From Symbiodinium sp. CCMP2592 (taxonomy: Eukaryota > Sar > Dinophyceae > Suessiales > Symbiodiniaceae): a stretch of 64,000 nucleotides of DNA. Positions within the stretch are counted from its first letter, which is position 1, and the number at the start of each line of letters is the position of its first letter. The position numbers were made by a program, and so were the translations under genes. Positions 1 to 64,000 of this stretch are shown piece by piece. The stretch covers positions 41,840 to 105,839 of the forward strand of contig CAJNDT010000975.1 in NCBI GenBank assembly GCA_905221615.1, written 5' to 3'. The notes below the pieces were generated by a model that had not been told where the DNA came from, made no database searches, and saw only the letters and a program-made list of their open reading frames with translations.

Positions 1-1440
1 CCCCATAGTCACTTCTTCCTCCTTGCCTTTGTCTTCGGTGCGTGGGGGTTCAGGCCGGTTGTGGTTTAGTGAGACAGGTTGAGACCCTAGGCTTAAAAGC
101 TGTCTTCACCTCTGACACCGTGGCGAAGCACGTGGCGCAGTCACGACCTGTACGTGGCGAAGGTTGTTGGCCTTCGGGTATCCATCCCCTTTCCCCACGC
201 TCTCGTAACGACCTCTTCGTGGCGAACCTTGTTGGCTTTCGGGGTATCCATCCCCCCTACTCGTGTGCTGCAGTACGACCTCTTCGCGACGAAACTGTGC
301 GACCACTTCGTGGCGAACTTTGTTGGCTTCCGGGTATTCATCCCCTTGCCCGCGTGCTGCTGGACGACCTCGTCGCGGTGAAGCTGTACGACTTCGTGAC
401 GAACCTGGTTGGCTTTGGGGGTATCCATTCCCCTACCCACAGTCACTTCTTCTTCGGTGCGTGGGGGGTTCAGGCCGGTTGTGGTTTAGGGAGGCAGGTT
501 GAGGCTCTAGGCTTAAACGCTGTCTTCACCTCTGACACCGTGACGAAGCACATGGCACAGTCACGACCTGTACGTGGCGAAGTTTGTTGGCCTTCGGGTA
601 TCCATCCCCTTTCCCCATGCTTTCGTAACGACCTCTTCGTGGCGAACCTTGTTGGCTTTCCGGGTATCCATCCCCCCCCTACCCGTGTGCTTGCTGTACA
701 CCTTTTCGCGGCGAAGCTGTGCGACCACTTCGTGGCGAACTTTGTTGGCTTCCGGGTATTCATCCCCTTACCCGTGTACTGCTGTACGACCTCTTCGCGG
801 CGAAGCTGTACGACTTCTTCGTGACGGACCGGGTTGGCTTGGGGGGTATCCATTCCCCTACCCACAGTCCCTTCTTCCTCCTTGCCTTTGTCTTCGGTGC
901 GTGGGGGTTCAGGCCGGTTGTGGTTTAGGGAGACAGGTTGAGGCTCTAGGCTTAAATGCTGTCTTCACCTCTGACACCGTGGCGAAGCACATGGTGCAGT
1001 CACGACCTGTACGTGGCGAAGTTTGTTGGCCTTCGGGTAGCCATTCCCTTTCCCCACATTGCCGCAACGACTTCTTCTTCGTGGCGAACCTTGTTGGTTT
1101 TCGGGGTATCCATCCCCCTACCCGTGTGCTGCTGTACGACCTCTTCGCGGCGAAGCTGTTCGACCTCTTCCTGGTGCACTTTGTTGGCTTTCGGGGTATT
1201 TATCCCCCTACCCGCGTACTGCTGTACGACCTCTTCGCGGCGAAGATGTACGACTTCTTCGTGACGAACCCGGTTGGCTTTGGGGGTATCCATTCCCCTA
1301 CCCGCAGTCACTTCTTCCTCCTTGCCTTTGTCTTCGGTGCGTGGGTTTAGGCTGGTTGTGGTTTAGGGAGGCAGGTTGAGGCACTAGGCAAAAACGCTGT
1401 CTTCACCTCCGACACCGTGGCAAAGAACATGGCGCAGTAC
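1..1440. repeat. Satellite: tandem ~420-440 bp units with internal hairpins
   Basis: The anchor CTTCGGTGCGTGGG recurs at 33, 452, 892 and 1332, giving periods of 419, 440 and 440 bp; the last unit is truncated near 1440. Each unit contains sub-repeats of about 70-90 bp built around a TTCG-NGN-CGAA hairpin (for example near 217, 283, 308, 632, 728, 793, 1078, 1143, 1231) followed by a GGGGTATCCATCCCC block. Open frames of up to 260 codons run through it on both strands, but they are different frames of the same repeat and show no domain, so I treat them as non-coding. Confidence 0.85.
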
Positions 1441-2300
1441 CTTGGCGAAGCACATGGCACGGTTGACCGCAGCCGTTTCTTGACTCGCCCCGCTACGGCG
1501 GGGCGTGTGTGTGACAACCCTGTGTCCAAGGGTCTTCAGGCCACGCTCCCATGACATGCTTTGCCTTGCCTTTCTCTTGGTCTTCTATCACTACAGCAGG
1601 GGGATGAGACGCATGCTCAGTGATCTCATCCAACGAAGCTAACTGAGTATGCGGGAAGCTGAAACTGGCCATTTCAGTGTACCTGCTATGGGGGACTCCG
1701 CTCCTGGGCTCTGCGTGGCAGCTGGAGGGAGTCAGCAAGGTGCTCTGGGCCAGGCATGGCAGCTGGGACCTTGCACCCCATGATCCCATTGGACATGGCA
1801 CGGGGCTAAGCCGAGAACCCTCAGTGCGTGCGTTGGGTGCCATTCTTCCATGCTTGCGTCCACCGTACATTTGGAGCGGTACATTCAGTGCTTGAGGCTT
1901 GAGCTTACAGTTATTGGACGTTTGGTGACGAGTCACAGGTTGCGCAGTCAGTCAGGCCCACGTTCTCTGTGTTGCCCTTCGGTGCGTTGGGGTTCAGGCT
2001 GGCGTTGTGGTTTAGTCAGGCAGGTAGAGGTCTCAGGCCACGAACTTTCTGCTCTTCCTCTTTGCAGTTATTGTCCATGATGCCACATGTCAAAAGTCAT
2101 CCAGCATGTGGTCGCCTGAGACCTGGGTGCTGGTTCTGGTTCTTCGCATACCGAAACCTTACTTGCCATTCAGTGTGCGGTTCGGGGTTCAGGTTTAGTA
2201 CGGTTTTTTTTGGTATGGCCAAGGCGCCACAGCTGCCACACAGCCAGAGCTCCATCGACCCAGAGCTCCACGACCAGGCCAGGTAGCCACCTAAACCACA
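1441..2300. other. Non-coding stretch with two diverged satellite relics
   Basis: No supported gene. A diverged copy of the satellite anchor (CTTCGGTGCGTTGGGG, then GTGGTTTAG) lies at about 1977-2040, and a second weaker match (CGGTTCGGGGTTCAGG) at about 2170-2205. This suggests the satellite once extended further right and has decayed. Confidence 0.5.
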
Positions 2301-2335
2301 AACCCAGCACTTGGTGCTTCTGCAATTCCAGCTTT

Positions 2336-2455
2336 CGGATTTAGGGGTTTCTATGGGGTTAAGGGGTTTGGGTAGGGTTTAGGGTTTATAGGGTTTATGG
2401 TTTGGGGTTATAGGGTTTAGCGGTTTAGGGGTTTAGGGGTTTAGGAGTTTAGGGC
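2336..2455 (+). repeat. Degenerate interstitial telomere-like TTTAGGG repeats
   Basis: About 120 bp consist of variants of TTTAGGG (TTTAGGGG, TTTATAGGG, TTTAGCGG, TTTGGGG, GGTTTATGG). TTTAGGG is the plant and dinoflagellate-type telomere unit. The copies are too irregular for a live telomere, so this is probably an internal relic or an insertion of telomeric sequence. Confidence 0.65.
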
Positions 2456-2540
<85 letters not shown>

Positions 2541-2545
2541 CAAGT
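2456..2545. repeat. (TAG)n microsatellite
   Basis: Thirty or so uninterrupted TAG/AGT triplets, decaying into variant triplets up to about 2600. Confidence 0.95.
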
Positions 2546-2687
2546 ACTAGTAGTATAGTCGTCGTAGTAGCAGTAGTGGTAGATAGTAGCAGTAGCAGAA
2601 CCACCCAGCACTCAGTGCTTTTCCAAATCCCATGCCATGAACTCCACACCCAAGCTAGAAACCCAGCACTTCGTGCTTGCAACCCAG

Positions 2688-2775
2688 CACCATGGTGCTT
2701 CTAGGGTCAAGGGGTTATGAAAACTACTAGTACTACTACTACTACTACTACTACTAGTACTAGTACTAGTACTAG

Positions 2776-2855
<80 letters not shown>

Positions 2856-2949
2856 ACGCTACTACTATTACGATTTCTATTGCTATTTTTATTTCTATTT
2901 CTATTGCTATTTCTATTGCTACTACTACGACTGCTACTACTACGACCAA

Positions 2950-3017
<68 letters not shown>

Positions 3018-3286
3018 GTACTGCTACTGCTACTGCTACTACTACTACTACTGCTACTACTCCTGCAGGTTCTCGCCAACCTGACAAGTGAGTTTTTGGT
3101 CTATAAGCTCGTCGTGCATTGCGCATGCAAGGAGAGCAAACTTTTTCTTCGGCGCGTAAAAGATGTACCGAGATGTACGATGTGTGGACGGTCCTGGTTA
3201 CAGACGTTGAAAGACCGCGGCGCAGTGTGGCACGCCTAAGTGCTGCCATGCTGCGCCGTGGTCTTTCGGGGTGGGGTGAAAGTAGG

Positions 3287-3339
<53 letters not shown>

Positions 3340-3426
3340 CAATAGTAGCAATAGAAATACTACAACTATCGGTAATAAAAAAAATTATGGTAGTAGCACT
3401 AGTTAGTATTGGTAGCAGTAAGAGTA

Positions 3427-3475
<49 letters not shown>

Positions 3476-3476
3476 C

Positions 3477-3533
<57 letters not shown>

Positions 3534-3670
3534 TTATAGTAGTAGTACTAGTAGTAGAAGTAGTAGAAGTAGTAGTAGTAGTGATAGCAGCAGTAGTAGT
3601 AGCAATAGAAATACTACTAGTATTGGTAATAATAATGGTAGTAGCAGTAGTTAGCATTGGCAGTAGTAAC

Positions 3671-3767
<97 letters not shown>

Positions 3768-3810
3768 ATAGTAGTTTTCATAACCCCTTGACCCTAGAAG
3801 CACCATGGTG
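2688..3810. repeat. Foldback element with 40-bp perfect terminal inverted repeats and ACT/AGT arms
   Basis: Positions 2688-2727 are the exact reverse complement of 3771-3810 (left arm begins CACCATGGTGCTTCTAGGGT). Inside, the left arm continues as (ACT)n at about 2724-3065 and the right arm as (AGT)n at about 3292-3345, 3428-3540 and 3668-3770, so pairing extends well past the 40 bp. The centre (about 3066-3290) is unique sequence of about 225 bp with no convincing gene. The poly-Ser, poly-Thr and poly-Leu open frames here are triplet repeats read in different phases. Confidence 0.8.
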
Positions 3811-4599
3811 TGGATTTTTCAGAAGAACCTCCTCTCGAGTCTCTCTCGCCTGCGGCCAAGGCCGCTGCCCTGCCGAGGCAACAAGACCAGCCGCGCCGCA
3901 AATCCGTCCCGAGGCAGAAAGGACCTGGGGCGGTCCAAGGGCTCGGGCAAGGCACCCAGCCTAGAGCACAATCAGGTGCCATCCAGGCGCTGAGCCCGGA
4001 AGAGCTTACCAAAGCCTTCCTTGTACACGACGACCAAATGAGTCTACTGCAACATCAGCTGTCATTGGTGTACAAACTTCCCCAAGACCATCAACTTTCG
4101 AAGGCATTAGTTGCGTCCGTGAAATCCTGGCAGGGAGGTTTGAAGAAGCTGCGCCAAGGAGAACCTCACCCCGAGGGATCGTGCTCAAATGCGGTCTCCC
4201 TAGTTCTCCTCCACGAACTGACCAAGGGCAACCCTCCAGAACAAGTGGACAAGACGGAGTACGGCAAGCTTCTGAAGGTGGTTGACTCCATGATCAACAT
4301 CACCACAGACAAGACCAAGCTGGCACAGGACATAGTGCACTGCTCAGCTAAGCCAAACAAGCTCAAAACGCACGTTATCCTTGATTTCAGGGTGGCCATC
4401 TACTCAGACCTTCTGCCATACCTCTCCCTTCTCGCCTCCCTCTTTGACTCCCACGACGGCTTTGAACGCCTGGGACGTAAGGCGCCGGGAGGACTGGCTC
4501 GCAAGGCTCGAGGCCGTCCCTGAGTTTGGCCTAGTTGAAGCACACAGTGCACTAACTCCCTCAGCACAGCTGATGTTCTGGTCAGTCTTGCACATTTGA
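3810..4599 (+). pseudogene. Gag-like or hypothetical protein fragment, frame-broken
   Basis: An open frame runs 3810-4523 without an ATG start; it begins directly at the right end of the foldback, where TTTTTCAG could be a splice acceptor. It reads EEPPLESLSPAAKAAALPRQ, then LTKAFLVHDDQMSLLQHQLS and a Leu/Lys-rich helical region. After about 4470 the more protein-like frame is a different one (EDWLARLEAVPEFGL), ending at 4599, so one frame change is likely. The helical region loosely resembles the N-terminus of the protein at 39911-41455, suggesting a shared gag-like family. No enzymatic domain was recognised. Upstream exons, if any, were lost to or hidden by the foldback. Confidence 0.45.
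4540..4573. repeat. ACA-loop double hairpin 1
   Basis: GCAC-ACA-GTGC (4540-4550) and TCAGC-ACA-GCTGA (4561-4573), 10 nt apart. Confidence 0.7.
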
Positions 4600-4747
4600 C
4601 TTTCGTACAGGGTGCCTAGCATAGCCATGCTGATTCTTTCAACAAAGTTCCAGCTGCGCATCAAAACGCAGGGGGCCCTTCGAGAGCAATTCAAACCGAT
4701 CTACTCAACTTCCTGAGCGCGCCAGCCTGGCTCGAGCCTCTAGCACT

Positions 4748-4999
4748 ATGGATCTCACACGTTTTGCGGACCTCCCGGGCCCTGATCAAGTCCCACACTT
4801 TCTGAATCTGGTACATCAGCTGGACGAGATTCTCAAGCGCAAGGCCTCGCAACTATACACAGACCCTGGCTCGGCGTCTTCTACCAGTACTCAGTCTGCT
4901 GAACGATGCACCCTGCCCTCTGGCAAGGCTCGTCCTCCTACACCGCCAGCTCCCAAACATCGACGAACTGACGAGGCTCCGGAACAGGACACTCAGTAA
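4748..4999 (+). CDS. Hypothetical protein, 83 residues
   Basis: Short ORF starting with ATG (MDLTRFADLPGPDQVPHFL) and ending in a Pro/Lys/Arg-rich tail (PPTPPAPKHRRTDEAPEQ). It may be a first exon or a broken piece of the neighbouring genes. It lies between double hairpins 1 and 2. No family was recognised. Confidence 0.35.
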   Translation: MDLTRFADLPGPDQVPHFLNLVHQLDEILKRKASQLYTDPGSASSTSTQSAERCTLPSGKARPPTPPAPKHRRTDEAPEQDTQ

Positions 5000-5133
5000 G
5001 CATCTTCAGTGAACTAGGCACTGCCGGTGGAGCCAGCTACCAGCGAGCAAAACTCATTGCCATGCGTTTTCCTGCATCTGCACTCAGCTGCTTTGCAACT
5101 AGGTCACAGGGCTCAAGCTACCAGTGGCAGGTA

Positions 5134-5166
5134 GCACACAGTGCAACACGGATTCGTCACAGACGA
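5134..5166. repeat. ACA-loop double hairpin 2
   Basis: GCAC-ACA-GTGC (5134-5144) and TCGTC-ACA-GACGA (5154-5166), 9 nt apart, 20 bp upstream of the kinase-like ATG at 5187. Confidence 0.75.
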
Positions 5167-5186
5167 TATCTCCCACTCACGCTGGG

Positions 5187-6407
5187 ATGTATCGTGCTCC
5201 CTATCCTGATGGAGTGCATGAGGCTCTTGGTCGGAGCCACATGCCTGGACTTCGACGACCAGTTGACCCCCAAGTGACTGCCGCCATCTCACCAGAGCTT
5301 TTAGGCGTGAAAATCGCAAAGGGATACGCCAGCGCGGTCTTCAATTCCAGTGCTGCAAACTTTGTGCTCAAGAAAGTCACGCGGCCGCAGGAAGAGTACA
5401 TGGCCAGACGAGAGTTTAGCAGATTATCGCGCCTCCCGCCGATCAATACCATCATCGAGGCTTTCTGGCAGCAAGGCCCAACACTGTTACTGCCACGACT
5501 GTACCCTGCCCATATCCCCTCCATGACAACGGACCATGTCGTCAATCTCGTTGCTGACATCCGGTCTGCCCTCAATGCAGTGCATTCCAGCCAATTGGTC
5601 CACGCGGACATCCACATGGGCAACATCATGGTTCGCTTTGACCCCCCCACCTATGTCTTAATCGATTTTGGAGGTACAGCGGGGGAAAGTGTCTATCCTC
5701 TTAGCTTGGGCTACGGCGCCCTCGGCCAGGGAGGAGTGCTTCATCGTCCTCCTCACGAGCTCATGGAGCGACCCACCAGGACCGTCAGAGGCGACTACTA
5801 CAGGCTCAGCAAGACGATCTCCGTCGAAGTCGTGGGCAACAAGTGCTGGCGCAACACTGCGTCGGGCTTCCCGATGCCCCCGAAACTCCCCAAACACCTG
5901 CGCGTCGAGCTGGCAGAATGGGAGAATCTCGCTGGCCTCACTCCACCCAAATGGCCAGAATCTGCCTTTCCCGGAGGAAGCTGGTACGAGACTGCCATCG
6001 ATCCCTCGATCACAGTGCAAGCCGGCTTGTACGACGAAACCGGCAATGTTCGTCTGGCCACCGCCGTTTTCTCCTACCCCAGGCAGCAAAAATCCAACGC
6101 ATCCGGGCTCTTTGGGCCAGAAGATCCAACACGGGCTTCTCTTGACTCCGGAAGCTGGGAGGAATCTGCCGCTTACGCTCGGTTCTTCCTAGCTTGCAGG
6201 CTCCGGACCATGGGCAGCCACATCCGGACTATGTACACAGAGGTACTGCCGTACCAAAAGTACAGCAACCAGGATGGCTACCTCATGCTGGAGAATCCCC
6301 TCGAGCATTCTCCGCCTCCACCACCTCCCCCGGCTGCCAGCTCGAACGAGCCAGCGCCCTCGACACCGGCTACTGAGCTGCAGGGCATTTGGGCGGAAAT
6401 GGACTAG
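5187..6407 (+). CDS. Protein-kinase-like protein
   Basis: Start chosen at the first ATG (MYRAPYPDGVHEAL); the frame is open further 5', back to about 5124. The fold signature of a eukaryotic-type protein kinase is visible: FVLKKV matches the VAIK lysine strand; LVHADIHMGNIMV (about 5595-5633) matches the catalytic loop with Asp and Asn in the HxDxxxxN arrangement; LIDFGG (about 5658-5675) matches DFG. The Arg of HRD is replaced by Ala, so it is an RD-lacking or atypical kinase, and the glycine-rich loop is not obvious. The C-terminus has a run of nine prolines followed by an acidic end. About 406 residues, within the range for a single kinase domain plus tail. Substrate unknown. Double hairpin 2 precedes it and hairpins 3 and 4 follow. 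Confidence 0.65.
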   Translation: MYRAPYPDGVHEALGRSHMPGLRRPVDPQVTAAISPELLGVKIAKGYASAVFNSSAANFVLKKVTRPQEEYMARREFSRLSRLPPINTIIEAFWQQGPTLLLPRLYPAHIPSMTTDHVVNLVADIRSALNAVHSSQLVHADIHMGNIMVRFDPPTYVLIDFGGTAGESVYPLSLGYGALGQGGVLHRPPHELMERPTRTVRGDYYRLSKTISVEVVGNKCWRNTASGFPMPPKLPKHLRVELAEWENLAGLTPPKWPESAFPGGSWYETAIDPSITVQAGLYDETGNVRLATAVFSYPRQQKSNASGLFGPEDPTRASLDSGSWEESAAYARFFLACRLRTMGSHIRTMYTEVLPYQKYSNQDGYLMLENPLEHSPPPPPPPAASSNEPAPSTPATELQGIWAEMD

Positions 6408-6419
6408 GCTTCAATCGAA

Positions 6420-6453
6420 GGACACAGTCCACCCAGCGGCATATGGCACAGCC
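6420..6453. repeat. ACA-loop double hairpin 3
   Basis: GGAC-ACA-GTCC (6420-6430) and GGC-ACA-GCC (6445-6453), 14 nt apart, 12 bp after the kinase-like stop codon. Confidence 0.75.
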
Positions 6454-6492
6454 TCCGCCACGCGGCTACTGTAACCATTTTGTCGCGGAATA

Positions 6493-6526
6493 GGACACAG
6501 TCCAAAACTACCTGAGTCACAGACTC
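6493..6526. repeat. ACA-loop double hairpin 4
   Basis: GGAC-ACA-GTCC (6493-6503) and GAGTC-ACA-GACTC (6514-6526), 10 nt apart; only 39 bp after hairpin pair 3. Confidence 0.8.
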
Positions 6527-6668
6527 CGTCCCAATGCCTACAGCACTGGCCTTAGCCCGAGAAAAACCTGAGCATATGTCTTGAGCGCAGTTGTCTGCAC
6601 TATCCAGCTACCGTTCGCTTGAGCTCGGCTTAGTATCGGTTACCGGCTTCCCACTTGCGCTAGTGCAC

Positions 6669-7628
6669 ATGGCTGGCGAAGATGATGGCCCAATCCAGGC
6701 CATTTCCTTTCCCGCTGCGATCTTCGCAGACTACATGGAGGACTACCTCACTCTTTCGGCGCTGAAGTTGTACTGTGAGGAGGCCCAAGTGTCCCTGCCG
6801 CCGGCAGCGGGAACATGGCCCTCCAATGACATCACGGCATGGGCACACAAAGCTCTCCCACCCCTACAGTGGCAACAATTCGAGAAATATCTCGATTCAA
6901 TGACTACCATGACCTGCTCCGAGGCAGAGGAAGGCTGCTTGGTCAATCCCATCCCACACGGAGGATTGCCACACATGGTACCCAAGGCAGAGCAGATAGC
7001 CAGCAGCTGCATCACTTCTCGCTGTCTCTCCATCTGGTCATCGGTCCGTCAGGTTCTGCAGCACCTACCTTTCGAAGCCCACGACAGATGGGAGTACGCT
7101 CCCCGTGCGGCCGGCTCTTCATGTGGCCAGCGATTTCGGGTAGGGGCCTTCTGCCGAGTTCTTCCTGGCCTGCTTAAGGAGACGGTTTCCCATCCCAACG
7201 TCACTCGACTCTTCAACGCCTTCGCGTACTCATGCCATCCAGAACACCAGTGGACTTCGCTCGAGGTCTTGGTAGATGTGCACTCCCCACCGCACAAAGA
7301 TGCTCGCAATGCTGCCTTGGGCACTTTGCTCATCGCGATTTCGATTTGCGACCAGGGCGGCATATGGATCGAAGACCCTGACGGCTGTGACTACCAGGAG
7401 ATCCCGCACCAGCAGGGGATGATCCGGGGAAGCTGCTTTGACCTACGTGGCCTCAGCCTCTTCTTCCGGGCGGATGCGCTGTGGCACGCAACTCTACCAT
7501 GAGAAACCTATACTCGAGTCGTTTTGGCGGCCTACACGGTAAGAGGAGTCTCTCGTTTCTCACCAACGCTGCAACAGCGCCTGACTGAGTTGGGTTTTCG
7601 CCTTCCGCTAGGCACCGCAGATGATTAG
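6669..7628 (+). pseudogene. 2-oxoglutarate/Fe(II) dioxygenase-like protein with internal in-frame TGA
   Basis: The first ATG is 6669 (MAGEDDGPIQAISFPAA) and the frame stops with TGA at 7500-7502. The end reads VDVHSPPHKDARNAALGT, then GGIWIEDPDG and LWHATLP. This matches the dioxygenase segment of the DIRS pol protein in this window (HVDAHNDPNS, GGLWLAD, PHATERWEGDRAVLVAF): HxD plus a distal His ligand. After the TGA the same frame stays open for 41 codons and reads ETYTRVVLAAYT, which aligns with the pol segment bearing the conserved Arg. So either the gene is inactivated by a single stop or the TGA is read through. About 319 residues in total. The N-terminal two-thirds match nothing I recognise. 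Confidence 0.55.
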
Positions 7629-7635
7629 CTCGAAT

Positions 7636-7666
7636 GGCACAGCCTCTTGAGCCGAGACACAGTCTC
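7636..7666. repeat. ACA-loop double hairpin 5
   Basis: GGC-ACA-GCC (7636-7644) and GAGAC-ACA-GTCTC (7654-7666), 9 nt apart, in the gap between the dioxygenase-like gene and the next ORF. Confidence 0.8.
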
Positions 7667-7807
7667 TGACCATCTCTGCTCGTAGTTTGAGGTTAACGCA
7701 GGAACACAAGCACATGTGGTTTCTGCACCGCTGTAACAACGTCACTGCAATTCTTCAGTCCTTCTAGGCTCTAAAGTTCGGCTCTGCCCTCCATTCGCTA
7801 GACTGCG

Positions 7808-8470
7808 ATGATGGAAGACGCCTTCGTCCAGCGAATCTTTCACTTCCTGACGCCGATGCTTCTAAGCCTCGACTTCTACTTGCAGTTGACGGACGTGGAC
7901 AGAACAGCCATCGATGGCTCGAGCAGCCAGTCCAGCCTCACAGGACCAGGCCTCACCCCCACCGAAGATGCGTTTCGTAGGGATAGCCTGACAGCAGCCA
8001 GAACGGGCCTCCTGAAACTTCTTCAAGAGTGCTTTAACCACTGGCCGGCCCTCTCCATCACCTACATCCCCCCACCTGCGCCAGACACACTGGACCCGAC
8101 GGGCATGCATCTTATCTACGAGGTCACGCAGCCGCGTCTAAAACAAGTCCGACGACTTGCCACTGTCAATCGAGTCTGGCATGACCTCATATCAGCCATG
8201 ATATCTGGTCAAGCCCGCATCAATACAGTGGAACTTCTGGTGGCGATGTCACGCTTGCGCAAGTCAGGCTCAGTGTCGGTTCGCGAAGGCCAGGACATTT
8301 TCTGCCTCCCGGTCTCGATGGCGTTCAGATTGCCGGTCGAGAACCTCACTTCACCTCTAGCTCGCACAGCTCCCGCCGCTGCCTACCGCGCCTCGGGCTT
8401 CAACGCCTGGCATGCGCTCCTCTTTGACAGCTATGATGCCCTGCAGAATGAGACCGAGCAACAGGACTAA
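7808..8470 (+). CDS. Hypothetical protein, paralogue 1 of 3
   Basis: 220 residues from ATG ATG at 7808. It shares an architecture with the next two ORFs: an N-terminal Leu-rich start (FLTPMLLSLDFYLQL), a middle segment (GMHLIYEVTQPRLKQV), then RRLATVNRVWHDLISAMI, then a segment with alternating hydrophobics. The L-x(4)-V-x-R-x-W pattern resembles the second half of an F-box, but the first half is not convincing, so no function is assigned. It is bracketed by ACA hairpins on the left; on the right only a single weak hairpin (AGCA-ACAG-TGCT, near 8509) is seen. Confidence 0.6.
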   Translation: MMEDAFVQRIFHFLTPMLLSLDFYLQLTDVDRTAIDGSSSQSSLTGPGLTPTEDAFRRDSLTAARTGLLKLLQECFNHWPALSITYIPPPAPDTLDPTGMHLIYEVTQPRLKQVRRLATVNRVWHDLISAMISGQARINTVELLVAMSRLRKSGSVSVREGQDIFCLPVSMAFRLPVENLTSPLARTAPAAAYRASGFNAWHALLFDSYDALQNETEQQD

Positions 8471-8652
8471 ATGTGCCATTAAGGAGTCTAACTTTTTGAA
8501 GCCAGCAACAGTGCTCTCGGCTTGAAAAACTGGGCATCCTCCGTACAAGTAGAAGTTCGTAGGGCGTGCGCTTTGAGTTGAGTTACTTCTCGGCACGCCC
8601 TTTGCCTGCCTGCCAGTTTCTGTCAGCTGGCTCTAAGAGACTCCTAACTGCC

Positions 8653-9165
8653 ATGGATGGGCTCTCCCTGCGCCACGCCATGAAACACCTACTACCAGGG
8701 GTACTCACTCTTGACTCTTACGACGCCTCGCCCTACCCCGCCTCCTACTGGAACGATCTGGACCTGCTTCAAGATGAAGCTCGTGCCACTCGTGATCGTC
8801 TACGGGATCTACTTCTACGTTGGGCTAGTACGGGCCCCTTCTCGCAGTACTCCATTATCGGCGACACACTCAGGATCGACCACAATGGAGTGCATGCTCA
8901 GCTCGGCATTGTCAATCTCAATCTGCTACAGGCTATACCGCTTGCGGCGGTCTGCCGTGCGTGGTACTCCGAAATCGCTCGTCTCATAGACGGCAAACCC
9001 TGGATTGGGGTGTGGAGAGCCTACATCCATCTGCGAAAGCAAGGAGCAGGAGTGTTCATTGAAGTTCTGCCGGATCAAGCTGGCACCCTTTCGAGAGAGG
9101 CCATCAGCGTCCACTATGAGCAGGTGCACTTCATTCCGACCTCTGTCTTGCGTCGCCCTCTTTAG
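8653..9165 (+). CDS. Hypothetical protein, paralogue 2 of 3
   Basis: 170 residues from ATG at 8653 (MDGLSLRHAMKHLLPGVLTL). The frame is open upstream to 8566 without ATG. The shared core reads GVHAQLGIVNLNLLQAIPLA followed by AVCRAWYSEIARLIDG, parallel to paralogues 1 and 3 (LLTAISMASVSSTWCAAV). Identity is low, so the duplication is old. An F-box-like relationship is possible but unproven. Confidence 0.6.
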   Translation: MDGLSLRHAMKHLLPGVLTLDSYDASPYPASYWNDLDLLQDEARATRDRLRDLLLRWASTGPFSQYSIIGDTLRIDHNGVHAQLGIVNLNLLQAIPLAAVCRAWYSEIARLIDGKPWIGVWRAYIHLRKQGAGVFIEVLPDQAGTLSREAISVHYEQVHFIPTSVLRRPL

Positions 9166-9172
9166 GTCAGAT

Positions 9173-9204
9173 GGCACAGCCTCCAGCCACTTGGTCACAG
9201 ACCA
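9173..9204. repeat. ACA-loop double hairpin 6
   Basis: GGC-ACA-GCC (9173-9181) and TGGTC-ACA-GACCA (9192-9204), 10 nt apart, 7 bp after the paralogue 2 stop codon. Confidence 0.8.
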
Positions 9205-9351
9205 TGAGACGCGCCGGTTTTTCTCCTTTTTTAAAAGGCAAATCCGATCAGCGTTGCGGCTCAGCGTTGCGGCTCACTGGTTCGTGCTCAAAATAGGATT
9301 CTCCGCAGTCATTTCTCGGCTTGCTCTCAGCTGCCCTGCCAACCATAGCGG

Positions 9352-9984
9352 ATGTCATCCTCTCTCTGCACCGAATCATGTCGCCGCGCTCTCTCCTTCA
9401 TCATTCCAGAAGTGGTCGTTGTGGACTTCTACTCGGACTACGGTTTGGACAGGGAAATGCTGGAAACTGAAATCGCTGCATATAGGCCCCCCAGCACTCT
9501 CGTTCCCATACTGCGGCTCAGGGACGCGATCCAGGAGCAAGCACGCCTCTGGGCCTCCCGCCGCTTATATGATGGCCTAGCTGTCTTCATGCAACGGTAC
9601 GTCGACACGGACTACGACCAGCAGGGCGTTCATGTCAGACTGGCGATACCGCAACCAGACTTGCTGACGGCCATTTCAATGGCGTCGGTTAGCAGCACCT
9701 GGTGCGCAGCAGTGCTCCCCCTGGTTCAGCATAAGCTCTTTGTAAGTCCTCACCGCACGGCCAGGGCAGCTATGTCTCTTGACCTACGTGTCATGGTCCA
9801 GTCTTTTGACACGCCCCAGTGGCACCTCGCGTCTGAAGAGCTCACCATCCACATTCAGCACAGCAAGCATGTCGTGGTGCAGAAGTTCCGGAACCCCCTC
9901 AACCCAGACGGGCCAGCGGCAACAATCAGCAGAGACGAAGAGGTTTACAGTGTTCTCTATGACCACTACTACAGTCTTTTCTGA
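9352..9984 (+). CDS. Hypothetical protein, paralogue 3 of 3
   Basis: 210 residues from ATG at 9352. Core QQGVHVRLAIPQPDLLTAIS followed by MASVSSTWCAAVLPLV aligns with the two ORFs upstream in the same order (hydrophobic strand, L-x-A-I, then a Val/Trp helix). It ends with an acidic, Tyr-rich tail. The three genes are co-directional, with gaps of about 180 bp each. Confidence 0.6.
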   Translation: MSSSLCTESCRRALSFIIPEVVVVDFYSDYGLDREMLETEIAAYRPPSTLVPILRLRDAIQEQARLWASRRLYDGLAVFMQRYVDTDYDQQGVHVRLAIPQPDLLTAISMASVSSTWCAAVLPLVQHKLFVSPHRTARAAMSLDLRVMVQSFDTPQWHLASEELTIHIQHSKHVVVQKFRNPLNPDGPAATISRDEEVYSVLYDHYYSLF

Positions 9985-10029
9985 GCACTTGTGAGCCACA
10001 GGGATGTCACCGACTCATGCAAGGAATGT

Positions 10030-10062
10030 GGCACAGCCTCCGATAAGGTGTGGCACAGCCAC
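10030..10062. repeat. ACA-loop double hairpin 7
   Basis: GGC-ACA-GCC (10030-10038) and GTGGC-ACA-GCCAC (10050-10062), 11 nt apart. A third ACA motif at about 10071 (AGTCACAGTCC) has lost pairing. Confidence 0.8.
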
Positions 10063-10425
10063 CCAACTAGTCACAGTCCGAGATGTGTTGCCCACCTGCC
10101 CTGAGAAATTGATCTTGCAGCATGCCTGAACCCAGCTACTGCTGCATCATCGTTTGCTCTATCCTGCAATCCGAGGCCCCAGCTACCACATGGCACAAGC
10201 AGTCCCTGCTCGAGTGCCCTCTGCTGATGTTCTTTGTCTCCAGTCGTCCTGCGTTGCCTGAGCTTCGTGCTTGGTCATAAGACTCTGAAATGCTGTGCAT
10301 GCATACCGCAGCTGTCAGTTCGAACTGTCGATACAGTAGGCAGCAGCAGAAGTACAGCAGCTTGCTCTAAAGACATGCCTTGCATGCAGAAGCTAAGACT
10401 TCGGAACAAACTGCGACTCCGCGAA
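10063..10425. other. Intergenic, no gene seen
   Basis: About 360 bp between hairpin pairs 7 and 8 with no coding signal I trust; it probably contains the 5' end of the glycosyltransferase gene. Confidence 0.4.
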
Positions 10426-10460
10426 GAGCACAGCTCACTTCCTGGCCGCGTGTCACAGAC
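10426..10460. repeat. ACA-loop double hairpin 8
   Basis: GAGC-ACA-GCTC (10426-10436) and GTC-ACA-GAC (10452-10460), 15 nt apart, 28 bp upstream of the glycosyltransferase ATG. Confidence 0.75.
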
Positions 10461-11515
10461 TCTGGCCCATCAGCTAAAGCTGAGACCATGGACACCCCTC
10501 CCAGTTTGGGACCCTTTCTGGTGCTCAGCAATAGCACTTTGCAGCACATGCTGCGGGGACACACGTACGGAGTGTTCCCACTGCTGACGGGACAGGTCTT
10601 AAGCTGTCCAGGCGCCGCCCTCAACATCTCTGCCGGCAGCGTCCCCTCCATCATGGAGCTCCTCCACTGGCAATTCGGCCTCTTTGGGCCGCACCAATTC
10701 AAGGCGGCGGTTCAGAGTCAGCCGGTGGCCTCCATTTTGGAGAGCCACCTTGACGGACAAATCAACGTTCGCTTCATTCCGCTGTCAAGAAGCTTGCGCC
10801 CGGAGAAGCAAATCAATTATGACTACCTGATAGACGGCAGGGTCCAATATGGTTTTGCGGACAAGAACCTGCCCAATCAGGAAATCATGGATTTGGCACA
10901 GATGCCTGGTGTAGGAGGGGTAGAATGGCTCTACAACTCCAAGAATCTCCACTTCCGCCCCGATGTCGCGGACATCGTCATCCCGGCACTTGTCACAAGA
11001 GCCATTGAGGAAATGCGCAACACCCCAGGACTGCCTGTTCTCGTGGTTGCTGGCTGGAATGCTCGCCAGCAGGACATGCATGTCGAAATGCTCGCTGCCC
11101 AGGCTCTGTCACAATGCCGAACTGTCCGAGATCTTTCGGAGGTAGCCATGCAGTACGGACATGGCCCCTGGGGGATGCGCTTCACGCATCTCCCAGAATG
11201 GGAGGCCGCCCCCGTCCCGGCCCTCCTCTTCCAGACCTACGTCCACGACGACAAGCCGGAGCCAGCCCAAGTTGCGGCCAAAATGTTTGCTGGCTTCACC
11301 CGCAAATTCTGTGATGATGGTATCCTTCGGGCTACCCTGCGGCAACTTGCCGGAAAGTACGGCTCCAATCTGCTGGATCGCCTCAGTCAACCTGCTCATA
11401 GAGCAGACGTGTTCCGCTACGTCTACCACTACCAGCACGGCGGCCTCTACGTCGATATCAAATGTGGCTTTGTGGTACCCTGGGAACAGGTACTGAAGCT
11501 TCTAGCAGCAGATTG

Positions 11516-11562
11516 GAGCACAGCTCACTCGTACGAAGGCAGGTGAAGTGGGTCACAGACCC
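11516..11562. repeat. ACA-loop double hairpin 9, inside the glycosyltransferase frame
   Basis: GAGC-ACA-GCTC (11516-11526) and GGGTC-ACA-GACCC (11550-11562), with the longest gap of the set, 23 nt. The 47 bp unit shifts the reading frame (47 is not a multiple of 3) and brings a TGA at 11544-11546. Confidence 0.8.
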
Positions 11563-12051
11563 TCCCCACCTGGCCAACTCCCAAAGGAGTTCATGGTCAT
11601 GGCCATTGGAGTCAAAGGAGATCACATCTTTCAAGGCATCATCTATGGCAAGCCCAGGCACCCTTTGATGAGGGAAGCCATACAGCACGCCTTCAGCCGT
11701 CAGGTTATGACAGCGAAGGCGAACTTGCAATACATGACCTTCTGCAAATTTCTCTGGCAGATCTTGAGTCGAGACCTTGGTCACTCCCCTCAAGCGGGCT
11801 GGAATGTTTCCGCCAAATTTGGCCCCATCTACCTGTTCTCGGAGCGTTGGGACAAGCGCGTGAAGAACAAAAAGTACGACAACGATGGCCACTACTTTGT
11901 GACAGCCAACAACACGACAGTCGCCTACACCAGGTGCTGGAAGTGGCTGAAGGGATTTCAGGGAGACCCCACCACCAAAGAACGAACCGATCGTATGCTG
12001 CAGAGCCAGCTACCCGACATCTCCCTGGAAATCCAGTCTGATAGACCCGAA

Positions 12052-12087
12052 GAGCACAGCTCACCACAGCCACTTAGGTCACAGACC
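12052..12087. repeat. ACA-loop double hairpin 10, in frame within coding sequence
   Basis: GAGC-ACA-GCTC (12052-12062) and GGTC-ACA-GACC (12077-12087), 14 nt apart. The unit is 36 bp, so it keeps the frame and would encode EHSSPQPLRSQT. Confidence 0.8.
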
Positions 12088-12869
12088 ACGGCAACCGCCA
12101 CATCAGCTCCTCCTCCTCCCACTCAGGAGGATATTGAAACCTATGTGGCAGACAGCATCCAGCACAACTCCTTTGCAGAGATCATGGCCACGGTCCGTGA
12201 AACCCACCACTATAACCAAGATCTTACAGAGCAGGATGTGCTGGAGCTCATCCCTCGTGGATTAGGGCAAGTGGAAGTTTCAGGAGACATGTGGTTATGC
12301 TGTTTGCACTGTCGGAAGCACAACCGGCAGATACAATTCAGTACTGGCCACGGCCTCAAAAACCACTTTGTCACGCAGAAGCATGACCCGGCACCCAGCG
12401 CCTTGTCGGCATCCCACACACCTCTTCCTCCCCCTCCCCCAAAGCTCCCACAGGAGATTCCTCTCCCCCCCAGCAGAACCAGGACCAAAGGAACAGACAC
12501 AGCAGCCGGCTTTGAGCCGCCGCCTTCACCCCCGTGCCCTTTCACTTCCTCAGTAGCTGAAAAGGCGGCTTTCAAGGCAAGCCAGGCGGAAACACCGAAG
12601 GCGGCCCCAGCGCTTCCGGCTAAGGCCCCACCGTCCATGGTGCCCACCCCGTGCCCTCAGCCTCCAAATTCCTCCTCGGCAGCACCTGCTCCCCCTCCGG
12701 CTATCCCTGTTTCCCCGATCCCTCCGCACCCTCCCAAGTCCGCCTCTTCCCCAGCCCCTGCCACCCAGGCCGCTCCGCGTTCCCACACGCCCCCTCCTCC
12801 TTCTTCCCGTCCCCCGTCGGCGTATGAGCCTCCGGAAACCAATGCGGAACCCGTCGGCCGGCTCCACAA

Positions 12870-13658
12870 CAGACAGTACGTTACACGCGGCAGGAGCTGG
12901 CTCAACTGCTGAGCTCCCAGTCCCACCAGGACTGGATTCGGGCCTTGGCTTCCATTAATATCCTGGTGGCTCCGGTCATTCTTGGCGGTCTCACCAACCA
13001 TGAGCAACAGACCCTTTGGTCTACCAGGATGGAAGCACTCCGCGAAGTTCCCCCGCTATTCTCTGCCATCAAGTCGGTAAGGACGCAAACAGGCCTCACA
13101 TGGGACACCGCCATGTCGGTGAGGCGGGTCCTCACCAGCGATGGGAAGGTCACTATAGCCACAGGCGCGGGAGGAGCCTATCGCGAGCTGGATGCCCCCA
13201 CAAAGGTGCATGGCCTTATCCATGCCTGCTTCAACAAGATGTGGGACGAAAAGGCCTTTCAGCAGCACTTTCCCTCGTGGGTCGAGTTCAACATGATCGC
13301 CACCACCATCGTGGCAGTCTACAATGAGACGGCCAAATCAGCCGGACTCCCAGCTCGTGTCTTCAGGGTTAAACCTGACAAAAATGCCTACTCCATCATG
13401 AAGATGCGGATCCAGCACGACAAGGGGCACGAGGAGGACAAGCGCATGGCCAAACTGGCTGCTGCTGCCCCTAACAAGCGCCCACAGATGCAGGAGGCTG
13501 ACACAGAGGGCAAGCGACAGCGCGATGGACCCTCCTCTTCTTCCTCGACCCAGTGGGCCAGGCAGGCACGCTCATCTCAAGAAGACGACTGGGACTGGTG
13601 GCAGCAGTGGTCCTGGCACAGTTACTCTCAGCAGTGGCCGAAAGGTCATGACCAGTGA
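12870..13658 (+). CDS. C-terminal part or separate ORF: Trp/Gln/Ser-rich-tailed protein
   Basis: The frame with RYTRQELAQLLSSQSHQDW (from about 12879) joins ALASINILVAPVILGGLTNH and runs to 13658. It overlaps the last codons of the preceding frame, so it is either the true C-terminus after a one-base frameshift or a second gene. The middle (DAPTKVHGLIHACFNKMWDE) is helical, followed by a charged region (MKMRIQHDKGHEEDKRMAKL) and a tail rich in Ser, Asp, Trp and Gln (DDWDWWQQWSWHSYSQQW). Such tails are seen on gag-like or nucleic-acid-binding proteins, but I recognise no domain. Confidence 0.5.
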   Translation, partial: QTVRYTRQELAQLLSSQSHQDWIRALASINILVAPVILGGLTNHEQQTLWSTRMEALREVPPLFSAIKSVRTQTGLTWDTAMSVRRVLTSDGKVTIATGAGGAYRELDAPTKVHGLIHACFNKMWDEKAFQQHFPSWVEFNMIATTIVAVYNETAKSAGLPARVFRVKPDKNAYSIMKMRIQHDKGHEEDKRMAKLAAAAPNKRPQMQEADTEGKRQRDGPSSSSSTQWARQARSSQEDDWDWWQQWSWHSYSQQWPKGHDQ

Positions 13659-13670
13659 GGGCAGAAATAT

Positions 13671-13703
13671 GTCACAGACTCTTTGATCCCTTATGTCACA
13701 GAC
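13671..13703. repeat. ACA-loop double hairpin 11
   Basis: GTC-ACA-GAC (13671-13679) and GTC-ACA-GAC (13695-13703), 15 nt apart, 12 bp after the preceding stop codon. This is the last member of the cluster. Confidence 0.65.
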
Positions 13704-14084
13704 TCAGGGAATTCGGCACTCTTCCGACGCTTAGCAATTCTCTTCGGAAGCCTGTGAACCGCGTGCTAACCTCGCTTAAAACAGCACTTCGCTGCTTCAG
13801 CGAGCTGCCCACGTCAAAGCTGCCCACAGCCTCACTCCACCGGAGTTGCTTTCAGGTACATGCGGTCATGGGCAAATGACCCTTACGGCCTTCTGTCTTC
13901 AACATGAGTAATCCGTGTGGGACGCCACAAGACGGATACTCCAGGTGTCGGCTTCGTCTAAGGTACGGCCTACTTGTTGTGACAGGTGCACAGATGGACG
14001 CGTCTGTTCACTCCAAGGTGTCGGAGGAGGAAGCTTTTGTAGCAGTAGTCTGTCAAGTTCGAGCTGATTAGAGAGGTATGAGCG
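13704..14084. other. Intergenic, no gene seen
   Basis: About 380 bp between the last ACA double hairpin and the first LINE-derived sequence. No coding or RNA signal was recognised. Confidence 0.4.
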
Positions 14085-14171
14085 ATGCATGCTAGAAGCA
14101 GTTTCACGAGTGCACGAGACCAAAGGCGCCCGCAAAGCGCAGAGCACGCTCGCGCAGCGTTCAATTGAAAA
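14085..14171 (+). mobile_element. 3' end remnant of an older LINE copy
   Basis: The sequence CGCAGCGTTCAATTGAAAA followed by TAG triplets repeats the 3' end of both full LINE copies (CACAGCGTTCAATTGAAAA at about 28941 and 35117). Similarity extends upstream in diverged form (AGTTTCAC, AGTGCAC, CGCCCGC, GCAGAGC). It lies head-to-tail directly before LINE copy 1, separated only by a short (TAG)n tract (14172-14194). Confidence 0.65.
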
Positions 14172-14482
14172 AATAGTAGTAGTAGTAACAGTAGCCGCCA
14201 CGGCTCAGACGTTTTGGAAGTTTTGCGCTGGCTTTCGAACAGGCTCTGGATTCCAACCTTGCGTTGCTAGAGGTCTCAAACAGGCCTCTCTCCGAACGAC
14301 TAAGGGTTGGTTCCTCACGCTGAGCCATGTGCCATGTGCCAACAGTTTGCGTCTGAGCCGCCAGGTCCCAATTCCTGGACCCAGTACCCTGTCTCAACAC
14401 GGGCCCACTGGGCAGGCGGTAGGGTTTCCACTAGCCGCGTGGTGGAGGGAGTCACTCGGCTTGCCTTGTGACGAAATAGCGG

Positions 14483-17400
14483 ATGGCGCTGCTCCCAGTG
14501 CACTCACAAAATTATTCTCAGATCAGGAAGAATTCTTTCAAGCATGTTTGCCGACAGGTGGCTGCAAGCCAGCAGCCTGTTTCTTACCGAGGTCAGGTTC
14601 TGACCCCAGCTCTTCTCAGGCGCATGGGCAACTGCCCACCGCAGCCGGGCTCCAAGCAGTCTTTTGCACCACGATCTCGGGCAGGACAGGCCACCAGGCC
14701 TCTCCGAGTACTGTCCTGGAATGCAGGCCATCTTGGCCAGCAACAATGGTCGGAAGTCAAATCATGGCTCTCCACTGAGGCACACCACACCTGTGATGTG
14801 TTCGTCCTGCAGGAGACCCACTGGCAGGCTACGGCCGAATTTAGTGTTGCAGGCTGGTACTGCATCTCGTCTGCTTCTGCTGCAGATCCGAAGGCCTCTA
14901 GACGAAAGCAACGCGGGGGCAAGGCCCATAAACAGTCACCTGCAGAGGCAATGCCTAATGACGATAAGATGACCCCACCCCGCAAGGAGCCCTCAACAAC
15001 TCGCGCGGACGGGGTTATGGTTTTCCTGTCCCCACACATACTGCCCAAAAGTGTGCGCTGGCAGGAACATGTCATAGGCAGAGCCCTGGAGGTCAGGTTT
15101 GACTGGCACGGGGCCCGCATCAACCTGGTTGCTGTGTATCAACACGTCTGGTCACCGGCCAAGCAGGTACAGACCAATCGTCAGGACAGAGCACATGTCC
15201 TGAAGGCTCTTAGCAGATGCGTGCAACGCGTGCCGCACAGGGACACGCTTATCCTGGCAGGAGATTTCAATAGTTCCTTGCAAAAGCAGCCTAGGCTGGT
15301 TGGTCCAGAGATCATTAGCCCACAGGAACCGAGATCTGATGAGCCAGAGCTTACCAACTTTCTGCTTAATCATCGCTTGGTTGCCCTCAACACGTGGAGG
15401 CCTCAGCCGCCACATACGTTTCAGCAAGGGGATACGCGCACTCAAATTGACTTTGTGCTTACGAGGGAGGTCTCTGCTGGAGGAGCTGCCAAAAACTCTA
15501 CGCCGCTGGCAGCTTTCCCGCTTGGAAGCTGGAAGAAAGGCGGGCACTTACCCATCAGTGCAGCTGTCAAACCAGTTCGGCACTGGAACCTGCCAGCCCC
15601 TCAGATACAGCAGCATCATTATGACACCGCTGCTCTGCAAGCGGCTGTCAGGGACAACACGCTGCCAGCTCAGCACATGCTCGAGTGGGTTACAGCACGA
15701 CTCACTCCGGACATGCAGCCGGCGTCATGGGATCGCCTCCTTGGCGAAGCCGCATCCAGGTTTTTCCCTAAGACCCCAGTGGCAATGCCAGATAGTCCGG
15801 AGACGAGCCTTGCCAGACGCATGTGGCGCTCGGCGCGTGGGAGCAATGCTCACCCCAGTGCGGAGCCATCGCCGGAGGATGAAGCCCGGCAGAGGCTGTG
15901 TGATCAGCATAAACAGGCGGTTAAGCAGGCTCGCAAGGACCAGACCAAACGGTTTCTTGCTGAGGTTGATCAGGCTCTGAGCCAGGGCGATCAGCACCTG
16001 GCATATCAGACTCTTAAGCACCTCCGGCCGTGGAAACCGGCTTTGAAAGCTCAGCTTAAGGACGCGCACGGCTTCCTGCTCAGTCCTGCAAACGAACTGG
16101 ATGAACTGGGGAAGTATGCAACTAAGGTCTTTGCGGCGCACCCACAGCTCCCGTCTGATTCGGGACTCCTGCCCCTATTGCCACAGACCAAGTTAGCAAA
16201 ACATATTGCCTCGATCAAGCCTAGCAAGGCAGTTCCGAAAGGAGCGGCACCGGCCGCAGCCTGGAAGCTCTGTGCTCAGCCGATCTCTGCGGCGCTTTCA
16301 CAATACTGTTCAAGCCTGACGCAGGACCAGTCACTGGACGACGATCTGACTCGCGCAGATCTCTGCTTAATCCCCAAACCGGGCAAGCCGGCTGACAAGC
16401 CTTCACAACTCAGGCCGCTGGGCATTCTTCGCCCGGATGCTAAAGGACTGGCGGGCACGGCCAAGGAGCTCCTGGAGCCTTTCACGCTGCCATACATGAA
16501 GCCTCTACCCCAGTTTGCATACCTCCCTGGGAGAGGTCTTTCGGATGCACAGAGCAGAGTGGTTCAGCATTTAAGGGAAGCAAGGCAGCTCTGTCGCAAT
16601 GCGAATCTCACCCGAGCGGATCAGCAGCGGGGACAATGTCCTGTAGGTCTCGTCGGCGGCATCACTTTCGCACTAGACCTGTCACAGGCATTCGACACTG
16701 TGTCCCGAAGTGAGATCTTGTCCCTGCTAGATGAGCTGGGCGCGGATCCCCCGCTTAAGAAACTCATACACGGCCTTCATCATCGATCTAAATACAGACT
16801 TCATTCTCAGGGGGCCTACAAGGACGTGGAAACTACCACTGGCATCAAACAAGGCTGCAAGTTGGCCCCCACGCTGTTTTCCGTGCTCACAGGCCGCCTC
16901 CTTCATAGACTGATAGACGCATTTGGCTGGGACAATGTCCGCAGATACTTTACAGGTTACGCGGACGACTTCACCATGCATCGCACCATCCGCAGCCAAG
17001 CAGACGTGGACGCTGCTCACAAGATGATCCTACAGCTTCTGTCGGAGGTGACGAAACTGGGATTACGCGTCAACCCGGCCAAATGTGCCATGCTAGTCAA
17101 GCTTAACGGCAGAGAGGCGGAAGCCGTGCTTCAGAAGCACACCTGCTGGCTGCCCGACTCGACGGGCACACTACAGCGGCATTGGCGACTGGGCAAGCAC
17201 AGATCCTTCCCTGCATACAAACTTGAGGCGCAAATCAAGTACCTGGGCATCCAAATTTCCTATGGGAACTTTGAAATGCAGACGCTGCGATTCCGCATAG
17301 CGGAGGCTGCCAAAAAGCTCCAGCAGGTCAAGCGATTCGTCTACAATCGCCGCACCGCGGGGCCAATGGCCAGGCTAAAGGTCTGGTTCACCACCGTTTG

Positions 17401-19423
17401 GGCCACCTTGGTCACGGGACTCCCCGAAGTCGGCCTCACGGAGGAGACGGCCAGGCATCTTAGAGGCTGGTATGCACACAAGATACGCTCGGTCCTCAAT
17501 CAGCCTGCACACGTCGGCCACACACCTACAGCTGACCTGTACCGACTATATTCAATCCAAGACCCGGTAGCCAAAATCCAAACAAGGATGGCTTCTAGAC
17601 TCAAGCGGTTGTGCAAGAGAACAGCCCCCTCCGAAGCCACCACTACAGCCCTGCCTGCACACACTCCCAGTGAACCCTCAGCGACGCGGGGCCCATGGGC
17701 CAGGCTGAGTCCACCAGCGACGGGCCTAGCAACACACCAGCAGCCGTCTGAACCACATACATACGGTGACGTCACGCAACTGAGCCACGTCGTACAGGAC
17801 CTACAGGACATGCTGAGAGAGGTGGAAAACCTCCCGGCGAGCACCGAGGCCTCACAGCAGCGGCTACACGCCTGCCCTCACTGCGAGTCGGGTTTTGTCT
17901 CTGCACATGGCTTACACATGCACGTCACGCGAATGCATCGCGAGCACGTGCAAAGGTACATTCCCCCCTCCTTTGATCGCAGTCGGCACTCCAAGGATGG
18001 TCTACCTGTATGTTCTGCATGCGACAAGGCTTTCCATCAATGGAAAGGCCTACGTGACCATCTCTTATCGGGGGCCTGCACGCAGCCGGAACGACTGCGT
18101 CAGATCTCTCTCACCACTGAGGAACAGATGCAGGGTCAGGCCCTCCAGGGCCTGGCGGCCTTTCGCGCCAAGGTGCAGAGTTCGCCCAGCAACAAACTCA
18201 GTGCCATTGCCACCCGGCCAGAGGCTCAGGAGCTTAAGCATCGGTGCATTTTGTGCGGTTTTTGGACCCCGGACCATACCAAGATGAAGAATCATCAACG
18301 ACAGGCCCATGCACAAGCATGGCAGCGAGATGGTCCGGCAGCACTTCAGCTTTGCAAGGCCTATTCTGTGCAGATGATAAAGGGGCACCCCTGCCCCTTT
18401 TGCAGGCTGCCGGTCTATGACAAACGCAAACACCCTGAGCAATGCATTGTCCTGTTTCAGGTTCTGCTTGGGTGGCACAAGGTGCAAGGCACGGACAAGA
18501 TGCGGGAACAATGTTCCAAGCCTCATCCCAAGACCGCGGTGACAATGTCACTTAGTGGCTTTTTTGGGGCTGCAGACAAGCCAGCTACCGCGGCTGCATC
18601 ACCCACTGTTGCCATGGCAACGACGGGCGCCGTCGGCAGCACTCTCCCGCCAGGCCTGTATTCTCGTATGCGACACATGGTGAACTCGGGTAACACCTGC
18701 TATGTCAATGCGACCATTCAGGCCCTACTAGCCGCGCTAGACTCTGCGTCCAATGTAGCGGAACTGGGACCACTGGTCCAACACTGCATCAACCCGGAAG
18801 CGGATCCAATGGATACGAGGCACATAAACCCTCCAAGCCTATTCGCTCTCCGGTCCTTAGTGCCTAGATGGCGATTCGATGGCCGTCAACAAGACGCCTC
18901 CGAATTTGTCACATACATGCTAGAGCACAACACGGGGACTCTGCAACCCGCTCGCTGGGAAGGACGCACTAATGGAGTGCCGGAAAGTGAGGATGACGGC
19001 CTCACGCCGTTGCTGCTGCCCCTTTCCTCAGCCTGTCGTACACTGCAGCAGGCCTGCACGGCATGGTATGACCACACGTTCCAGCGCGCCCTGGCATGGG
19101 CCCCTGACATCCTGCCAGTCACAATCGCTCGATGGATGGACGGCACAAAACGACGCACCCCGCTGGACCTGCGCAGGCACCTCTCAATGCCGTCTTGGAT
19201 TGAGGGTCAGGGCCGGCAATGGCATCAATATGCAGTCATTTCGGGAGTTTTTCACATAGGTGCTGACATACACTCCGGCCACTACCGGTCCTTCTGGATT
19301 CACCCAAATGGAGGCGCGCTGTATGTGGGGGATGATGCCACCCGCCCATACCCAGCCTCGGCCTCAGATCGCAAACATGTTATGGAAGACTGCTACCTCC
19401 TTTTCTTGAGAAGACAGGAGTGA
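14483..19423 (+). CDS. LINE polyprotein: endonuclease, reverse transcriptase, zinc fingers, USP-like protease
   Basis: 1646 residues from the first ATG (MALLPVHSQNYSQIRKNSFK). Domains in order: AP-endonuclease-like nuclease (LSWNAGHL at about 75, LQETHW at about 105, AGDFN at about 260, IDFVL at about 320; the final SDH motif reads GGH, so its Asp is absent); reverse transcriptase (ALDLSQAFDT at about 730, GIKQGCKLAPTLFSVLTGRL, YADDF with Asp828 and Asp829); C2H2/C2HC-like fingers from about 1131 (CPHC...H, CSAC...H, CILC...H, CPFC); then a ubiquitin-specific-protease-like domain from about 1390 (NSGNTCYVNATIQALL with Cys1406, QQDASEFVTYML, HSGHYRSF with His1600, VGDDAT, CYLLFL). Nuclease and RT would act in target-primed reverse transcription. 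The USP-like part is predicted to cleave ubiquitin-like conjugates; this is inferred from its motifs. Confidence 0.9.
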   Translation: MALLPVHSQNYSQIRKNSFKHVCRQVAASQQPVSYRGQVLTPALLRRMGNCPPQPGSKQSFAPRSRAGQATRPLRVLSWNAGHLGQQQWSEVKSWLSTEAHHTCDVFVLQETHWQATAEFSVAGWYCISSASAADPKASRRKQRGGKAHKQSPAEAMPNDDKMTPPRKEPSTTRADGVMVFLSPHILPKSVRWQEHVIGRALEVRFDWHGARINLVAVYQHVWSPAKQVQTNRQDRAHVLKALSRCVQRVPHRDTLILAGDFNSSLQKQPRLVGPEIISPQEPRSDEPELTNFLLNHRLVALNTWRPQPPHTFQQGDTRTQIDFVLTREVSAGGAAKNSTPLAAFPLGSWKKGGHLPISAAVKPVRHWNLPAPQIQQHHYDTAALQAAVRDNTLPAQHMLEWVTARLTPDMQPASWDRLLGEAASRFFPKTPVAMPDSPETSLARRMWRSARGSNAHPSAEPSPEDEARQRLCDQHKQAVKQARKDQTKRFLAEVDQALSQGDQHLAYQTLKHLRPWKPALKAQLKDAHGFLLSPANELDELGKYATKVFAAHPQLPSDSGLLPLLPQTKLAKHIASIKPSKAVPKGAAPAAAWKLCAQPISAALSQYCSSLTQDQSLDDDLTRADLCLIPKPGKPADKPSQLRPLGILRPDAKGLAGTAKELLEPFTLPYMKPLPQFAYLPGRGLSDAQSRVVQHLREARQLCRNANLTRADQQRGQCPVGLVGGITFALDLSQAFDTVSRSEILSLLDELGADPPLKKLIHGLHHRSKYRLHSQGAYKDVETTTGIKQGCKLAPTLFSVLTGRLLHRLIDAFGWDNVRRYFTGYADDFTMHRTIRSQADVDAAHKMILQLLSEVTKLGLRVNPAKCAMLVKLNGREAEAVLQKHTCWLPDSTGTLQRHWRLGKHRSFPAYKLEAQIKYLGIQISYGNFEMQTLRFRIAEAAKKLQQVKRFVYNRRTAGPMARLKVWFTTVWATLVTGLPEVGLTEETARHLRGWYAHKIRSVLNQPAHVGHTPTADLYRLYSIQDPVAKIQTRMASRLKRLCKRTAPSEATTTALPAHTPSEPSATRGPWARLSPPATGLATHQQPSEPHTYGDVTQLSHVVQDLQDMLREVENLPASTEASQQRLHACPHCESGFVSAHGLHMHVTRMHREHVQRYIPPSFDRSRHSKDGLPVCSACDKAFHQWKGLRDHLLSGACTQPERLRQISLTTEEQMQGQALQGLAAFRAKVQSSPSNKLSAIATRPEAQELKHRCILCGFWTPDHTKMKNHQRQAHAQAWQRDGPAALQLCKAYSVQMIKGHPCPFCRLPVYDKRKHPEQCIVLFQVLLGWHKVQGTDKMREQCSKPHPKTAVTMSLSGFFGAADKPATAAASPTVAMATTGAVGSTLPPGLYSRMRHMVNSGNTCYVNATIQALLAALDSASNVAELGPLVQHCINPEADPMDTRHINPPSLFALRSLVPRWRFDGRQQDASEFVTYMLEHNTGTLQPARWEGRTNGVPESEDDGLTPLLLPLSSACRTLQQACTAWYDHTFQRALAWAPDILPVTIARWMDGTKRRTPLDLRRHLSMPSWIEGQGRQWHQYAVISGVFHIGADIHSGHYRSFWIHPNGGALYVGDDATRPYPASASDRKHVMEDCYLLFLRRQE

Positions 19424-19520
19424 CTCTGACTCACCCTCAAGGGGTGAGTGCTGGCCCTCCAAACCTAGGAATGCGTGCACCAATAGGGTGCCTGTGCGTG
19501 GGAAGGCCGGACCCCACAAT
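19424..19520 (+). other. LINE copy 1 3' UTR, proximal part
   Basis: It begins with an imperfect inverted repeat (ACTCACC-CTCAAG-GGGTGAGT) just after the stop codon and is identical to the start of the copy 2 3' UTR. It ends exactly where the DIRS-like element begins (ACCCCACAAT at 19511-19520). Confidence 0.75.
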
Positions 19521-19710
19521 GAACTATCTCCGCGCGTGCACGGATGAGTTTTTATTTTCCCTGCAAAACAAATTTATTTCGCTTTCGAAATAAATTAGGG
19601 CATGTGTGTGACAGTTCTCATGTGAGCTATGTTAAGAGTGTTTCTCACGAAACATTTCTGCTCAAGGGAGAGGTGGGTGGGACCCCCAAAGTTTTGTAGA
19701 ATTTTTCGTC
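19521..19710 (+). repeat. DIRS-like split direct repeat A1
   Basis: 190 bp beginning GAACTATCTCCGCGCGTGCA and ending AATTTTTCGTC, repeated as A2 at 27785-27974. It contains AAATAAATT and a palindromic TTTCGCTTTCGAAA stretch. Confidence 0.95.
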
Positions 19711-19954
19711 TGGGGGTAGTGCATGGATGGTGCCGGGGCTCAGCCACTGAGCGAGAGAGCAGTTCGTGAGCTGCTACATGACCTTGAAGAGCGTGTGCTT
19801 GAAGCTCTAAGTGACGTGCTTTACAGAGCGGATAGACTTGAGGTCTGTGCCGGCTACTGTCCATTAGCAACTGCCTTCTGCAGAATCGCATAGCTTCTTG
19901 TGAAGGCTTGAATCGGAGTGAGACGACTGACGTCGATCTCGAAGCACCAGACTG
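19711..19954 (+). other. Leader between A1 and the recombinase ORF
   Basis: 244 bp without a supported ORF; presumably the 5' untranslated region of the DIRS-like element. No promoter motif could be identified with confidence. Confidence 0.5.
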
Positions 19955-22042
19955 ATGGAGCTGTGTGACAAGTCTTGTCAGGAGGAAACTGAGGCCACTA
20001 GCATGGCCCTCCCGGAAGACATTGATCTTCTGGAAGATGATGTCCAGGAGGCTAGTGTGGAGAAGCTTTCTCATGAGGCTTCCTTGCGGATGTCAGTTGC
20101 CATACAAGACGCAGGGTTAGGTTTAGGGCGTTGCGTGATTGACACGAAGCTTCCTTGGGAACTTCCGGGACTTGAGTTGGTTTTTGGTTCTCGTGCAAGC
20201 GTGCTTCCCAAAGCCAGTGATGCCATCTTACCGCAGGCGGTGCCTTTTCCTGTCAGGGAATCTGTTGAAGAGGCATCCTCTTCGCGCGACTGTGCGCATC
20301 GTGCCAAGAAGGCCAGAGCAAGCGTTACCCTGGGAGCCTGCTTTCGAGATGTTGTCAATTTCAACCTTGTGGAAACTGACGCTGCGCTTGAAGAAGTCAA
20401 ATGGACCAGAGCTTTAGAAATGTGGCTATTCGTGATCATGGAGGACTCCAGCTGTTCTGCGATAGGATCCCGGATTAGCCGCAAAAACGGAGCTGATGCC
20501 ATGAAGTGTCTTCGTGAACTCTTCGGGAAGAAAGCATCCAGTACCGTCGCAAAGCGTGGGAGTGCAATGCAGAAGTTCGTTGTGTGGATACACAAAGCTT
20601 GCCCAGGCGAGTGTGCCCTGCCAATCACTTCAAAGCGTGTCGATGATTACATCGAGCAACTACAGGAAGCTAAGGTCCGACCTGGATCTTTCACAAGCTT
20701 TACTGAAGCTGTCAATTTCTCAGTGCATGTCGTGGGCTTGCCTTTCGATTGTGACGGATCTCTGAGGAACCCTTTCTCAGGAAAGCAGTTGTTCAGTCCT
20801 TGGGCTCGTGGGGCTGTTGCGCTGGAGATACAGAAGAAAGCAGAGAGGAGGCAGAGCGCTGTCCTAACCACTGACAGCGTTCTTTACCTTGAGGCTCTCT
20901 TGAGCGACGAGGATGAAGATTTAGTCGACCGTTACGCTGCAGGATGCATGATCTTCAGTTTGTTCAGCCGTAGTCGCATTAGTGATCTCAGAAAGGTCAA
21001 GGATTGGATTTTGGATTTTGATTGTTTGCAAAGCCACGGGCAAGGTTTCCTTGAGTGCAGCACTCGCAGTCACAAGACTGAGAAGGACGTCGCGGCCATT
21101 GGTCTTGCCATGCCCCTTGTTGCACCGGCTGTCGGCTTAGGTAAGGTGAGCTGGGCTGTTACATTCAGCAAGGTTGCTTCTGCAGTAGGTTTGGGGTTCG
21201 TAGGTCGGCCTGAGGGGCCTTTGCTGCCCGCTCCGGACGTCACCGGAGGATGGTTGTCCAGGTCGGTGACCACCTCCGAAGCTGGCGCTTGGCTCTGCAA
21301 GATTCTTGATAAGGGAGGGCAGCCATCCCAAGGGATCACAGGTCACAGCTTGAAAAGCACTACACTGACCTGGGCCTGTAAATTTGGTTTCGATAAGTAT
21401 TCCCGGTTACAACTTGGACACCATGCCACTGGCGAAGGAACATTGCACACCTATGGCCGAGATTACTTGGCGCCTGCCCTCAGGCGCTACGACGAAATGT
21501 TGGCTGCAATTCGTAACGGAACATTCTTCCCTGACCTTACGCGCTCGGGCCGAGTGCGAGCCGCTGCACAAGTTCCGAAGGTGGAGGTCTCTGATGATGA
21601 AGTGCCTGATCTCGGGTTGACCAGCTTCGCTTCAGAAGGTTCTTTTGAGGCCATTGGTGTAGCATCCGCCGGAGAGAAGAGTGATGAAGATCAGGTTGCA
21701 GCACCCACTGACCATGAGCTGTCCTCCTCGGACAGCAGTAGCTCGCAGGACGAAGCCGTTGCAGGCAAGGACCACCCCGACTTGGACAACGACGAGATGG
21801 CGTGTGCAGTCGCCCGTCCCAAGCCAAGTTGGGAACCTGGATATGTCATGTACAAACATGTTAGGACACAGGTCGTTCATCTTTGCGCACAAGGCAGTTC
21901 GACCGGAGTTTTTGCGTGTGGGCGGAAGGTGACGTCCGATTTCAAGGAGGTCGCCCAAACTAAATTTTTGTCTTTTCGGAAGTGCAAGACCTGTGAAGGG
22001 GCAAAGCCGCTCCGCGATCCGAGCATTGGCCGAGGCCGTTAA
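19955..22042 (+). CDS. Tyrosine recombinase of the DIRS-like element
   Basis: 695 residues from ATG at 19955. The C-terminal half has the tyrosine recombinase layout: SRSRISDLRK (about residue 338, first catalytic Arg), SHKTEK (about 370, beta-hairpin Lys), GHSLKSTTLTW (about 463, the H-x-x-R box but with Lys in place of Arg), LQLGHH (about 486) and TYGRDYLAP (about 498, candidate nucleophilic Tyr). The final 150 residues are acidic and Ser-rich with a Cys-containing end (CGRKV, RKCKTC). It would integrate the circular DNA intermediate. It is the first ORF of the element, whereas in most DIRS-like elements it is the last. Confidence 0.85.
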   Translation: MELCDKSCQEETEATSMALPEDIDLLEDDVQEASVEKLSHEASLRMSVAIQDAGLGLGRCVIDTKLPWELPGLELVFGSRASVLPKASDAILPQAVPFPVRESVEEASSSRDCAHRAKKARASVTLGACFRDVVNFNLVETDAALEEVKWTRALEMWLFVIMEDSSCSAIGSRISRKNGADAMKCLRELFGKKASSTVAKRGSAMQKFVVWIHKACPGECALPITSKRVDDYIEQLQEAKVRPGSFTSFTEAVNFSVHVVGLPFDCDGSLRNPFSGKQLFSPWARGAVALEIQKKAERRQSAVLTTDSVLYLEALLSDEDEDLVDRYAAGCMIFSLFSRSRISDLRKVKDWILDFDCLQSHGQGFLECSTRSHKTEKDVAAIGLAMPLVAPAVGLGKVSWAVTFSKVASAVGLGFVGRPEGPLLPAPDVTGGWLSRSVTTSEAGAWLCKILDKGGQPSQGITGHSLKSTTLTWACKFGFDKYSRLQLGHHATGEGTLHTYGRDYLAPALRRYDEMLAAIRNGTFFPDLTRSGRVRAAAQVPKVEVSDDEVPDLGLTSFASEGSFEAIGVASAGEKSDEDQVAAPTDHELSSSDSSSSQDEAVAGKDHPDLDNDEMACAVARPKPSWEPGYVMYKHVRTQVVHLCAQGSSTGVFACGRKVTSDFKEVAQTKFLSFRKCKTCEGAKPLRDPSIGRGR

Positions 22043-22205
22043 TGCTATGATGCAGCGAAAGTCGGCTGCAGAGAGTTTGTGAAGGTGCACTTGAAAGGCA
22101 TCGCCTGAGAAAATACAGGGCAGACGACTTGTGGTCTGCAAAGTGAATGTCTGTTTGTGGAGAGTCGCTGTTGCATGTTCACAGCCTCCATCGAGTAAGT
22201 GACCG
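22043..22205 (+). other. Gap between recombinase and gag-like ORF
   Basis: 163 bp without an ORF. No hairpin or splice signal was recognised that would explain expression of the second ORF. Confidence 0.4.
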
Positions 22206-23753
22206 ATGGGACTACGTGGCCGAGACGTGCCGGCCGCAAGACTTACAACCAACTTGAGCGCGCCTACATGTCCCTGTGCTCAAGAGGGCCGAGTGAACGT
22301 GCACTGCGGCTGCGCCGAGATGTGCCGGTGCCGAAGGGTTTATACATCACATGCAAGATTGCTATGGCTTCTAGGTCTTGACGAGAATACAGGATGGAAT
22401 GATGAATATGCGTTCAGTTGGGAAACACTGCTTCCTAAACTGCGTGCCTTCGTACGAGCCTGTGTTTCGGAATATCATCTTTTCAATAGCGCTGTGCCAC
22501 TACCGAGTTCAGCTGTTTTGAGCCGTGCCAGTGCCATGACCTCTCTTACCGAGAGCCGAGCGGCCTTCGAGGATCGTGCGGCCGAGGTCGGATTGTCTGC
22601 CGACGACATCGCGGCCCTAACTGGATCCGGCATCCACAGTCTAGCCCGTCTAGCTTTTGCGGCAGTGCCGCCAGGGGCTACGCCTTCCAATGATCAGGTC
22701 CGCGAGCTTTTTGGTACTCGAGTAATCAACGCTGGTGTCGTCGCTGCCACAAAGCGACTGATCTTTGAGGCTCACACGATGGTTGTTGCAGATCTTAAGC
22801 AGAAAGTTGAAAAAGGGGATGATCCAACATCCCAGCGACTGAATCCTGCCGAGCGCGAAGCTCGCATCACAAGGCAGCGGGCCCGGCTCACAGGGTTAAC
22901 GCACCGTGGAGTGGAAGAGGTCGCATTCGAGGCGTACAATTTGGTGTACGGCATGCTGCAACAAGACACGCTTGTGTACCAGCATCCAAACAAATTCACC
23001 ACGCGTCAGCATGAACTTCAGCTTAAGAAGGCGGTGAAGGAGGTTTCGTTGGATGGGAGTGGCTCCTTGACAGTGCGAGACAAGCCGCAGCAGGCCACAT
23101 GTGATACCCACGGAGAGCTGGAGCTGGTTCAAGCGCTCCGCCGAAGGGCGCTCGCATTCGACCTCGTCGGCTGCTGCTCTTACGATGCTATGAACATGTA
23201 TCATAGCCTGCTCATCCAGCGAGTCCAGGACTCGCCGCCGCCTAACTACGCAAAGGTTAGTGTGGTTCAGGCACTCCGCGCTGACAGAGCGGCTTTCACG
23301 AGGATCGCTGAGAAGGTGCGTAGCCTGAAGACAGGCGCGGATGGAGTCCGACCATTGGACCGTGCCTTCGAGAGCATTCTCGATGACACACATGTCAGCT
23401 TTCATCTTCTGCCGCTTGCCATTCCCGAAAAACCTAAGCACCCGCCGCCTCCGCTCAAAAGGAAGATCGAGGATCAGCAGGCCGATGACAAAGGGAATAA
23501 GCCAGGTAAGAAGGGCAAAGGCACAGGGAAAGGTAAGAAAGGTGGGGCTAGGCTGCGTGTGCCGAAGGAGTTGATTGGAAAGTGGAGCCAGAACAAAGAT
23601 GGTGAACGCTTGTGCTGGGCATTTAACATGCAGTGCGGCTGTGGAGACGCCGCCCCGGGGAGTGCATGCTCGCGCGGGCTGCACTTGTGCGCAGAGCCGG
23701 GATGCTTGCAGCCTCACTCTCTTCAGGAGCATCACAAGAAAAGCGGCGCTTGA
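22206..23753 (+). CDS. Gag-like protein of the DIRS-like element
   Basis: 515 residues from ATG at 22206. The N-terminus is Cys/Arg-rich; the middle (about residues 110-390) is helical and charged (LTESRAAFEDRAAEVGLSAD, RITRQRARLTGL); then comes a basic Lys/Gly linker (GKKGKGTGKGKKGGARL) and a C-terminal Cys/His cluster (LCWAFNMQCGCGD, ACSRGLHLCAEPGCLQPHS) that looks like a CCCH-type finger. The position directly before pol and the finger-bearing C-terminus support a nucleocapsid or RNA-binding gag role. It ends in TGA at 23751-23753, in the same frame as pol. Confidence 0.75.
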   Translation: MGLRGRDVPAARLTTNLSAPTCPCAQEGRVNVHCGCAEMCRCRRVYTSHARLLWLLGLDENTGWNDEYAFSWETLLPKLRAFVRACVSEYHLFNSAVPLPSSAVLSRASAMTSLTESRAAFEDRAAEVGLSADDIAALTGSGIHSLARLAFAAVPPGATPSNDQVRELFGTRVINAGVVAATKRLIFEAHTMVVADLKQKVEKGDDPTSQRLNPAEREARITRQRARLTGLTHRGVEEVAFEAYNLVYGMLQQDTLVYQHPNKFTTRQHELQLKKAVKEVSLDGSGSLTVRDKPQQATCDTHGELELVQALRRRALAFDLVGCCSYDAMNMYHSLLIQRVQDSPPPNYAKVSVVQALRADRAAFTRIAEKVRSLKTGADGVRPLDRAFESILDDTHVSFHLLPLAIPEKPKHPPPPLKRKIEDQQADDKGNKPGKKGKGTGKGKKGGARLRVPKELIGKWSQNKDGERLCWAFNMQCGCGDAAPGSACSRGLHLCAEPGCLQPHSLQEHHKKSGA

Positions 23754-26700
23754 GGGCTTCGGGCCCCTGAGCTTCGGACTGGGAAGGAGCGAGTGTCCTT
23801 CCTTGGACGTGCCACTGAACGTGTGGCCAAACTCAGCATCGCTGAAGCATTTTGCATTCAGGTTTGCTCAGGGGCCGGGAGGTTCACTGCGGCTCTTCGT
23901 GCATGTGGAATGAAAGATTCTTTTGCTGTGGATGCGCGGGTCGAGGGAGCTGTGTGTCCTATTGTATCACTGGACCTTAGCACTGCTGAGGGCCAAAAAC
24001 ACTTCCTTTCGCTTCTTAATGAGCCTAACCTGGTCTATGTGCACATGTCACCGCCGGCTGGTACTGCCACTCGAGGTGCCGGGCTTCGTGATGACTTGCA
24101 TCCGCATGGGCTTCCTTCCTTGAGAGGTGCAGACAAAGTTCGGGTCAACCAGGCCAACCGCTTGTTCGAATTTTGTGCTCGTGCCTGCAAGATGATGTAC
24201 ATGCGAGGGATTTTCTTTTCAGTGGAAGGGCCTCTTCAGTCATTTTTGTGGGCCACCAAGTGGTGGCGAGATTTCTTCACAGACGTACCAGTTTTCGCCA
24301 CAACCTTGCACCAGTGCATGTTTGGCCACTCCCGAAAGAAGGCGACCCTGTTGGTGCACACATTGCCTGCCTTCCTTTGCCTTCAACGCACTTGCGACGG
24401 CAAGCATTCGCACGATTCTTGGGCTTTCGCTAAGTCCTCTGCCGAGCTTAGTTATCCTTGGGCCCTCGCACGAGAGATGTCCACTTTGCTGCGAAAACAA
24501 TTGCTTGATCTGGGCTGTGCTGACGCGCCGCAATCCTTGCACGAGCTTGATAACCTAGTAACCGGAGCCCGCGTGTATTCCGGAGTTCAGGCCAGCAAAC
24601 GCGTCTTGCCATTGGTCTCAGAGTTCAAAACCCGGGTCATGGTTTCAGGGTGTTGCGATCCTGCTTGTGTCAGTGGCCTTGAGCGCCGGAAAGTCCTAAC
24701 GGAGGAGTGGACTCCCCCTGCCGGGTCCACTCTGTCGGTGGACCTGCTCTCCATTCCTGCTGGAAGCAAGGTCCTTAGCATCTCCACACAAGGGGTGCAG
24801 CCAGATGCCGAAGGGGTGCATAGTCATCCTGAGGTTAGTCCCGCTTGGGTTCCTTTGCCGCCTGCTCCCTTTTGTCCTAAGCCTCAGGTAGGTTTAACGA
24901 GTTCGGGAGTGTTGGCGCAACCACCGCCTGCCGATGCGCAGAAATGTGAACATCTAGCTTACGAAATTATGTCGCGCCGCCAGCCTGGTGAGCTCACGGC
25001 CGATGACATGTTCGAAGTCCTGTCACAGACACCCGAAGTCCTTCCAGCCAGGGCCCGAGGTATCCAAACGGAGGACTCGCACCAGTGGTTCTCCGGAGGC
25101 TACAGCCATGGTCCAATGGTCGGTGTCCGAAACTCAACTCTGCGCTGCCCTTGGACCACCGCCTTGGCATGCCGGTATGTACGCGAGCAAGCTCCGTGGC
25201 ACAGGTTTGGAGCGATAGCATTCACGGTGAACCTTCTGGCTGAGCCACATGTGGATGCTCATAACGACCCTAACTCTAACAACCTTGTGCTGCCTATTAC
25301 GTCGTTCAAACGAGGTGGCCTGTGGCTTGCTGACAAAGCAGGCAGCTCGCCGAGGACCATAGACGGCACACGAGTGATGGGCACGGTGCTTTCCTTTGAC
25401 GGCGGGGGAATTTGCTTCAACCCACGTGTGCCTCATGCGACTGAGCGCTGGGAAGGGGATCGTGCTGTACTAGTTGCATTCCTCCCGGGAGGTTTGGACG
25501 AGCTCGAGCAATGTGACCGGGCGATCATGGACGAGCTCGGCTTCGTCACATCTGTTTGTGCCACTACCAATGCAGCCTCTCAGCCCGTGAAGTTTACAGC
25601 TGAGTTTGGTGTCAGGTGGTCGCCCGAGGAGTTCGTCGAGCAGGCGTGCAATGTTGAACACCCCAGCAGCCTTTCGAACCTGCTCCCAGCAGACCTTGAA
25701 ACCGCTGTTCGTAAAAACTTTGAGTTGGGCGAGCACGCATTGGGGCAGCATCGGACCGAGCTGATCAGAAAGTGGATTGCACGGGCGAACTCCCTCGTTG
25801 GTGAAGAGGATGCGCTGCGAAAGGGAATGTCCGATTACCGGCGTCACATCCTTGCACAAAAACGCTTGATCCTGTTCAGGACCCTTCTTGAGGATGCCGA
25901 GCACGCTGACCAAGGCCTCTTCAACGACTTAGTGCAAGGGTTCGACCTAGTTGGTAAGTTGCCTGAAAGTGGATTCTTCAAGAAGAAATTCAGACCAGCC
26001 AGCATGCTCGAAGCAGACTTGCGACAAGGTGCTGATCGTGCAAGGGAAGCCACTCTGGCGACTGTTGGGCCAGCGGATGATCCTGACATCGACGAAGGTG
26101 TGCTGCAAGCGACCCTTAAGGAAGTAGACGCCGGTGTAGTCGAGGGACCCATAGACCCTAGCACGCTTCCGGAGGGAGCCACGCTGACCCGCCGTTTTGG
26201 TGTGGTTCAGGGAGAGGTTGATGGCGCGCCCAAGGTGCGGCCAATCGATAATTATAGGGCCTCTAGAGTTAATGCTGCAGTGACGCAATCGGAGCAAGTC
26301 ACGGTCCACACTCTTGACGTGGTGGCGGGCATGATTTCGTCTTGGCTAGCCCGTGCCAAGGCCCATCGTGTCCGGTCTGCGATGAATGCCAAAACGTGGG
26401 ACCTTAAGGCTGCGTATAAACAACTGCCTCTCAGTGACACCGCATTTGATCGAGATGCCTACTTCGTGATCTACGACCCAAGGAGCCAGAAGCCCGCTGT
26501 GTTCAAGCAGCGGGCTCTCCCTTTCGGATCGCGAGCTTCAGTTACGGCGTTCATCAGATGCGCAGTGGCCGTCTGGACAGTAGCAGTCAAGTTGCTGTTC
26601 CTAGTTTGGTCCGTCTATTTTGACGACTACCTTAGCATCGCCCGCAGCAGCGAAGCAAAGCACGTCGAGCTGGTAATCAGTGTGTATTTTAGGCTCCTTG

Positions 26701-27587
26701 GGTGGAAGGTTTCCACCGATAAGCTTCTCCCCTATTCCACTTGCTGTAAGGTGTTAGGGATTGAGCTTGATGTGGGAAACGCCATTCGGGGTTACGCCTT
26801 GTTGAAGAATACCCTGAAACGCCGAAACGAAATCATTGCTTCTCTTGAAGAGGTTCTCGCTCGGGGCAGCATTGATGCGACAACGCTTGAAAAGCTTCGA
26901 GGGCGAGCCCAGTTCGCAAGTGGCCAGTTGTTCGGCAGACTGGCACGGCAGGCACTTCACTGTTTGTCGGACAAGCCTTCGAAGAGCTTCTGTGTGTCCG
27001 AGCGCTTCAGGTGGGGTGCCACTCACCTTGTAGAGCTTTTGCAGAGTGGTTGCTCCAGAGTCGTTTCTAGGGACTTAGGTGATAACCGCCTTGTTTTTGT
27101 AGACGCTTCCTTCGAGCCGTCCGGGCACAGTGGGCTTGGAGGCGTCTGCTACGATGCTGACGGGAGAATCTTAAGTTGGTTTGGGGCGACCGTCCCTAGT
27201 GACTTGATTAAGGTTCTGCTGAGTTGCTTCGGGCGCGACAGAGAGACAGTGATCTTTGAGCTAGAAGCTCTTGCAGTAGTAGTGGCACTTGAGCTTTTCA
27301 AATGTCACCTGTCTCAGAGGAACGTTGTAGTGTACACGGACAACTCAGGTGTGCACGGCGCGTTCGTGAAGTGCTGGTCAGAAAACCCAGTAGGCAGTGC
27401 GATGGCTTTCCTGGCAGCCAAGCGTGAGTTTGACTTACAGGCCTTCTTCTACTACGACCGTGTGCCGTCGCACAGCAACCCAGCTGATGCGCCTTCTCGA
27501 GGTGTGTACTCAATGGGCCAGGATCTCCGTGCCGAATGTTCGGCAGACGTTCTGACGGAGACCCTTAAGTGCGCCCTCAGTACATAG
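23754..27587 (+). CDS. DIRS-like pol: methyltransferase-like, Fe(II)/2OG dioxygenase-like, reverse transcriptase, RNase H
   Basis: The frame is open from immediately after the gag TGA (GLRAPELRTGKERVSF) with no early ATG; a GTG lies at 23793. Domains in order: a SAM-methyltransferase-like fold (VCSGAGRFTAALRACG at about 23861, VDARV, VHMSPPAGTATRG at about 24040), resembling C5-cytosine methyltransferases but with Ala where the catalytic PC Cys would be; a 2-oxoglutarate/Fe(II) dioxygenase-like domain (EPHVDAHND at about 25245, GGLWLAD, VPHATERWEGDRAVLVAF at about 25428; HxD, distal His and Arg all present); reverse transcriptase (KVRPIDNYRASRVNA, DLKAAYKQLPL, YFDDYL at about 26618); RNase H (VFVDAS, FELEALAV, YTDNSG, DAPSRG). 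About 1278 residues. It acts in reverse transcription in the host nucleus or cytoplasm; the role of the two extra enzymatic domains is unknown. Confidence 0.88.
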   Translation, partial: GLRAPELRTGKERVSFLGRATERVAKLSIAEAFCIQVCSGAGRFTAALRACGMKDSFAVDARVEGAVCPIVSLDLSTAEGQKHFLSLLNEPNLVYVHMSPPAGTATRGAGLRDDLHPHGLPSLRGADKVRVNQANRLFEFCARACKMMYMRGIFFSVEGPLQSFLWATKWWRDFFTDVPVFATTLHQCMFGHSRKKATLLVHTLPAFLCLQRTCDGKHSHDSWAFAKSSAELSYPWALAREMSTLLRKQLLDLGCADAPQSLHELDNLVTGARVYSGVQASKRVLPLVSEFKTRVMVSGCCDPACVSGLERRKVLTEEWTPPAGSTLSVDLLSIPAGSKVLSISTQGVQPDAEGVHSHPEVSPAWVPLPPAPFCPKPQVGLTSSGVLAQPPPADAQKCEHLAYEIMSRRQPGELTADDMFEVLSQTPEVLPARARGIQTEDSHQWFSGGYSHGPMVGVRNSTLRCPWTTALACRYVREQAPWHRFGAIAFTVNLLAEPHVDAHNDPNSNNLVLPITSFKRGGLWLADKAGSSPRTIDGTRVMGTVLSFDGGGICFNPRVPHATERWEGDRAVLVAFLPGGLDELEQCDRAIMDELGFVTSVCATTNAASQPVKFTAEFGVRWSPEEFVEQACNVEHPSSLSNLLPADLETAVRKNFELGEHALGQHRTELIRKWIARANSLVGEEDALRKGMSDYRRHILAQKRLILFRTLLEDAEHADQGLFNDLVQGFDLVGKLPESGFFKKKFRPASMLEADLRQGADRAREATLATVGPADDPDIDEGVLQATLKEVDAGVVEGPIDPSTLPEGATLTRRFGVVQGEVDGAPKVRPIDNYRASRVNAAVTQSEQVTVHTLDVVAGMISSWLARAKAHRVRSAMNAKTWDLKAAYKQLPLSDTAFDRDAYFVIYDPRSQKPAVFKQRALPFGSRASVTAFIRCAVAVWTVAVKLLFLVWSVYFDDYLSIARSSEAKHVELVISVYFRLLGWKVSTDKLLPYSTCCKVLGIELDVGNAIRGYALLKNTLKRRNEIIASLEEVLARGSIDATTLEKLRGRAQFASGQLFGRLARQALHCLSDKPSKSFCVSERFRWGATHLVELLQSGCSRVVSRDLGDNRLVFVDASFEPSGHSGLGGVCYDADGRILSWFGATVPSDLIKVLLSCFGRDRETVIFELEALAVVVALELFKCHLSQRNVVVYTDNSGVHGAFVKCWSENPVGSAMAFLAAKREFDLQAFFYYDRVPSHSNPADAPSRGVYSMGQDLRAECSADVLTETLKCALST

Positions 27588-27603
27588 CCACGTTTTACAG
27601 GGG

Positions 27604-27784
27604 CGGCCAACGTGGGCACTCGTCTCCCCAGTCTGTGAAAAAGAGAGTGGCGCGTCTTCGACTGCATATGAATGTATATTTGGTTGACGATTCTTTTTAT
27701 ATTCCGAAAGATATTGGAGTCTGTGTTTCACATATCAATTCGTTTAATTTCTCACGCCCGGTGTTTTGCACAAAGGGAAAATAA
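27604..27784 (+). repeat. DIRS-like split direct repeat B1
   Basis: 181 bp from CGGCCAACGTGGGCAC to GGGAAAATAA, identical to B2 at 28098-28278; fused directly to A2. Confidence 0.95.
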
Positions 27785-27974
27785 GAACTATCTCCGCGCG
27801 TGCACGGATGAGTTTTTATTTTCCCTGCAAAACAAATTTATTTCGCTTTCGAAATAAATTAGGGCATGTGTGTGACAGTTCTCATGTGAGCTATGTTAAG
27901 AGTGTTTCTCACGAAACATTTCTGCTCAAGGGAGAGGTGGGTGGGACCCCCAAAGTTTTGTAGAATTTTTCGTC
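27785..27974 (+). repeat. DIRS-like split direct repeat A2
   Basis: 190 bp copy of A1. The B1-A2 joint (AAAATAA/GAACTATC) is the sequence expected at the circle junction of B2 and A1. Confidence 0.95.
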
Positions 27975-28097
27975 CCGCCCGCCCAAGTCCCATCGTTCGG
28001 AGAGGTGCTCCAACGTGGTCTCACAGAGAAAGTGCTCTCGCTGGAACGTGCAGTAGCTTCCTTTACTTTACCAAACCGTTGCCCTGGGCCCTAAGCC

Positions 28098-28278
28098 CGG
28101 CCAACGTGGGCACTCGTCTCCCCAGTCTGTGAAAAAGAGAGTGGCGCGTCTTCGACTGCATATGAATGTATATTTGGTTGACGATTCTTTTTATATTCCG
28201 AAAGATATTGGAGTCTGTGTTTCACATATCAATTCGTTTAATTTCTCACGCCCGGTGTTTTGCACAAAGGGAAAATAA
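28098..28278 (+). repeat. DIRS-like split direct repeat B2 (right end)
   Basis: 181 bp copy of B1. The element ends at GGGAAAATAA (28278) and LINE sequence resumes with AGGTGGGCATGG at 28279. Confidence 0.95.
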
Positions 28279-28966
28279 AGGTGGGCATGGCCCCCCCCAC
28301 GTCAAGGCCAAGCATGCTTTAGGCATGCGCAGGCTTACCCGCAGCTTTTCAGGCTGACCCAGCATGGCTGACACGATCCACAGCCCGGACCACAAAAGTG
28401 GTCGAACCGCCTCTCCCCTGGCTCCAGATTCACTAATGGGAGAGCCATCTGAGCCGCTTGGGGTCGACACTCGACGCCAGACATCCGGAGGCGGCAAGCA
28501 GCGGCAAGGCAGCGCCCTGCATGCCCTCTCCAACGCTGCAACCAATGGTGCCACTGGCAGACTAAGCAGTAAGTCGCGGAGGCCATGCCTGTTCTCACTT
28601 GCGTCTCTTCCGAGACAGACTGATGGCCCTTCTGCCGGATGCCGCCGCTGTCAGTCGGAAATCATGCCCTAGCCTGCTGCCGGTCGCGCTACTGCTGCTC
28701 TGCTGACAGCATACACAACGCGAATTCCGTTTCAATGTTCAGGTACATACAACAATCTGGAGCTTGATACCCTGCAGCCTGCAAACTCGCTTTGGCTGAT
28801 CACTGCCAGTTAGCTCAAAGCCTGTAGGCCGCAACCACTCAAAGGTCTTTTGACCTGGGCGGATCAGCTATAGGGTCTGAGTCAGTTTCACACCAAAGTG
28901 AGTGCACCGCGGCAATCGCCCGCTATGTGCAGAGCCCGCTCGCACAGCGTTCAATTGAATTGAAAA
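28279..28966 (+). other. LINE copy 1 3' UTR, distal part
   Basis: It is nearly identical to 34452-35134 of copy 2, with small differences (C8 against C9 near 28291, GGGAGAGCC against GGAAAAGCC near 28438). A 102-codon frame (28364-28672, MADTIHSPDHKSGRTASPL) is conserved in both copies, but as both copies are nearly identical throughout this is no evidence of coding. Confidence 0.7.
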
Positions 28967-29053
<87 letters not shown>

Positions 29054-29106
29054 GTGCTTGAACTTATCATTTTAGGCTGCATGTCTGCATTCGCATGACG
29101 CGTCTT
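28967..29106. repeat. (TAG)n tract between LINE copies, plus short unique spacer
   Basis: About 86 bp of pure TAG triplets (28967-29052) form the 3' tail of copy 1, followed by about 54 bp of unique sequence before copy 2 begins. Confidence 0.9.
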
Positions 29107-29413
29107 CCACGGCTCAGACGTTTTGGAAGTTTCGCGCTGGCTTTTTGGAAGTTTCGCGCTGGCTTTCGAACAGGCTCTGGATTCCAACCTTGCGTTGCTA
29201 GAGGTCTCAAACAGGCCTCTCTCCGAACGACTAAGGGTTGGTTCCTCACGCTGAGCCATGTGCCATGTGCCAACAGTTTGCGTCTGAGCCGCCAGGTCCC
29301 AATTCCTGGACCCAGTACCCTGTCTCAACACGGGCCCACTGGGCAGGCGGTAGGGTTTCCACTAGCCGCGTGGTGGAGGGAGTCACTCGGCTTGCCTTGT
29401 GACGAAATAGCGG

Positions 29414-32400
29414 ATGGCGCTGCTCCCAGTGCACTCACAAAATTATTCTCAGATCAGGAAGAATTCTTTCAAGCATGTTTGCCGACAGGTGGCTGCAAGC
29501 CAGCAGCCTGTTTCTTACCGAGGTCAGGTTCTGACCCCAGCTCTTCTCAGGCGCATGGGCAACTGCCCACCGCAGCCGGGCTCCAAGCAGTCTTTTGCAC
29601 CACGATCTCGGGCAGGACAGGCCACCAGGCCTCTCCGAGTACTGTCCTGGAATGCAGGCCATCTTGGCCAGCAACAATGGTCGGAAGTCAAATCATGGCT
29701 CTCCACTGAGGCACACCACACCTGTGATGTGTTCGTCCTGCAGGAGACCCACTGGCAGGCTACGGCCGAATTTAGTGTTGCAGGCTGGTACTGCATCTCG
29801 TCTGCTTCTGCTGCAGATCCGAAGGCCTCTAGACGAAAGCAACGCGGAAGCAAGGCCCATAAACAGTCACCTGCAGAGGCAGTGCCTAATGACGATAAGA
29901 TGACCCCACCCCGCAAGGAGCCCTCAACAACTCGCGCGGACGGGGTTATGGTTTTCCTGTCCCCACACATACTGCCCAAAAGTGTGCGCTGGCAGGAACA
30001 TGTCATAGGCAGAGCCCTGGAGGTCAGGTTTGACTGGCACGGGGCCCGCATCAACCTGGTTGCTGTGTATCAACACGTCTGGTCACCGGCCAAGCAGGTA
30101 CAGACCAATCGTCAGGACAGAGCACATGTCCTGAAGGCTCTTAGCAGATGCGTGCAACGCGTGCCGCACAGGGACACGCTTATCCTGGCAGGAGATTTCA
30201 ATAGTTCCTTGCAAAAGCAGCCTAGGCTGGTTGGTCCAGAGATCATTAGCCCACAGGAACCGAGATCTGATGAGCCAGAGCTTACCAACTTTCTGCTTAA
30301 TCATCGCTTGGTTGCCCTCAACACGTGGAGGCCTCAGCCGCCACATACGTTTCAGCAAGGGGATACGCGCACTCAAATTGACTTTGTGCTTACGAGGGAG
30401 GTCTCTGCTGGAGGAGCTGCCAAAAACTCTACGCCGCTGGCAGCTTTCCCGCTTGGAAGCTGGAAGAAAGGCGGGCACTTACCCATCAGTGCAGCTGTCA
30501 AACCAGTTCGGCACTGGAACCTGCCAGCCCCTCAGATACAGCAGCATCATTATGACACCGCTGCTCTGCAAGCGGCTGTCAGGGACAACACGCTGCCAGC
30601 TCAGCACATGCTCGAGTGGGTTACAGCACGACTCACTCCGGACATGCAGCCGGCGTCATGGGATCGCCTCCTTGGCGAAGCCGCATCCAGGTTTTTCCCT
30701 AAGACCCCAGTGGCAATGCCAGATAGTCCGGAGACGAGCCTTGCCAGACGCATGTGGCGCTCGGCGCGTGGGAGCAATGCTCACCCCAGTGCGGAGCCAT
30801 CGCCGGAGGATGAAGCCCGGCAGAGGCTGTGTGATCAGCATAAACAGGCGGTTAAGCAGGCTCGCAAGGACCAGACCAAACGGTTTCTTGCTGAGGTTGA
30901 TCAGGCTCTGAGCCAGGGCGATCAGCACCTGGCATATCAGACTCTTAAGCACCTCCGGCCGTGGAAACCGGCTTTGAAAGCTCAGCTTAAGGACGCGCAC
31001 GGCTTCCTGCTCAGTCCTGCAAACGAACTGGATGAACTGGGGAAGTATGCAACTAAGGTCTTTGCGGCGCACCCACAGCTCCCGTCTGATTCGGGACTCC
31101 TGCCCCTATTGCCACAGACCAAGTTAGCAAAACATATTGCCTCGATCAAGCCTAGCAAGGCAGTTCCGAAAGGAGCGGCACCGGCCGCAGCCTGGAAGCT
31201 CTGTGCTCAGCCGATCTCTGCGGCGCTTTCACAATACTGTTCAAGCCTGACGCAGGACCAGTCACTGGACGACGATCTGACTCGCGCAGATCTCTGCTTA
31301 ATCCCAAAACCGGGCAAGCCGGCTGACAAGCCTTCACAACTCAGGCCGCTGGGCATTCTTCGCCCGGATGCTAAAGGACTGGCGGGCACGGCCAAGGAGC
31401 TCCTGGAGCCTTTCACGCTGCCATACATGAAGCCTCTACCCCAGTTTGCATACCTCCCTGGGAGAGGTCTTTCGGATGCACAGAGCAGAGTGGTTCAGCA
31501 TTTAAGGGAAGCAAGGCAGCTCTGTCGCAATGCGAATCTCACCCGAGCGGATCAGCAGCGGGGACAATGTCCTGTAGGTCTCGTCGGCGGCATCACTTTC
31601 GCACTAGACCTGTCACAGGCATTCGACACTGTGTCCCGAAGTGAGATCTTGTCCCTGCTAGATGAGCTGGGCGCGGATCCCCCGCTTAAGAAACTCATAC
31701 ACGGCCTTCATCATCGATCTAAATACAGACTTCATTCTCAGGGGGCCTACAAGGACGTGGAAACTACCACTGGCATCAAACAAGGCTGCAAGTTGGCCCC
31801 CACGCTGTTTTCCGTGCTCACAGGCCGCCTCCTTCATAGACTGATAGACGCATTTGGCTGGGACAATGTCCGCAGATACTTTACAGGTTACGCGGACGAC
31901 TTCACCATGCATCGCACCATCCGCAGCCAAGCAGACGTGGACGCTGCTCACAAGATGATCCTACAGCTTCTGTCGGGGGTGACGAAACTGGGATTACGCG
32001 TCAACCCGGCCAAATGTGCCATGCTAGTCAAGCTTAACGGCAGAGAGGCGGAAGCCGTGCTTCAGAAGCACACCTGCTGGCTGCCCGACTCGACGGGCAC
32101 ACTACAGCGGCATTGGCGACTGGGCAAGCACAGATCCTTCCCTGCATACAAACTTGAGGCGCAAATCAAGTACCTGGGCATCCAAATTTCCTATGGGAAC
32201 TTTGAAATGCAGACGCTGCGATTCCGCATAGCGGAGGCTGCCAAAAAGCTCCAGCAGGTCAAGCGATTCGTCTACAATCGCCGCACCGCGGGGCCAATGG
32301 CCAGGCTAAAGGTCTGGTTCACCACCGTTTGGGCCACCTTGGTCACGGGACTCCCCGAAGTCGGCCTCACGGAGGAGACGGCCAGGCATCTTAGAGGCTG

Positions 32401-34354
32401 GTATGCACCCAAGATACGCTCGGTCCTCAATCAGCCTGCACACGTCGGCCACACACCTACAGCTGACCTGTACCGACTATATTCAATCCAAGACCCGGTA
32501 GCCAAAATCCAAACAAGGATGGCTTCTAGACTCAAGCGGTTGTGCAAGAGAACAGCCCCCTCCGAAGCCACCACTACAGCCCTGCCTGCACACACTCCCA
32601 GTGAACCCTCAGCGACGCGGGGCCCATGGGCCAGGCTGAGTCCACCAGCGACGGGCCTAGCAACACACCAGCAGCCGTCTGAACCACATACATACGGTGA
32701 CGTCACGCAACTGAGCCACGTCGTACAGGACCTACAGGACATGCTGAGAGAGGTGGAAAACCTCCCGGCGAGCACCGAGGCCTCACAGCAGCGGCTACAC
32801 GCCTGCCCTCACTGCGAGTCGGGTTTTGTCTCTGCACATGGCTTACACATGCACGTCACGCGAATGCATCGCGAGCACGTGCAAAGGTACATTCCCCCCT
32901 CCTTTGATCGCAGTCGGCACTCCAAGGATGGTCTACCTGTATGTTCTGCATGCGACAAGGCTTTCCATCAATGGAAAGGCCTACGTGACCATCTCTTATC
33001 GGGGGCCTGCACGCAGCCGGAACGACTGCGTCAGATCTCTCTCACCACTGAGGAACAGATGCAGGGTCAGGCCCTCCAGGGCCTGGCGGCCTTTCGCGCC
33101 AAGGTGCAGAGTTCGCCCAGCAACAAACTCAGTGCCATTGCCACCCGGCCAGAGGCTCAGGAGCTTAAGCATCGGTGCATTTTGTGCGGTTTTTGGACCC
33201 CGGACCATACCAAGATGAAGAATCATCAACGACAGGCCCATGCACAAGCATGGCAGCGAGATGGTCCGGCAGCACTTCAGCTTTGCAAGGCCTATTCTGT
33301 GCAGATGATAAAGGGGCACCCCTGCCCCTTTTGCAGGCTGCCGGTCTATGACAAACGCAAACACCCTGAGCAATGCATTGTCCTGTTTCAGGTTCTGCTT
33401 GGGTGGCACAAGGTGCAAGGCACGGACAAGATGCGGGAACAATGTTCCAAGCCTCATCCCAAGACCGCGGTGACAATGTCACTTAGTGGCTTTTTTGGGG
33501 CTGCAGACAAGCCAGCTACCGCGGCTGCATCACCCACTGTTGCCATGGCAACGACGGGCGCCGTCGGCAGCACTCTCCCGCCAGGCCTGTATTCTCGTAT
33601 GCGACACATGGTGAACTCGGGTAACACCTGCTATGTCAATGCGACCATTCAGGCCCTACTAGCCGCGCTAGACTCTGCGTCCAATGTAGCGGAACTGGGA
33701 CCACTGGTCCAACACTGCATCAACCCGGAAGCGGATCCAATGGATACGAGGCACATAAACCCTCCAAGCCTATTCGCTCTCCGGTCCTTAGTGCCTAGAT
33801 GGCGATTCGATGGCCGTCAACAAGACGCCTCCGAATTTGTCACATACATGCTAGAGCACAACACGGGGACTCTGCAACCCGCTCGCTGGGAAGGACGCAC
33901 TAATGGAGTGCCGGAAAGTGAGGATGACGGCCTCACGCCGTTGCTGCTGCCCCTTTCCTCAGCCTGTCGTACACTGCAGCAGGCCTGCACGGCATGGTAT
34001 GACCACACGTTCCAGCGCGCCCTGGCATGGGCCCCTGACATCCTGCCAGTCACAATCGCTCGATGGATGGACGGCACAAAACGACGCACCCCGCTGGACC
34101 TGCGCAGGCACCTCTCAATGCCGTCTTGGATTGAGGGTCAGGGCCGGCAATGGCATCAATATGCAGTCATTTCGGGAGTTTTTCACATAGGTGCTGACAT
34201 ACACTCCGGCCACTACCGGTCCTTCTGGATTCACCCAAATGGAGGCGCGCTGTATGTGGGGGATGATGCCACCCGCCCATACCCAGCCTCGGCCTCAGAT
34301 CGCAAACATGTTATGGAAGACTGCTACCTCCTTTTCTTGAGAAGACAGGAGTGA
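29414..34354 (+). CDS. LINE polyprotein, second intact copy
   Basis: 1646 residues, same domain order as copy 1: AP-endonuclease-like, reverse transcriptase with YADDF, four Cys/His fingers, USP-like C-terminus. I found only four amino-acid differences between the copies: Gly/Ser in QRGGKAH, Met/Val in AEAMPND, Glu/Gly in LLSEVTK, His/Pro in YAHKIRS. None falls in a catalytic motif, so both ORFs appear competent and the duplication must be very recent. All USP-like residues (GNTCYVN, QQDASEF, SGHYRSF) are kept. Confidence 0.9.
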   Translation: MALLPVHSQNYSQIRKNSFKHVCRQVAASQQPVSYRGQVLTPALLRRMGNCPPQPGSKQSFAPRSRAGQATRPLRVLSWNAGHLGQQQWSEVKSWLSTEAHHTCDVFVLQETHWQATAEFSVAGWYCISSASAADPKASRRKQRGSKAHKQSPAEAVPNDDKMTPPRKEPSTTRADGVMVFLSPHILPKSVRWQEHVIGRALEVRFDWHGARINLVAVYQHVWSPAKQVQTNRQDRAHVLKALSRCVQRVPHRDTLILAGDFNSSLQKQPRLVGPEIISPQEPRSDEPELTNFLLNHRLVALNTWRPQPPHTFQQGDTRTQIDFVLTREVSAGGAAKNSTPLAAFPLGSWKKGGHLPISAAVKPVRHWNLPAPQIQQHHYDTAALQAAVRDNTLPAQHMLEWVTARLTPDMQPASWDRLLGEAASRFFPKTPVAMPDSPETSLARRMWRSARGSNAHPSAEPSPEDEARQRLCDQHKQAVKQARKDQTKRFLAEVDQALSQGDQHLAYQTLKHLRPWKPALKAQLKDAHGFLLSPANELDELGKYATKVFAAHPQLPSDSGLLPLLPQTKLAKHIASIKPSKAVPKGAAPAAAWKLCAQPISAALSQYCSSLTQDQSLDDDLTRADLCLIPKPGKPADKPSQLRPLGILRPDAKGLAGTAKELLEPFTLPYMKPLPQFAYLPGRGLSDAQSRVVQHLREARQLCRNANLTRADQQRGQCPVGLVGGITFALDLSQAFDTVSRSEILSLLDELGADPPLKKLIHGLHHRSKYRLHSQGAYKDVETTTGIKQGCKLAPTLFSVLTGRLLHRLIDAFGWDNVRRYFTGYADDFTMHRTIRSQADVDAAHKMILQLLSGVTKLGLRVNPAKCAMLVKLNGREAEAVLQKHTCWLPDSTGTLQRHWRLGKHRSFPAYKLEAQIKYLGIQISYGNFEMQTLRFRIAEAAKKLQQVKRFVYNRRTAGPMARLKVWFTTVWATLVTGLPEVGLTEETARHLRGWYAPKIRSVLNQPAHVGHTPTADLYRLYSIQDPVAKIQTRMASRLKRLCKRTAPSEATTTALPAHTPSEPSATRGPWARLSPPATGLATHQQPSEPHTYGDVTQLSHVVQDLQDMLREVENLPASTEASQQRLHACPHCESGFVSAHGLHMHVTRMHREHVQRYIPPSFDRSRHSKDGLPVCSACDKAFHQWKGLRDHLLSGACTQPERLRQISLTTEEQMQGQALQGLAAFRAKVQSSPSNKLSAIATRPEAQELKHRCILCGFWTPDHTKMKNHQRQAHAQAWQRDGPAALQLCKAYSVQMIKGHPCPFCRLPVYDKRKHPEQCIVLFQVLLGWHKVQGTDKMREQCSKPHPKTAVTMSLSGFFGAADKPATAAASPTVAMATTGAVGSTLPPGLYSRMRHMVNSGNTCYVNATIQALLAALDSASNVAELGPLVQHCINPEADPMDTRHINPPSLFALRSLVPRWRFDGRQQDASEFVTYMLEHNTGTLQPARWEGRTNGVPESEDDGLTPLLLPLSSACRTLQQACTAWYDHTFQRALAWAPDILPVTIARWMDGTKRRTPLDLRRHLSMPSWIEGQGRQWHQYAVISGVFHIGADIHSGHYRSFWIHPNGGALYVGDDATRPYPASASDRKHVMEDCYLLFLRRQE

Positions 34355-35134
34355 CTCTGACTCACCCTCAAGGGGTGAGTGCTGGCCCTCCAAACCTAGG
34401 AATGCGTGCACCAATAGGGTGCCTGTGCGTGGGAAGGCCGGACCCCACAATAGGTGGGCATGGCCCCCCCCCACGTCAAGGCCAAGCATGCTTTAGGCAT
34501 GCGCAGGCTTACCCGCAGCTTTTCAGGCTGACCCAGCATGGCTGACACGATCCACAGCCCGGACCACAAAAGTGGTCGAACCGCCTCTCCCCTGGCTCCA
34601 GATTCACTAATGGAAAAGCCATCTGAGCCGCTTGGGGTCGACACTCGACGCCAGACATCCGGAGGCGGCAAGCAGCGGCAAGGCAGCGCCCTGCATGCCC
34701 TCTCCAACGCTGCAACCAATGGTGCCACTGGCAGACTAAGCAGTAAGTCGCGGAGGCCATGCCTGTTCTCACTTGCGTCTCTTCCGAGACAGACTGATGG
34801 CCCTTCTGCCGGATGCCGCCGCTGTCAGTCGGAAATCATGCCCTAGCCTGCTGCCGGTCGCGCTACTGCTGCTCTGCTGACAGCATACACAACGCGAATT
34901 CCGTTTCAATGTTCAGGTACATACAACAATCTGGAGCTTGATACCCTGCAGCCTGCAAACTCGCTTTGGCTGATCACTGCCAGTTAGCTCAAAGCCTGTA
35001 GGCCGCAACCACTCAAAGGTCTTTTGACCTGGGCGGATCAGCTATAGGGTCTGAGTCAGTTTCACACCAAAGTGAGTGCACCGCGGCAATCGCCCGCTAT
35101 GTGCAGAGCCCGCTCACACAGCGTTCAATTGAAA
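34355..35134 (+). other. LINE copy 2 3' UTR
   Basis: 780 bp, continuous here. It contains the undisturbed DIRS insertion site CACAATAGGTGGG and the GTTCAATTGAAAA terminus. Confidence 0.75.
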
Positions 35135-35304
35135 ATAGTAATAGTAGTAGTATTATAGTAGTAGTACTAGTAGTAGAAGTAGTAGAAGTAGTAGTAGTAG
35201 TAGTGATAGCAGTAGTAGTAGTAGCAATAGAAATACTACTAGTATTGGTAATAATAATAGTAGTAGCAGTAGTTAGCATTGGCAGTAGTAACAGTAGTAG
35301 TAGC

Positions 35305-35336
<32 letters not shown>

Positions 35337-35430
35337 AAGTAGTAGTAGTAGTAGTCGTAGTAGTAGTTGTAGTAGTAGTAGTAGTAGTAGCAGTAGTAGT
35401 CGTAGTAGTAGTAGTAGTAGTAGTAGTAGC

Positions 35431-35488
<58 letters not shown>

Positions 35489-35489
35489 A

Positions 35490-35525
<36 letters not shown>

Positions 35526-35663
35526 CAGTAGTAGTAGCAGTAGTACTACTAGTAGTAGTAGTAGTAGTAGTAGCAATAGAAATACTACTAGTATTGGTAA
35601 TTATAATGGTAGTAGGCGTTTGCGCAGCGAGAGAGAGAGAGTAGTTAGTATTGGCAATAGCAA

Positions 35664-35749
<86 letters not shown>

Positions 35750-35751
35750 AC

Positions 35752-35829
<78 letters not shown>

Positions 35830-35831
35830 CA

Positions 35832-35890
<59 letters not shown>

Positions 35891-35892
35891 TA
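35135..35892. repeat. Compound TAG/AGT microsatellite, ~760 bp
   Basis: Mostly TAG triplets with interspersed variants (GATAGC, AACAG, ACTACT). A recurring unit containing AGCAATAGAAATACTACTAG then TATTGGTAATAATAATGG occurs near 35221 and 35570, and again near 3350 and 3600, with related sequence inverted near 2870-2950. A GA repeat interrupts at about 35630. The long homopolymeric open frames are artefacts of the triplet. Confidence 0.95.
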
Positions 35893-36225
35893 GCAATATT
35901 GGATGTACAGTAACACCAGTATATTGGTGGTAATGTTCGATGGTACTGAGCATAATGAACTACAAATATTCACATTGATATACACTAGCCAAATAGGAGA
36001 ACTAGGGGGTTCCAGTAACCACGGCCGTCCACACATCGTGCACCCCACAGCCCAAGGACCACGGAGCAAGGGAGGAAGGCCAGGCCGCGGCCAGCAACAC
36101 AGCAGTACCACAGCAGCACCACAGCAGTACCGCAGCAGCACCACAGCAGCACCGCAACAGCACAAACAGAAGCACACTGACCAGCAGAGCCACAGCGGCA
36201 GTGGCCATTCTCCCAGGTTTTTTTA
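35893..36225. other. Non-coding with CAG/CAGCAC-rich tract
   Basis: No supported gene. About 36090-36170 is rich in CAGCAC and CAGTAC hexamers. Confidence 0.5.
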
Positions 36226-36226
36226 A

Positions 36227-36417
36227 AGCACCCAGTGCTTTGACGACCATGCGCAAGCACCCAGTGCTCCACAGCCATGGTTCCAGGATGTCTCCAGCGC
36301 GCAAAACGAGTATGTTCGTAGCCTAGCACAGGTGTTCCCATCAATCCCAGCACACAGTGCTTTGCAGAAACCCACCCTAGCACCCAGTGCTTCACATGGC
36401 ATCAAGCACGTGGTGCT
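36227..36417. repeat. Cluster of five AGCAC-loop-GTGCT micro-hairpins
   Basis: 36227-36239 (loop CCA), 36256-36268 (CCA), 36349-36361 (ACA), 36379-36391 (CCA), 36405-36417 (GTG). Stem AGCAC/GTGCT throughout. Confidence 0.8.
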
Positions 36418-36425
36418 TTCTGAAA

Positions 36426-36610
36426 TTTTAGTTAAACGGTTTAACCAAAATTTCATATTATATGTTTTTAGTTAAGCGGTTTAACTAAAATTGTAGATTC
36501 TGAGATTTTAGTTAAACCGCTTAACTAAAATCCTAAATTCTATAATTTTAGTTAAGCGGTTTAACTAGAATTGTAGAATCTAAGATTTTAGTTAAACCGC
36601 TTAACTAAAA
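36426..36610. repeat. Five-copy 40-bp array of 25-bp palindromes in alternating orientation
   Basis: Palindromes start at 36426, 36466, 36506, 36546 and 36586, exactly 40 bp apart. The core reads GTTAAGCGGTTTAAC in copies 2 and 4 and its reverse complement GTTAAACCGCTTAAC in copies 3 and 5; copy 1 is diverged. The arms extend to TTTTAGTTAA/TTAACTAAAA. The 15-bp spacers also alternate as approximate reverse complements, giving an 80-bp higher-order unit. Confidence 0.92.
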
Positions 36611-37140
36611 AAAAATATGCACCGTTACCATGCAATGCTGTATTGTTCTTGTTTTTGGGATGCTTGCTGATATGTTGGTTGGTGTTGCTTTCATTTCGTA
36701 CCGTGTCTTTCTGGCTGCTGATATGCTGTGTGGTGTTGTGCCGGCGGTTGCAGTTTGTTTTGGTGCTGCCATTTTCAAACATTGATCTTGTAATCACTGA
36801 TATTGTGTGTAGTGTTTGTTGCTGCTTTTGTTGCTGCTTATGGTGTGTGCTATGGTTATTTTTTCGTATTGGTGCACACTGTGTGTGGGATGCGTGCTGT
36901 TTGCTGCTCTGCTGGACTGGGCTGGGCTGGGCTATACGGTGACGTGCGGTGCTGTGCTGTGCTGGGTTGTGCTGCCGTGTGCTGTCTGCTCAGTGCTGTG
37001 TGCTGTGTGCTGTGCATTGTTGCCTGTGCGGTCTGCTGTCTGCTGTCTGCTGTGTGCTGTGTGCTGTGTGCTGTGCGCCGTCTGCTGTGTGCTCTCTGTT
37101 CGGTGTTTTCTGCTGTGCTGGGTGCTCGTTGCTGTGTGCC
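36611..37140. repeat. Low-complexity G/T-rich and CTGTGTG-rich region
   Basis: T/G-rich sequence grading into CTGTGTGCTGTG repeats. The long Cys/Val/Leu-rich open frames are produced by the repeat and are not credible proteins. Confidence 0.8.
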
Positions 37141-37142
37141 GT

Positions 37143-37193
<51 letters not shown>

Positions 37194-37250
37194 TTCTGTC
37201 TTTCTGTCTGTCTGTCTCTGTCTCTGTCTCTGTCTCTGTCTCTGTCTTTG

Positions 37251-37286
<36 letters not shown>

Positions 37287-37350
37287 CGTGTGTCCGTGTG
37301 TCTGTGTGTCTGTGTGTCTGTGTGTCTCTCTGTCTGTCCGTGTGTCCGTG

Positions 37351-37390
<40 letters not shown>

Positions 37391-37529
37391 CGTGTCTCCG
37401 TGTGTCTGTGTGTCTGTGCTGTGTCTCTGTGCGTCTGCGTGTCTCTGTGTCTGTGTCTCTGTGTGTCTGTGTCTGTGTGTCTCTGTGTCTCTGTGTCTCC
37501 GTCTCTCTCTCTCTCTCTCTTTCTCTCTT

Positions 37530-37575
<46 letters not shown>

Positions 37576-37605
37576 CCTCTCGCTCTTTCTCTTTCTCTTT
37601 TAAGG
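37141..37605. repeat. (CT)n, (CTGT)n and (GTGTCT)n simple repeats
   Basis: Pure CT at about 37142-37188 and 37500-37565, TGTC tetramers and TGTCTC/GTGTCC hexamers between. Confidence 0.95.
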
Positions 37606-37689
37606 CCCAGCGTGCGATGCTTTTGCCCAGTAGCCGCTTTGGCCCCAGAAGCCAACCTCACTCGGCCGCACTAACGTGGGTTCGCACCC

Positions 37690-37803
37690 CTCGCCAGCTC
37701 TGCCAGACCTACGGCGTAGGTCTGGCAGATGGCGAGGGTTCGCACCCATCGCCAGCTCTGCCAGACCTACGGCGTAGGTCTGGCAGACCTGGCGATGGGT
37801 GCG
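37690..37803. repeat. Twin tandem hairpins with GGC loop
   Basis: TCTGCCAGACCTAC-GGC-GTAGGTCTGGCAGA occurs twice, about 60 bp apart. Pairing extends outward: CTCGCC/GGCGAG in the first, ACCCATCGCCAG/CTGGCGATGGGT in the second. GGTTCGCACCC precedes each hairpin. Confidence 0.85.
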
Positions 37804-38290
37804 GTGATCTGACACCAGTGCTGAACATCCATCGCCTTCCAATAAAGGACGATGGGTGCTGAGGGCCGTTGCTGCACCGTGGCTTGGCAGCGAGTCTTAA
37901 AGCCACATGCACACCATGCACGTGTCGCTATTCGAAGCACTACAGGTACCCATCCACCATGCACGGTCGCCAGTTGTGAACGACAACCACCGGGAGTCAG
38001 GAGTGCGTGTGGCATTTGCTTCACACATATAATCGTTTGTGTTTGCTTTTCGGCCAGGAGAACAAATGCCCATTCGAGGTGAAGGACCAAAGAATCAGCC
38101 GCGAAAGCTTGGGCTGCCACCCGGCATGCAAAAATGCTGTGCGTCGGTCTTTTTATGCTGCTGTCCCACACAAGTGTGCCAGGATGGCGCAGGGAGATGA
38201 GGACCACTGTCACGGAATAGGGCGGCGAAACCAAGGTGATCAAAACAGGTGTTTTGCGGCTTGTCCCAGCTGCAATGCTCAGTTTGTTGT
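37804..38290. other. Non-coding, no gene seen
   Basis: About 490 bp without supported genes. Confidence 0.4.
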
Positions 38291-38293
38291 CCC

Positions 38294-38438
38294 AGCATGC
38301 GATGCTTCCCTTGTGGCTTTCTTTCCATGATGTCACCACCTAGCACCCTGTGCTGTTGCTTAAAGCCACGATACCCCAGCATGCAATGCTCCCCTTCTGC
38401 CTTTCTTCCCATGATGCCAACACCTAGCACCCTGTGCT
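38294..38438. repeat. Cluster of four AGCAY-loop-RTGCT micro-hairpins
   Basis: 38294-38306 (AGCAT, loop GCG), 38342-38354 (AGCAC, CCT), 38378-38390 (AGCAT, GCA), 38426-38438 (AGCAC, CCT). The pattern alternates within a tandem repeat of about 84 bp. Confidence 0.8.
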
Positions 38439-38508
38439 GTTGCTCAAAGCCACGAAACTGCCGTGCGTGCAGCCACTGGTGCCCCAGCAAGCCAGCTCCG
38501 CAGTGGCC

Positions 38509-39084
38509 ATGGACCAACTGCTGGAGGACCATGCCTTCACAGAGTACGGCGGCCAGCTGTGGCTGACCATATACTGGCCAGGCGGCTGGAAGCAATGGTA
38601 TCTCCCACCTCGCAGTGGCAGGGCAACCATGGTTGCAGGCTCAACCCACTGGGTGGACAGGGGCCAGACCAGAGAAGGCCGCCAAGTCCAACCCAACGGC
38701 CAGCACGTTCCAGTGAGGACGGGCCGCGGCACGTGTTCGATGTCTGTCCTGCATCTTTTGCTTGCATGCAGGATTTCCAGGGCCGATCTTTCCCAACTGC
38801 TCTACGACCAGAGGCCATACCACAACTTCCAGCACATCATCGACCAGTGGTTCGCCTGCCGCTTGGTTAATAAAAGCATTTGCATCAAGCTGCACGAAAG
38901 GTGGATCATGCATTCCTGCCGCAGGACCATGGCAGCGGAGCCAGCAGGACCAACAGAGAAGAACAGAAAAACAGACATCGCCGACACTTTGCATCGGCAG
39001 CAGGTGTTTTCTTCCCAGCATGCAATGCTTTCATCATCCATCCACCTAGCATTCAATGCTGTTCCATCATGCATGTATACTTAG
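38509..39084 (+). CDS. Hypothetical protein or exons (WPGGWKQW)
   Basis: ATG at 38509 (MDQLLEDHAFTEYGGQLWLT). The N-terminal stretch with IYWPGGWKQWYLPPRSGRAT and WVDR looks like real coding sequence and loosely parallels the next ORF (KLYLPGPGFHIIFYWSQS, WDVEE). A possible intron ends at CTTGCATGCAG (about 38768), after which ADLSQLLYDQRPYHNFQHII continues. The C-terminus runs into AGCAY hairpins after about 39010, so the true 3' boundary is earlier. Function unknown. Confidence 0.4.
   Translation: MDQLLEDHAFTEYGGQLWLTIYWPGGWKQWYLPPRSGRATMVAGSTHWVDRGQTREGRQVQPNGQHVPVRTGRGTCSMSVLHLLLACRISRADLSQLLYDQRPYHNFQHIIDQWFACRLVNKSICIKLHERWIMHSCRRTMAAEPAGPTEKNRKTDIADTLHRQQVFSSQHAMLSSSIHLAFNAVPSCMYT
39017..39060. 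repeat. Two AGCAT-loop-ATGCT micro-hairpins
   Basis: 39017-39029 (loop GCA) and 39048-39060 (loop TCA). Confidence 0.8.
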
Positions 39085-39160
39085 CAGCAGAACCATGTGC
39101 TTGGGAGTGGGCTCTTCGGCTCCAGCCCACCAGTGTCCAAGACGACGGTTGGTGCGTGCC

Positions 39161-39519
39161 ATGGAGCAGGACCCAGAGGAGCTAGACCCAGTGAAAGAGG
39201 AGTGGTTGGGCTTGTACCACTGGCAAATGCCACAGGAAGTCCACATGGCCGTGGCCGATTTCCTCGCCTTCCCACTCTGCGACAACAAGCTGTATCTCCC
39301 AGGCCCAGGCTTTCACATCATCTTCTACTGGAGCCAGAGCATCCAGTACAAAGTGTTGCTTGGCCCATGGGACTACAAAATGGGCCACTTGGTCATCCAT
39401 GCACCAGCCTCCATGTGGGATGTAGAAGAAATACCACCACCGCGGCCACCTGGATCTCCGAATCCAGCAGCAGCAGCGAGGACTAAAACAGCAGCCATGC
39501 AGGGCACTGCATCCATCAG
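39161..39519 (+). CDS. Hypothetical protein or 5' exon (FYWSQSIQYKVLLGPWDYK)
   Basis: ATG at 39161 (MEQDPEELDPVKEEWLGLYH). Credible globular sequence (PQEVHMAVADFLAFPLCDNK, GHLVIHAPASMWDVEE) then a Pro/Ala tail. The frame stays open to 39625, but the last 30 codons fall in micro-hairpin DNA. A GT donor at 39520 (CATCAG/GTATAG) gives a sensible end, and splicing to the acceptor before 39898 would join it in frame to the ORF at 39911. That would make this the 5' exon of the gag-like gene; this is inference. Confidence 0.4.
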
Positions 39520-39557
39520 GTATAGCATGAGCGTTCCTCTCCTGCTCCCGCATGCAC

Positions 39558-39763
39558 AGCATTGCATGCTTCTGACCAGAAACTATATAGCACACTTGTG
39601 CTGCCCTAGCATTCAACGCTTTTAGCATCACTGGCAGTCTAATCCTAGCACATTTGTGCTGCAGCCCAGCATTCAATGCTTTCACCATAACCAGCACCAT
39701 GGTGCTGCCCCAGCATGTGATGCTTTTCAACAATTTTTCCTGATGTCCCCAGCATTCAATGCT
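39558..39763. repeat. Dense cluster of eight AGCAY-loop-RTGCT micro-hairpins
   Basis: 39558-39570, 39589-39602, 39608-39620 (one stem mismatch), 39647-39660, 39668-39680, 39693-39706, 39712-39724 and 39751-39763. Fifth stem pairs C-G and T-A alternate freely while loops vary. All lie in the putative intron or spacer before the gag-like ORF. Confidence 0.85.
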
Positions 39764-39910
39764 TTCACTGCTAAGTTGTCGTTTTGCACGTCTCCAGCAT
39801 TCATAGCATGACTTGTATTGAATCGGAGAGACGATGCGACCATGAGCTGCAGCCCGAGGCTTCCAAGTTGGCTTTCCAACCTGTAGCCTTCGCAGAGACC
39901 AGTGCCTGCC

Positions 39911-41455
39911 ATGGCTTTCACGGTGCAAACGCTGCTGGCCGAAGTGAAGGCCACAGAGCAGCTGCTCCTTCGCACGAACCAGCAGCCACACTTCATGGAG
40001 TCCGTGCAGAACCAGCTGGTCCACAAGCTGCAGAACATGGCAGCCTTGACTAGTCAGGATGCCATGGTTCTCTTCCAAGGCTTTGAAGACAGCCAACTTC
40101 CACAGCCAGTGAAGGACCAGCTGTCCCACACCGTGGAAGACCGCCTTCTCCAGGGCCAGATGAACCACGCATCCCGCACAACGATGCAAGCCCAAGATCT
40201 GGAACACCTCCAGAACTACCTCACCAGTGAGGATTGGGCCAAGCTCCAGACTAGCACCATGTTCCAAGGCGTGGACTGCATAGTCTCCAGACTCCGCTTG
40301 CTGGGACTGACCAGCGCCAAGGAGAGCACGAAGCGCGCCGTTGCAGGAGTGCTGGTGTCGATCCAGCTCGGCAAGCATCCAAAGATGCCACCATACACCA
40401 CCATCTACGAGTTGGTGGTCCACTTCTGCCAGGTCCTCCAGAGCAGCCCTGTGGAGACCCCAGCAGGGGTAACCAAGCTTGCCAAGTACCCACTGCACCC
40501 CAACCAGCTGAACCAGATGGAGTTGTCTTATCCAAATGGTGAACAGCCAGAGGCCAGACAGTTGGACCGGTTGCCACTCCTGCTGAGTCACCACATCCCA
40601 GTGCGGAACACCTCCAAACTGCTGAGAGGGTCCATCTACGACCCAAAACTGCAAGCCCAACGGAAGCAAGTGGCGGCCTCCGCCAACCACCAGGCCGTTG
40701 CAGGCCAAGAGCAACCAGCAGGCCAGCCGAACTCTGCCTTGCAGACCTGGGCGGCCCAGACCCAGCAGCTGCACAACTGCCCTGCACTGCCACTCCAGGC
40801 GCCGTACCAGCAACCACACCACTTGCAGCAGGTGCCTTGGCAGCAGCCACAAGTGCCAGCGCAGCAGGCAGTGGTGCCTTGGCAGCAGCCACAAGTGCCA
40901 GCACAGCAGGCAGGGCAGCCAGTGCCGGCACTGCAGCTGCCGTCGCAGCAGCCCAGCCAGACACCGCTGCCCCAGCAGTCGAGCCAGACAACGCAGCTGC
41001 AGCTTGTTGACCTGCAGGCAGGCACGGCGCCAGCTGACCCAGCGGTTGAAGAACCTGCTGCCAAGGACTCCAGCGAGGACCAGCAGAAGCCAAGCAGCCA
41101 CAAAGGACTGGACGCTTGGACCAACCAGGCTTTTGCAAACCTTCAAAAAGCCAAAGAGCAGAGCAAGGCCCAGACCAAGGCCAAAGCGAAAGCCAAAGCG
41201 AAGGCGGCAGGCAAGGCTAAAGCTCAGGCCAAGGCCAAAGCCAAAGCCAAAGGGAAGCCACAGGCCAAAAGCAAGGCCACGGGCAATCCCAGCAGTGGTT
41301 CCCACACGCTGGTTTTGGGTTGCTGTAAGTGCAGGGGAAGCTCCTGTACCCAATGCAAAAACCCAGCCTTCAAAGGTCGGAGGTTCGGCAGTCCAGCTGC
41401 GTACTGGGCTTGGGTCGCAGCTAAGAAGGCTGCCAAGAAGAAGGCCACCAAGTGA
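39911..41455 (+). CDS. Gag-like protein with Gln-rich, Lys/Ala-repeat and Cys-rich C-terminus
   Basis: 514 residues from ATG at 39911 (MAFTVQTLLAEVKATEQLLL). Residues 1-240 are helical (ALTSQDAMVLFQGFEDSQLP, LTSAKESTKRAVAGVLVSIQ). Residues about 250-390 are Gln/Pro-rich with a duplicated VPWQQPQVPAQQA. Then comes a Lys/Ala repeat (KAKAKAKAKAAGKAKAQAKA) and a Cys motif (CCKCRGSSCTQCKNPAFKGR) with a basic end (AAKKAAKKKATK). The basic, Cys-rich tail suggests nucleic-acid binding. The adjacent transposase-like gene points to a two-gene mobile unit, but this is inference. The ORF is free of the micro-hairpins that flank it. Confidence 0.6.
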   Translation: MAFTVQTLLAEVKATEQLLLRTNQQPHFMESVQNQLVHKLQNMAALTSQDAMVLFQGFEDSQLPQPVKDQLSHTVEDRLLQGQMNHASRTTMQAQDLEHLQNYLTSEDWAKLQTSTMFQGVDCIVSRLRLLGLTSAKESTKRAVAGVLVSIQLGKHPKMPPYTTIYELVVHFCQVLQSSPVETPAGVTKLAKYPLHPNQLNQMELSYPNGEQPEARQLDRLPLLLSHHIPVRNTSKLLRGSIYDPKLQAQRKQVAASANHQAVAGQEQPAGQPNSALQTWAAQTQQLHNCPALPLQAPYQQPHHLQQVPWQQPQVPAQQAVVPWQQPQVPAQQAGQPVPALQLPSQQPSQTPLPQQSSQTTQLQLVDLQAGTAPADPAVEEPAAKDSSEDQQKPSSHKGLDAWTNQAFANLQKAKEQSKAQTKAKAKAKAKAAGKAKAQAKAKAKAKGKPQAKSKATGNPSSGSHTLVLGCCKCRGSSCTQCKNPAFKGRRFGSPAAYWAWVAAKKAAKKKATK

Positions 41456-42032
41456 GCCTTCCACTTCAGGGATGCCAAGGAATCCAAGCTTCGGACCAAA
41501 GTTGCAACTTGCACGTTTTTAGCTTACTCCAGAAAGAAGATTCCTCGGCTTTCCCACCGGTTAAAAAGGGGTTGGCCAGACACCATGGCCGTGCTGACAT
41601 GCACGCGCATGCTGGCGAAGCAGAAAATGAATGCATGCACATGTCCTTTGCCTGCAATGCAGAGGTTGCTGTCAAGGCAGCTGCAACAGCATGCCATGCT
41701 TAAGGTTCCCAGCACACCGTGCTCAATGCCCAATGCCCTCCAGCATGCTGTGCATGCTTTCATACCCTGCAGCACTCAGTGCTTCACTGCATCATGCATG
41801 TGCATGGATATCTTTCTGCTTGCCGCAGCTCCATCAGCCACAGAGTGGCAGGTAGAGGTTTTGACTTCGAAGCATTTTGCGACAGTATGGATGCAATAAA
41901 AACATTACGAAGAAGGTGGCGGGATACCTATATTTGTATGTGGCCTCTACTTTAACGCATTGCCTACCTATTATATATATGTGTATCTATATATATATAT
42001 ATATATATGTATCTATATATATATATATGTTT

Positions 42033-42074
<42 letters not shown>

Positions 42075-42149
42075 GAGATATATGCACAGCATGCATTTAC
42101 ACTTTCTTCTGCGGTCCACGCATGGGCACCCTTGAAGAGGCCGTGTCCA
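41456..42149. other. Spacer with hairpins and (TA)n microsatellite
   Basis: AGCAY-type hairpins at 41711-41723, 41742-41758 (7-bp stem AGCATGC/GCATGCT) and 41771-41783. An AT-rich (TA)n tract with TATATG and TAGAGA interruptions spans about 41970-42080. No gene before the ATG at 42150. Confidence 0.75.
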
Positions 42150-44357
42150 ATGGCCACTTCCTCTACTGACACCAGAGCTGCCAAGCTGCGGAAGCTGAAC
42201 GACTTCAGACGAGAGTTGCCATACATCAGCCAGAATGGTTTGGCAACTTTGCTCCAGAAGGTCCACAAGGAAGGACTGCCAGAGATCAGGCAGGCAAAGG
42301 CCATGAAAGAGGCCACCAGGTCCATCCTGTCCAGCATGAACACGTATGGTGACTTGCTGCTCCATGAGCCCATGGCAACCATCACAGGCGACGAGCAGAA
42401 CATTTGGCTCACGAACTGCATGAGCCTGCTTGCTGGACTCTATAAGCAGGGAGGCAACTGGGTTCTGCCAGGCAACCAACTAGGCCACAGACTGGAAAGA
42501 AAAACATGGGCTATATACGCCAGTTTCCACACCAAGCTCCAGCACGAGGACACATGGTTCCTGCTTTCCATTGCCAGAAGCAGCGAAGTCGCCAGCCTGG
42601 AGGCTGGCATTAGCCAGGTATTTTCCAAGCTACTGAGATCCATCTTTTGCAACAAGATTGCAGATCCCAGACTCGGCTTGTGTCTGCCACACGCCACGGA
42701 CTCCACGCAAGACATCCGACTGTTCTTCACCATGGGCGGGTGGATCCAGGATGGCCTGGCCATGAAGCAGACTTTCTCCACAAAAGGAGATTCCGGAACC
42801 AAATTTTGCATTTTATGCAACAACATAAGGAGCATGGCCATCCACACCGAAGCCACTCTGGAAGAAGAAGAAGACATTCCAGGTTCCAATGTCACCCACT
42901 TGAGCGAGTGTGAGTTGGCCACAGACCAGGAAGTCTTGACAGCCTTCCAGACCTGCCAGAGGCTGTCGAGGACAATGCCCAAGGACCAGTTCGCCATGTA
43001 CCAACAAGCAGCTGGCATCACCCACAACCAGCACTCCATGCTGCTGGACCAGGTTCCTGCCAATGCCCTATAACCCCTATTGTAAACCTTCAATCTTTGA
43101 AGAAGTCTTTGTGTCCGTCATAAAGGAAGGTAGGGTTTTGTATTGCTTTTTGCTAAACCCTAAACCCTATAACCCTATAACCCTAAACCATGGCCAGGCA
43201 TTGTTGGACCAGAACATCTTGCGCCCAGTTTCTGGCTACATCCATGATTGGATGCACACCATGGCATCCCAAGGTGTCATGCAGAAGTCCATTTGGTTGC
43301 TGCTTTCCACAACCAATGCATGGGACCACATGGAAAGCTTTCTCCAACTCTGGACCATGCCAGCCGCATTGGCCAAGGCTGGCAAGCTCCATGACCTCTT
43401 CACTCCCAAGAGAACCAAGTTCTACAGGGAGAACCAGAGGTTCAAATGCACAGCCAGTGAGTGCTTGGGCCTCACCACGCTGCTCCAGTACATGGTCCAG
43501 CGCCTTTGGCTGCCAGCAGGGATCCAGGTGGACCAGCGCCACAGCTTTCTGGCCATGGCCCAGGTCCAGGAGATGCTCCAAGCCACCCACATGAGCACAG
43601 TGTCTCCAGCCCAGTTGCTGCATCCCAGCCGCAACAAGAAGATGTTTTGTGCAGGTATCCTAAACGCAGCTTTATTTGAGTTTGTCGAATTTTACTTGTA
43701 CTGAGCTTCGCCTCGACAGATTGCAGGCACCAGGTCCAAGATGCCCTCACCATCTTCAAGCGTGCTGGGAACGAGGCCGCCATGGTGAGGAAGCACCACT
43801 GGATGCTCCATCTGAGCACTCAGCTGGAGGCCATGGGGTTCCTTCCCAACTGCTGGCCACTGGAAAGAAAGCACAAAGTCGTGACCATGTACGCCACCAA
43901 CATGATGAAGATACCAGTCTTCAGCCAGAGCCTGCTCGAAGAAGTCTTGGCCCATGACATCCATGCTGTGCAGACATCGGACAGCTTCGAGGAATCTGCC
44001 CACCTGGTCCAGAAGCGACACCCAAGTGCCCAGCTCCACAAGTACCTCTGCGAGTCTGTTTTCAAGGCAGCCATCGCCAAGGACCATATCTGGACAGCTG
44101 CCGCTGCCATGCTGGAGACAGGGGGCCAGGTGCACCAGAAGGATTATGTCTTGATCCAGCAGGAAAACCAGTGGGGCTGGCAGATTGCCAAGGTTGAGTG
44201 CCATTTCGAGGCCGCGGATTTGGTTTGTTCTGTGGTCCGCACTTCTGACCTTGTCGAGTACGATGCGGCCACCTACTCGACACAGCGTCTTTCCACTTCG
44301 TTCTTACTGAAAAGATCCTGTGTCCAGTTATCTGGGCTGCAGAGGGCCAGCGAGTGA
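42150..44357 (+). CDS. Transposase-like protein, three exons
   Basis: Exons 42150-43052, 43198-43654 and 43720-44357. The introns (145 bp, GTTCCT...GGCCAG, phase 0; 65 bp, GTATCC...CGACAG, phase 1) restore one frame across three otherwise separate ORFs, giving about 665 residues. Start MATSSTDTRAAKLRKLNDFR. Notable motifs: a Cys pair (KFCILCNN) in exon 1; GYIHDWMHTMASQGV in exon 2; LPNCWPLERKHKVVTMYATN in exon 3. The D-x-M-H...G-V and ERKHK motifs recall a repeated dinoflagellate protein family and, more distantly, the D-x-M-H...G-V motif of Tnp2/Plavaka-type DDE transposases. The full catalytic triad is not established. No micro-hairpins lie in its exons or introns. Confidence 0.55.
43053..43197 (+). 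other. Intron 1 of transposase-like gene, with telomere-like repeats
   Basis: Phase 0 GT-AG intron joining LLDQ to ALLDQNILRP. Its 3' half (about 43150-43190) is CTAAACCCTAAACCCTATAA-type sequence, the complement of degenerate TTTAGGG. Confidence 0.65.
43655..43719 (+). other. Intron 2 of transposase-like gene
   Basis: A 65-bp GT-AG intron, phase 1 (KKMFCA to DCRHQVQDAL). Alternative acceptors exist a few bases downstream (TTGCAG at 43721-43726), but they do not preserve the frame with this donor. Confidence 0.55.
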
Positions 44358-45231
44358 GAATCTTGATTCCTTGGTCCTTTCGGCCTGGCCAAAAGATCGC
44401 ATATTTTGCATGGATGTTAAGAGCTCATGACACATGTGCAGTTTTCCTCCTTTTCCCCAGCACAACAGTGCTTCCATCCCCAGCACGACAGTGCTTGCAA
44501 TGCATCTCCAGCACATAAGTGCTTCCATCCCAGAACATAAGTGCTTCAATCTCCAGCACAAAGAGTGCTTCACCCCATAACACGTTTTCCTTCCGTGGCA
44601 AGCACCCTGTTTTGCAAAACTAATTTTCAGCATCAGCACCTTTTACTGCGCAGCAGGACACTCTATAGACCATGTATACGTCCTTGTCTAGGAAAGCTTC
44701 TGAGCCAGACAATAGTTTGCTTCGTCGCACATTGCTTTGCAGATTTCAGCATGGCCTCGTTACACACGAGCAAGCAAAACATGCGAACTGCCCAAGAATC
44801 AAGAAGCAGTCCCGAGGTCCTGCTTGAAATAAACGTGATCAGAGTTTGTGCATGACCGCCAGCTTTCCAGCTCACATCTCAAACCCTAAAGCTCTGAATT
44901 GCTGAACTTAACACCTTGAGGCACTCAGGCTCAATACACCGTGCTGATTTCTTCATGTTTTTCTTGAACACAATCGTAAACCAACAGCTACACACTGTCT
45001 TCGTCCTGATTCCACTTCACCAGCAAAAGCATTTGGACGTTCTGTGTGTTCACGGGTTGCACAATTTTTTTGCAAGGTTTTTCTTCCTCCCTTAGCCGTT
45101 CTGGGCCCGCAAAAAGTATTATTTTCGTCTAATTTATTAGAAGTTACTATACTTAGCAAGGCCTTAGCAATTGGTGTGCTAAGTCATGTTAAAGCAGCTA
45201 AGCTGTTAGTAGAGACACAACGGTTCCAAGC
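44358..45231. other. Non-coding with micro-hairpins
   Basis: AGCAC-type hairpins with 4-5 nt loops at 44459-44472 (AACA), 44482-44495 (GACA), 44510-44523 (ATAA), about 44532-44545 (AGAAC, one mismatch) and 44555-44569 (AAAGA). The rest shows no gene. Confidence 0.7.
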
Positions 45232-45516
45232 ATGGCAAGCGCGTGGACTGAGATGCCTGCCAACGTCAATATTCCAGGCTTTGACATGTTCCAGATTACC
45301 TCGTCGATGGACATCGACCCGCTCTTTGTCACTTTCGCGCTGACCCTGGCATCACAGCGGGGAGCGAACTGCGTGGTCTTCGAAGGGCGCATTCGCCGTG
45401 CGTGGGTGAAATTTCTTCCTGATGATCCCAGGGGTGCGGACGCCGTCTCCCGAACGAGACATGACGCAGCCATGTGGCACGGCTACCAGGCCTTCGTCCG
45501 CGAGGGCGCCGAGTGA
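45232..45516 (+). CDS. Small hypothetical protein, paralogue A
   Basis: 94 residues from ATG (MASAWTEMPANVNIPGFDMF). It aligns in pattern with the next ORF: NVNIPGFDMFQITSSMDIDP against HINVRYGDLCHFDLAADPEF, then GANCVVFEGRIRRAWVKFLP against ANLVVIELHHNWQEAGHETV, and a shared GYQAF/GYQTF end. A small alpha/beta protein of unknown function; no signal peptide. Confidence 0.55.
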   Translation: MASAWTEMPANVNIPGFDMFQITSSMDIDPLFVTFALTLASQRGANCVVFEGRIRRAWVKFLPDDPRGADAVSRTRHDAAMWHGYQAFVREGAE

Positions 45517-45699
45517 GGGACATAAGGCTAACGGCCTGCTCGGTTTTTTTTTAAATTGGGCTCAGTGGTTCGCCACCGTGACCCGGAGTTCTGGCAGTTC
45601 TCTCTTGCGAGGTAAAAAACCCTGTATCCTGCTCTTGTCCGGCTGCTCGTCATTGCTCTCACCCCGCTTGCACGCATGCCACTGGGGCTCAGACTTGCG

Positions 45700-45713
45700 G
45701 CGACATACGTCGC
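45700..45713. repeat. ATAC-loop hairpin 1
   Basis: GCGAC-ATAC-GTCGC, 55 bp upstream of the paralogue B ATG. Confidence 0.75.
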
Positions 45714-45768
45714 TAGCACCTTCACTTGTGTGTCTCGCGGGCCGCTCTGCCTCCGCTCTGCTCCTGAG

Positions 45769-46092
45769 ATGGCGGCCCCTGCCTTGCCTTTGGTGTGGAA
45801 ACGCCTTGATCAGCACATTAACGTTCGCTATGGCGACCTCTGTCACTTCGACTTGGCGGCCGACCCCGAGTTTCAGCTCACCCCGAGTGACATCGATATG
45901 GTTCTCATGGCGGCGGTGGGCATGCGCGCCAATCTGGTTGTGATCGAGCTGCACCATAACTGGCAGGAGGCGGGACACGAGACTGTGAGGGTGTGGTTTA
46001 AGCAAGTTGCCAGCGTGGTGGAGCAAATTGCACACCATCGCGACTGGGACGCCAGTGGCCGACAGGGCTACCAAACTTTCTACTTGGGGTGA
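45769..46092 (+). CDS. Small hypothetical protein, paralogue B
   Basis: 107 residues from ATG at 45769 (MAAPALPLVWKRLDQHINVR); open further upstream without a better start. Core SDIDMVLMAAVGMRANLVVI and end RDWDASGRQGYQTFYLG parallel the preceding ORF, so the two are tandem duplicates. Function unknown. Confidence 0.55.
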   Translation: MAAPALPLVWKRLDQHINVRYGDLCHFDLAADPEFQLTPSDIDMVLMAAVGMRANLVVIELHHNWQEAGHETVRVWFKQVASVVEQIAHHRDWDASGRQGYQTFYLG

Positions 46093-46322
46093 CATGTCTT
46101 TCATGACGGTCTGTGGTTCTGGTCTGGACAAGCCGGGCTCAGCTTCCCCAGACCCCCCCCTTTTTTTAAAACAATGTGAAAACACCGTGAACCATGTCTC
46201 TACAGGCCACCTGCCGTGACTGGAGGTCTGCGCGGGGTCCAAAAGGGAAGGCTTCGGTGTTAGCGAGCACGTCTCCAGGCAGTAACTGTGGGCAACCGCT
46301 CTTGAGTGCGTCGGGGCTCAGG

Positions 46323-46340
46323 CGGCGACATACGTCGCCG
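46323..46340. repeat. ATAC-loop hairpin 2
   Basis: CGGCGAC-ATAC-GTCGCCG, a perfect 7-bp stem, 46 bp upstream of the next ATG. Confidence 0.8.
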
Positions 46341-46386
46341 GCCAGTTGAAGGGACGAAATGATCTTAGGTGGTAGTCGGCAGCGCC

Positions 46387-47177
46387 ATGGCCGTTACATT
46401 GTTCCACACACGCCTCGTGGTCAGCGGCGTGGGCACGGACATCCATCGGCCCATCTCTCTGGCTGTGGCGTCCCTTCAACATGCGATCTCGGGGCTGGAG
46501 CACATACACCTCCAAATGTACGAGGGGTACTTGCTGGTGCAGGTGCTTCCGAGCTTCGTGGACGCACCCGATTTCACTGAACTCCCGGCGTCTTGGCACT
46601 TCATGCAACAAGGTGTCCCACTGCAAATTCTCCTTTTTCCATTGCGGGTTACCTGGTGACGATTGCGGACGCCTTGGCGCTGTGCTGTAATTTGCCGGTG
46701 ATTGTTTGCTCGCACGAACCCAGGGCAGGGCGCAGCTTGGTGGGCCTCCTGGTCAGCCGTCTGAGCGTTCGGTCAGGAGTGACGCGACGTACCCCGATCG
46801 AGGAGAGCAGCGACACCATCAGCTCGCTCTACGGCTGCCAGGAGCTGCCAATCAATGTAGACCTGCTTCCCTTTGCCCAGTCCTCAGAGGTTCCCCGCAT
46901 GTACGACCCATCCGTGCCGGTCAACCTGGGCCGCTACGCTGTGTGGCTCTGTACTGACCCCGCTGTCGTGCATTGTCACACCCTTTGGCTCTTCACGGAT
47001 ACAGATGCCTTGGAAGAGTATGACCACACCCGTTATACGCTGCCACACATTCTCAACCGCTGCTGCTGGTTGGCGCCGGCAGAGAGGCAACTGTCCATCC
47101 GCGAGGGATGGGTTCGGCTGTGCAATCCAGCGCCCCTAGACCCCAGGCAAGGTTGGCCGGGTGTGCCTTGTCTGTAG
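46387..47177 (+). pseudogene. Hypothetical protein, frame-broken, possibly related to paralogues A and B
   Basis: ATG at 46387 (MAVTLFHTRLVVSGVGTDIH) opens a 90-codon frame ending at 46659. A second frame that overlaps it from about 46593 has no ATG until near its end and continues to 47177 (AGYLVTIADALALCCNLPVI, SSLYGCQELPINVDLLPFAQ, YAVWLCTDPAVVHCHTLWLF). One indel near 46630 would join them into about 260 residues. No family was recognised. Confidence 0.4.
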
Positions 47178-48336
47178 CCACTGATCTTGGGTGGGGTAAC
47201 CGGTAGAAGGGCACAGTCGGAGGGGAGTTGCTGCACCTAGGCGGCAGAAGACCCTCGCAGTTGTCTAGTCCGCATTGCTGGGCCTTATACGTCTCTGGAA
47301 GGAAATAGCCAGAGTGTGGGGCCGCACTGCTTCAGCTTGCAGTGTCTGCGTTGCTTCGGCTTGCTGCTCATGAGCGCTTTGTGTCGAATTGCTCTTTATC
47401 CCGCCCTGTTTACTGACGGGGTCGGCTGCCTTTAGGGAAATGAATGCTCTGCACGTCCCTTCTGGTGGCCGTCGTGGGAAATGAATGCTTCTGGTGTTCT
47501 CACCATCTGCACGTCCCACGGGGGGTTTAGGGTAGTGAGGCACATCGCGTTTGTGGCTTGCTTCCCTGCTGGGTGGTTCTGCCTACTGGCGGGGGCAAGT
47601 TTTCGGGGGCTGTTACTGCAGCTTCTCGTTGGCAGCGGGCTGTTGCTTCACTCGGGTGCTCCGGTGCTTTCAGTGAGCAGCAGTATTGTCACAGACCTGA
47701 CAGGGATCTGTGCTCACCGGGTGGCTAACGGTGAGGGGCGAGGCCGGGGAAAACGGTCAACTCGTGTGTTTGCTGCCTGCTTTTCTTCCGGAGATTAGCA
47801 GTGCCCTCAGACGTCGCTACAGACTGGGTCCCTGGCCGGTCAAGCTTTAGTGGGCCTTTGCTTGCTGTCTGTGCTTAGCTCAGCATGGCGAGGCCTTTTT
47901 TCGTGCCTTCGACCCTCTGCTGGATTCGCAGTGCAGTGAGAGAGTGGTAGTGCTCAGATCTCCTGGCTCTTCTGCTTACTGGCGGGAGTGTCCAGGGATA
48001 GGGGCAGCAGTTGCTTACTGGCAGCTGCAGCTACTGCTCGTGGGTGTCTATTCGCTCGGCTCGATGTACAGTCGGAAGAACAGCCCACAGAGGAGGCTTA
48101 AGCCTTACTCCTGACGAACACTTTGCTGTGGGTCCCATATCAGGTGTAGTCACGGGGGAAACCTGCTTATTGTGCTCTCCTAAAAATCGGCCGCTGCGCG
48201 GGGCTGCTCTGAAGTGCGCTGGGCGCTCCAGACTCTGTGATGCGACCGTGCTGCCTTAGCGCCTCGTGCTTCGCGCGGCTTGATATTAGCACAGCAGGGG
48301 GAGACCGTGAGCGAACCTGTGTAGTCATTCTACCGT
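47178..48336. other. Long non-coding stretch, no gene seen
   Basis: About 1.16 kb. One 105-codon frame (47481-47798) is hydrophobic and Cys/Gly-rich without recognisable features; I do not support it as a gene. Confidence 0.5.
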
Positions 48337-49583
48337 GTGAGTCCTGCCTTACCAAATAAAAACACTCGCGCCAAACCCGGCAGGTTGGGTAGTTTGGCAA
48401 GGGGGCGAGCCCTGACAGCTGTACAAAGCGCAGCTGCTCAGTTGAATACTCGCTTGTTCTTTGGGACTGGCCGGCATGATGAACGGCACGCCTGTGTCTT
48501 CTTCCCGCTACGGCAAGAGACGGGCTTGCACAAGGCGGTGGTTTGGTGGGGCAAGGTCTATGCGTTATGGGTGCTTAGAGCCTTGCTCCCGGGCAAACAT
48601 ATCATCTTGTCGGATCATGATGCGGCCCCGACTGCGCTATTCGAGGTAGCTGACTTGCAGGATCTGTGCCTTGACACGCAGGATCTACAGGCTTCTTCCG
48701 GCGCTGGCATGCCCGCCCCGGACGATACGGTATGGTCATTTGCGCCCACTGTACCTGTGCAAGGCAGTCCTTGCTGTCGGCGCTCACACGAATCCGTAGG
48801 TCCGCCGTAGGTGTAATCTTTGTCACGGAGCCTTCCACGGATGCCCAGGGGGGGTTCTCTGTCTTTGCTAAGGAGCCAGGCCGACTTCATACGGAAGTTG
48901 GCATTTTGCCACGACACATGCGCGGTCCAGGGTCTTGGCAGGCCTATGTGGACGCTTGTGAGTGCGAGGGTGAAGGGAGCACAATTGGGGACTCGCAACT
49001 CTGCCGCCGGTATGGGTTGTCCCCGACGGCACTGGCGGATTGGGCCGCGGAGGTTGTCCCACTCCTTCTGTCGAAGCTTGCACACCTGGTGACGCTGCCG
49101 CGTCCCAGGCCCCAGGAGCGGCGAACTGCAGAGCTCTTAGCGGGTACTCCACTCTTTGGCGCGCAGGCGCGACACAGTGGCGATGTTGTCACTGCTTGGG
49201 CATACCTGGGAGCCGTTCTTCAGCTGCCTTAATTACTGGTACCCAAACGACCAGGGTTGCTTCAGTGCGAGCATGAAGACCCCCAACCCCGATGACTCGC
49301 TACGGGAAGTCTTGCAGCCGCACGAGGAGGCCTTGGGCTGGGCCAGAGGGGCCCATGAGCATGTGCAGCCTGCCGGGGGCCCTACCTCTTCATGGTTAGC
49401 AGCTGCGTGGGACCGGCTTTTGTGCACGGCTATGGCGCTAACGGCAAGGCCCCGCTGGCACAGCTAAAAAGTCTCCGCTCTTTGCCTACCCTCGCCGAGG
49501 CACTCTGGGGGTGGCGCGCCATGGTGGGCCGTATCGGGTCTTGGCCTGATGGGTGCCCCGACCTTCAGCGTTGTAGCCCCTGA
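48337..49583 (+). pseudogene. Glycosyltransferase-like remnant with DHD motif, several frame changes
   Basis: The first frame (48337-48810, no ATG near the start) reads LNTRLFFGTGRHDERHACVF, KVYALWVLRALLPGKHIILS, DHDAAPTALFEVADL. The DHD followed by PTALFE is a nucleotide-sugar/metal-binding DxD-like signature. A second frame (48732-49232) continues GVIFVTEPSTDAQGGFSVFA and LLAGTPLFGAQARHSGDVVT; a third (49156-49467) resumes WEPFFSCLNYWYPNDQGCFS. The next 100 bp are open in yet another frame. At least two indels are needed to make one protein, so this is a decayed gene or very error-rich sequence. The transferase assignment is tentative. Confidence 0.45.
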
Positions 49584-49753
49584 GCACTTTCCGGGGCCGG
49601 GGGCGCGACGAGTCCTCCCATTCCGCCGCACGACGCGGCCTGGCTTCTCGCCTCACATGCGCACATGGGCGCGGTGGAGAATTTGGGCTCCTGCCGGCAA
49701 CTGAGTTGGAACGGGTGGCGGAGGTGTCCGCCCCATCTCGCGCGGGGGAGCAA

Positions 49754-52700
49754 ATGATGACCCTGGAAGTCTCCGACCACGAGCTGGCAACCTACTTCTA
49801 CCGAGCGGTCAAGGGCTTCGACATGGCTCATGCGGATGAGGACGAGAGTCCGGGGGGCAGCCCCTCGACGTCAGCCGAAGTGCGCATTGAGTGCTCCGGC
49901 GCCAGTACATTTTGCGCCCCGGCTCGCAACGACGCTTGGCAGCTCATGTGTTCCACACAGTGCTACGGCCCCACGGGGTGTCTTGCGGAGACATTTTCCA
50001 AGTTGTCTGTGACGGCTTCGGCGAGGCTCAGTGCAGCGGGTCGCTATACCAGCCTTTTGCTTTCCCCCCTGCCGGTTATCCAGTTAGCGCACGCTATGTT
50101 GGACGTCAAGTTCACCGCGTCCAGCCCGGAAGCCAGAACAATCGTCACGCAGCTTCAGAGAGCACGACGCAGCTCCCACTTGCAGGATCCACATTCCGCG
50201 TGTCTGGCGGCCCTGTGCATTGCCTTTTCAAGTGTCGGCCCAGCGCGGCCTACCGTCCGTGGCTTCTCGGCAGGCAGCTACACGGCGGGCCTGGTGGGAG
50301 TGCTCCTTCACAAATTATGGGGCAGCAGCCACTTCCCACCCGTGGGCTTGTCCGTCGCCTCCGGTGAAGTGACGGTCGATGCTGCGCTGCCAGCAGCCGT
50401 GGACATTGGGGCCGTTGGCGTGCCGGATTGGCTTTTCGAGGAACTACTGCGCCTCCCCTGTCGGCTACGCGTCATCCATGCCAGCGAAGACTTCTTGTGC
50501 CCTTGGGTGCCCACTGATTTTGCTCGGGCCGCCATACGGGTCGCCCCAGGTATTTGTGCAGGAGGGATGCATTGGTTGTTCAATGTGCCGGGAGAGCTTT
50601 TTGGGCCTCAGTGCCACAACTACTCTAACTACTCCCACTTGCTCCTGCGTACTGGCCCAACACTGCCGGCCCAGGTGGATGTCACCGCCGCACGTGCCTT
50701 CCTCCCTATGCGCAGCCTGGAGAAAGAACTGGAGTGGGCCTTCCACTCCCTTCACTTCTACCGTATTCGGGGTCTTGTAGATAGCGAGGTTGGAAAGGTT
50801 ATGGATGCACTCTTCCCGGTCACTGTGGAGTCGATCAAGCAGCTTGTCGCCATGGACTCCCTGCCCCCGCGTCTTCTTGGGGCCATCCGCACCGTCACGG
50901 CAGCCTCCCTGCCACATTGTGTCGCGGAGCTGCGCTCCTGGATCATTCAGGAGGTCAGGCTTAGATGTTATGAAGAGGAGAAGTCGGTCAACCTGCCATT
51001 GCCTGTTCCCGTGCAGACTTCCCTCGGAGAGCTGTCGCTCGAGCGTGTTGTGGATTTTCTGCACTTTCATGTCTACAGCCAGGGCGCTGCTCTTGAGGAT
51101 ACTGGGCAGGAGAACCGGCGGATGTCGCACCAGGACACCACCCGACGCTTCACCCAGGCGTTACCGGTGGTGGAGGACTGTCTCAGCTTTGGCACATACG
51201 TGCTTGGCTTATCGTGTCCCGATGGCTTTACGCCATCGCAGAACACTGGCTGGTTCTCGCATCGCCTCAGCAGTAACCGGCCTCCCTCCGAGGGTTGCCT
51301 TCTGCGGTTAGAGTTTCGTCAAGGGCAACTCCTGGCAGTCTTTGTAGAACTGGTGGTTCCTGACAGGGTCCGTGGTAAAACCCGCGAGCAACGCAAGGCA
51401 GAACGACGCCACAACCGCCTTAACCCCACGGCCGCCCTCCTGCTCATCCGCCAGTGGCCCGCTTTTCTTGGGGGGCCTCCCCGCAACCTGATCATGTTTG
51501 CCGGTGGGACCTTTCCCTCCGCAGTGTGTCGTGCATTAAAGTTGGGGGCACTGGATGTCTTTCTGCAAGTACTGAAGATGCCTGCGGCGCGTGTCCCCCT
51601 GGCCATTGGCATGCCCATCCGGCCGTGCACCCAACCTGCGCCCCGGCCCCGGTGCCATTTCGCTTCTGAGGGGCACCTTGTGCTGTCGTTCCTGCAAGCC
51701 GTGGAGGCAGCCGCCCGCGCTCCTCACTTCCCAGCTGCCCCAAACTTGACACCGGCCCAGTTTGTCGCACTCAAGAAGCGCATCCTTGCCCTCCATCCAG
51801 TGGCCGAGCGCTCAAATCCCCGGGATGCTTTCAGCAAAGACTGGCGTTTGCCTGCGACTTTGATCCCACCTGAGTTGCACACCCTAGCCGCCCTCATGGG
51901 ACAGACCTTGTGTCGACACATCGATGAATTGCTCAACAGTCCGGATGGACTCCTGAGTGGGCACATCTCGGCCATCCTGGCCGCCCGGGCACAAAGATGC
52001 AGCTCGCTCAGCATTTTGGGCTGTGCGGGCTCCTCCAAAACCTTTTCCCTGTGGAGTGCTCTGGTCTGCATGGACGCTGTGTTGGAGCAAACTGTGTTTT
52101 GGACAGCTCAGCAGCATTCAGCGCTCATCGCGGTCGTGCGTATCGCTTCCAACCTCTTGGCCGATGCCCCCGAATGGCTCCGTCCGCTCATAGTCGTGCG
52201 GAGGGTCTCTGGCGATGCTGAAATGATCGACACGTGTTTTGACCACGTACCCTTCACCGAGGCAGCTGAGCACCAGGCGGCAGGGCTTGGGGACGTCGCC
52301 ACGGTTCAGCCCGGGGTGACGGGGCACAGTGCGCGTCTGGCCTCCCCTTCGGTCAGTAGCGCCCACATGCTGCTGCTCACACACAGGGGTCGGCTGCGCT
52401 ACAGCTCCGCTATGCCTCCTACAGTGAGGTTAAGAACTTCCTCAACAATGCGCACGTCATCGTGATAGACGAGGGGCAACAGGAGGGGCAGCCTTCCTCG
52501 GCTGCCATCCTGGCCAATGCAGAAGGCCAGCTTGTCATTCGCACAGGCGACCCACGACAGCCTGCTGGAGGCGGCAAGGGTGAGGTTCAACTGCGCACGT
52601 TGGCTCGCCTCATCGCCAAGCCTGTTGGCATCCGTGGAATTGCTCAGCTTGCTCCGCAACCTGCACTGCGTAGCTTGGTGCACTCTACCTCCCCGGATGG

Positions 52701-54565
52701 GCCGCTTCACACAGTCCGGTGGTCTAGCCTTGGACACCGCCACAATGGCCATCAGGGCGCTGAGCCACCCCCGGGCACCAGTCTCACAGTATGCCGGGAG
52801 TTGTCGGAGTGTCTTTTTGGAGTTGAGGGTGAAGTAGAGGTTGGCCTTGACTTGGATCTTCGGGACCTCCGTGGCTGCCGGGTAACCCGACAAGGGCTGA
52901 AATACTTCATCCCTTATTCCGGTATCACGAGGGTGGGAGATCGGGTGTGTCCACACCCCGGTCGCCTTACGCCGGCGGCTATTGCGGTGGATTTCCTCCA
53001 CCAGTCTGCGTCCCATAGCGAAGCGATCCTATGCTACCTCAACCGTTTGTCGGCAGTCGGCGCAATACTTGCGCCGGCCAATACAGCTATGCAAGCTGAA
53101 GGCCTAGCCCCTATTAACGGGGTTTGCTTGAACTTAGCCCTGGTTGCCTCCACCCGCTTGCTGGCCGATCTTTACCTGCTTATCACCGCCGTCAGGTATC
53201 CGCAATCCAATGTCCTGCACAAGGCCACTGACGCCTCTCCGTGCCCGATTACCATTGGAGAATTGGCGGCGGATACCCCCGCACGGCGACTGCAACGAGT
53301 CGCGGCTGATGGTTCTCATCTGCCGGGAGTGTACTTCGTTCGGCTACCGAAGCATGACATCCTCGGCCACGCACCAGGGGAGCTTGGTGGAATGGCTCTG
53401 TGTCCTGTTGGTCCTAGCTTACAATGTGTGCGGACATCGGTTTGCTGTTCAGGCAGGACTGAAAATCACTGTCGTCACACCGACCACCAGGGTTTTTGAC
53501 TCTCTCAAGCATGGCCTCGGCCTCAGCAATGCGCGCCCCGCCAATGCCGACACAGGTGACGCACACAGGGTTGCGGCTGAGGGCACCTCCTTTGCGGAGT
53601 TCATTTCGGAATGGTTGCCAGAGCTCCCTCCCCCGGGGCAGCTAGCCACTGTGGAGCAGGCCGCATCCCTCTTCACCTTTTTTTATGACCATCACAACGA
53701 ACTGGGCGCCTTTGTTGACCTCTTCACCACCACAGTGTGTGTGGAACACGGGGGGCGGTTGACATCTGCCTTATTGACAAGGCTGGGCGCTTTACCATGT
53801 CGGGAGAGGACGCCCACCAACGGCTCACGGCAGGCAGTACGCGACCCACTGGCCCATTGATCATTGCCTCCCCTTCCCATTGGTGGGGCATTGTTGCTGC
53901 ATTAGAGCTCCATGCCTCCCTCCATCACACCCACGTCCGACGTCCGATGGGAGGAGCTCTACCAGACCTACGGACATGCTCGGCTTGGACTTCAAAACCC
54001 ACAGCGCGCGGATAGGGAGACTGCCCGTGAATTCTATGAACGGTGGTCGGTGAATCGCGTTCCTCCGCTCTGTGATGCTACAGCAGTCGCTGCACACTGC
54101 GGCATGGACGGCTACCCGGTCCAGCTCCTCCTCGGGGGTGTGGATTTTGAGCACAGCGGACCTAGTGGCCAATCCATCACGGCACGCCCGTTCTATCCGG
54201 TGATTGACACCGATCACCCAGTCTTCGGACTGCTAGAGTTTACTACACCGCCGCGGTTTGGTCTCCACCGTCTTCGAGAGCACAAGGGCGTGGGAGTGCC
54301 TCCCCCCAAAAGACTATACAGTGCGCTCCGTTCCACTCACCATCGGTCTCTCATCGGGGCGCACATGTATTTTGACCCGCCAGCGCCGGTGTGTCGGGGC
54401 CAAACCGGCTCTGCGGAATCGCTGGTAACCGCTGTGCCGGGGGCATTTTACCTTTATTCCATCGCTTCTGATACGATTAACACGACGCTGCTTGGGACGA
54501 TCCGACGGGAAAGGTTCGCCCGGACCCGGACGCAGGCGCACCTGCAAAGGAGGATCCTGCGTTGA
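49754..54565 (+). pseudogene. Superfamily-1 (UPF1-like) helicase-type giant protein, frame-broken
   Basis: ATG at 49754 (MMTLEVSDHELATYFYRAVK), open to 52465. Walker A LGCAGSSKTFSLW lies at about 52016-52051, followed by a motif Ia-like VFWTAQQHSALI. The frame then shifts near 52380; the next frame gives motif II VIVIDEGQQEG (about 52458-52490) and motif III RTGDPRQPAGG (about 52540-52570). Further shifts near 53385 and 53750 give LKITVVTPTTRVFDSL and then motif VI-like AHQRLTAGSTRPTGPLIIAS (about 53815-53874). A last frame runs to 54565. The motif order is that of UPF1-type SF1 helicases. Helicase motifs are intact, but at least four indels interrupt the protein. The approximately 750 residues before Walker A match nothing I know. 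Confidence 0.65.
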
Positions 54566-54652
54566 CCGCGGAGTTGCGCAGTCAAAGTTGCGCTGCCTCC
54601 CTTCCTGCCGCACCTAGTGCTACATGGAGCCAACGTGTGGCGGCCCTGTTGA

Positions 54653-56218
54653 ATGCCGTGGAGACTCCGCCTAGCCGCCTTGTGCCTGGAGTTACAGCCA
54701 TTGCTAGCCGGTGTGTACCGGCAGAAGACGAGGACGAATTCGAAGAGCAGCATGATACCCTTCGGCGCTACCAAGCCCGGGGCGCTACAACAATTACTAC
54801 CCAACCCCACCGATTGTCTTACCTTGCTTTCCCTCCCCTTGTCCCTGCCCGCTTGTGAAGTCAAACTCAGCCCTCAGAATTTTGGGGTGAAGGTGGTTGA
54901 TTTCGCTGACCGGGCACTCATGTTACGGCGCTGTACTGATAGCGAAGCTTTTCGCGTCTGTCTGACGCCCATGCTGGCCGTGTCTGTCGCATTGGCACAG
55001 TTTTGCGACCCAGTTCTGCGCCTGCCTGAAGGACGAGTTTTTGACCTGTCCTGGTATGAGCTCGCTCGGCCCGAAATTTGGTGGTGGCTGCTCTTGGACG
55101 AGCTTGCAGGGCTCAAAGGGTCGCTCCCCTGTGCCTTGGAAGGACGGAAGTCTCCAGTCCGGGACGGCAGCTTGGTGCAAATGTCCTTGGCTCCCAAGCG
55201 AGAACCATTGCCGGCAGGCAGCCGACGCGGCGCCGGATCCAGCCAGCGGCGCACTACTGGGGATGGCGGCACGAGTGTTGACGCGACACAGGGGACCCCA
55301 CTGCTTCACTGTGGTGTGTTATTGCCAGTACAGTTGCTGCTTTATCTCACACGGGCATTAGCAGACGACCCTACGGCCGCTCCACTTTTGCAGCTCACCA
55401 ACGTTACTCCAACTCGTGACGGTCAACACATTGAGGTGCGAGTCAAATGCGAGGTTCCGGCTGCCCTGGTGGGCCGACCCCAGATTGCCATTGCTGACCG
55501 ACTGATGGCGGGCTTCGAGAGTGGAATCCTTCCGGCCAGACGCGGCGAGTTTGATCCGCGAATGTTCACGTATCCGGGAACATATCGGGGCACTTTCCGC
55601 CTGCTCTTCCCGCTTGCGGACATCTCACTGGGTTTGCAAGCGCAGCCCTCTCTTTCGATTCAGGCCGCGGGCCTGCTGAATAGTGCACTGTGGCGTCTTC
55701 GTGCCGCGGCTACCTCCGATGGATGGGATCTCCGAGCGGTCGTGGCTTATTGGATACGCGGGCCACAAAAGAAGCAGTTTTACTTTCCAGCCCGCTTATG
55801 GCGCTTCGCGCATTTCGACGCACTTGACGCGAAAGCGATGGTCCTCCTTCACCGGTTGGTCGCCCGGGAGGCGAATCAGGCGCAGGAGCTGCCGGGTGGC
55901 GAGCGTCCCTGGGTCAGGTTGGGGCATCCCTCGGCGCAGGAAAGCTGGAAGGCTGCGGCGGAGGAGTTCCTCAGGGAAGGGGGCCTTGGACCTGGCCTCC
56001 AATTTCCATGTATATCCACCGATCTAATGCCACATCTGCATGGCCCCGACCAGGACACTCATCAGTATACATTTAAAAGGGTGATGGAAATCTACAATGA
56101 GAAAAATTACCAGATGCTTTATCTCTTAAAGGAGAGTCACTTTCCTTCGAGTGGTCGTGACATGCAGCGCCTTCTCGACAGCTGGCCGCGCGGAGTGGCG
56201 GCTGGCTCCTCTAGGTGA
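54653..56218 (+). CDS. Hypothetical 521-residue protein
   Basis: From ATG at 54653, intact to 56218. It follows the helicase remnant by under 100 bp in the same direction and may be its C-terminal part after another frame change. Features: an N-terminal Leu-rich stretch, ARPEIWWWLLLDELAGLKGS, a basic Ser/Arg/Gly linker (RRGAGSSQRRTTGDGGT), then alternating hydrophobics (IEVRVKCEVPAALVGRPQIA) and a charged C-terminus (YTFKRVMEIYNEKNYQMLYL). No motif was recognised. Confidence 0.5.
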   Translation: MPWRLRLAALCLELQPLLAGVYRQKTRTNSKSSMIPFGATKPGALQQLLPNPTDCLTLLSLPLSLPACEVKLSPQNFGVKVVDFADRALMLRRCTDSEAFRVCLTPMLAVSVALAQFCDPVLRLPEGRVFDLSWYELARPEIWWWLLLDELAGLKGSLPCALEGRKSPVRDGSLVQMSLAPKREPLPAGSRRGAGSSQRRTTGDGGTSVDATQGTPLLHCGVLLPVQLLLYLTRALADDPTAAPLLQLTNVTPTRDGQHIEVRVKCEVPAALVGRPQIAIADRLMAGFESGILPARRGEFDPRMFTYPGTYRGTFRLLFPLADISLGLQAQPSLSIQAAGLLNSALWRLRAAATSDGWDLRAVVAYWIRGPQKKQFYFPARLWRFAHFDALDAKAMVLLHRLVAREANQAQELPGGERPWVRLGHPSAQESWKAAAEEFLREGGLGPGLQFPCISTDLMPHLHGPDQDTHQYTFKRVMEIYNEKNYQMLYLLKESHFPSSGRDMQRLLDSWPRGVAAGSSR

Positions 56219-56250
56219 CATTCCGTCTTCATCAGCCGATCGTGGGACTG

Positions 56251-56264
56251 ACGACATACGTCGT
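56251..56264. repeat. ATAC-loop hairpin 3
   Basis: ACGAC-ATAC-GTCGT, 33 bp after the stop codon at 56218. The outer stem pair is A-T where hairpins 1 and 2 have G-C. Confidence 0.75.
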
Positions 56265-56509
56265 TGTGTCGATACCCCCCCTTGAGCTTTCAGCATTGGG
56301 GCTACACGGCTTCTCCCTTGCCGAGGCCGGGCTAAACTGTGTGGGCGGGCGGGCCCTTGCCACCATGTCGATGCAGACACCGGTAGGTGCAGGCCACGCT
56401 TGCCAGTGAGCTTGGTAATTGAAATTGGGTGTCCTGGTTGTGACCACATGAGGTTAGTCGGTTCATCTCTGGCTGAGATCGCTTCCCCCTGTGGAAGCCG
56501 TTGCAACCG

Positions 56510-56523
56510 ACGACATACGTCGT
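56510..56523. repeat. ATAC-loop hairpin 4
   Basis: ACGAC-ATAC-GTCGT; CAAC upstream and GTTG downstream could extend the stem past a 2-nt bulge. Confidence 0.75.
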
Positions 56524-58743
56524 TGAGGTTCTTTTCACCCTCCATGCCACCCCTGCTCTCGGCACTCTGCACCACCACCTGAGTCTGGCCTGGGCTCTGG
56601 TGTGCACGCTCGAAACGGGTGATACATAGGGGCTGCTAAGCCTTCGTGGCTGGGGCCATGGCTTGCGTTGCCCGGGGCAGTGACACACCGCAACGTCCTG
56701 CTCCTGCCGGTCTGCATTCACTCGCCCAGCCACATGCGTGCCGTGGCGAGCAACTTAGTTGGTTGGACGTCGGCATTCTGACCGTGAGGGTCACGCACGC
56801 TGCCTGTGTCGCTTTTGGGCGACGCCCTTGCGCTTGGCACGCCGAGGATCGATTGGATTTGTTCCCTTGGGTGTGTGTTTGCGACGCCGGCCCGTCGCGG
56901 GTTACTTGCCTGCGACTCTGGTCATCGCACTCCTTATCTGGAAGCCGCCCACGCATGCAGTGGGCCTTGGACTTTTGGATTTTGGTGTGCACGATCGCGA
57001 CGGAACAAAACACAGGGGCTGTCCGTTGTCTGGCGAGACTAGAACGGCTGCCGGAGCCTGGTCTTGGCTCCACCTGTTGTTTTGGGCAGCTCAGAGCGAC
57101 GGCTCTTTGTTGCTCCTGACCGGTCGCTGAGGCTCCGTAGTTTGTGCTGAACGGCTAACACCGGCAAAGCCTGTGCGCCGCAGCCCTTTGTAGAGCTTCG
57201 CTTCGCTGTTTCACCGCTTTGTTGTGTTTTTGCTTAGATTGTAGTTTCGCTTGTTTGTAGGGACCGAGTGCTACAGCCGTAGTCGACGAGGCCCAGTCAA
57301 GCCAAAAAATGCCGTCTGCTACAAGTGATCCAAGCTCTTGGCCATCTTTGTTCTCTAGAAGAGAAGCAGACGCCACAAAGTTAGTTTGGCGAAAAAGTGC
57401 TGTTTCAAAGTTGTTTTTGCAACTGAAGTCTGTCTTTGGTTTAGTTCTCCAGATATTTAATGCACGTTGAAATGTGCAGAATCTGGACAACGGATGTGTT
57501 ATCCAAATGGACAACCACAAGTTGCTGTTCTTGTTTTGACGTGTTCGTTTTTAAACTGCTCCGTGCATGGAATCTTTTGTAACTTTTATGTGCGCTACAA
57601 CAATGCACGAAATTTAACTTTTGGAACTACAGCCTTTGCTTGGGTAAGTCAAGCAATCGTTTTGTTGGTTGTTGAAGAAGCGCCAAGTTAATTTGAAGGG
57701 TGAGGCAAATGTGTGCCGAAGATTCATTTGGCAAGCTTAATGAAGTTTTAGGCGGGTTTATTGTTTTGCTTTTTTGGAAATCCTATGCATTTTATTATGT
57801 TGCTTAACAGCATTTTATGCATTCTTTCGTTTTACACGTGATGGCGTTCTTCCGCAGACGTTTTTGAGTATTCAAAAAGTTTTGAAAACAGAATGTCGTC
57901 GACCAGTCCAATTTTCCTCGGTGCGTCTGCGACAACTGGCCACTTTGTAAGTCTGTTTTGCCGCTTTTGTGGTTGTTTAGTTGGTCTTCTTCATTTACTT
58001 GCTTGGAACCAGTGTGGCAACGAGCAACCGCTGTCGACAAGGTCTAGCCACGCAAAAAACACTTTGCCAGTGCGCCGTTTCCGGAAACAAGTCGCGCAAC
58101 GGAGCCGTCACACTCCATTCCTGAGCTGCTTGCGCGCGAACTAGAGTTTAGAGGCATTTCGCTAGGTTCAGCAACCGGACATTGTTCCGGTTGCAAAGTT
58201 TTGCTTACTCAGCTTGCACCAGCCAGAGTTCATTTCAGTTTCGGCCGTTGCCCAGCGTGTTTGAGGATTGATGGCAGACAAAAGCTGGATGCGGTTGCTT
58301 CTTCAGAACTGACCAGAAAGGTGTTTGTTTGGTTGTATTCACGGCGTCTGCGGTTGGAGTGTCAAAGCTGCTGGTGTGAGATGGACGGTTTGCCAAAGTC
58401 CGGCTTCTGCTGGATTACCAAGATAAGCACCGACCCATACCATGGACTCCATGAAAGCCGTCGCTTAAAAAGGGATGCGACAAGCCAATGCTATGCTTGT
58501 GCCTTTCTCGTCCCAGCATTCCGCACGTGCATTGGTGTCATGTAAGTTCGTGCAAGTGCAGGGGGAACAGTTGAGATGTATCGCAGCTCCTTTGGCTGAC
58601 CATGCCGACTTGAAAATTTCAACAACATGATATTGCAGCTGTTTATTATCAGACTGGCAATTTCCAGAAGACAACATCTGCCTTTCAGGGGCAAGGACTC
58701 AAATACAATCCAAACCAAAGAACGAGTCTTCGCACTGCCTTGC
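56524..58743. other. Long stretch without a confident gene; AT-rich 57.2-58.1 kb
   Basis: About 2.2 kb. Composition shifts to T-rich at about 57200-58100, as in intergenic DNA. Two frames were considered (57893-58144, Arg/Cys-rich; 58201-58545, with CPAC and CQSCWC); they could be exons of an unrecognised gene but have no supporting motif. Confidence 0.45.
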
Positions 58744-59602
58744 ATGAAGTGGCTCTTGGCCCTTCCGCTGGCTGCGACCACAGAGACCGCCCCGCGATGT
58801 GATTTCGAAGTCGTTCATGCGGTTCTTGGCTGCAAAGTGTTTGCTGCTTTTCGTACCTTTCTGTGGACAGGGTTGACCGGGATGATGCTTAAGCTTGAAT
58901 TGTGCTGCTGTTAAGGACTTGCTGAAGGAAGGCTTCGAAAGCGAATACTTTCATCCTATCCTCATCCAGGGGACGCCGTGGGAGAGAGAGCGGGCGTCGC
59001 TGGCCTCTTTCCGACGTGTCTTTGGCAACTACACTGTACGACTAACCCACAACTTGGAATTCCAGTCAAGAGCCGGCTCCAAGCCCGAAGCGAACACCAG
59101 CACGTTCAGTGAATGGGCAGACACACTGTTCCAACAACAGAGTGTCCCATATGTCTTCGAATTCTGCGCCAAAGATCTCTGCGAGCAGATCGAATCTACG
59201 TATGGTATCCCGCCATACCTGAAGAATTCTTGCCTGAGTTTGTACATGAACACAGGCACCATCGCCAAGGGAGTTGCCTTCCACCAGCACAGGCAAACCT
59301 GGGGGTGGCTGCTAGCAGGACGCAAAGTCTGGTACGTCGCCCCGCCGGGGACGCTGAAGTTTCAGCCCCACAAGCACGTCGAAGAGGAGAAGCTGCAGAG
59401 CGCCGGCGCTGGCGTGCAGCGCTGTCTTCAAGAAGAGGGCGAGATCGTCTTCCTCCCTCGCGATTGGTGGCACGCGACTTTCAACAAAGCCGAGTGGAAC
59501 CTGGCAATAGGTGGCCAAGGTGAAATCAGCAGCAGTGCGTTTGACGCAGTGCGAGGGGCAGATGCAGCAAAGATCCGCAAGCTGCCCAAGGAGGATTCTT
59601 GA
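58744..59602 (+). CDS. JMJD8-like JmjC-domain protein with signal peptide, two exons
   Basis: Exon 1 (58744-58821) encodes MKWLLALPLAATTETAPRCD, a typical signal peptide; a 94-bp GT-AG intron (58822-58915, phase 0) joins EVVHA to DLLKEGFESEYFHPILI. The JmjC/cupin core reads GVAFHQHRQTWGWLLAGRKV, then WYVAPPG, GEIVFLPRDWWHATFN and LAIGGQG. In active JmjC oxygenases the first motif is HxD; here it is HQH, and with FHxH, GRK and the signal peptide this fits the JMJD8 type, an ER-luminal, probably non-catalytic member. About 255 residues after splicing, close to JMJD8 size. Substrate unknown. The stop codon is only about 45 bp before the first ankyrin exon. Confidence 0.7.
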
Positions 59603-59643
59603 AATTGAAAGATTCAATCGGGTTGCACTTCCTTCCAATCTAG

Positions 59644-62212
59644 TGCTCCCTTAAGGAGGTGAAAGGGGTGCTGCAGTCGGCAGTGGAGAACGGCCATCGA
59701 GAGGTGCCCGCATGGCCTGCGCCAGTCTTCTGAGGCCATCCCTTCGCTTTCCTCCCCCCCCGCAGGTGCTGGAGCTTCTGATCTCGGCGAAGGCCCGAGT
59801 CTTCCCGCAGGGCCGCGAAGGCTGGACGGCAGTGCACGAGGCCGCCAGCAACGTCGGCGACCGGAAGCTGTGCCTCAGCAGAGAGAGCTCCCGAGTCCCG
59901 AAGACTTCCAAGACAGACGAACCAACAAGCTTTGAAACAGGGTCGAAAAGGCTGGCAAGTCCCAGTGTCTTTGGAAACCACATCCATCCCTGCCGCAACT
60001 AAGTTTGGAGATGCTGGTGAAGCACAAGCTTGACTTAGCAGCCACAGATGGAGCAGGCAGGGCAGTGCTGCATAGGAGCACGCGGGTGAACTGGAGGACC
60101 CGAGCCATTAGTGGGCAACTCTGACAAGAAGGTCAAGAGGCAGGAACGCCAGAACGTAGACGATCACCGACAAGCTCACTCATCTCTGGCCACTAGCATC
60201 GTTGACCCCATGGCTCGACTTTTGGATTCGAGTCTTTCGGCCGCTCTTTCAACTGCATCTCTCCCAGTGGCAGCATGTCATGTGGCTCTGCAGCTTTGCA
60301 ACTCCCGGTTTGTTTCTGCTCTTGTTTCTGCAAAGCTTTGTCGCAGCAACCTTTCAGCAACTTCTATGCAGCATCACCTAGAACCCAGCATTTTCGGTCT
60401 CGCAGTCGGTGCACATTTTGGCTTTTGCCCGCATTGTCCGTACACCTCAAGCTAGTTGGACGATTTCAACGGGATGTCAGGCGCTTCTAGCTTCCTTGGG
60501 TGTGCTTCCACTCCTGAACCGACAATCCAAGATGAACCATGGAATCGGCCAATCTGGGCAATGTGGCGTACATGTCGATGTAAGGCCCGGTTGCGGGACC
60601 AGGACAAAAGACTTGCAAATGTCCGCTGACATGTGCTCCGATCTTCATGACCGCAGAGAGAGCCAAGCAAACAGCATGTCACACTGTGCTTGTCTTGAAG
60701 GGCTGCTCAGAGTGCTGAGCTTGTGTCGAAGCCGTGTCTTTCTTGTAGGCAAGGTGGTTGCGCACCACCATCCCTCGGAGCCGGTCCTGGCGCCTCGGCG
60801 CTTCCTTGCACGGTCGGCACTGGGCACTGCCGTGACGCTGATGCTCCTGTGGGCAAACCGAGGGCTTTCTGCTTGAGCAGCGGGCTGATCTCGCTGCTGC
60901 GGACGCGGGTGGCGTGACCGTTGCCCACGAAGCCGCGATGCGCGGCCACGTCGCTGCCCTTCGGCTCTTGGCTCAGGCTCGGAATGCCGAGGAACCGACA
61001 TCAGGTGAAGTCGTGGTTGGCCGAAGGATCCCGTCGGAAGTGCCGGCAAGTGTCTCCTAAACTCCTCCAGCAGTGTGGATCTGAAGCGCGAAGCAGGCTG
61101 GGATCTCGCTGACGGATCAGTGCAGCGATTTGTCCGCAGTTAGTCGCAGTGATGGTCTCTGTGTGGGGACCTGCTGCCTGAACTTCGCACATCGACTGTC
61201 ACATTGCAACCAAGGCAACGGTGCCACCCCTGCGCACTTTGCAGCATTCGACGGTTCCTTGGGCATGTTTCGGTCAGGAAGGATTGGTGCTTAGAAAGTC
61301 CAGTGGATTCCGGCTTCTTCAGCAAGCTGCGAATTTAAGGTCACACAGGAGTCCTGCGGGAACTTTTGGCCAGCCGCGCAGCGGCTCTGGTTGCAGTTGC
61401 AAACGGATGTCTCAGTCCTGCTCGTGTTTTTGTTGTCGCATTCGGGGTCATGCAAGGATCTCCATGCCCTGGACCATGCCGGTGGGTCGCTGCTGCACCA
61501 TGCTGCATCGCAGGAGAACGTGAGCGAGGGGTTGTTGCGTCTGGAGGGTCCTTGGCCAACAGCTTTCTGAAAGTCTCAACCGGATAGCATGCAGTCTGCG
61601 ACAGGGCCAGACATCTGCGCTCGCTTTGCTGCTGGGCGAGGGTGTCCGTGCAGGACGTCCGAAATTTTCCGAGCGGCTTCGGTAGAGGTTGCCGACGTAG
61701 ACCTTGATCTTAATAGCGGCTGAAGCAGGACCGGACGCTTTCGGACGCACTCTGATGCACGAGGCACCAGCTGATGTCATGCTGCTATCCTGGCCTTCTA
61801 CTTCCTCACAGCTGTGAAGCAAAAAGCTCAAACGTGGGTTAGCAGCAGCCCCTGGCAAGGCGGCGGCCACAGGCTTCCCGGAGGCAATGCAGCTCCTCCG
61901 GCAACGCGGAGAGGATCCGCTTGCCCAGGCCTCTTGGGGGGACGACCGGGGCCCCGGACCCATCGCCGTGGTGTTTCTCGTGGCAGGATGGTGACGGCCG
62001 CTCTGTGGCGCAGTATGCCGCTGAGGGCGGACACGCAGAAGTGCTGTGCCTTGGATCGCGGATGTTCGCAACTGATCGTGTTCAGATGCTTGCACTAGTA
62101 CACGTTTCGAGGAAGCAGCTCGTCTCCTGGGGCGTGGACCTCCGGAACCTGGACCGTGAGGCCGTGGAGGATCCCGCGGTGCTGGAGCTCCTGAACGCCA
62201 GTGAGCTCTGAC
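59644..62212 (+). CDS. Ankyrin-repeat protein, about ten exons
   Basis: Successive ankyrin-type segments lie on the + strand in separate short exons: about 59650-59703 (LQSAVENGHRE), 59766-59866 (VLELLISAKARVFPQGREGW, TAVHEAASN), 60004-60105 (LEMLVKHKLDLAATDGAGRA), about 60863-60985 (FLLEQRADLAAADAGGVTVA, HEAAMRGHVAALRLLAQA), about 61055-61080 (LLQQCGSEA), about 61205-61270 (GATPAHFAAFDGSLGMFR), about 61440-61525 (LDHAGGSLLHHAASQENVSE), about 61838-61935 (AAATGFPEAMQLLRQRGEDP), about 61985-62045 (GRSVAQYAAEGGHAEVLC) and about 62108-62212 (LVSWGVDLRNLDREA, stop). Intron 59704-59765 is GT-AG; 59867-60003 would be GC-AG, a donor type known in dinoflagellates. Other boundaries are approximate. 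A protein-interaction scaffold; partner unknown. It might continue beyond or be fused to the upstream gene. Confidence 0.65.
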
Positions 62213-64000
62213 TCTGACGACAGCTCTAAGGAGCACTGCGCATATCTGCGCAGTCCGGTAGCAGTTGAATGCGTCCTTCAGGCGCATTCCGTCTATCGTT
62301 TCGACGAGGCTTCTCAGCCAAAACATTCGAGGCATACAAGTGGGTGGGGGCGGAGGTGTCGTCCGAGGGATGCCGGATGTTCGAATTTCGATGTCGAAAC
62401 TGCAGCCATTGCTGGCTTCAAGTTTTGGGAGACGTTGGCCTGGAGCTGTCTGCTGCCCTTCATCGCACCGTCCAGGTCCAGTGTGCTGTGTGTGCGATCT
62501 TTCTGAACATGTTTTGCGAACCTGCTTGGACCTACTTCTCATATCTGATTGTGCCTCAGGTGCAGCCATGGGCAAATTCCGGCTGATAGAGCTGGTACGA
62601 CGCATGGCTGCATTCGGTCTCCATCTGGGAGATCTAGCACTCCGATGGCAATCTTCGCCTCGTATGAGCCGTGCAACCAAATGACGGGCTGACAGTGAAG
62701 AAAAGCTTTGACGAGGGGGGAACTATAGCTGCTTAGCTTACAGCAGTTTGCCTGTTTTGGGAGGGAGTTTTAAGCTGCATTGCCAGGACCATGCATGTGT
62801 GTCCTGCCGGAAGTCGCCACCCCGGACCGCAGGCACGGGAGAGTGTTCGGTCCCTGTTTGACCATACTGCTATGTCGTGCTTGTGGCATTGCACTGGCAG
62901 AGTTGGAGGATCCCCTTCCGTGAGAAGATCTTGTGGACGGGCATCTCGTTGTTCGTCTTCTTGGTGTGCTGTCAAATTCCGTGCCTTGCTCGCCTTTGGC
63001 CAGGGCATCTAGGTGTTGAGGCGCAGAGGTCACAGAGGTGGCCAGAGGGGTGGCTGCCCGGAAGGTCAGTGAAGTGAACTTTGAACTTTAAAAGTGCTGT
63101 TGAGAGCCTGGTCCCAGTCGCTGAAAAGCGAACTCGCGAGGCTGTACGGCATCTCGGCCAACAAATCCACCGTTGCTTGCTTGCAAGTTTCGGTGTCAGG
63201 TTGCAGCTGGGCAGATGTTTTCGCCTTTCTTGCACTGGAACTCCCAAATGGTTTTTGCCATTTCGGAACCGTGGGCTGTTCAAGGACCCTTTCTACTGGA
63301 TGCGTGTGATCCTTGCATCGAACCGCGGCACTCTGATGGAGCTGGGCATCTCTCCGATTGTAACCTCAGGTCCGGTGGCAGAGCTGAGCATAGCAGGGCC
63401 TTGCTGTCCATGTCACGTTGGAGTAGAAGATCACAGCATCTCTCTGCGGAGTATGAGTGTCCACTCGCCACAGTGTGTTCGTTGCAGGCATGGTGATGCA
63501 GTTGCTGGCCGGGTCCAAGCTTCTCGAGGTGGACCAATCCCAGAAGGACGGGAGACGAGTTGAAGGGCACCATATTCGGGGCTGCGGAATGTGCGACGGT
63601 CAGATACCGTGTTGCTGGTGGAAGCTGCTCTGTCCAAGCCTTTCTTCGGCCTGACTGCATTCGTGATCGTTGGTCAGTGACGGGCTGGACTGGTCAGGCA
63701 TCCATGGTCTCGCTTGGTAATCCACATCCCAGGAGGATAGAATGCTCTTTCAAGCGGCACAGAAGCTCTTCGGCATGGCAGCTCGGCTGGCCCTGGGCCG
63801 GGCTAGGAGAAGTTTCTAGTTACGTTCTGACGCATGCGGTGCCTGAGCAGACCTTCCAAGCCTGTCCGACTTAACAAAATGTGTGACAGCATCCATCGGG
63901 AGTGCTTGGTATGCTCAGCATAGCATCCTCGGGTAATCTCGCGTCCTCTATCTGCCTGGTGTTGCCGGAAGTGCTTCGTCGGTGGGTTTCTGCATAGTAC
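62213..64000. other. Right end: possible further exons, none confident
   Basis: No clear gene. One segment after an acceptor-like TTCGTTGCAG (about 63490-63555, [20 protein letters not shown]) resembles half of an ankyrin repeat, so the ankyrin gene or a neighbour may extend here. The many 60-160 codon frames on both strands look random. Confidence 0.35.

Follow-up and report, generated by a model that had tools for sequence, protein, structure and literature searches.

Paired ACA-loop hairpins as putative sense-RNA recognition sites of a giant dinoflagellate LINE

We found 11 pairs of short hairpins with the triloop ACA in the window (the whole stretch of 64,000 nt analyzed here), all on the + strand and none on the − strand. 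They lie in a gene array that makes up the 3′ part of a giant APE-type non-LTR retrotransposon (LINE). The hairpins are near-invariant in copies of the element whose neighborhood has drifted, which argues that selection keeps them, and the pairs are probably signals that the element needs. Tentatively, we read each pair as a putative site at which the element's sense RNA is recognized through its twin hairpins.

Hairpin pairs in the gene array

Both strands were scanned for stems of at least three Watson-Crick pairs around an ACA loop, with a gap of at most 30 nt between the two hairpins. The scan recovered all 11 pairs listed by an earlier, sequence-only reading of this stretch (Table 1), every one of them within 4540-13703 on the gene-sense strand. 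The rest of the window has no pairs, and two shorter LINEs within it have none in the scanned stretches 14195-19520 and 28985-35158. That reading held that counts no higher than in shuffled sequence would speak against it; the 11 observed pairs compare with a mean of 0.034 and a maximum of one in 1000 shuffles of the region 4400-13800 (whole window: mean 0.16, maximum 2, 200 shuffles). When all 64 triloops are compared in the region, every loop other than ACA yields at most one pair.

The pair closing the ACA loop is C-G throughout, which gives a core CACAG that occurs 39 times in the region. Taking these 39 sites without selection for stems, the two pairs adjoining the core are formed at 27 and 24 of them; outside the region they are formed at 24 and 30 of 102 sites. 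Loop centers are 20-25 nt apart in 10 of the 11 pairs; the one at 11516 is wider, at 35 nt. As had been claimed, the pairs lie mainly between genes: nine of 11 are intergenic (P = 2e-5, given an intergenic fraction of 20.5%) and 11 of 11 are sense, with those at 11516 and 12052 falling within coding sequence.

The stems differ from pair to pair and stay complementary. In comparisons between pairs, both sides of the stem changed in 23 cells and a single side in none, and the covariation score is 0.602 vs 0.185 in shuffled data (reached in none of 500 shuffles); these counts are inflated, since the hairpins were chosen for pairing and the 22 hairpins comprise 13 distinct strings. A constant loop on varying, complementary stems is nevertheless beyond chance. 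Almost no G-U pairs occur (one-side changes are lacking between pairs, and copies show a single GC>GT), so the pairing could be at the DNA level. Folded thermodynamically, single pairs do not stand out (z-scores +0.45 to −2.17). Extending the stems outward from the inner 3-5 bp gives no significant excess across the 22 hairpins (56 vs 51.5 permuted, reached by 382 of 2000 permutations); a symmetric 2x2 internal loop scores 24 vs 15.2 (58 of 2000), mainly from the hairpins at 4540 and 7636.

Table 1. Hairpin pairs and genes of the array (positions in the window; last column, copies spanning the site in which both hairpins are identical to the window copy)
Feature	Position	Strand	Description	Identical copies
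ORF at left end of window copy	3810..4523	+	237 aa as listed	
Pair 1	4540..4573	+	GCACACAGTGC, TCAGCACAGCTGA	10/10
Small ORF	4748..4999	+	83 aa	
Pair 2	5134..5166	+	GCACACAGTGC, TCGTCACAGACGA; ends 21 nt ahead of next ATG	11/12; second hairpin absent from L073
Kinase-like gene	5187..6407	+	Pfam matches under curated cut-offs; homologue P0010	
Pair 3	6420..6453	+	GGACACAGTCC, GGCACAGCC; starts 13 nt past a stop	12/13; exception is an edge insertion in the alignment
Pair 4	6493..6526	+	GGACACAGTCC, GAGTCACAGACTC	11/13; loop ACT in L088 and L089
Gene without Pfam match	6669..7502	+		
Pair 5	7636..7666	+	GGCACAGCC, GAGACACAGTCTC	15/15
Small gene of diverged paralogous trio	7808..8470	+		
Small gene of diverged paralogous trio	8653..9165	+		
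Pair 6	9173..9204	+	GGCACAGCC, TGGTCACAGACCA; starts 8 nt past a stop	15/15
Small gene of diverged paralogous trio	9352..9984	+	Homologue P0011 (Symbiodinium sp. CCMP2592)	
Pair 7	10030..10062	+	GGCACAGCC, GTGGCACAGCCAC; third, imperfect core adjoins at 10072	13/15; L075 loop GCA, L085 edge insertion
Pair 8	10426..10460	+	GAGCACAGCTC, GTCACAGAC; ends 28 nt ahead of glycosyltransferase-like gene ATG	16/16
Glycosyltransferase-like coding region	10488..13658	+	Pfam match just under cut-off; frame interrupted in window copy	
Pair 9, coding	11516..11562	+	GAGCACAGCTC, GGGTCACAGACCC	14/15
Pair 10, coding	12052..12087	+	GAGCACAGCTC, GGTCACAGACC	14/14
Pair 11	13671..13703	+	GTCACAGAC twice; starts 13 nt past a stop	13/14; L072 second hairpin GGCACAGCC (compensatory)
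3′ end of retrotransposon with (TAG)n tail	14127..14194	+	Similar to 28917-28984 (82%) and 35091-35158 (65%)	

The host element and conservation across its copies

What had been described as a tandem gene array corresponds to the retrotransposon's accessory-gene part. The genome searched comprises 1.098 Gb in 5383 contigs (the window lies on C975); this nuclear genome is large and LINE-rich, and LINEs occur within the window itself. The element runs from an APE endonuclease through RT and UCH to the accessory genes and a (TAG)n tail. In the copy on contig C2 (L094), open frames upstream of the array match Exo_endo_phos (8.8e-07), RVT_1 (1.7e-22), and UCH. The tail is seen directly in the window, C2, and C81 copies and by alignment in the C38 copy. 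Homology of the window copy to other copies starts at 3811, and the C2 and C81 copies share >4 kb further upstream, as is expected of APE-type LINEs, whose copies are dispersed and often 5′ truncated. The pattern of pair 6 occurs at 168 places genome-wide (79 + 89; control, 0). Within the RT reading frame, the two copies read there (L091 and L094) each have two further sense pairs. In all, 13 pairs were counted on the element's sense strand (11 in the window, two in the C2 and C81 copies), four of them coding: two in the array and two in the RT ORF region.

Among the accessory genes, the one at 6669..7502 may resemble the 2OG-oxygenase-like domains of dinoflagellate retroelements. The AlphaFold model of the small-gene trio is unusable (mean pLDDT 34.6), and a search of protein P0001 against viral contigs gave no match.

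To measure conservation, 16 copies of the element were each compared with the window copy. The copies had been found with the second hairpin of pair 7 as search string, so values are also given without that hairpin. Of 306 hairpin cells, 298 match the window exactly (284 of 291 without it); for same-length control windows in nearby noncoding sequence the count is 1082 of 3415. Position by position, noncoding hairpins differ at 20 of 2675 sites (19 of 2480) and their noncoding neighbors at 542 of 4901. The coding hairpins behave likewise: third codon positions within them differ at 0 of 64 and 1 of 173 sites (total 1 of 237), against a background of 779 of 4799 and 1031 of 5536 (16-19%). At five sites both hairpins are identical in every copy spanning the site, and at the other six one or two copies deviate. 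The hairpins of pairs 7 and 8 are kept in divergent copies despite differing spacers. Some other noncoding stretches match the hairpins in conservation: among the 160 conserved 11-mers, 62 have <6 nt in common with a hairpin.

The earlier proposal that the hairpins are functional agrees with their being intact in diverged copies. Its view that structure rather than sequence is preserved stands for the comparison between pairs of one element; between copies of the same pair, the sequence itself is near-invariant, with a single compensatory change.

Possible roles of the pairs

The pairs are restricted to the sense strand, occupy intergenic sites as well as coding sites in the RT and glycosyltransferase-like regions, and are constrained; on these grounds we favor sites on the sense RNA. 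An RNA-binding protein, whether the element's or the host's, would bind two C-ACA-G triloop hairpins ~20-25 nt apart. With a site roughly every kilobase, it could mark the long polycistronic RNA or assemble it into a particle for reverse transcription, dispersed packaging signals being the model for such action; the twin hairpins may also protect the RNA or serve its translation. It is possible, and we say so with considerable reserve, that the pairs form a code, with about one twin to each kilobase, and that a single RNA-binding protein reads it by sensing loop and pairing, not the sequence of the stems; a non-LTR retrotransposon would then have a dispersed signal system of the packaging type. 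If true, this would explain how a LINE RNA of at least 14 kb, accessory genes included, stays in one particle.

The intergenic bias fits expression signals equally well. The pairs might mark cistron ends and starts of a polycistronic RNA for cleavage, polyadenylation, trans-splicing, or translation re-initiation: five begin 8-46 nt past a stop and two finish 21-28 nt ahead of an ATG, and passages of a study of Mimiviridae describe hairpin-guided 3′ processing (PMC4402537). However, the four coding pairs sit where cleavage or termination would destroy the message, which counts against this explanation; the stretch of pair 9, where the reading frame of the window copy is interrupted, is read through in uninterrupted homologues; and the distances to stops and starts are not fixed. 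We consider this role rather unlikely.

Action as single-stranded or supercoiled DNA, for example at promoters or sites of target-primed reverse transcription, is improbable. The strict Watson-Crick stems would suit it, as would loop centers about two helical turns apart, and DNA hairpins whose stems combine conserved and free bases serve as promoters in phage N4, as the passages of PMC4496689 have it. Against this, the pairs occur in coding and noncoding parts alike and on the sense strand only, as sense RNA needs. Stems of 3-5 bp also extrude poorly from DNA.

Several pairs contain related sequences (GAGCACAGCTCAC and GGCACAGCCTCC, three times each), as might be expected if mobile micro-elements had inserted repeatedly into the array, a possibility raised by the sequence-only reading. 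This is very improbable: apart from one local loss (L073), pair positions coincide among the array copies spanning them, the hairpins are far more constrained than their neighbors, pair 9 is homologous, conserved coding sequence, and the window elsewhere is without pairs. Chance or an artefact of composition, to which the commonness of CACAG in the region might point, is contradicted by the shuffles, the stem covariation, and the constraint across copies, and we give it practically no credence.

Several known classes were also considered. An intron or introner at pair 9 was rejected, since homologues read through. We take CACAGTG to be a RAG-type signal motif; this candidate was dropped, the motif being confined to hairpins with the GCAC stem, as were box H/ACA and iron-responsive elements, whose loop and stem do not fit. 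No Rfam 15 family matches the window at gathering score, and bacterial-type terminators are not enriched in the region (three found vs 6.4 expected). In prokaryote genome contigs, the pattern GTCTGTGACN{6,16}GCTGTGCNNAAG occurs at seven places, and none of these showed hairpin pairs with stems reaching 3 bp. Phage contigs carry twin TGT-loop hairpins directly ahead of start codons.

Comparison with known systems

A limited literature search found no description of such hairpin pairs, and to our knowledge work on cis-acting RNA structures of LINEs has dealt mostly with those at the element ends. Short hairpin pairs, strictly paired and strongly conserved, in both coding and noncoding sequence of a giant LINE would offer a new handle on RNA recognition, packaging, or expression, and would bear on how dinoflagellate retrotransposons carry many accessory genes. 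Being short, many, and defined by sequence, the sites are directly testable.

The element shares with APE-type LINEs its endonuclease and RT domains, a simple-repeat 3′ tail, and many dispersed, diverged copies; it differs in that the RT ORF and the tail are separated by ~10 kb of accessory genes, all co-directional, and in that 13 twin hairpins could be counted along its sense strand. Introner elements of Amoebophrya, in the passages of PMC7789003, are likewise inverted repeats in dinoflagellate nuclear DNA, of 8-20 nt, that join two intron ends, whereas each hairpin here pairs with itself and implies no intron. The double-hairpin elements of fungal mitochondria also consist of two adjacent hairpins, mostly intergenic; as the passages of PMC10085805 describe them, they are GC-rich and potentially mobile alone, whereas the pairs here are an integral part of a nuclear retrotransposon, neither organellar nor mobile on their own. 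The N4 virion RNA polymerase promoter hairpins are small, their loop bases being conserved and their stem bases partly free; unlike our pairs, they are phage DNA promoters at three mapped sites, and the passages of PMC4496689 report no twin arrangement. Polyadenylation signals of Mimiviridae, according to passages of PMC4402537, resemble the pairs as hairpins defined by pairing near gene ends; the pairs here are twin micro-hairpins with a fixed ACA loop that also occur inside genes, and with four of 13 in coding sequence a transcript-terminating role of the Mimiviridae kind does not fit. In ssRNA viruses and HBV, dispersed packaging signals are described as many hairpins with a common loop motif along one RNA (PMC3593212, PMC7793301, and PMC7612645). 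The 11 array and two RT ORF pairs would match this at the sequence level in their common loop motif; they differ in being strictly twinned, with a fixed loop, in a LINE.

Paired ACA hairpins in the window

All 11 pairs of hairpins with an ACA loop that the sequence-only reading had placed in the window were found as described. Scanning both strands of the window for stems of at least three Watson-Crick pairs around ACA, with gaps of at most 30 nt, returned 11 pairs, every one of them on the + strand and within 4540-13703; the - strand had none. The expected excess over shuffled sequence was borne out: 1000 dinucleotide-preserving shuffles of 4400-13800 gave a mean of 0.034 pairs and a maximum of 1, and no triloop of the 64 other than ACA exceeded a single pair there. 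CACAG is the core of all 22 hairpins. With no selection for a stem, the two pairs adjoining this core form at 27 and 24 of the 39 CACAG sites in the region, and at 24 and 30 of the 102 sites outside it, which is approximately chance. Ten of the 11 pairs have their loop centers 20-25 nt apart; in pair 9 the distance is 35 nt. The pairs lie mainly between genes, as had been claimed (nine of 11), yet pairs 9 and 10 are coding.

The stems had also been said to differ while staying complementary, and an alignment of the 11 pairs agrees: 89.9% of the 99 stem cells are paired, with 23 cells altered on both sides and none on one side. Covariation scores 0.602; shuffled data give 0.185, with none of 500 shuffles reaching the observed value, and sliding the alignment gives no more than 0.204. 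Taken alone this comparison is biased, since the hairpins were picked because they were paired and the 22 comprise just 13 distinct strings. The mismatches that terminate stems are T-T (10), A-A (7), C-T or T-C (4), and G-A (1), and never G-T.

The gene array and its parent element

The array genes are co-directional. An ORF and a small ORF are followed by a kinase-like gene whose Pfam match is below cut-off, a gene with no match, a trio of diverged paralogues, and, with a Pfam match just below cut-off, a glycosyltransferase-like gene. Homologues were few in searches that each scored the ~8000 candidates with most words in common: the glycosyltransferase-like ORF had six, and the kinase-like gene and the trio had one each, that of the trio being named for Symbiodinium sp. 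CCMP2592. For both the glycosyltransferase-like homologue P0007 and the kinase-like homologue P0010, the longest contig is given as 37768 bases, which suggests that the two genes may travel together. The glycosyltransferase-like frame of the window copy is apparently broken near pair 9 (11516-11562), as are those of homologues P0005 and P0006 at about the same position; in the other homologues it is uninterrupted.

Across the 1.098-Gb genome (the window being C975:41840-105839), GTGGCACAGCCAC occurs at 130 + 130 places versus 28 + 18 for the reversed pattern, and the pair-6 pattern GGCACAGCCTCN{4,30}GTCACAGAC at 79 + 89 places versus 0 + 0 for the control. The array is present in 16 of 20 stretches taken around GTGGCACAGCCAC places, these copies being 76.9%-96.2% identical to the window (3811-14100, as far as each aligns). 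Homology of the window copy to the others begins at 3811; the mutual match of the copies on contigs C2 and C81 runs >4 kb upstream of the equivalent point. Open frames upstream of it (copy L094) match Exo_endo_phos, RVT_1, and UCH, and the 3′ region, (TAG)n tail included, is common to the compared copies. Because of these upstream domain frames and the downstream tail, we conclude from sequence comparison that the array represents the 3′ part of a giant APE-type LINE, whose window copy is without the 5′ part. Two further pairs, TCAGCACAGCTGA + GGCACAGCC and GGCACAGCC + CGAGCACAGCTCG, lie in the RT ORF region upstream and are present in both copies read there (L091 and L094). No ACA pairs were found in the window's two shorter LINEs (14195-19520 and 28985-35158 scanned).

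A 1646-aa LINE ORF occurs twice in the window (14483-19423 and 29414-34354), the first with endonuclease, RT, and ubiquitin hydrolase (UCH) matches; the two tails similar to the array's are read as belonging to these UCH-type LINEs. The first shorter LINE is apparently interrupted by an element whose direct repeats are identical and 190 bp long. On C81 (200513/216891, both read as giant-LINE copies) and on contig C189 (197056/213606, listed positions only), two places with matching orientation are separated by ~16.4-16.6 kb, suggestive of a tandem arrangement or of insertion into each other's tail. Elsewhere, the window holds tandem 40-nt units with inverted repeats of the TTAGTTAAACGGTTTAACTAAAA type, and long triplet-type microsatellite arrays, partly opposite in orientation.

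Features of the window, its copies, and viral contigs
Feature	Location	Detail
Trio genes	7808..8470, 8653..9165, 9352..9984	+ strand
Other conserved noncoding stretches	4629-4654, 4721-4738, 7568-7584	Conservation across copies equal to the hairpins'
Other conserved noncoding stretches	4662-4673, 5106-5121, 10305-10318	
Exception among copies	L073	One hairpin lost
Exceptions among copies	L088, L085	Two alignment-edge insertions next to intact hairpin
Exceptions among copies	L088, L089	Loop ACT
Exception among copies	L075	Loop GCA
Exception among copies	L085	Outermost GC to GT
Exception among copies	L072	Double change TA to GC, pairing kept
(TAG)n tail	Window 14127-14194; C2, C81; C38	C2 and C81 as printed; C38 by alignment
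Similar tails	Window 28917-28984, 35091-35158	
Direct repeats	19521-19710, 27785-27974	190 bp
40-nt units	36418-36617	Tandem
Microsatellite array	2429-3800	Adjoins giant-LINE copy start
Microsatellite array	35100-35900	Adjoins a LINE tail
TGT-loop hairpins	L001:11061, L005, L008:222, L013, L023, L028:629	Two in tandem
TGT-loop hairpins	L021:2456	Three in tandem
TGT-loop hairpins	L025 group (L025, L026, L027, L029)	Two in tandem; ATG inside longer listed ORF
TGT-loop hairpins	L061:10067	Two in tandem; identified partly by eye
Listed beside the TGT/TGC hairpin phage loci	L048:24927	

Conservation among copies

Lifted from the window onto the 16 copies by pairwise alignment, the hairpins are identical to the window in 298 of 306 hairpin-by-copy cells, which are non-independent given that the copies are interrelated; for overlapping windows of the same length in neighboring noncoding DNA, identity holds in 1082 of 3415 cases. 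The copies were found via the hairpin at 10050, which is conserved by construction; without it, 284 of 291 cells are identical. Noncoding hairpin positions differ at 20 of 2675 (13 of these in the hairpin lost from L073), or 19 of 2480 without 10050, against a noncoding background of 542 of 4901 within 15 nt of hairpins and 2763 of 19363 in the remaining array. Coding hairpin positions differ at 1 of 679 versus 153 of 1629 nearby. In the coding hairpins, 0 of 64 and 1 of 173 third codon positions differ, against 779 of 4799 and 1031 of 5536 in the reading frames that contain them; so few third-position differences indicate, as judged from the aligned copies, that the coding pairs are constrained beyond the needs of the protein.

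The hairpins are not the sole conserved noncoding pieces of the array. Among 1882 noncoding 11-mers examined, 160 are the same in 90% or more of the copies; 98 of them overlap a hairpin by at least 6 nt, and of the remaining 62 some adjoin hairpins and others fall in the conserved noncoding stretches of the table.

Nine further places were picked for differing spacers in pair 6, so that pair 6 was a selection criterion and pairs 7 and 8 were not. Pair 7 is present in five and pair 8 in six, the inner hairpins kept and the spacers different; within the stretch read, they are absent from four and three, respectively. Copy L099 has the pair-1 hairpins at the same 10-nt spacing with a different spacer sequence, and in L085 a GCGCACAGCGC hairpin stands between trio genes one and two, a place with no perfect pair in the window.

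Proposed role and comparison with phage hairpins

The pairs are non-random, twinned, confined to a single strand, strongly constrained, and part of one retrotransposon. They may work at the DNA level, the main point for which is that G-U pairs are scarce. They may also be expression signals, but cleavage or termination at the coding pairs would do harm. For this reason, and because a single element carries all pairs in sense orientation, we favor candidate binding sites dispersed along the element's genomic RNA. A putative RNA-binding protein would read them, requiring the ACA loop, the C-G closing pair, and a paired stem, and would need the hairpin twice, about two turns apart.

When viral contigs were searched with the same strings as the window's hairpins, nine contigs or groups of contigs were found to have tandem TGT-loop hairpins on the gene-sense strand, 12-37 nt upstream of an ATG; many other matches of these patterns fall in coding sequence and look like chance. 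Several downstream ORFs resemble genes for scaffold, coat, or tail proteins, by our own reading except where relatives are annotated. Cyanophage KBS-S-2A has TGC-loop twin hairpins upstream of its coat gene, and a similar pair was seen by eye in S-H1; Pseudomonas phage JG054 has no such hairpins at the corresponding place, and Rfam gave no match in the eight of these phage loci tested. The phage hairpins, possibly an undescribed phage mRNA leader motif, are opposite in orientation to those of the window and are treated as a separate motif.
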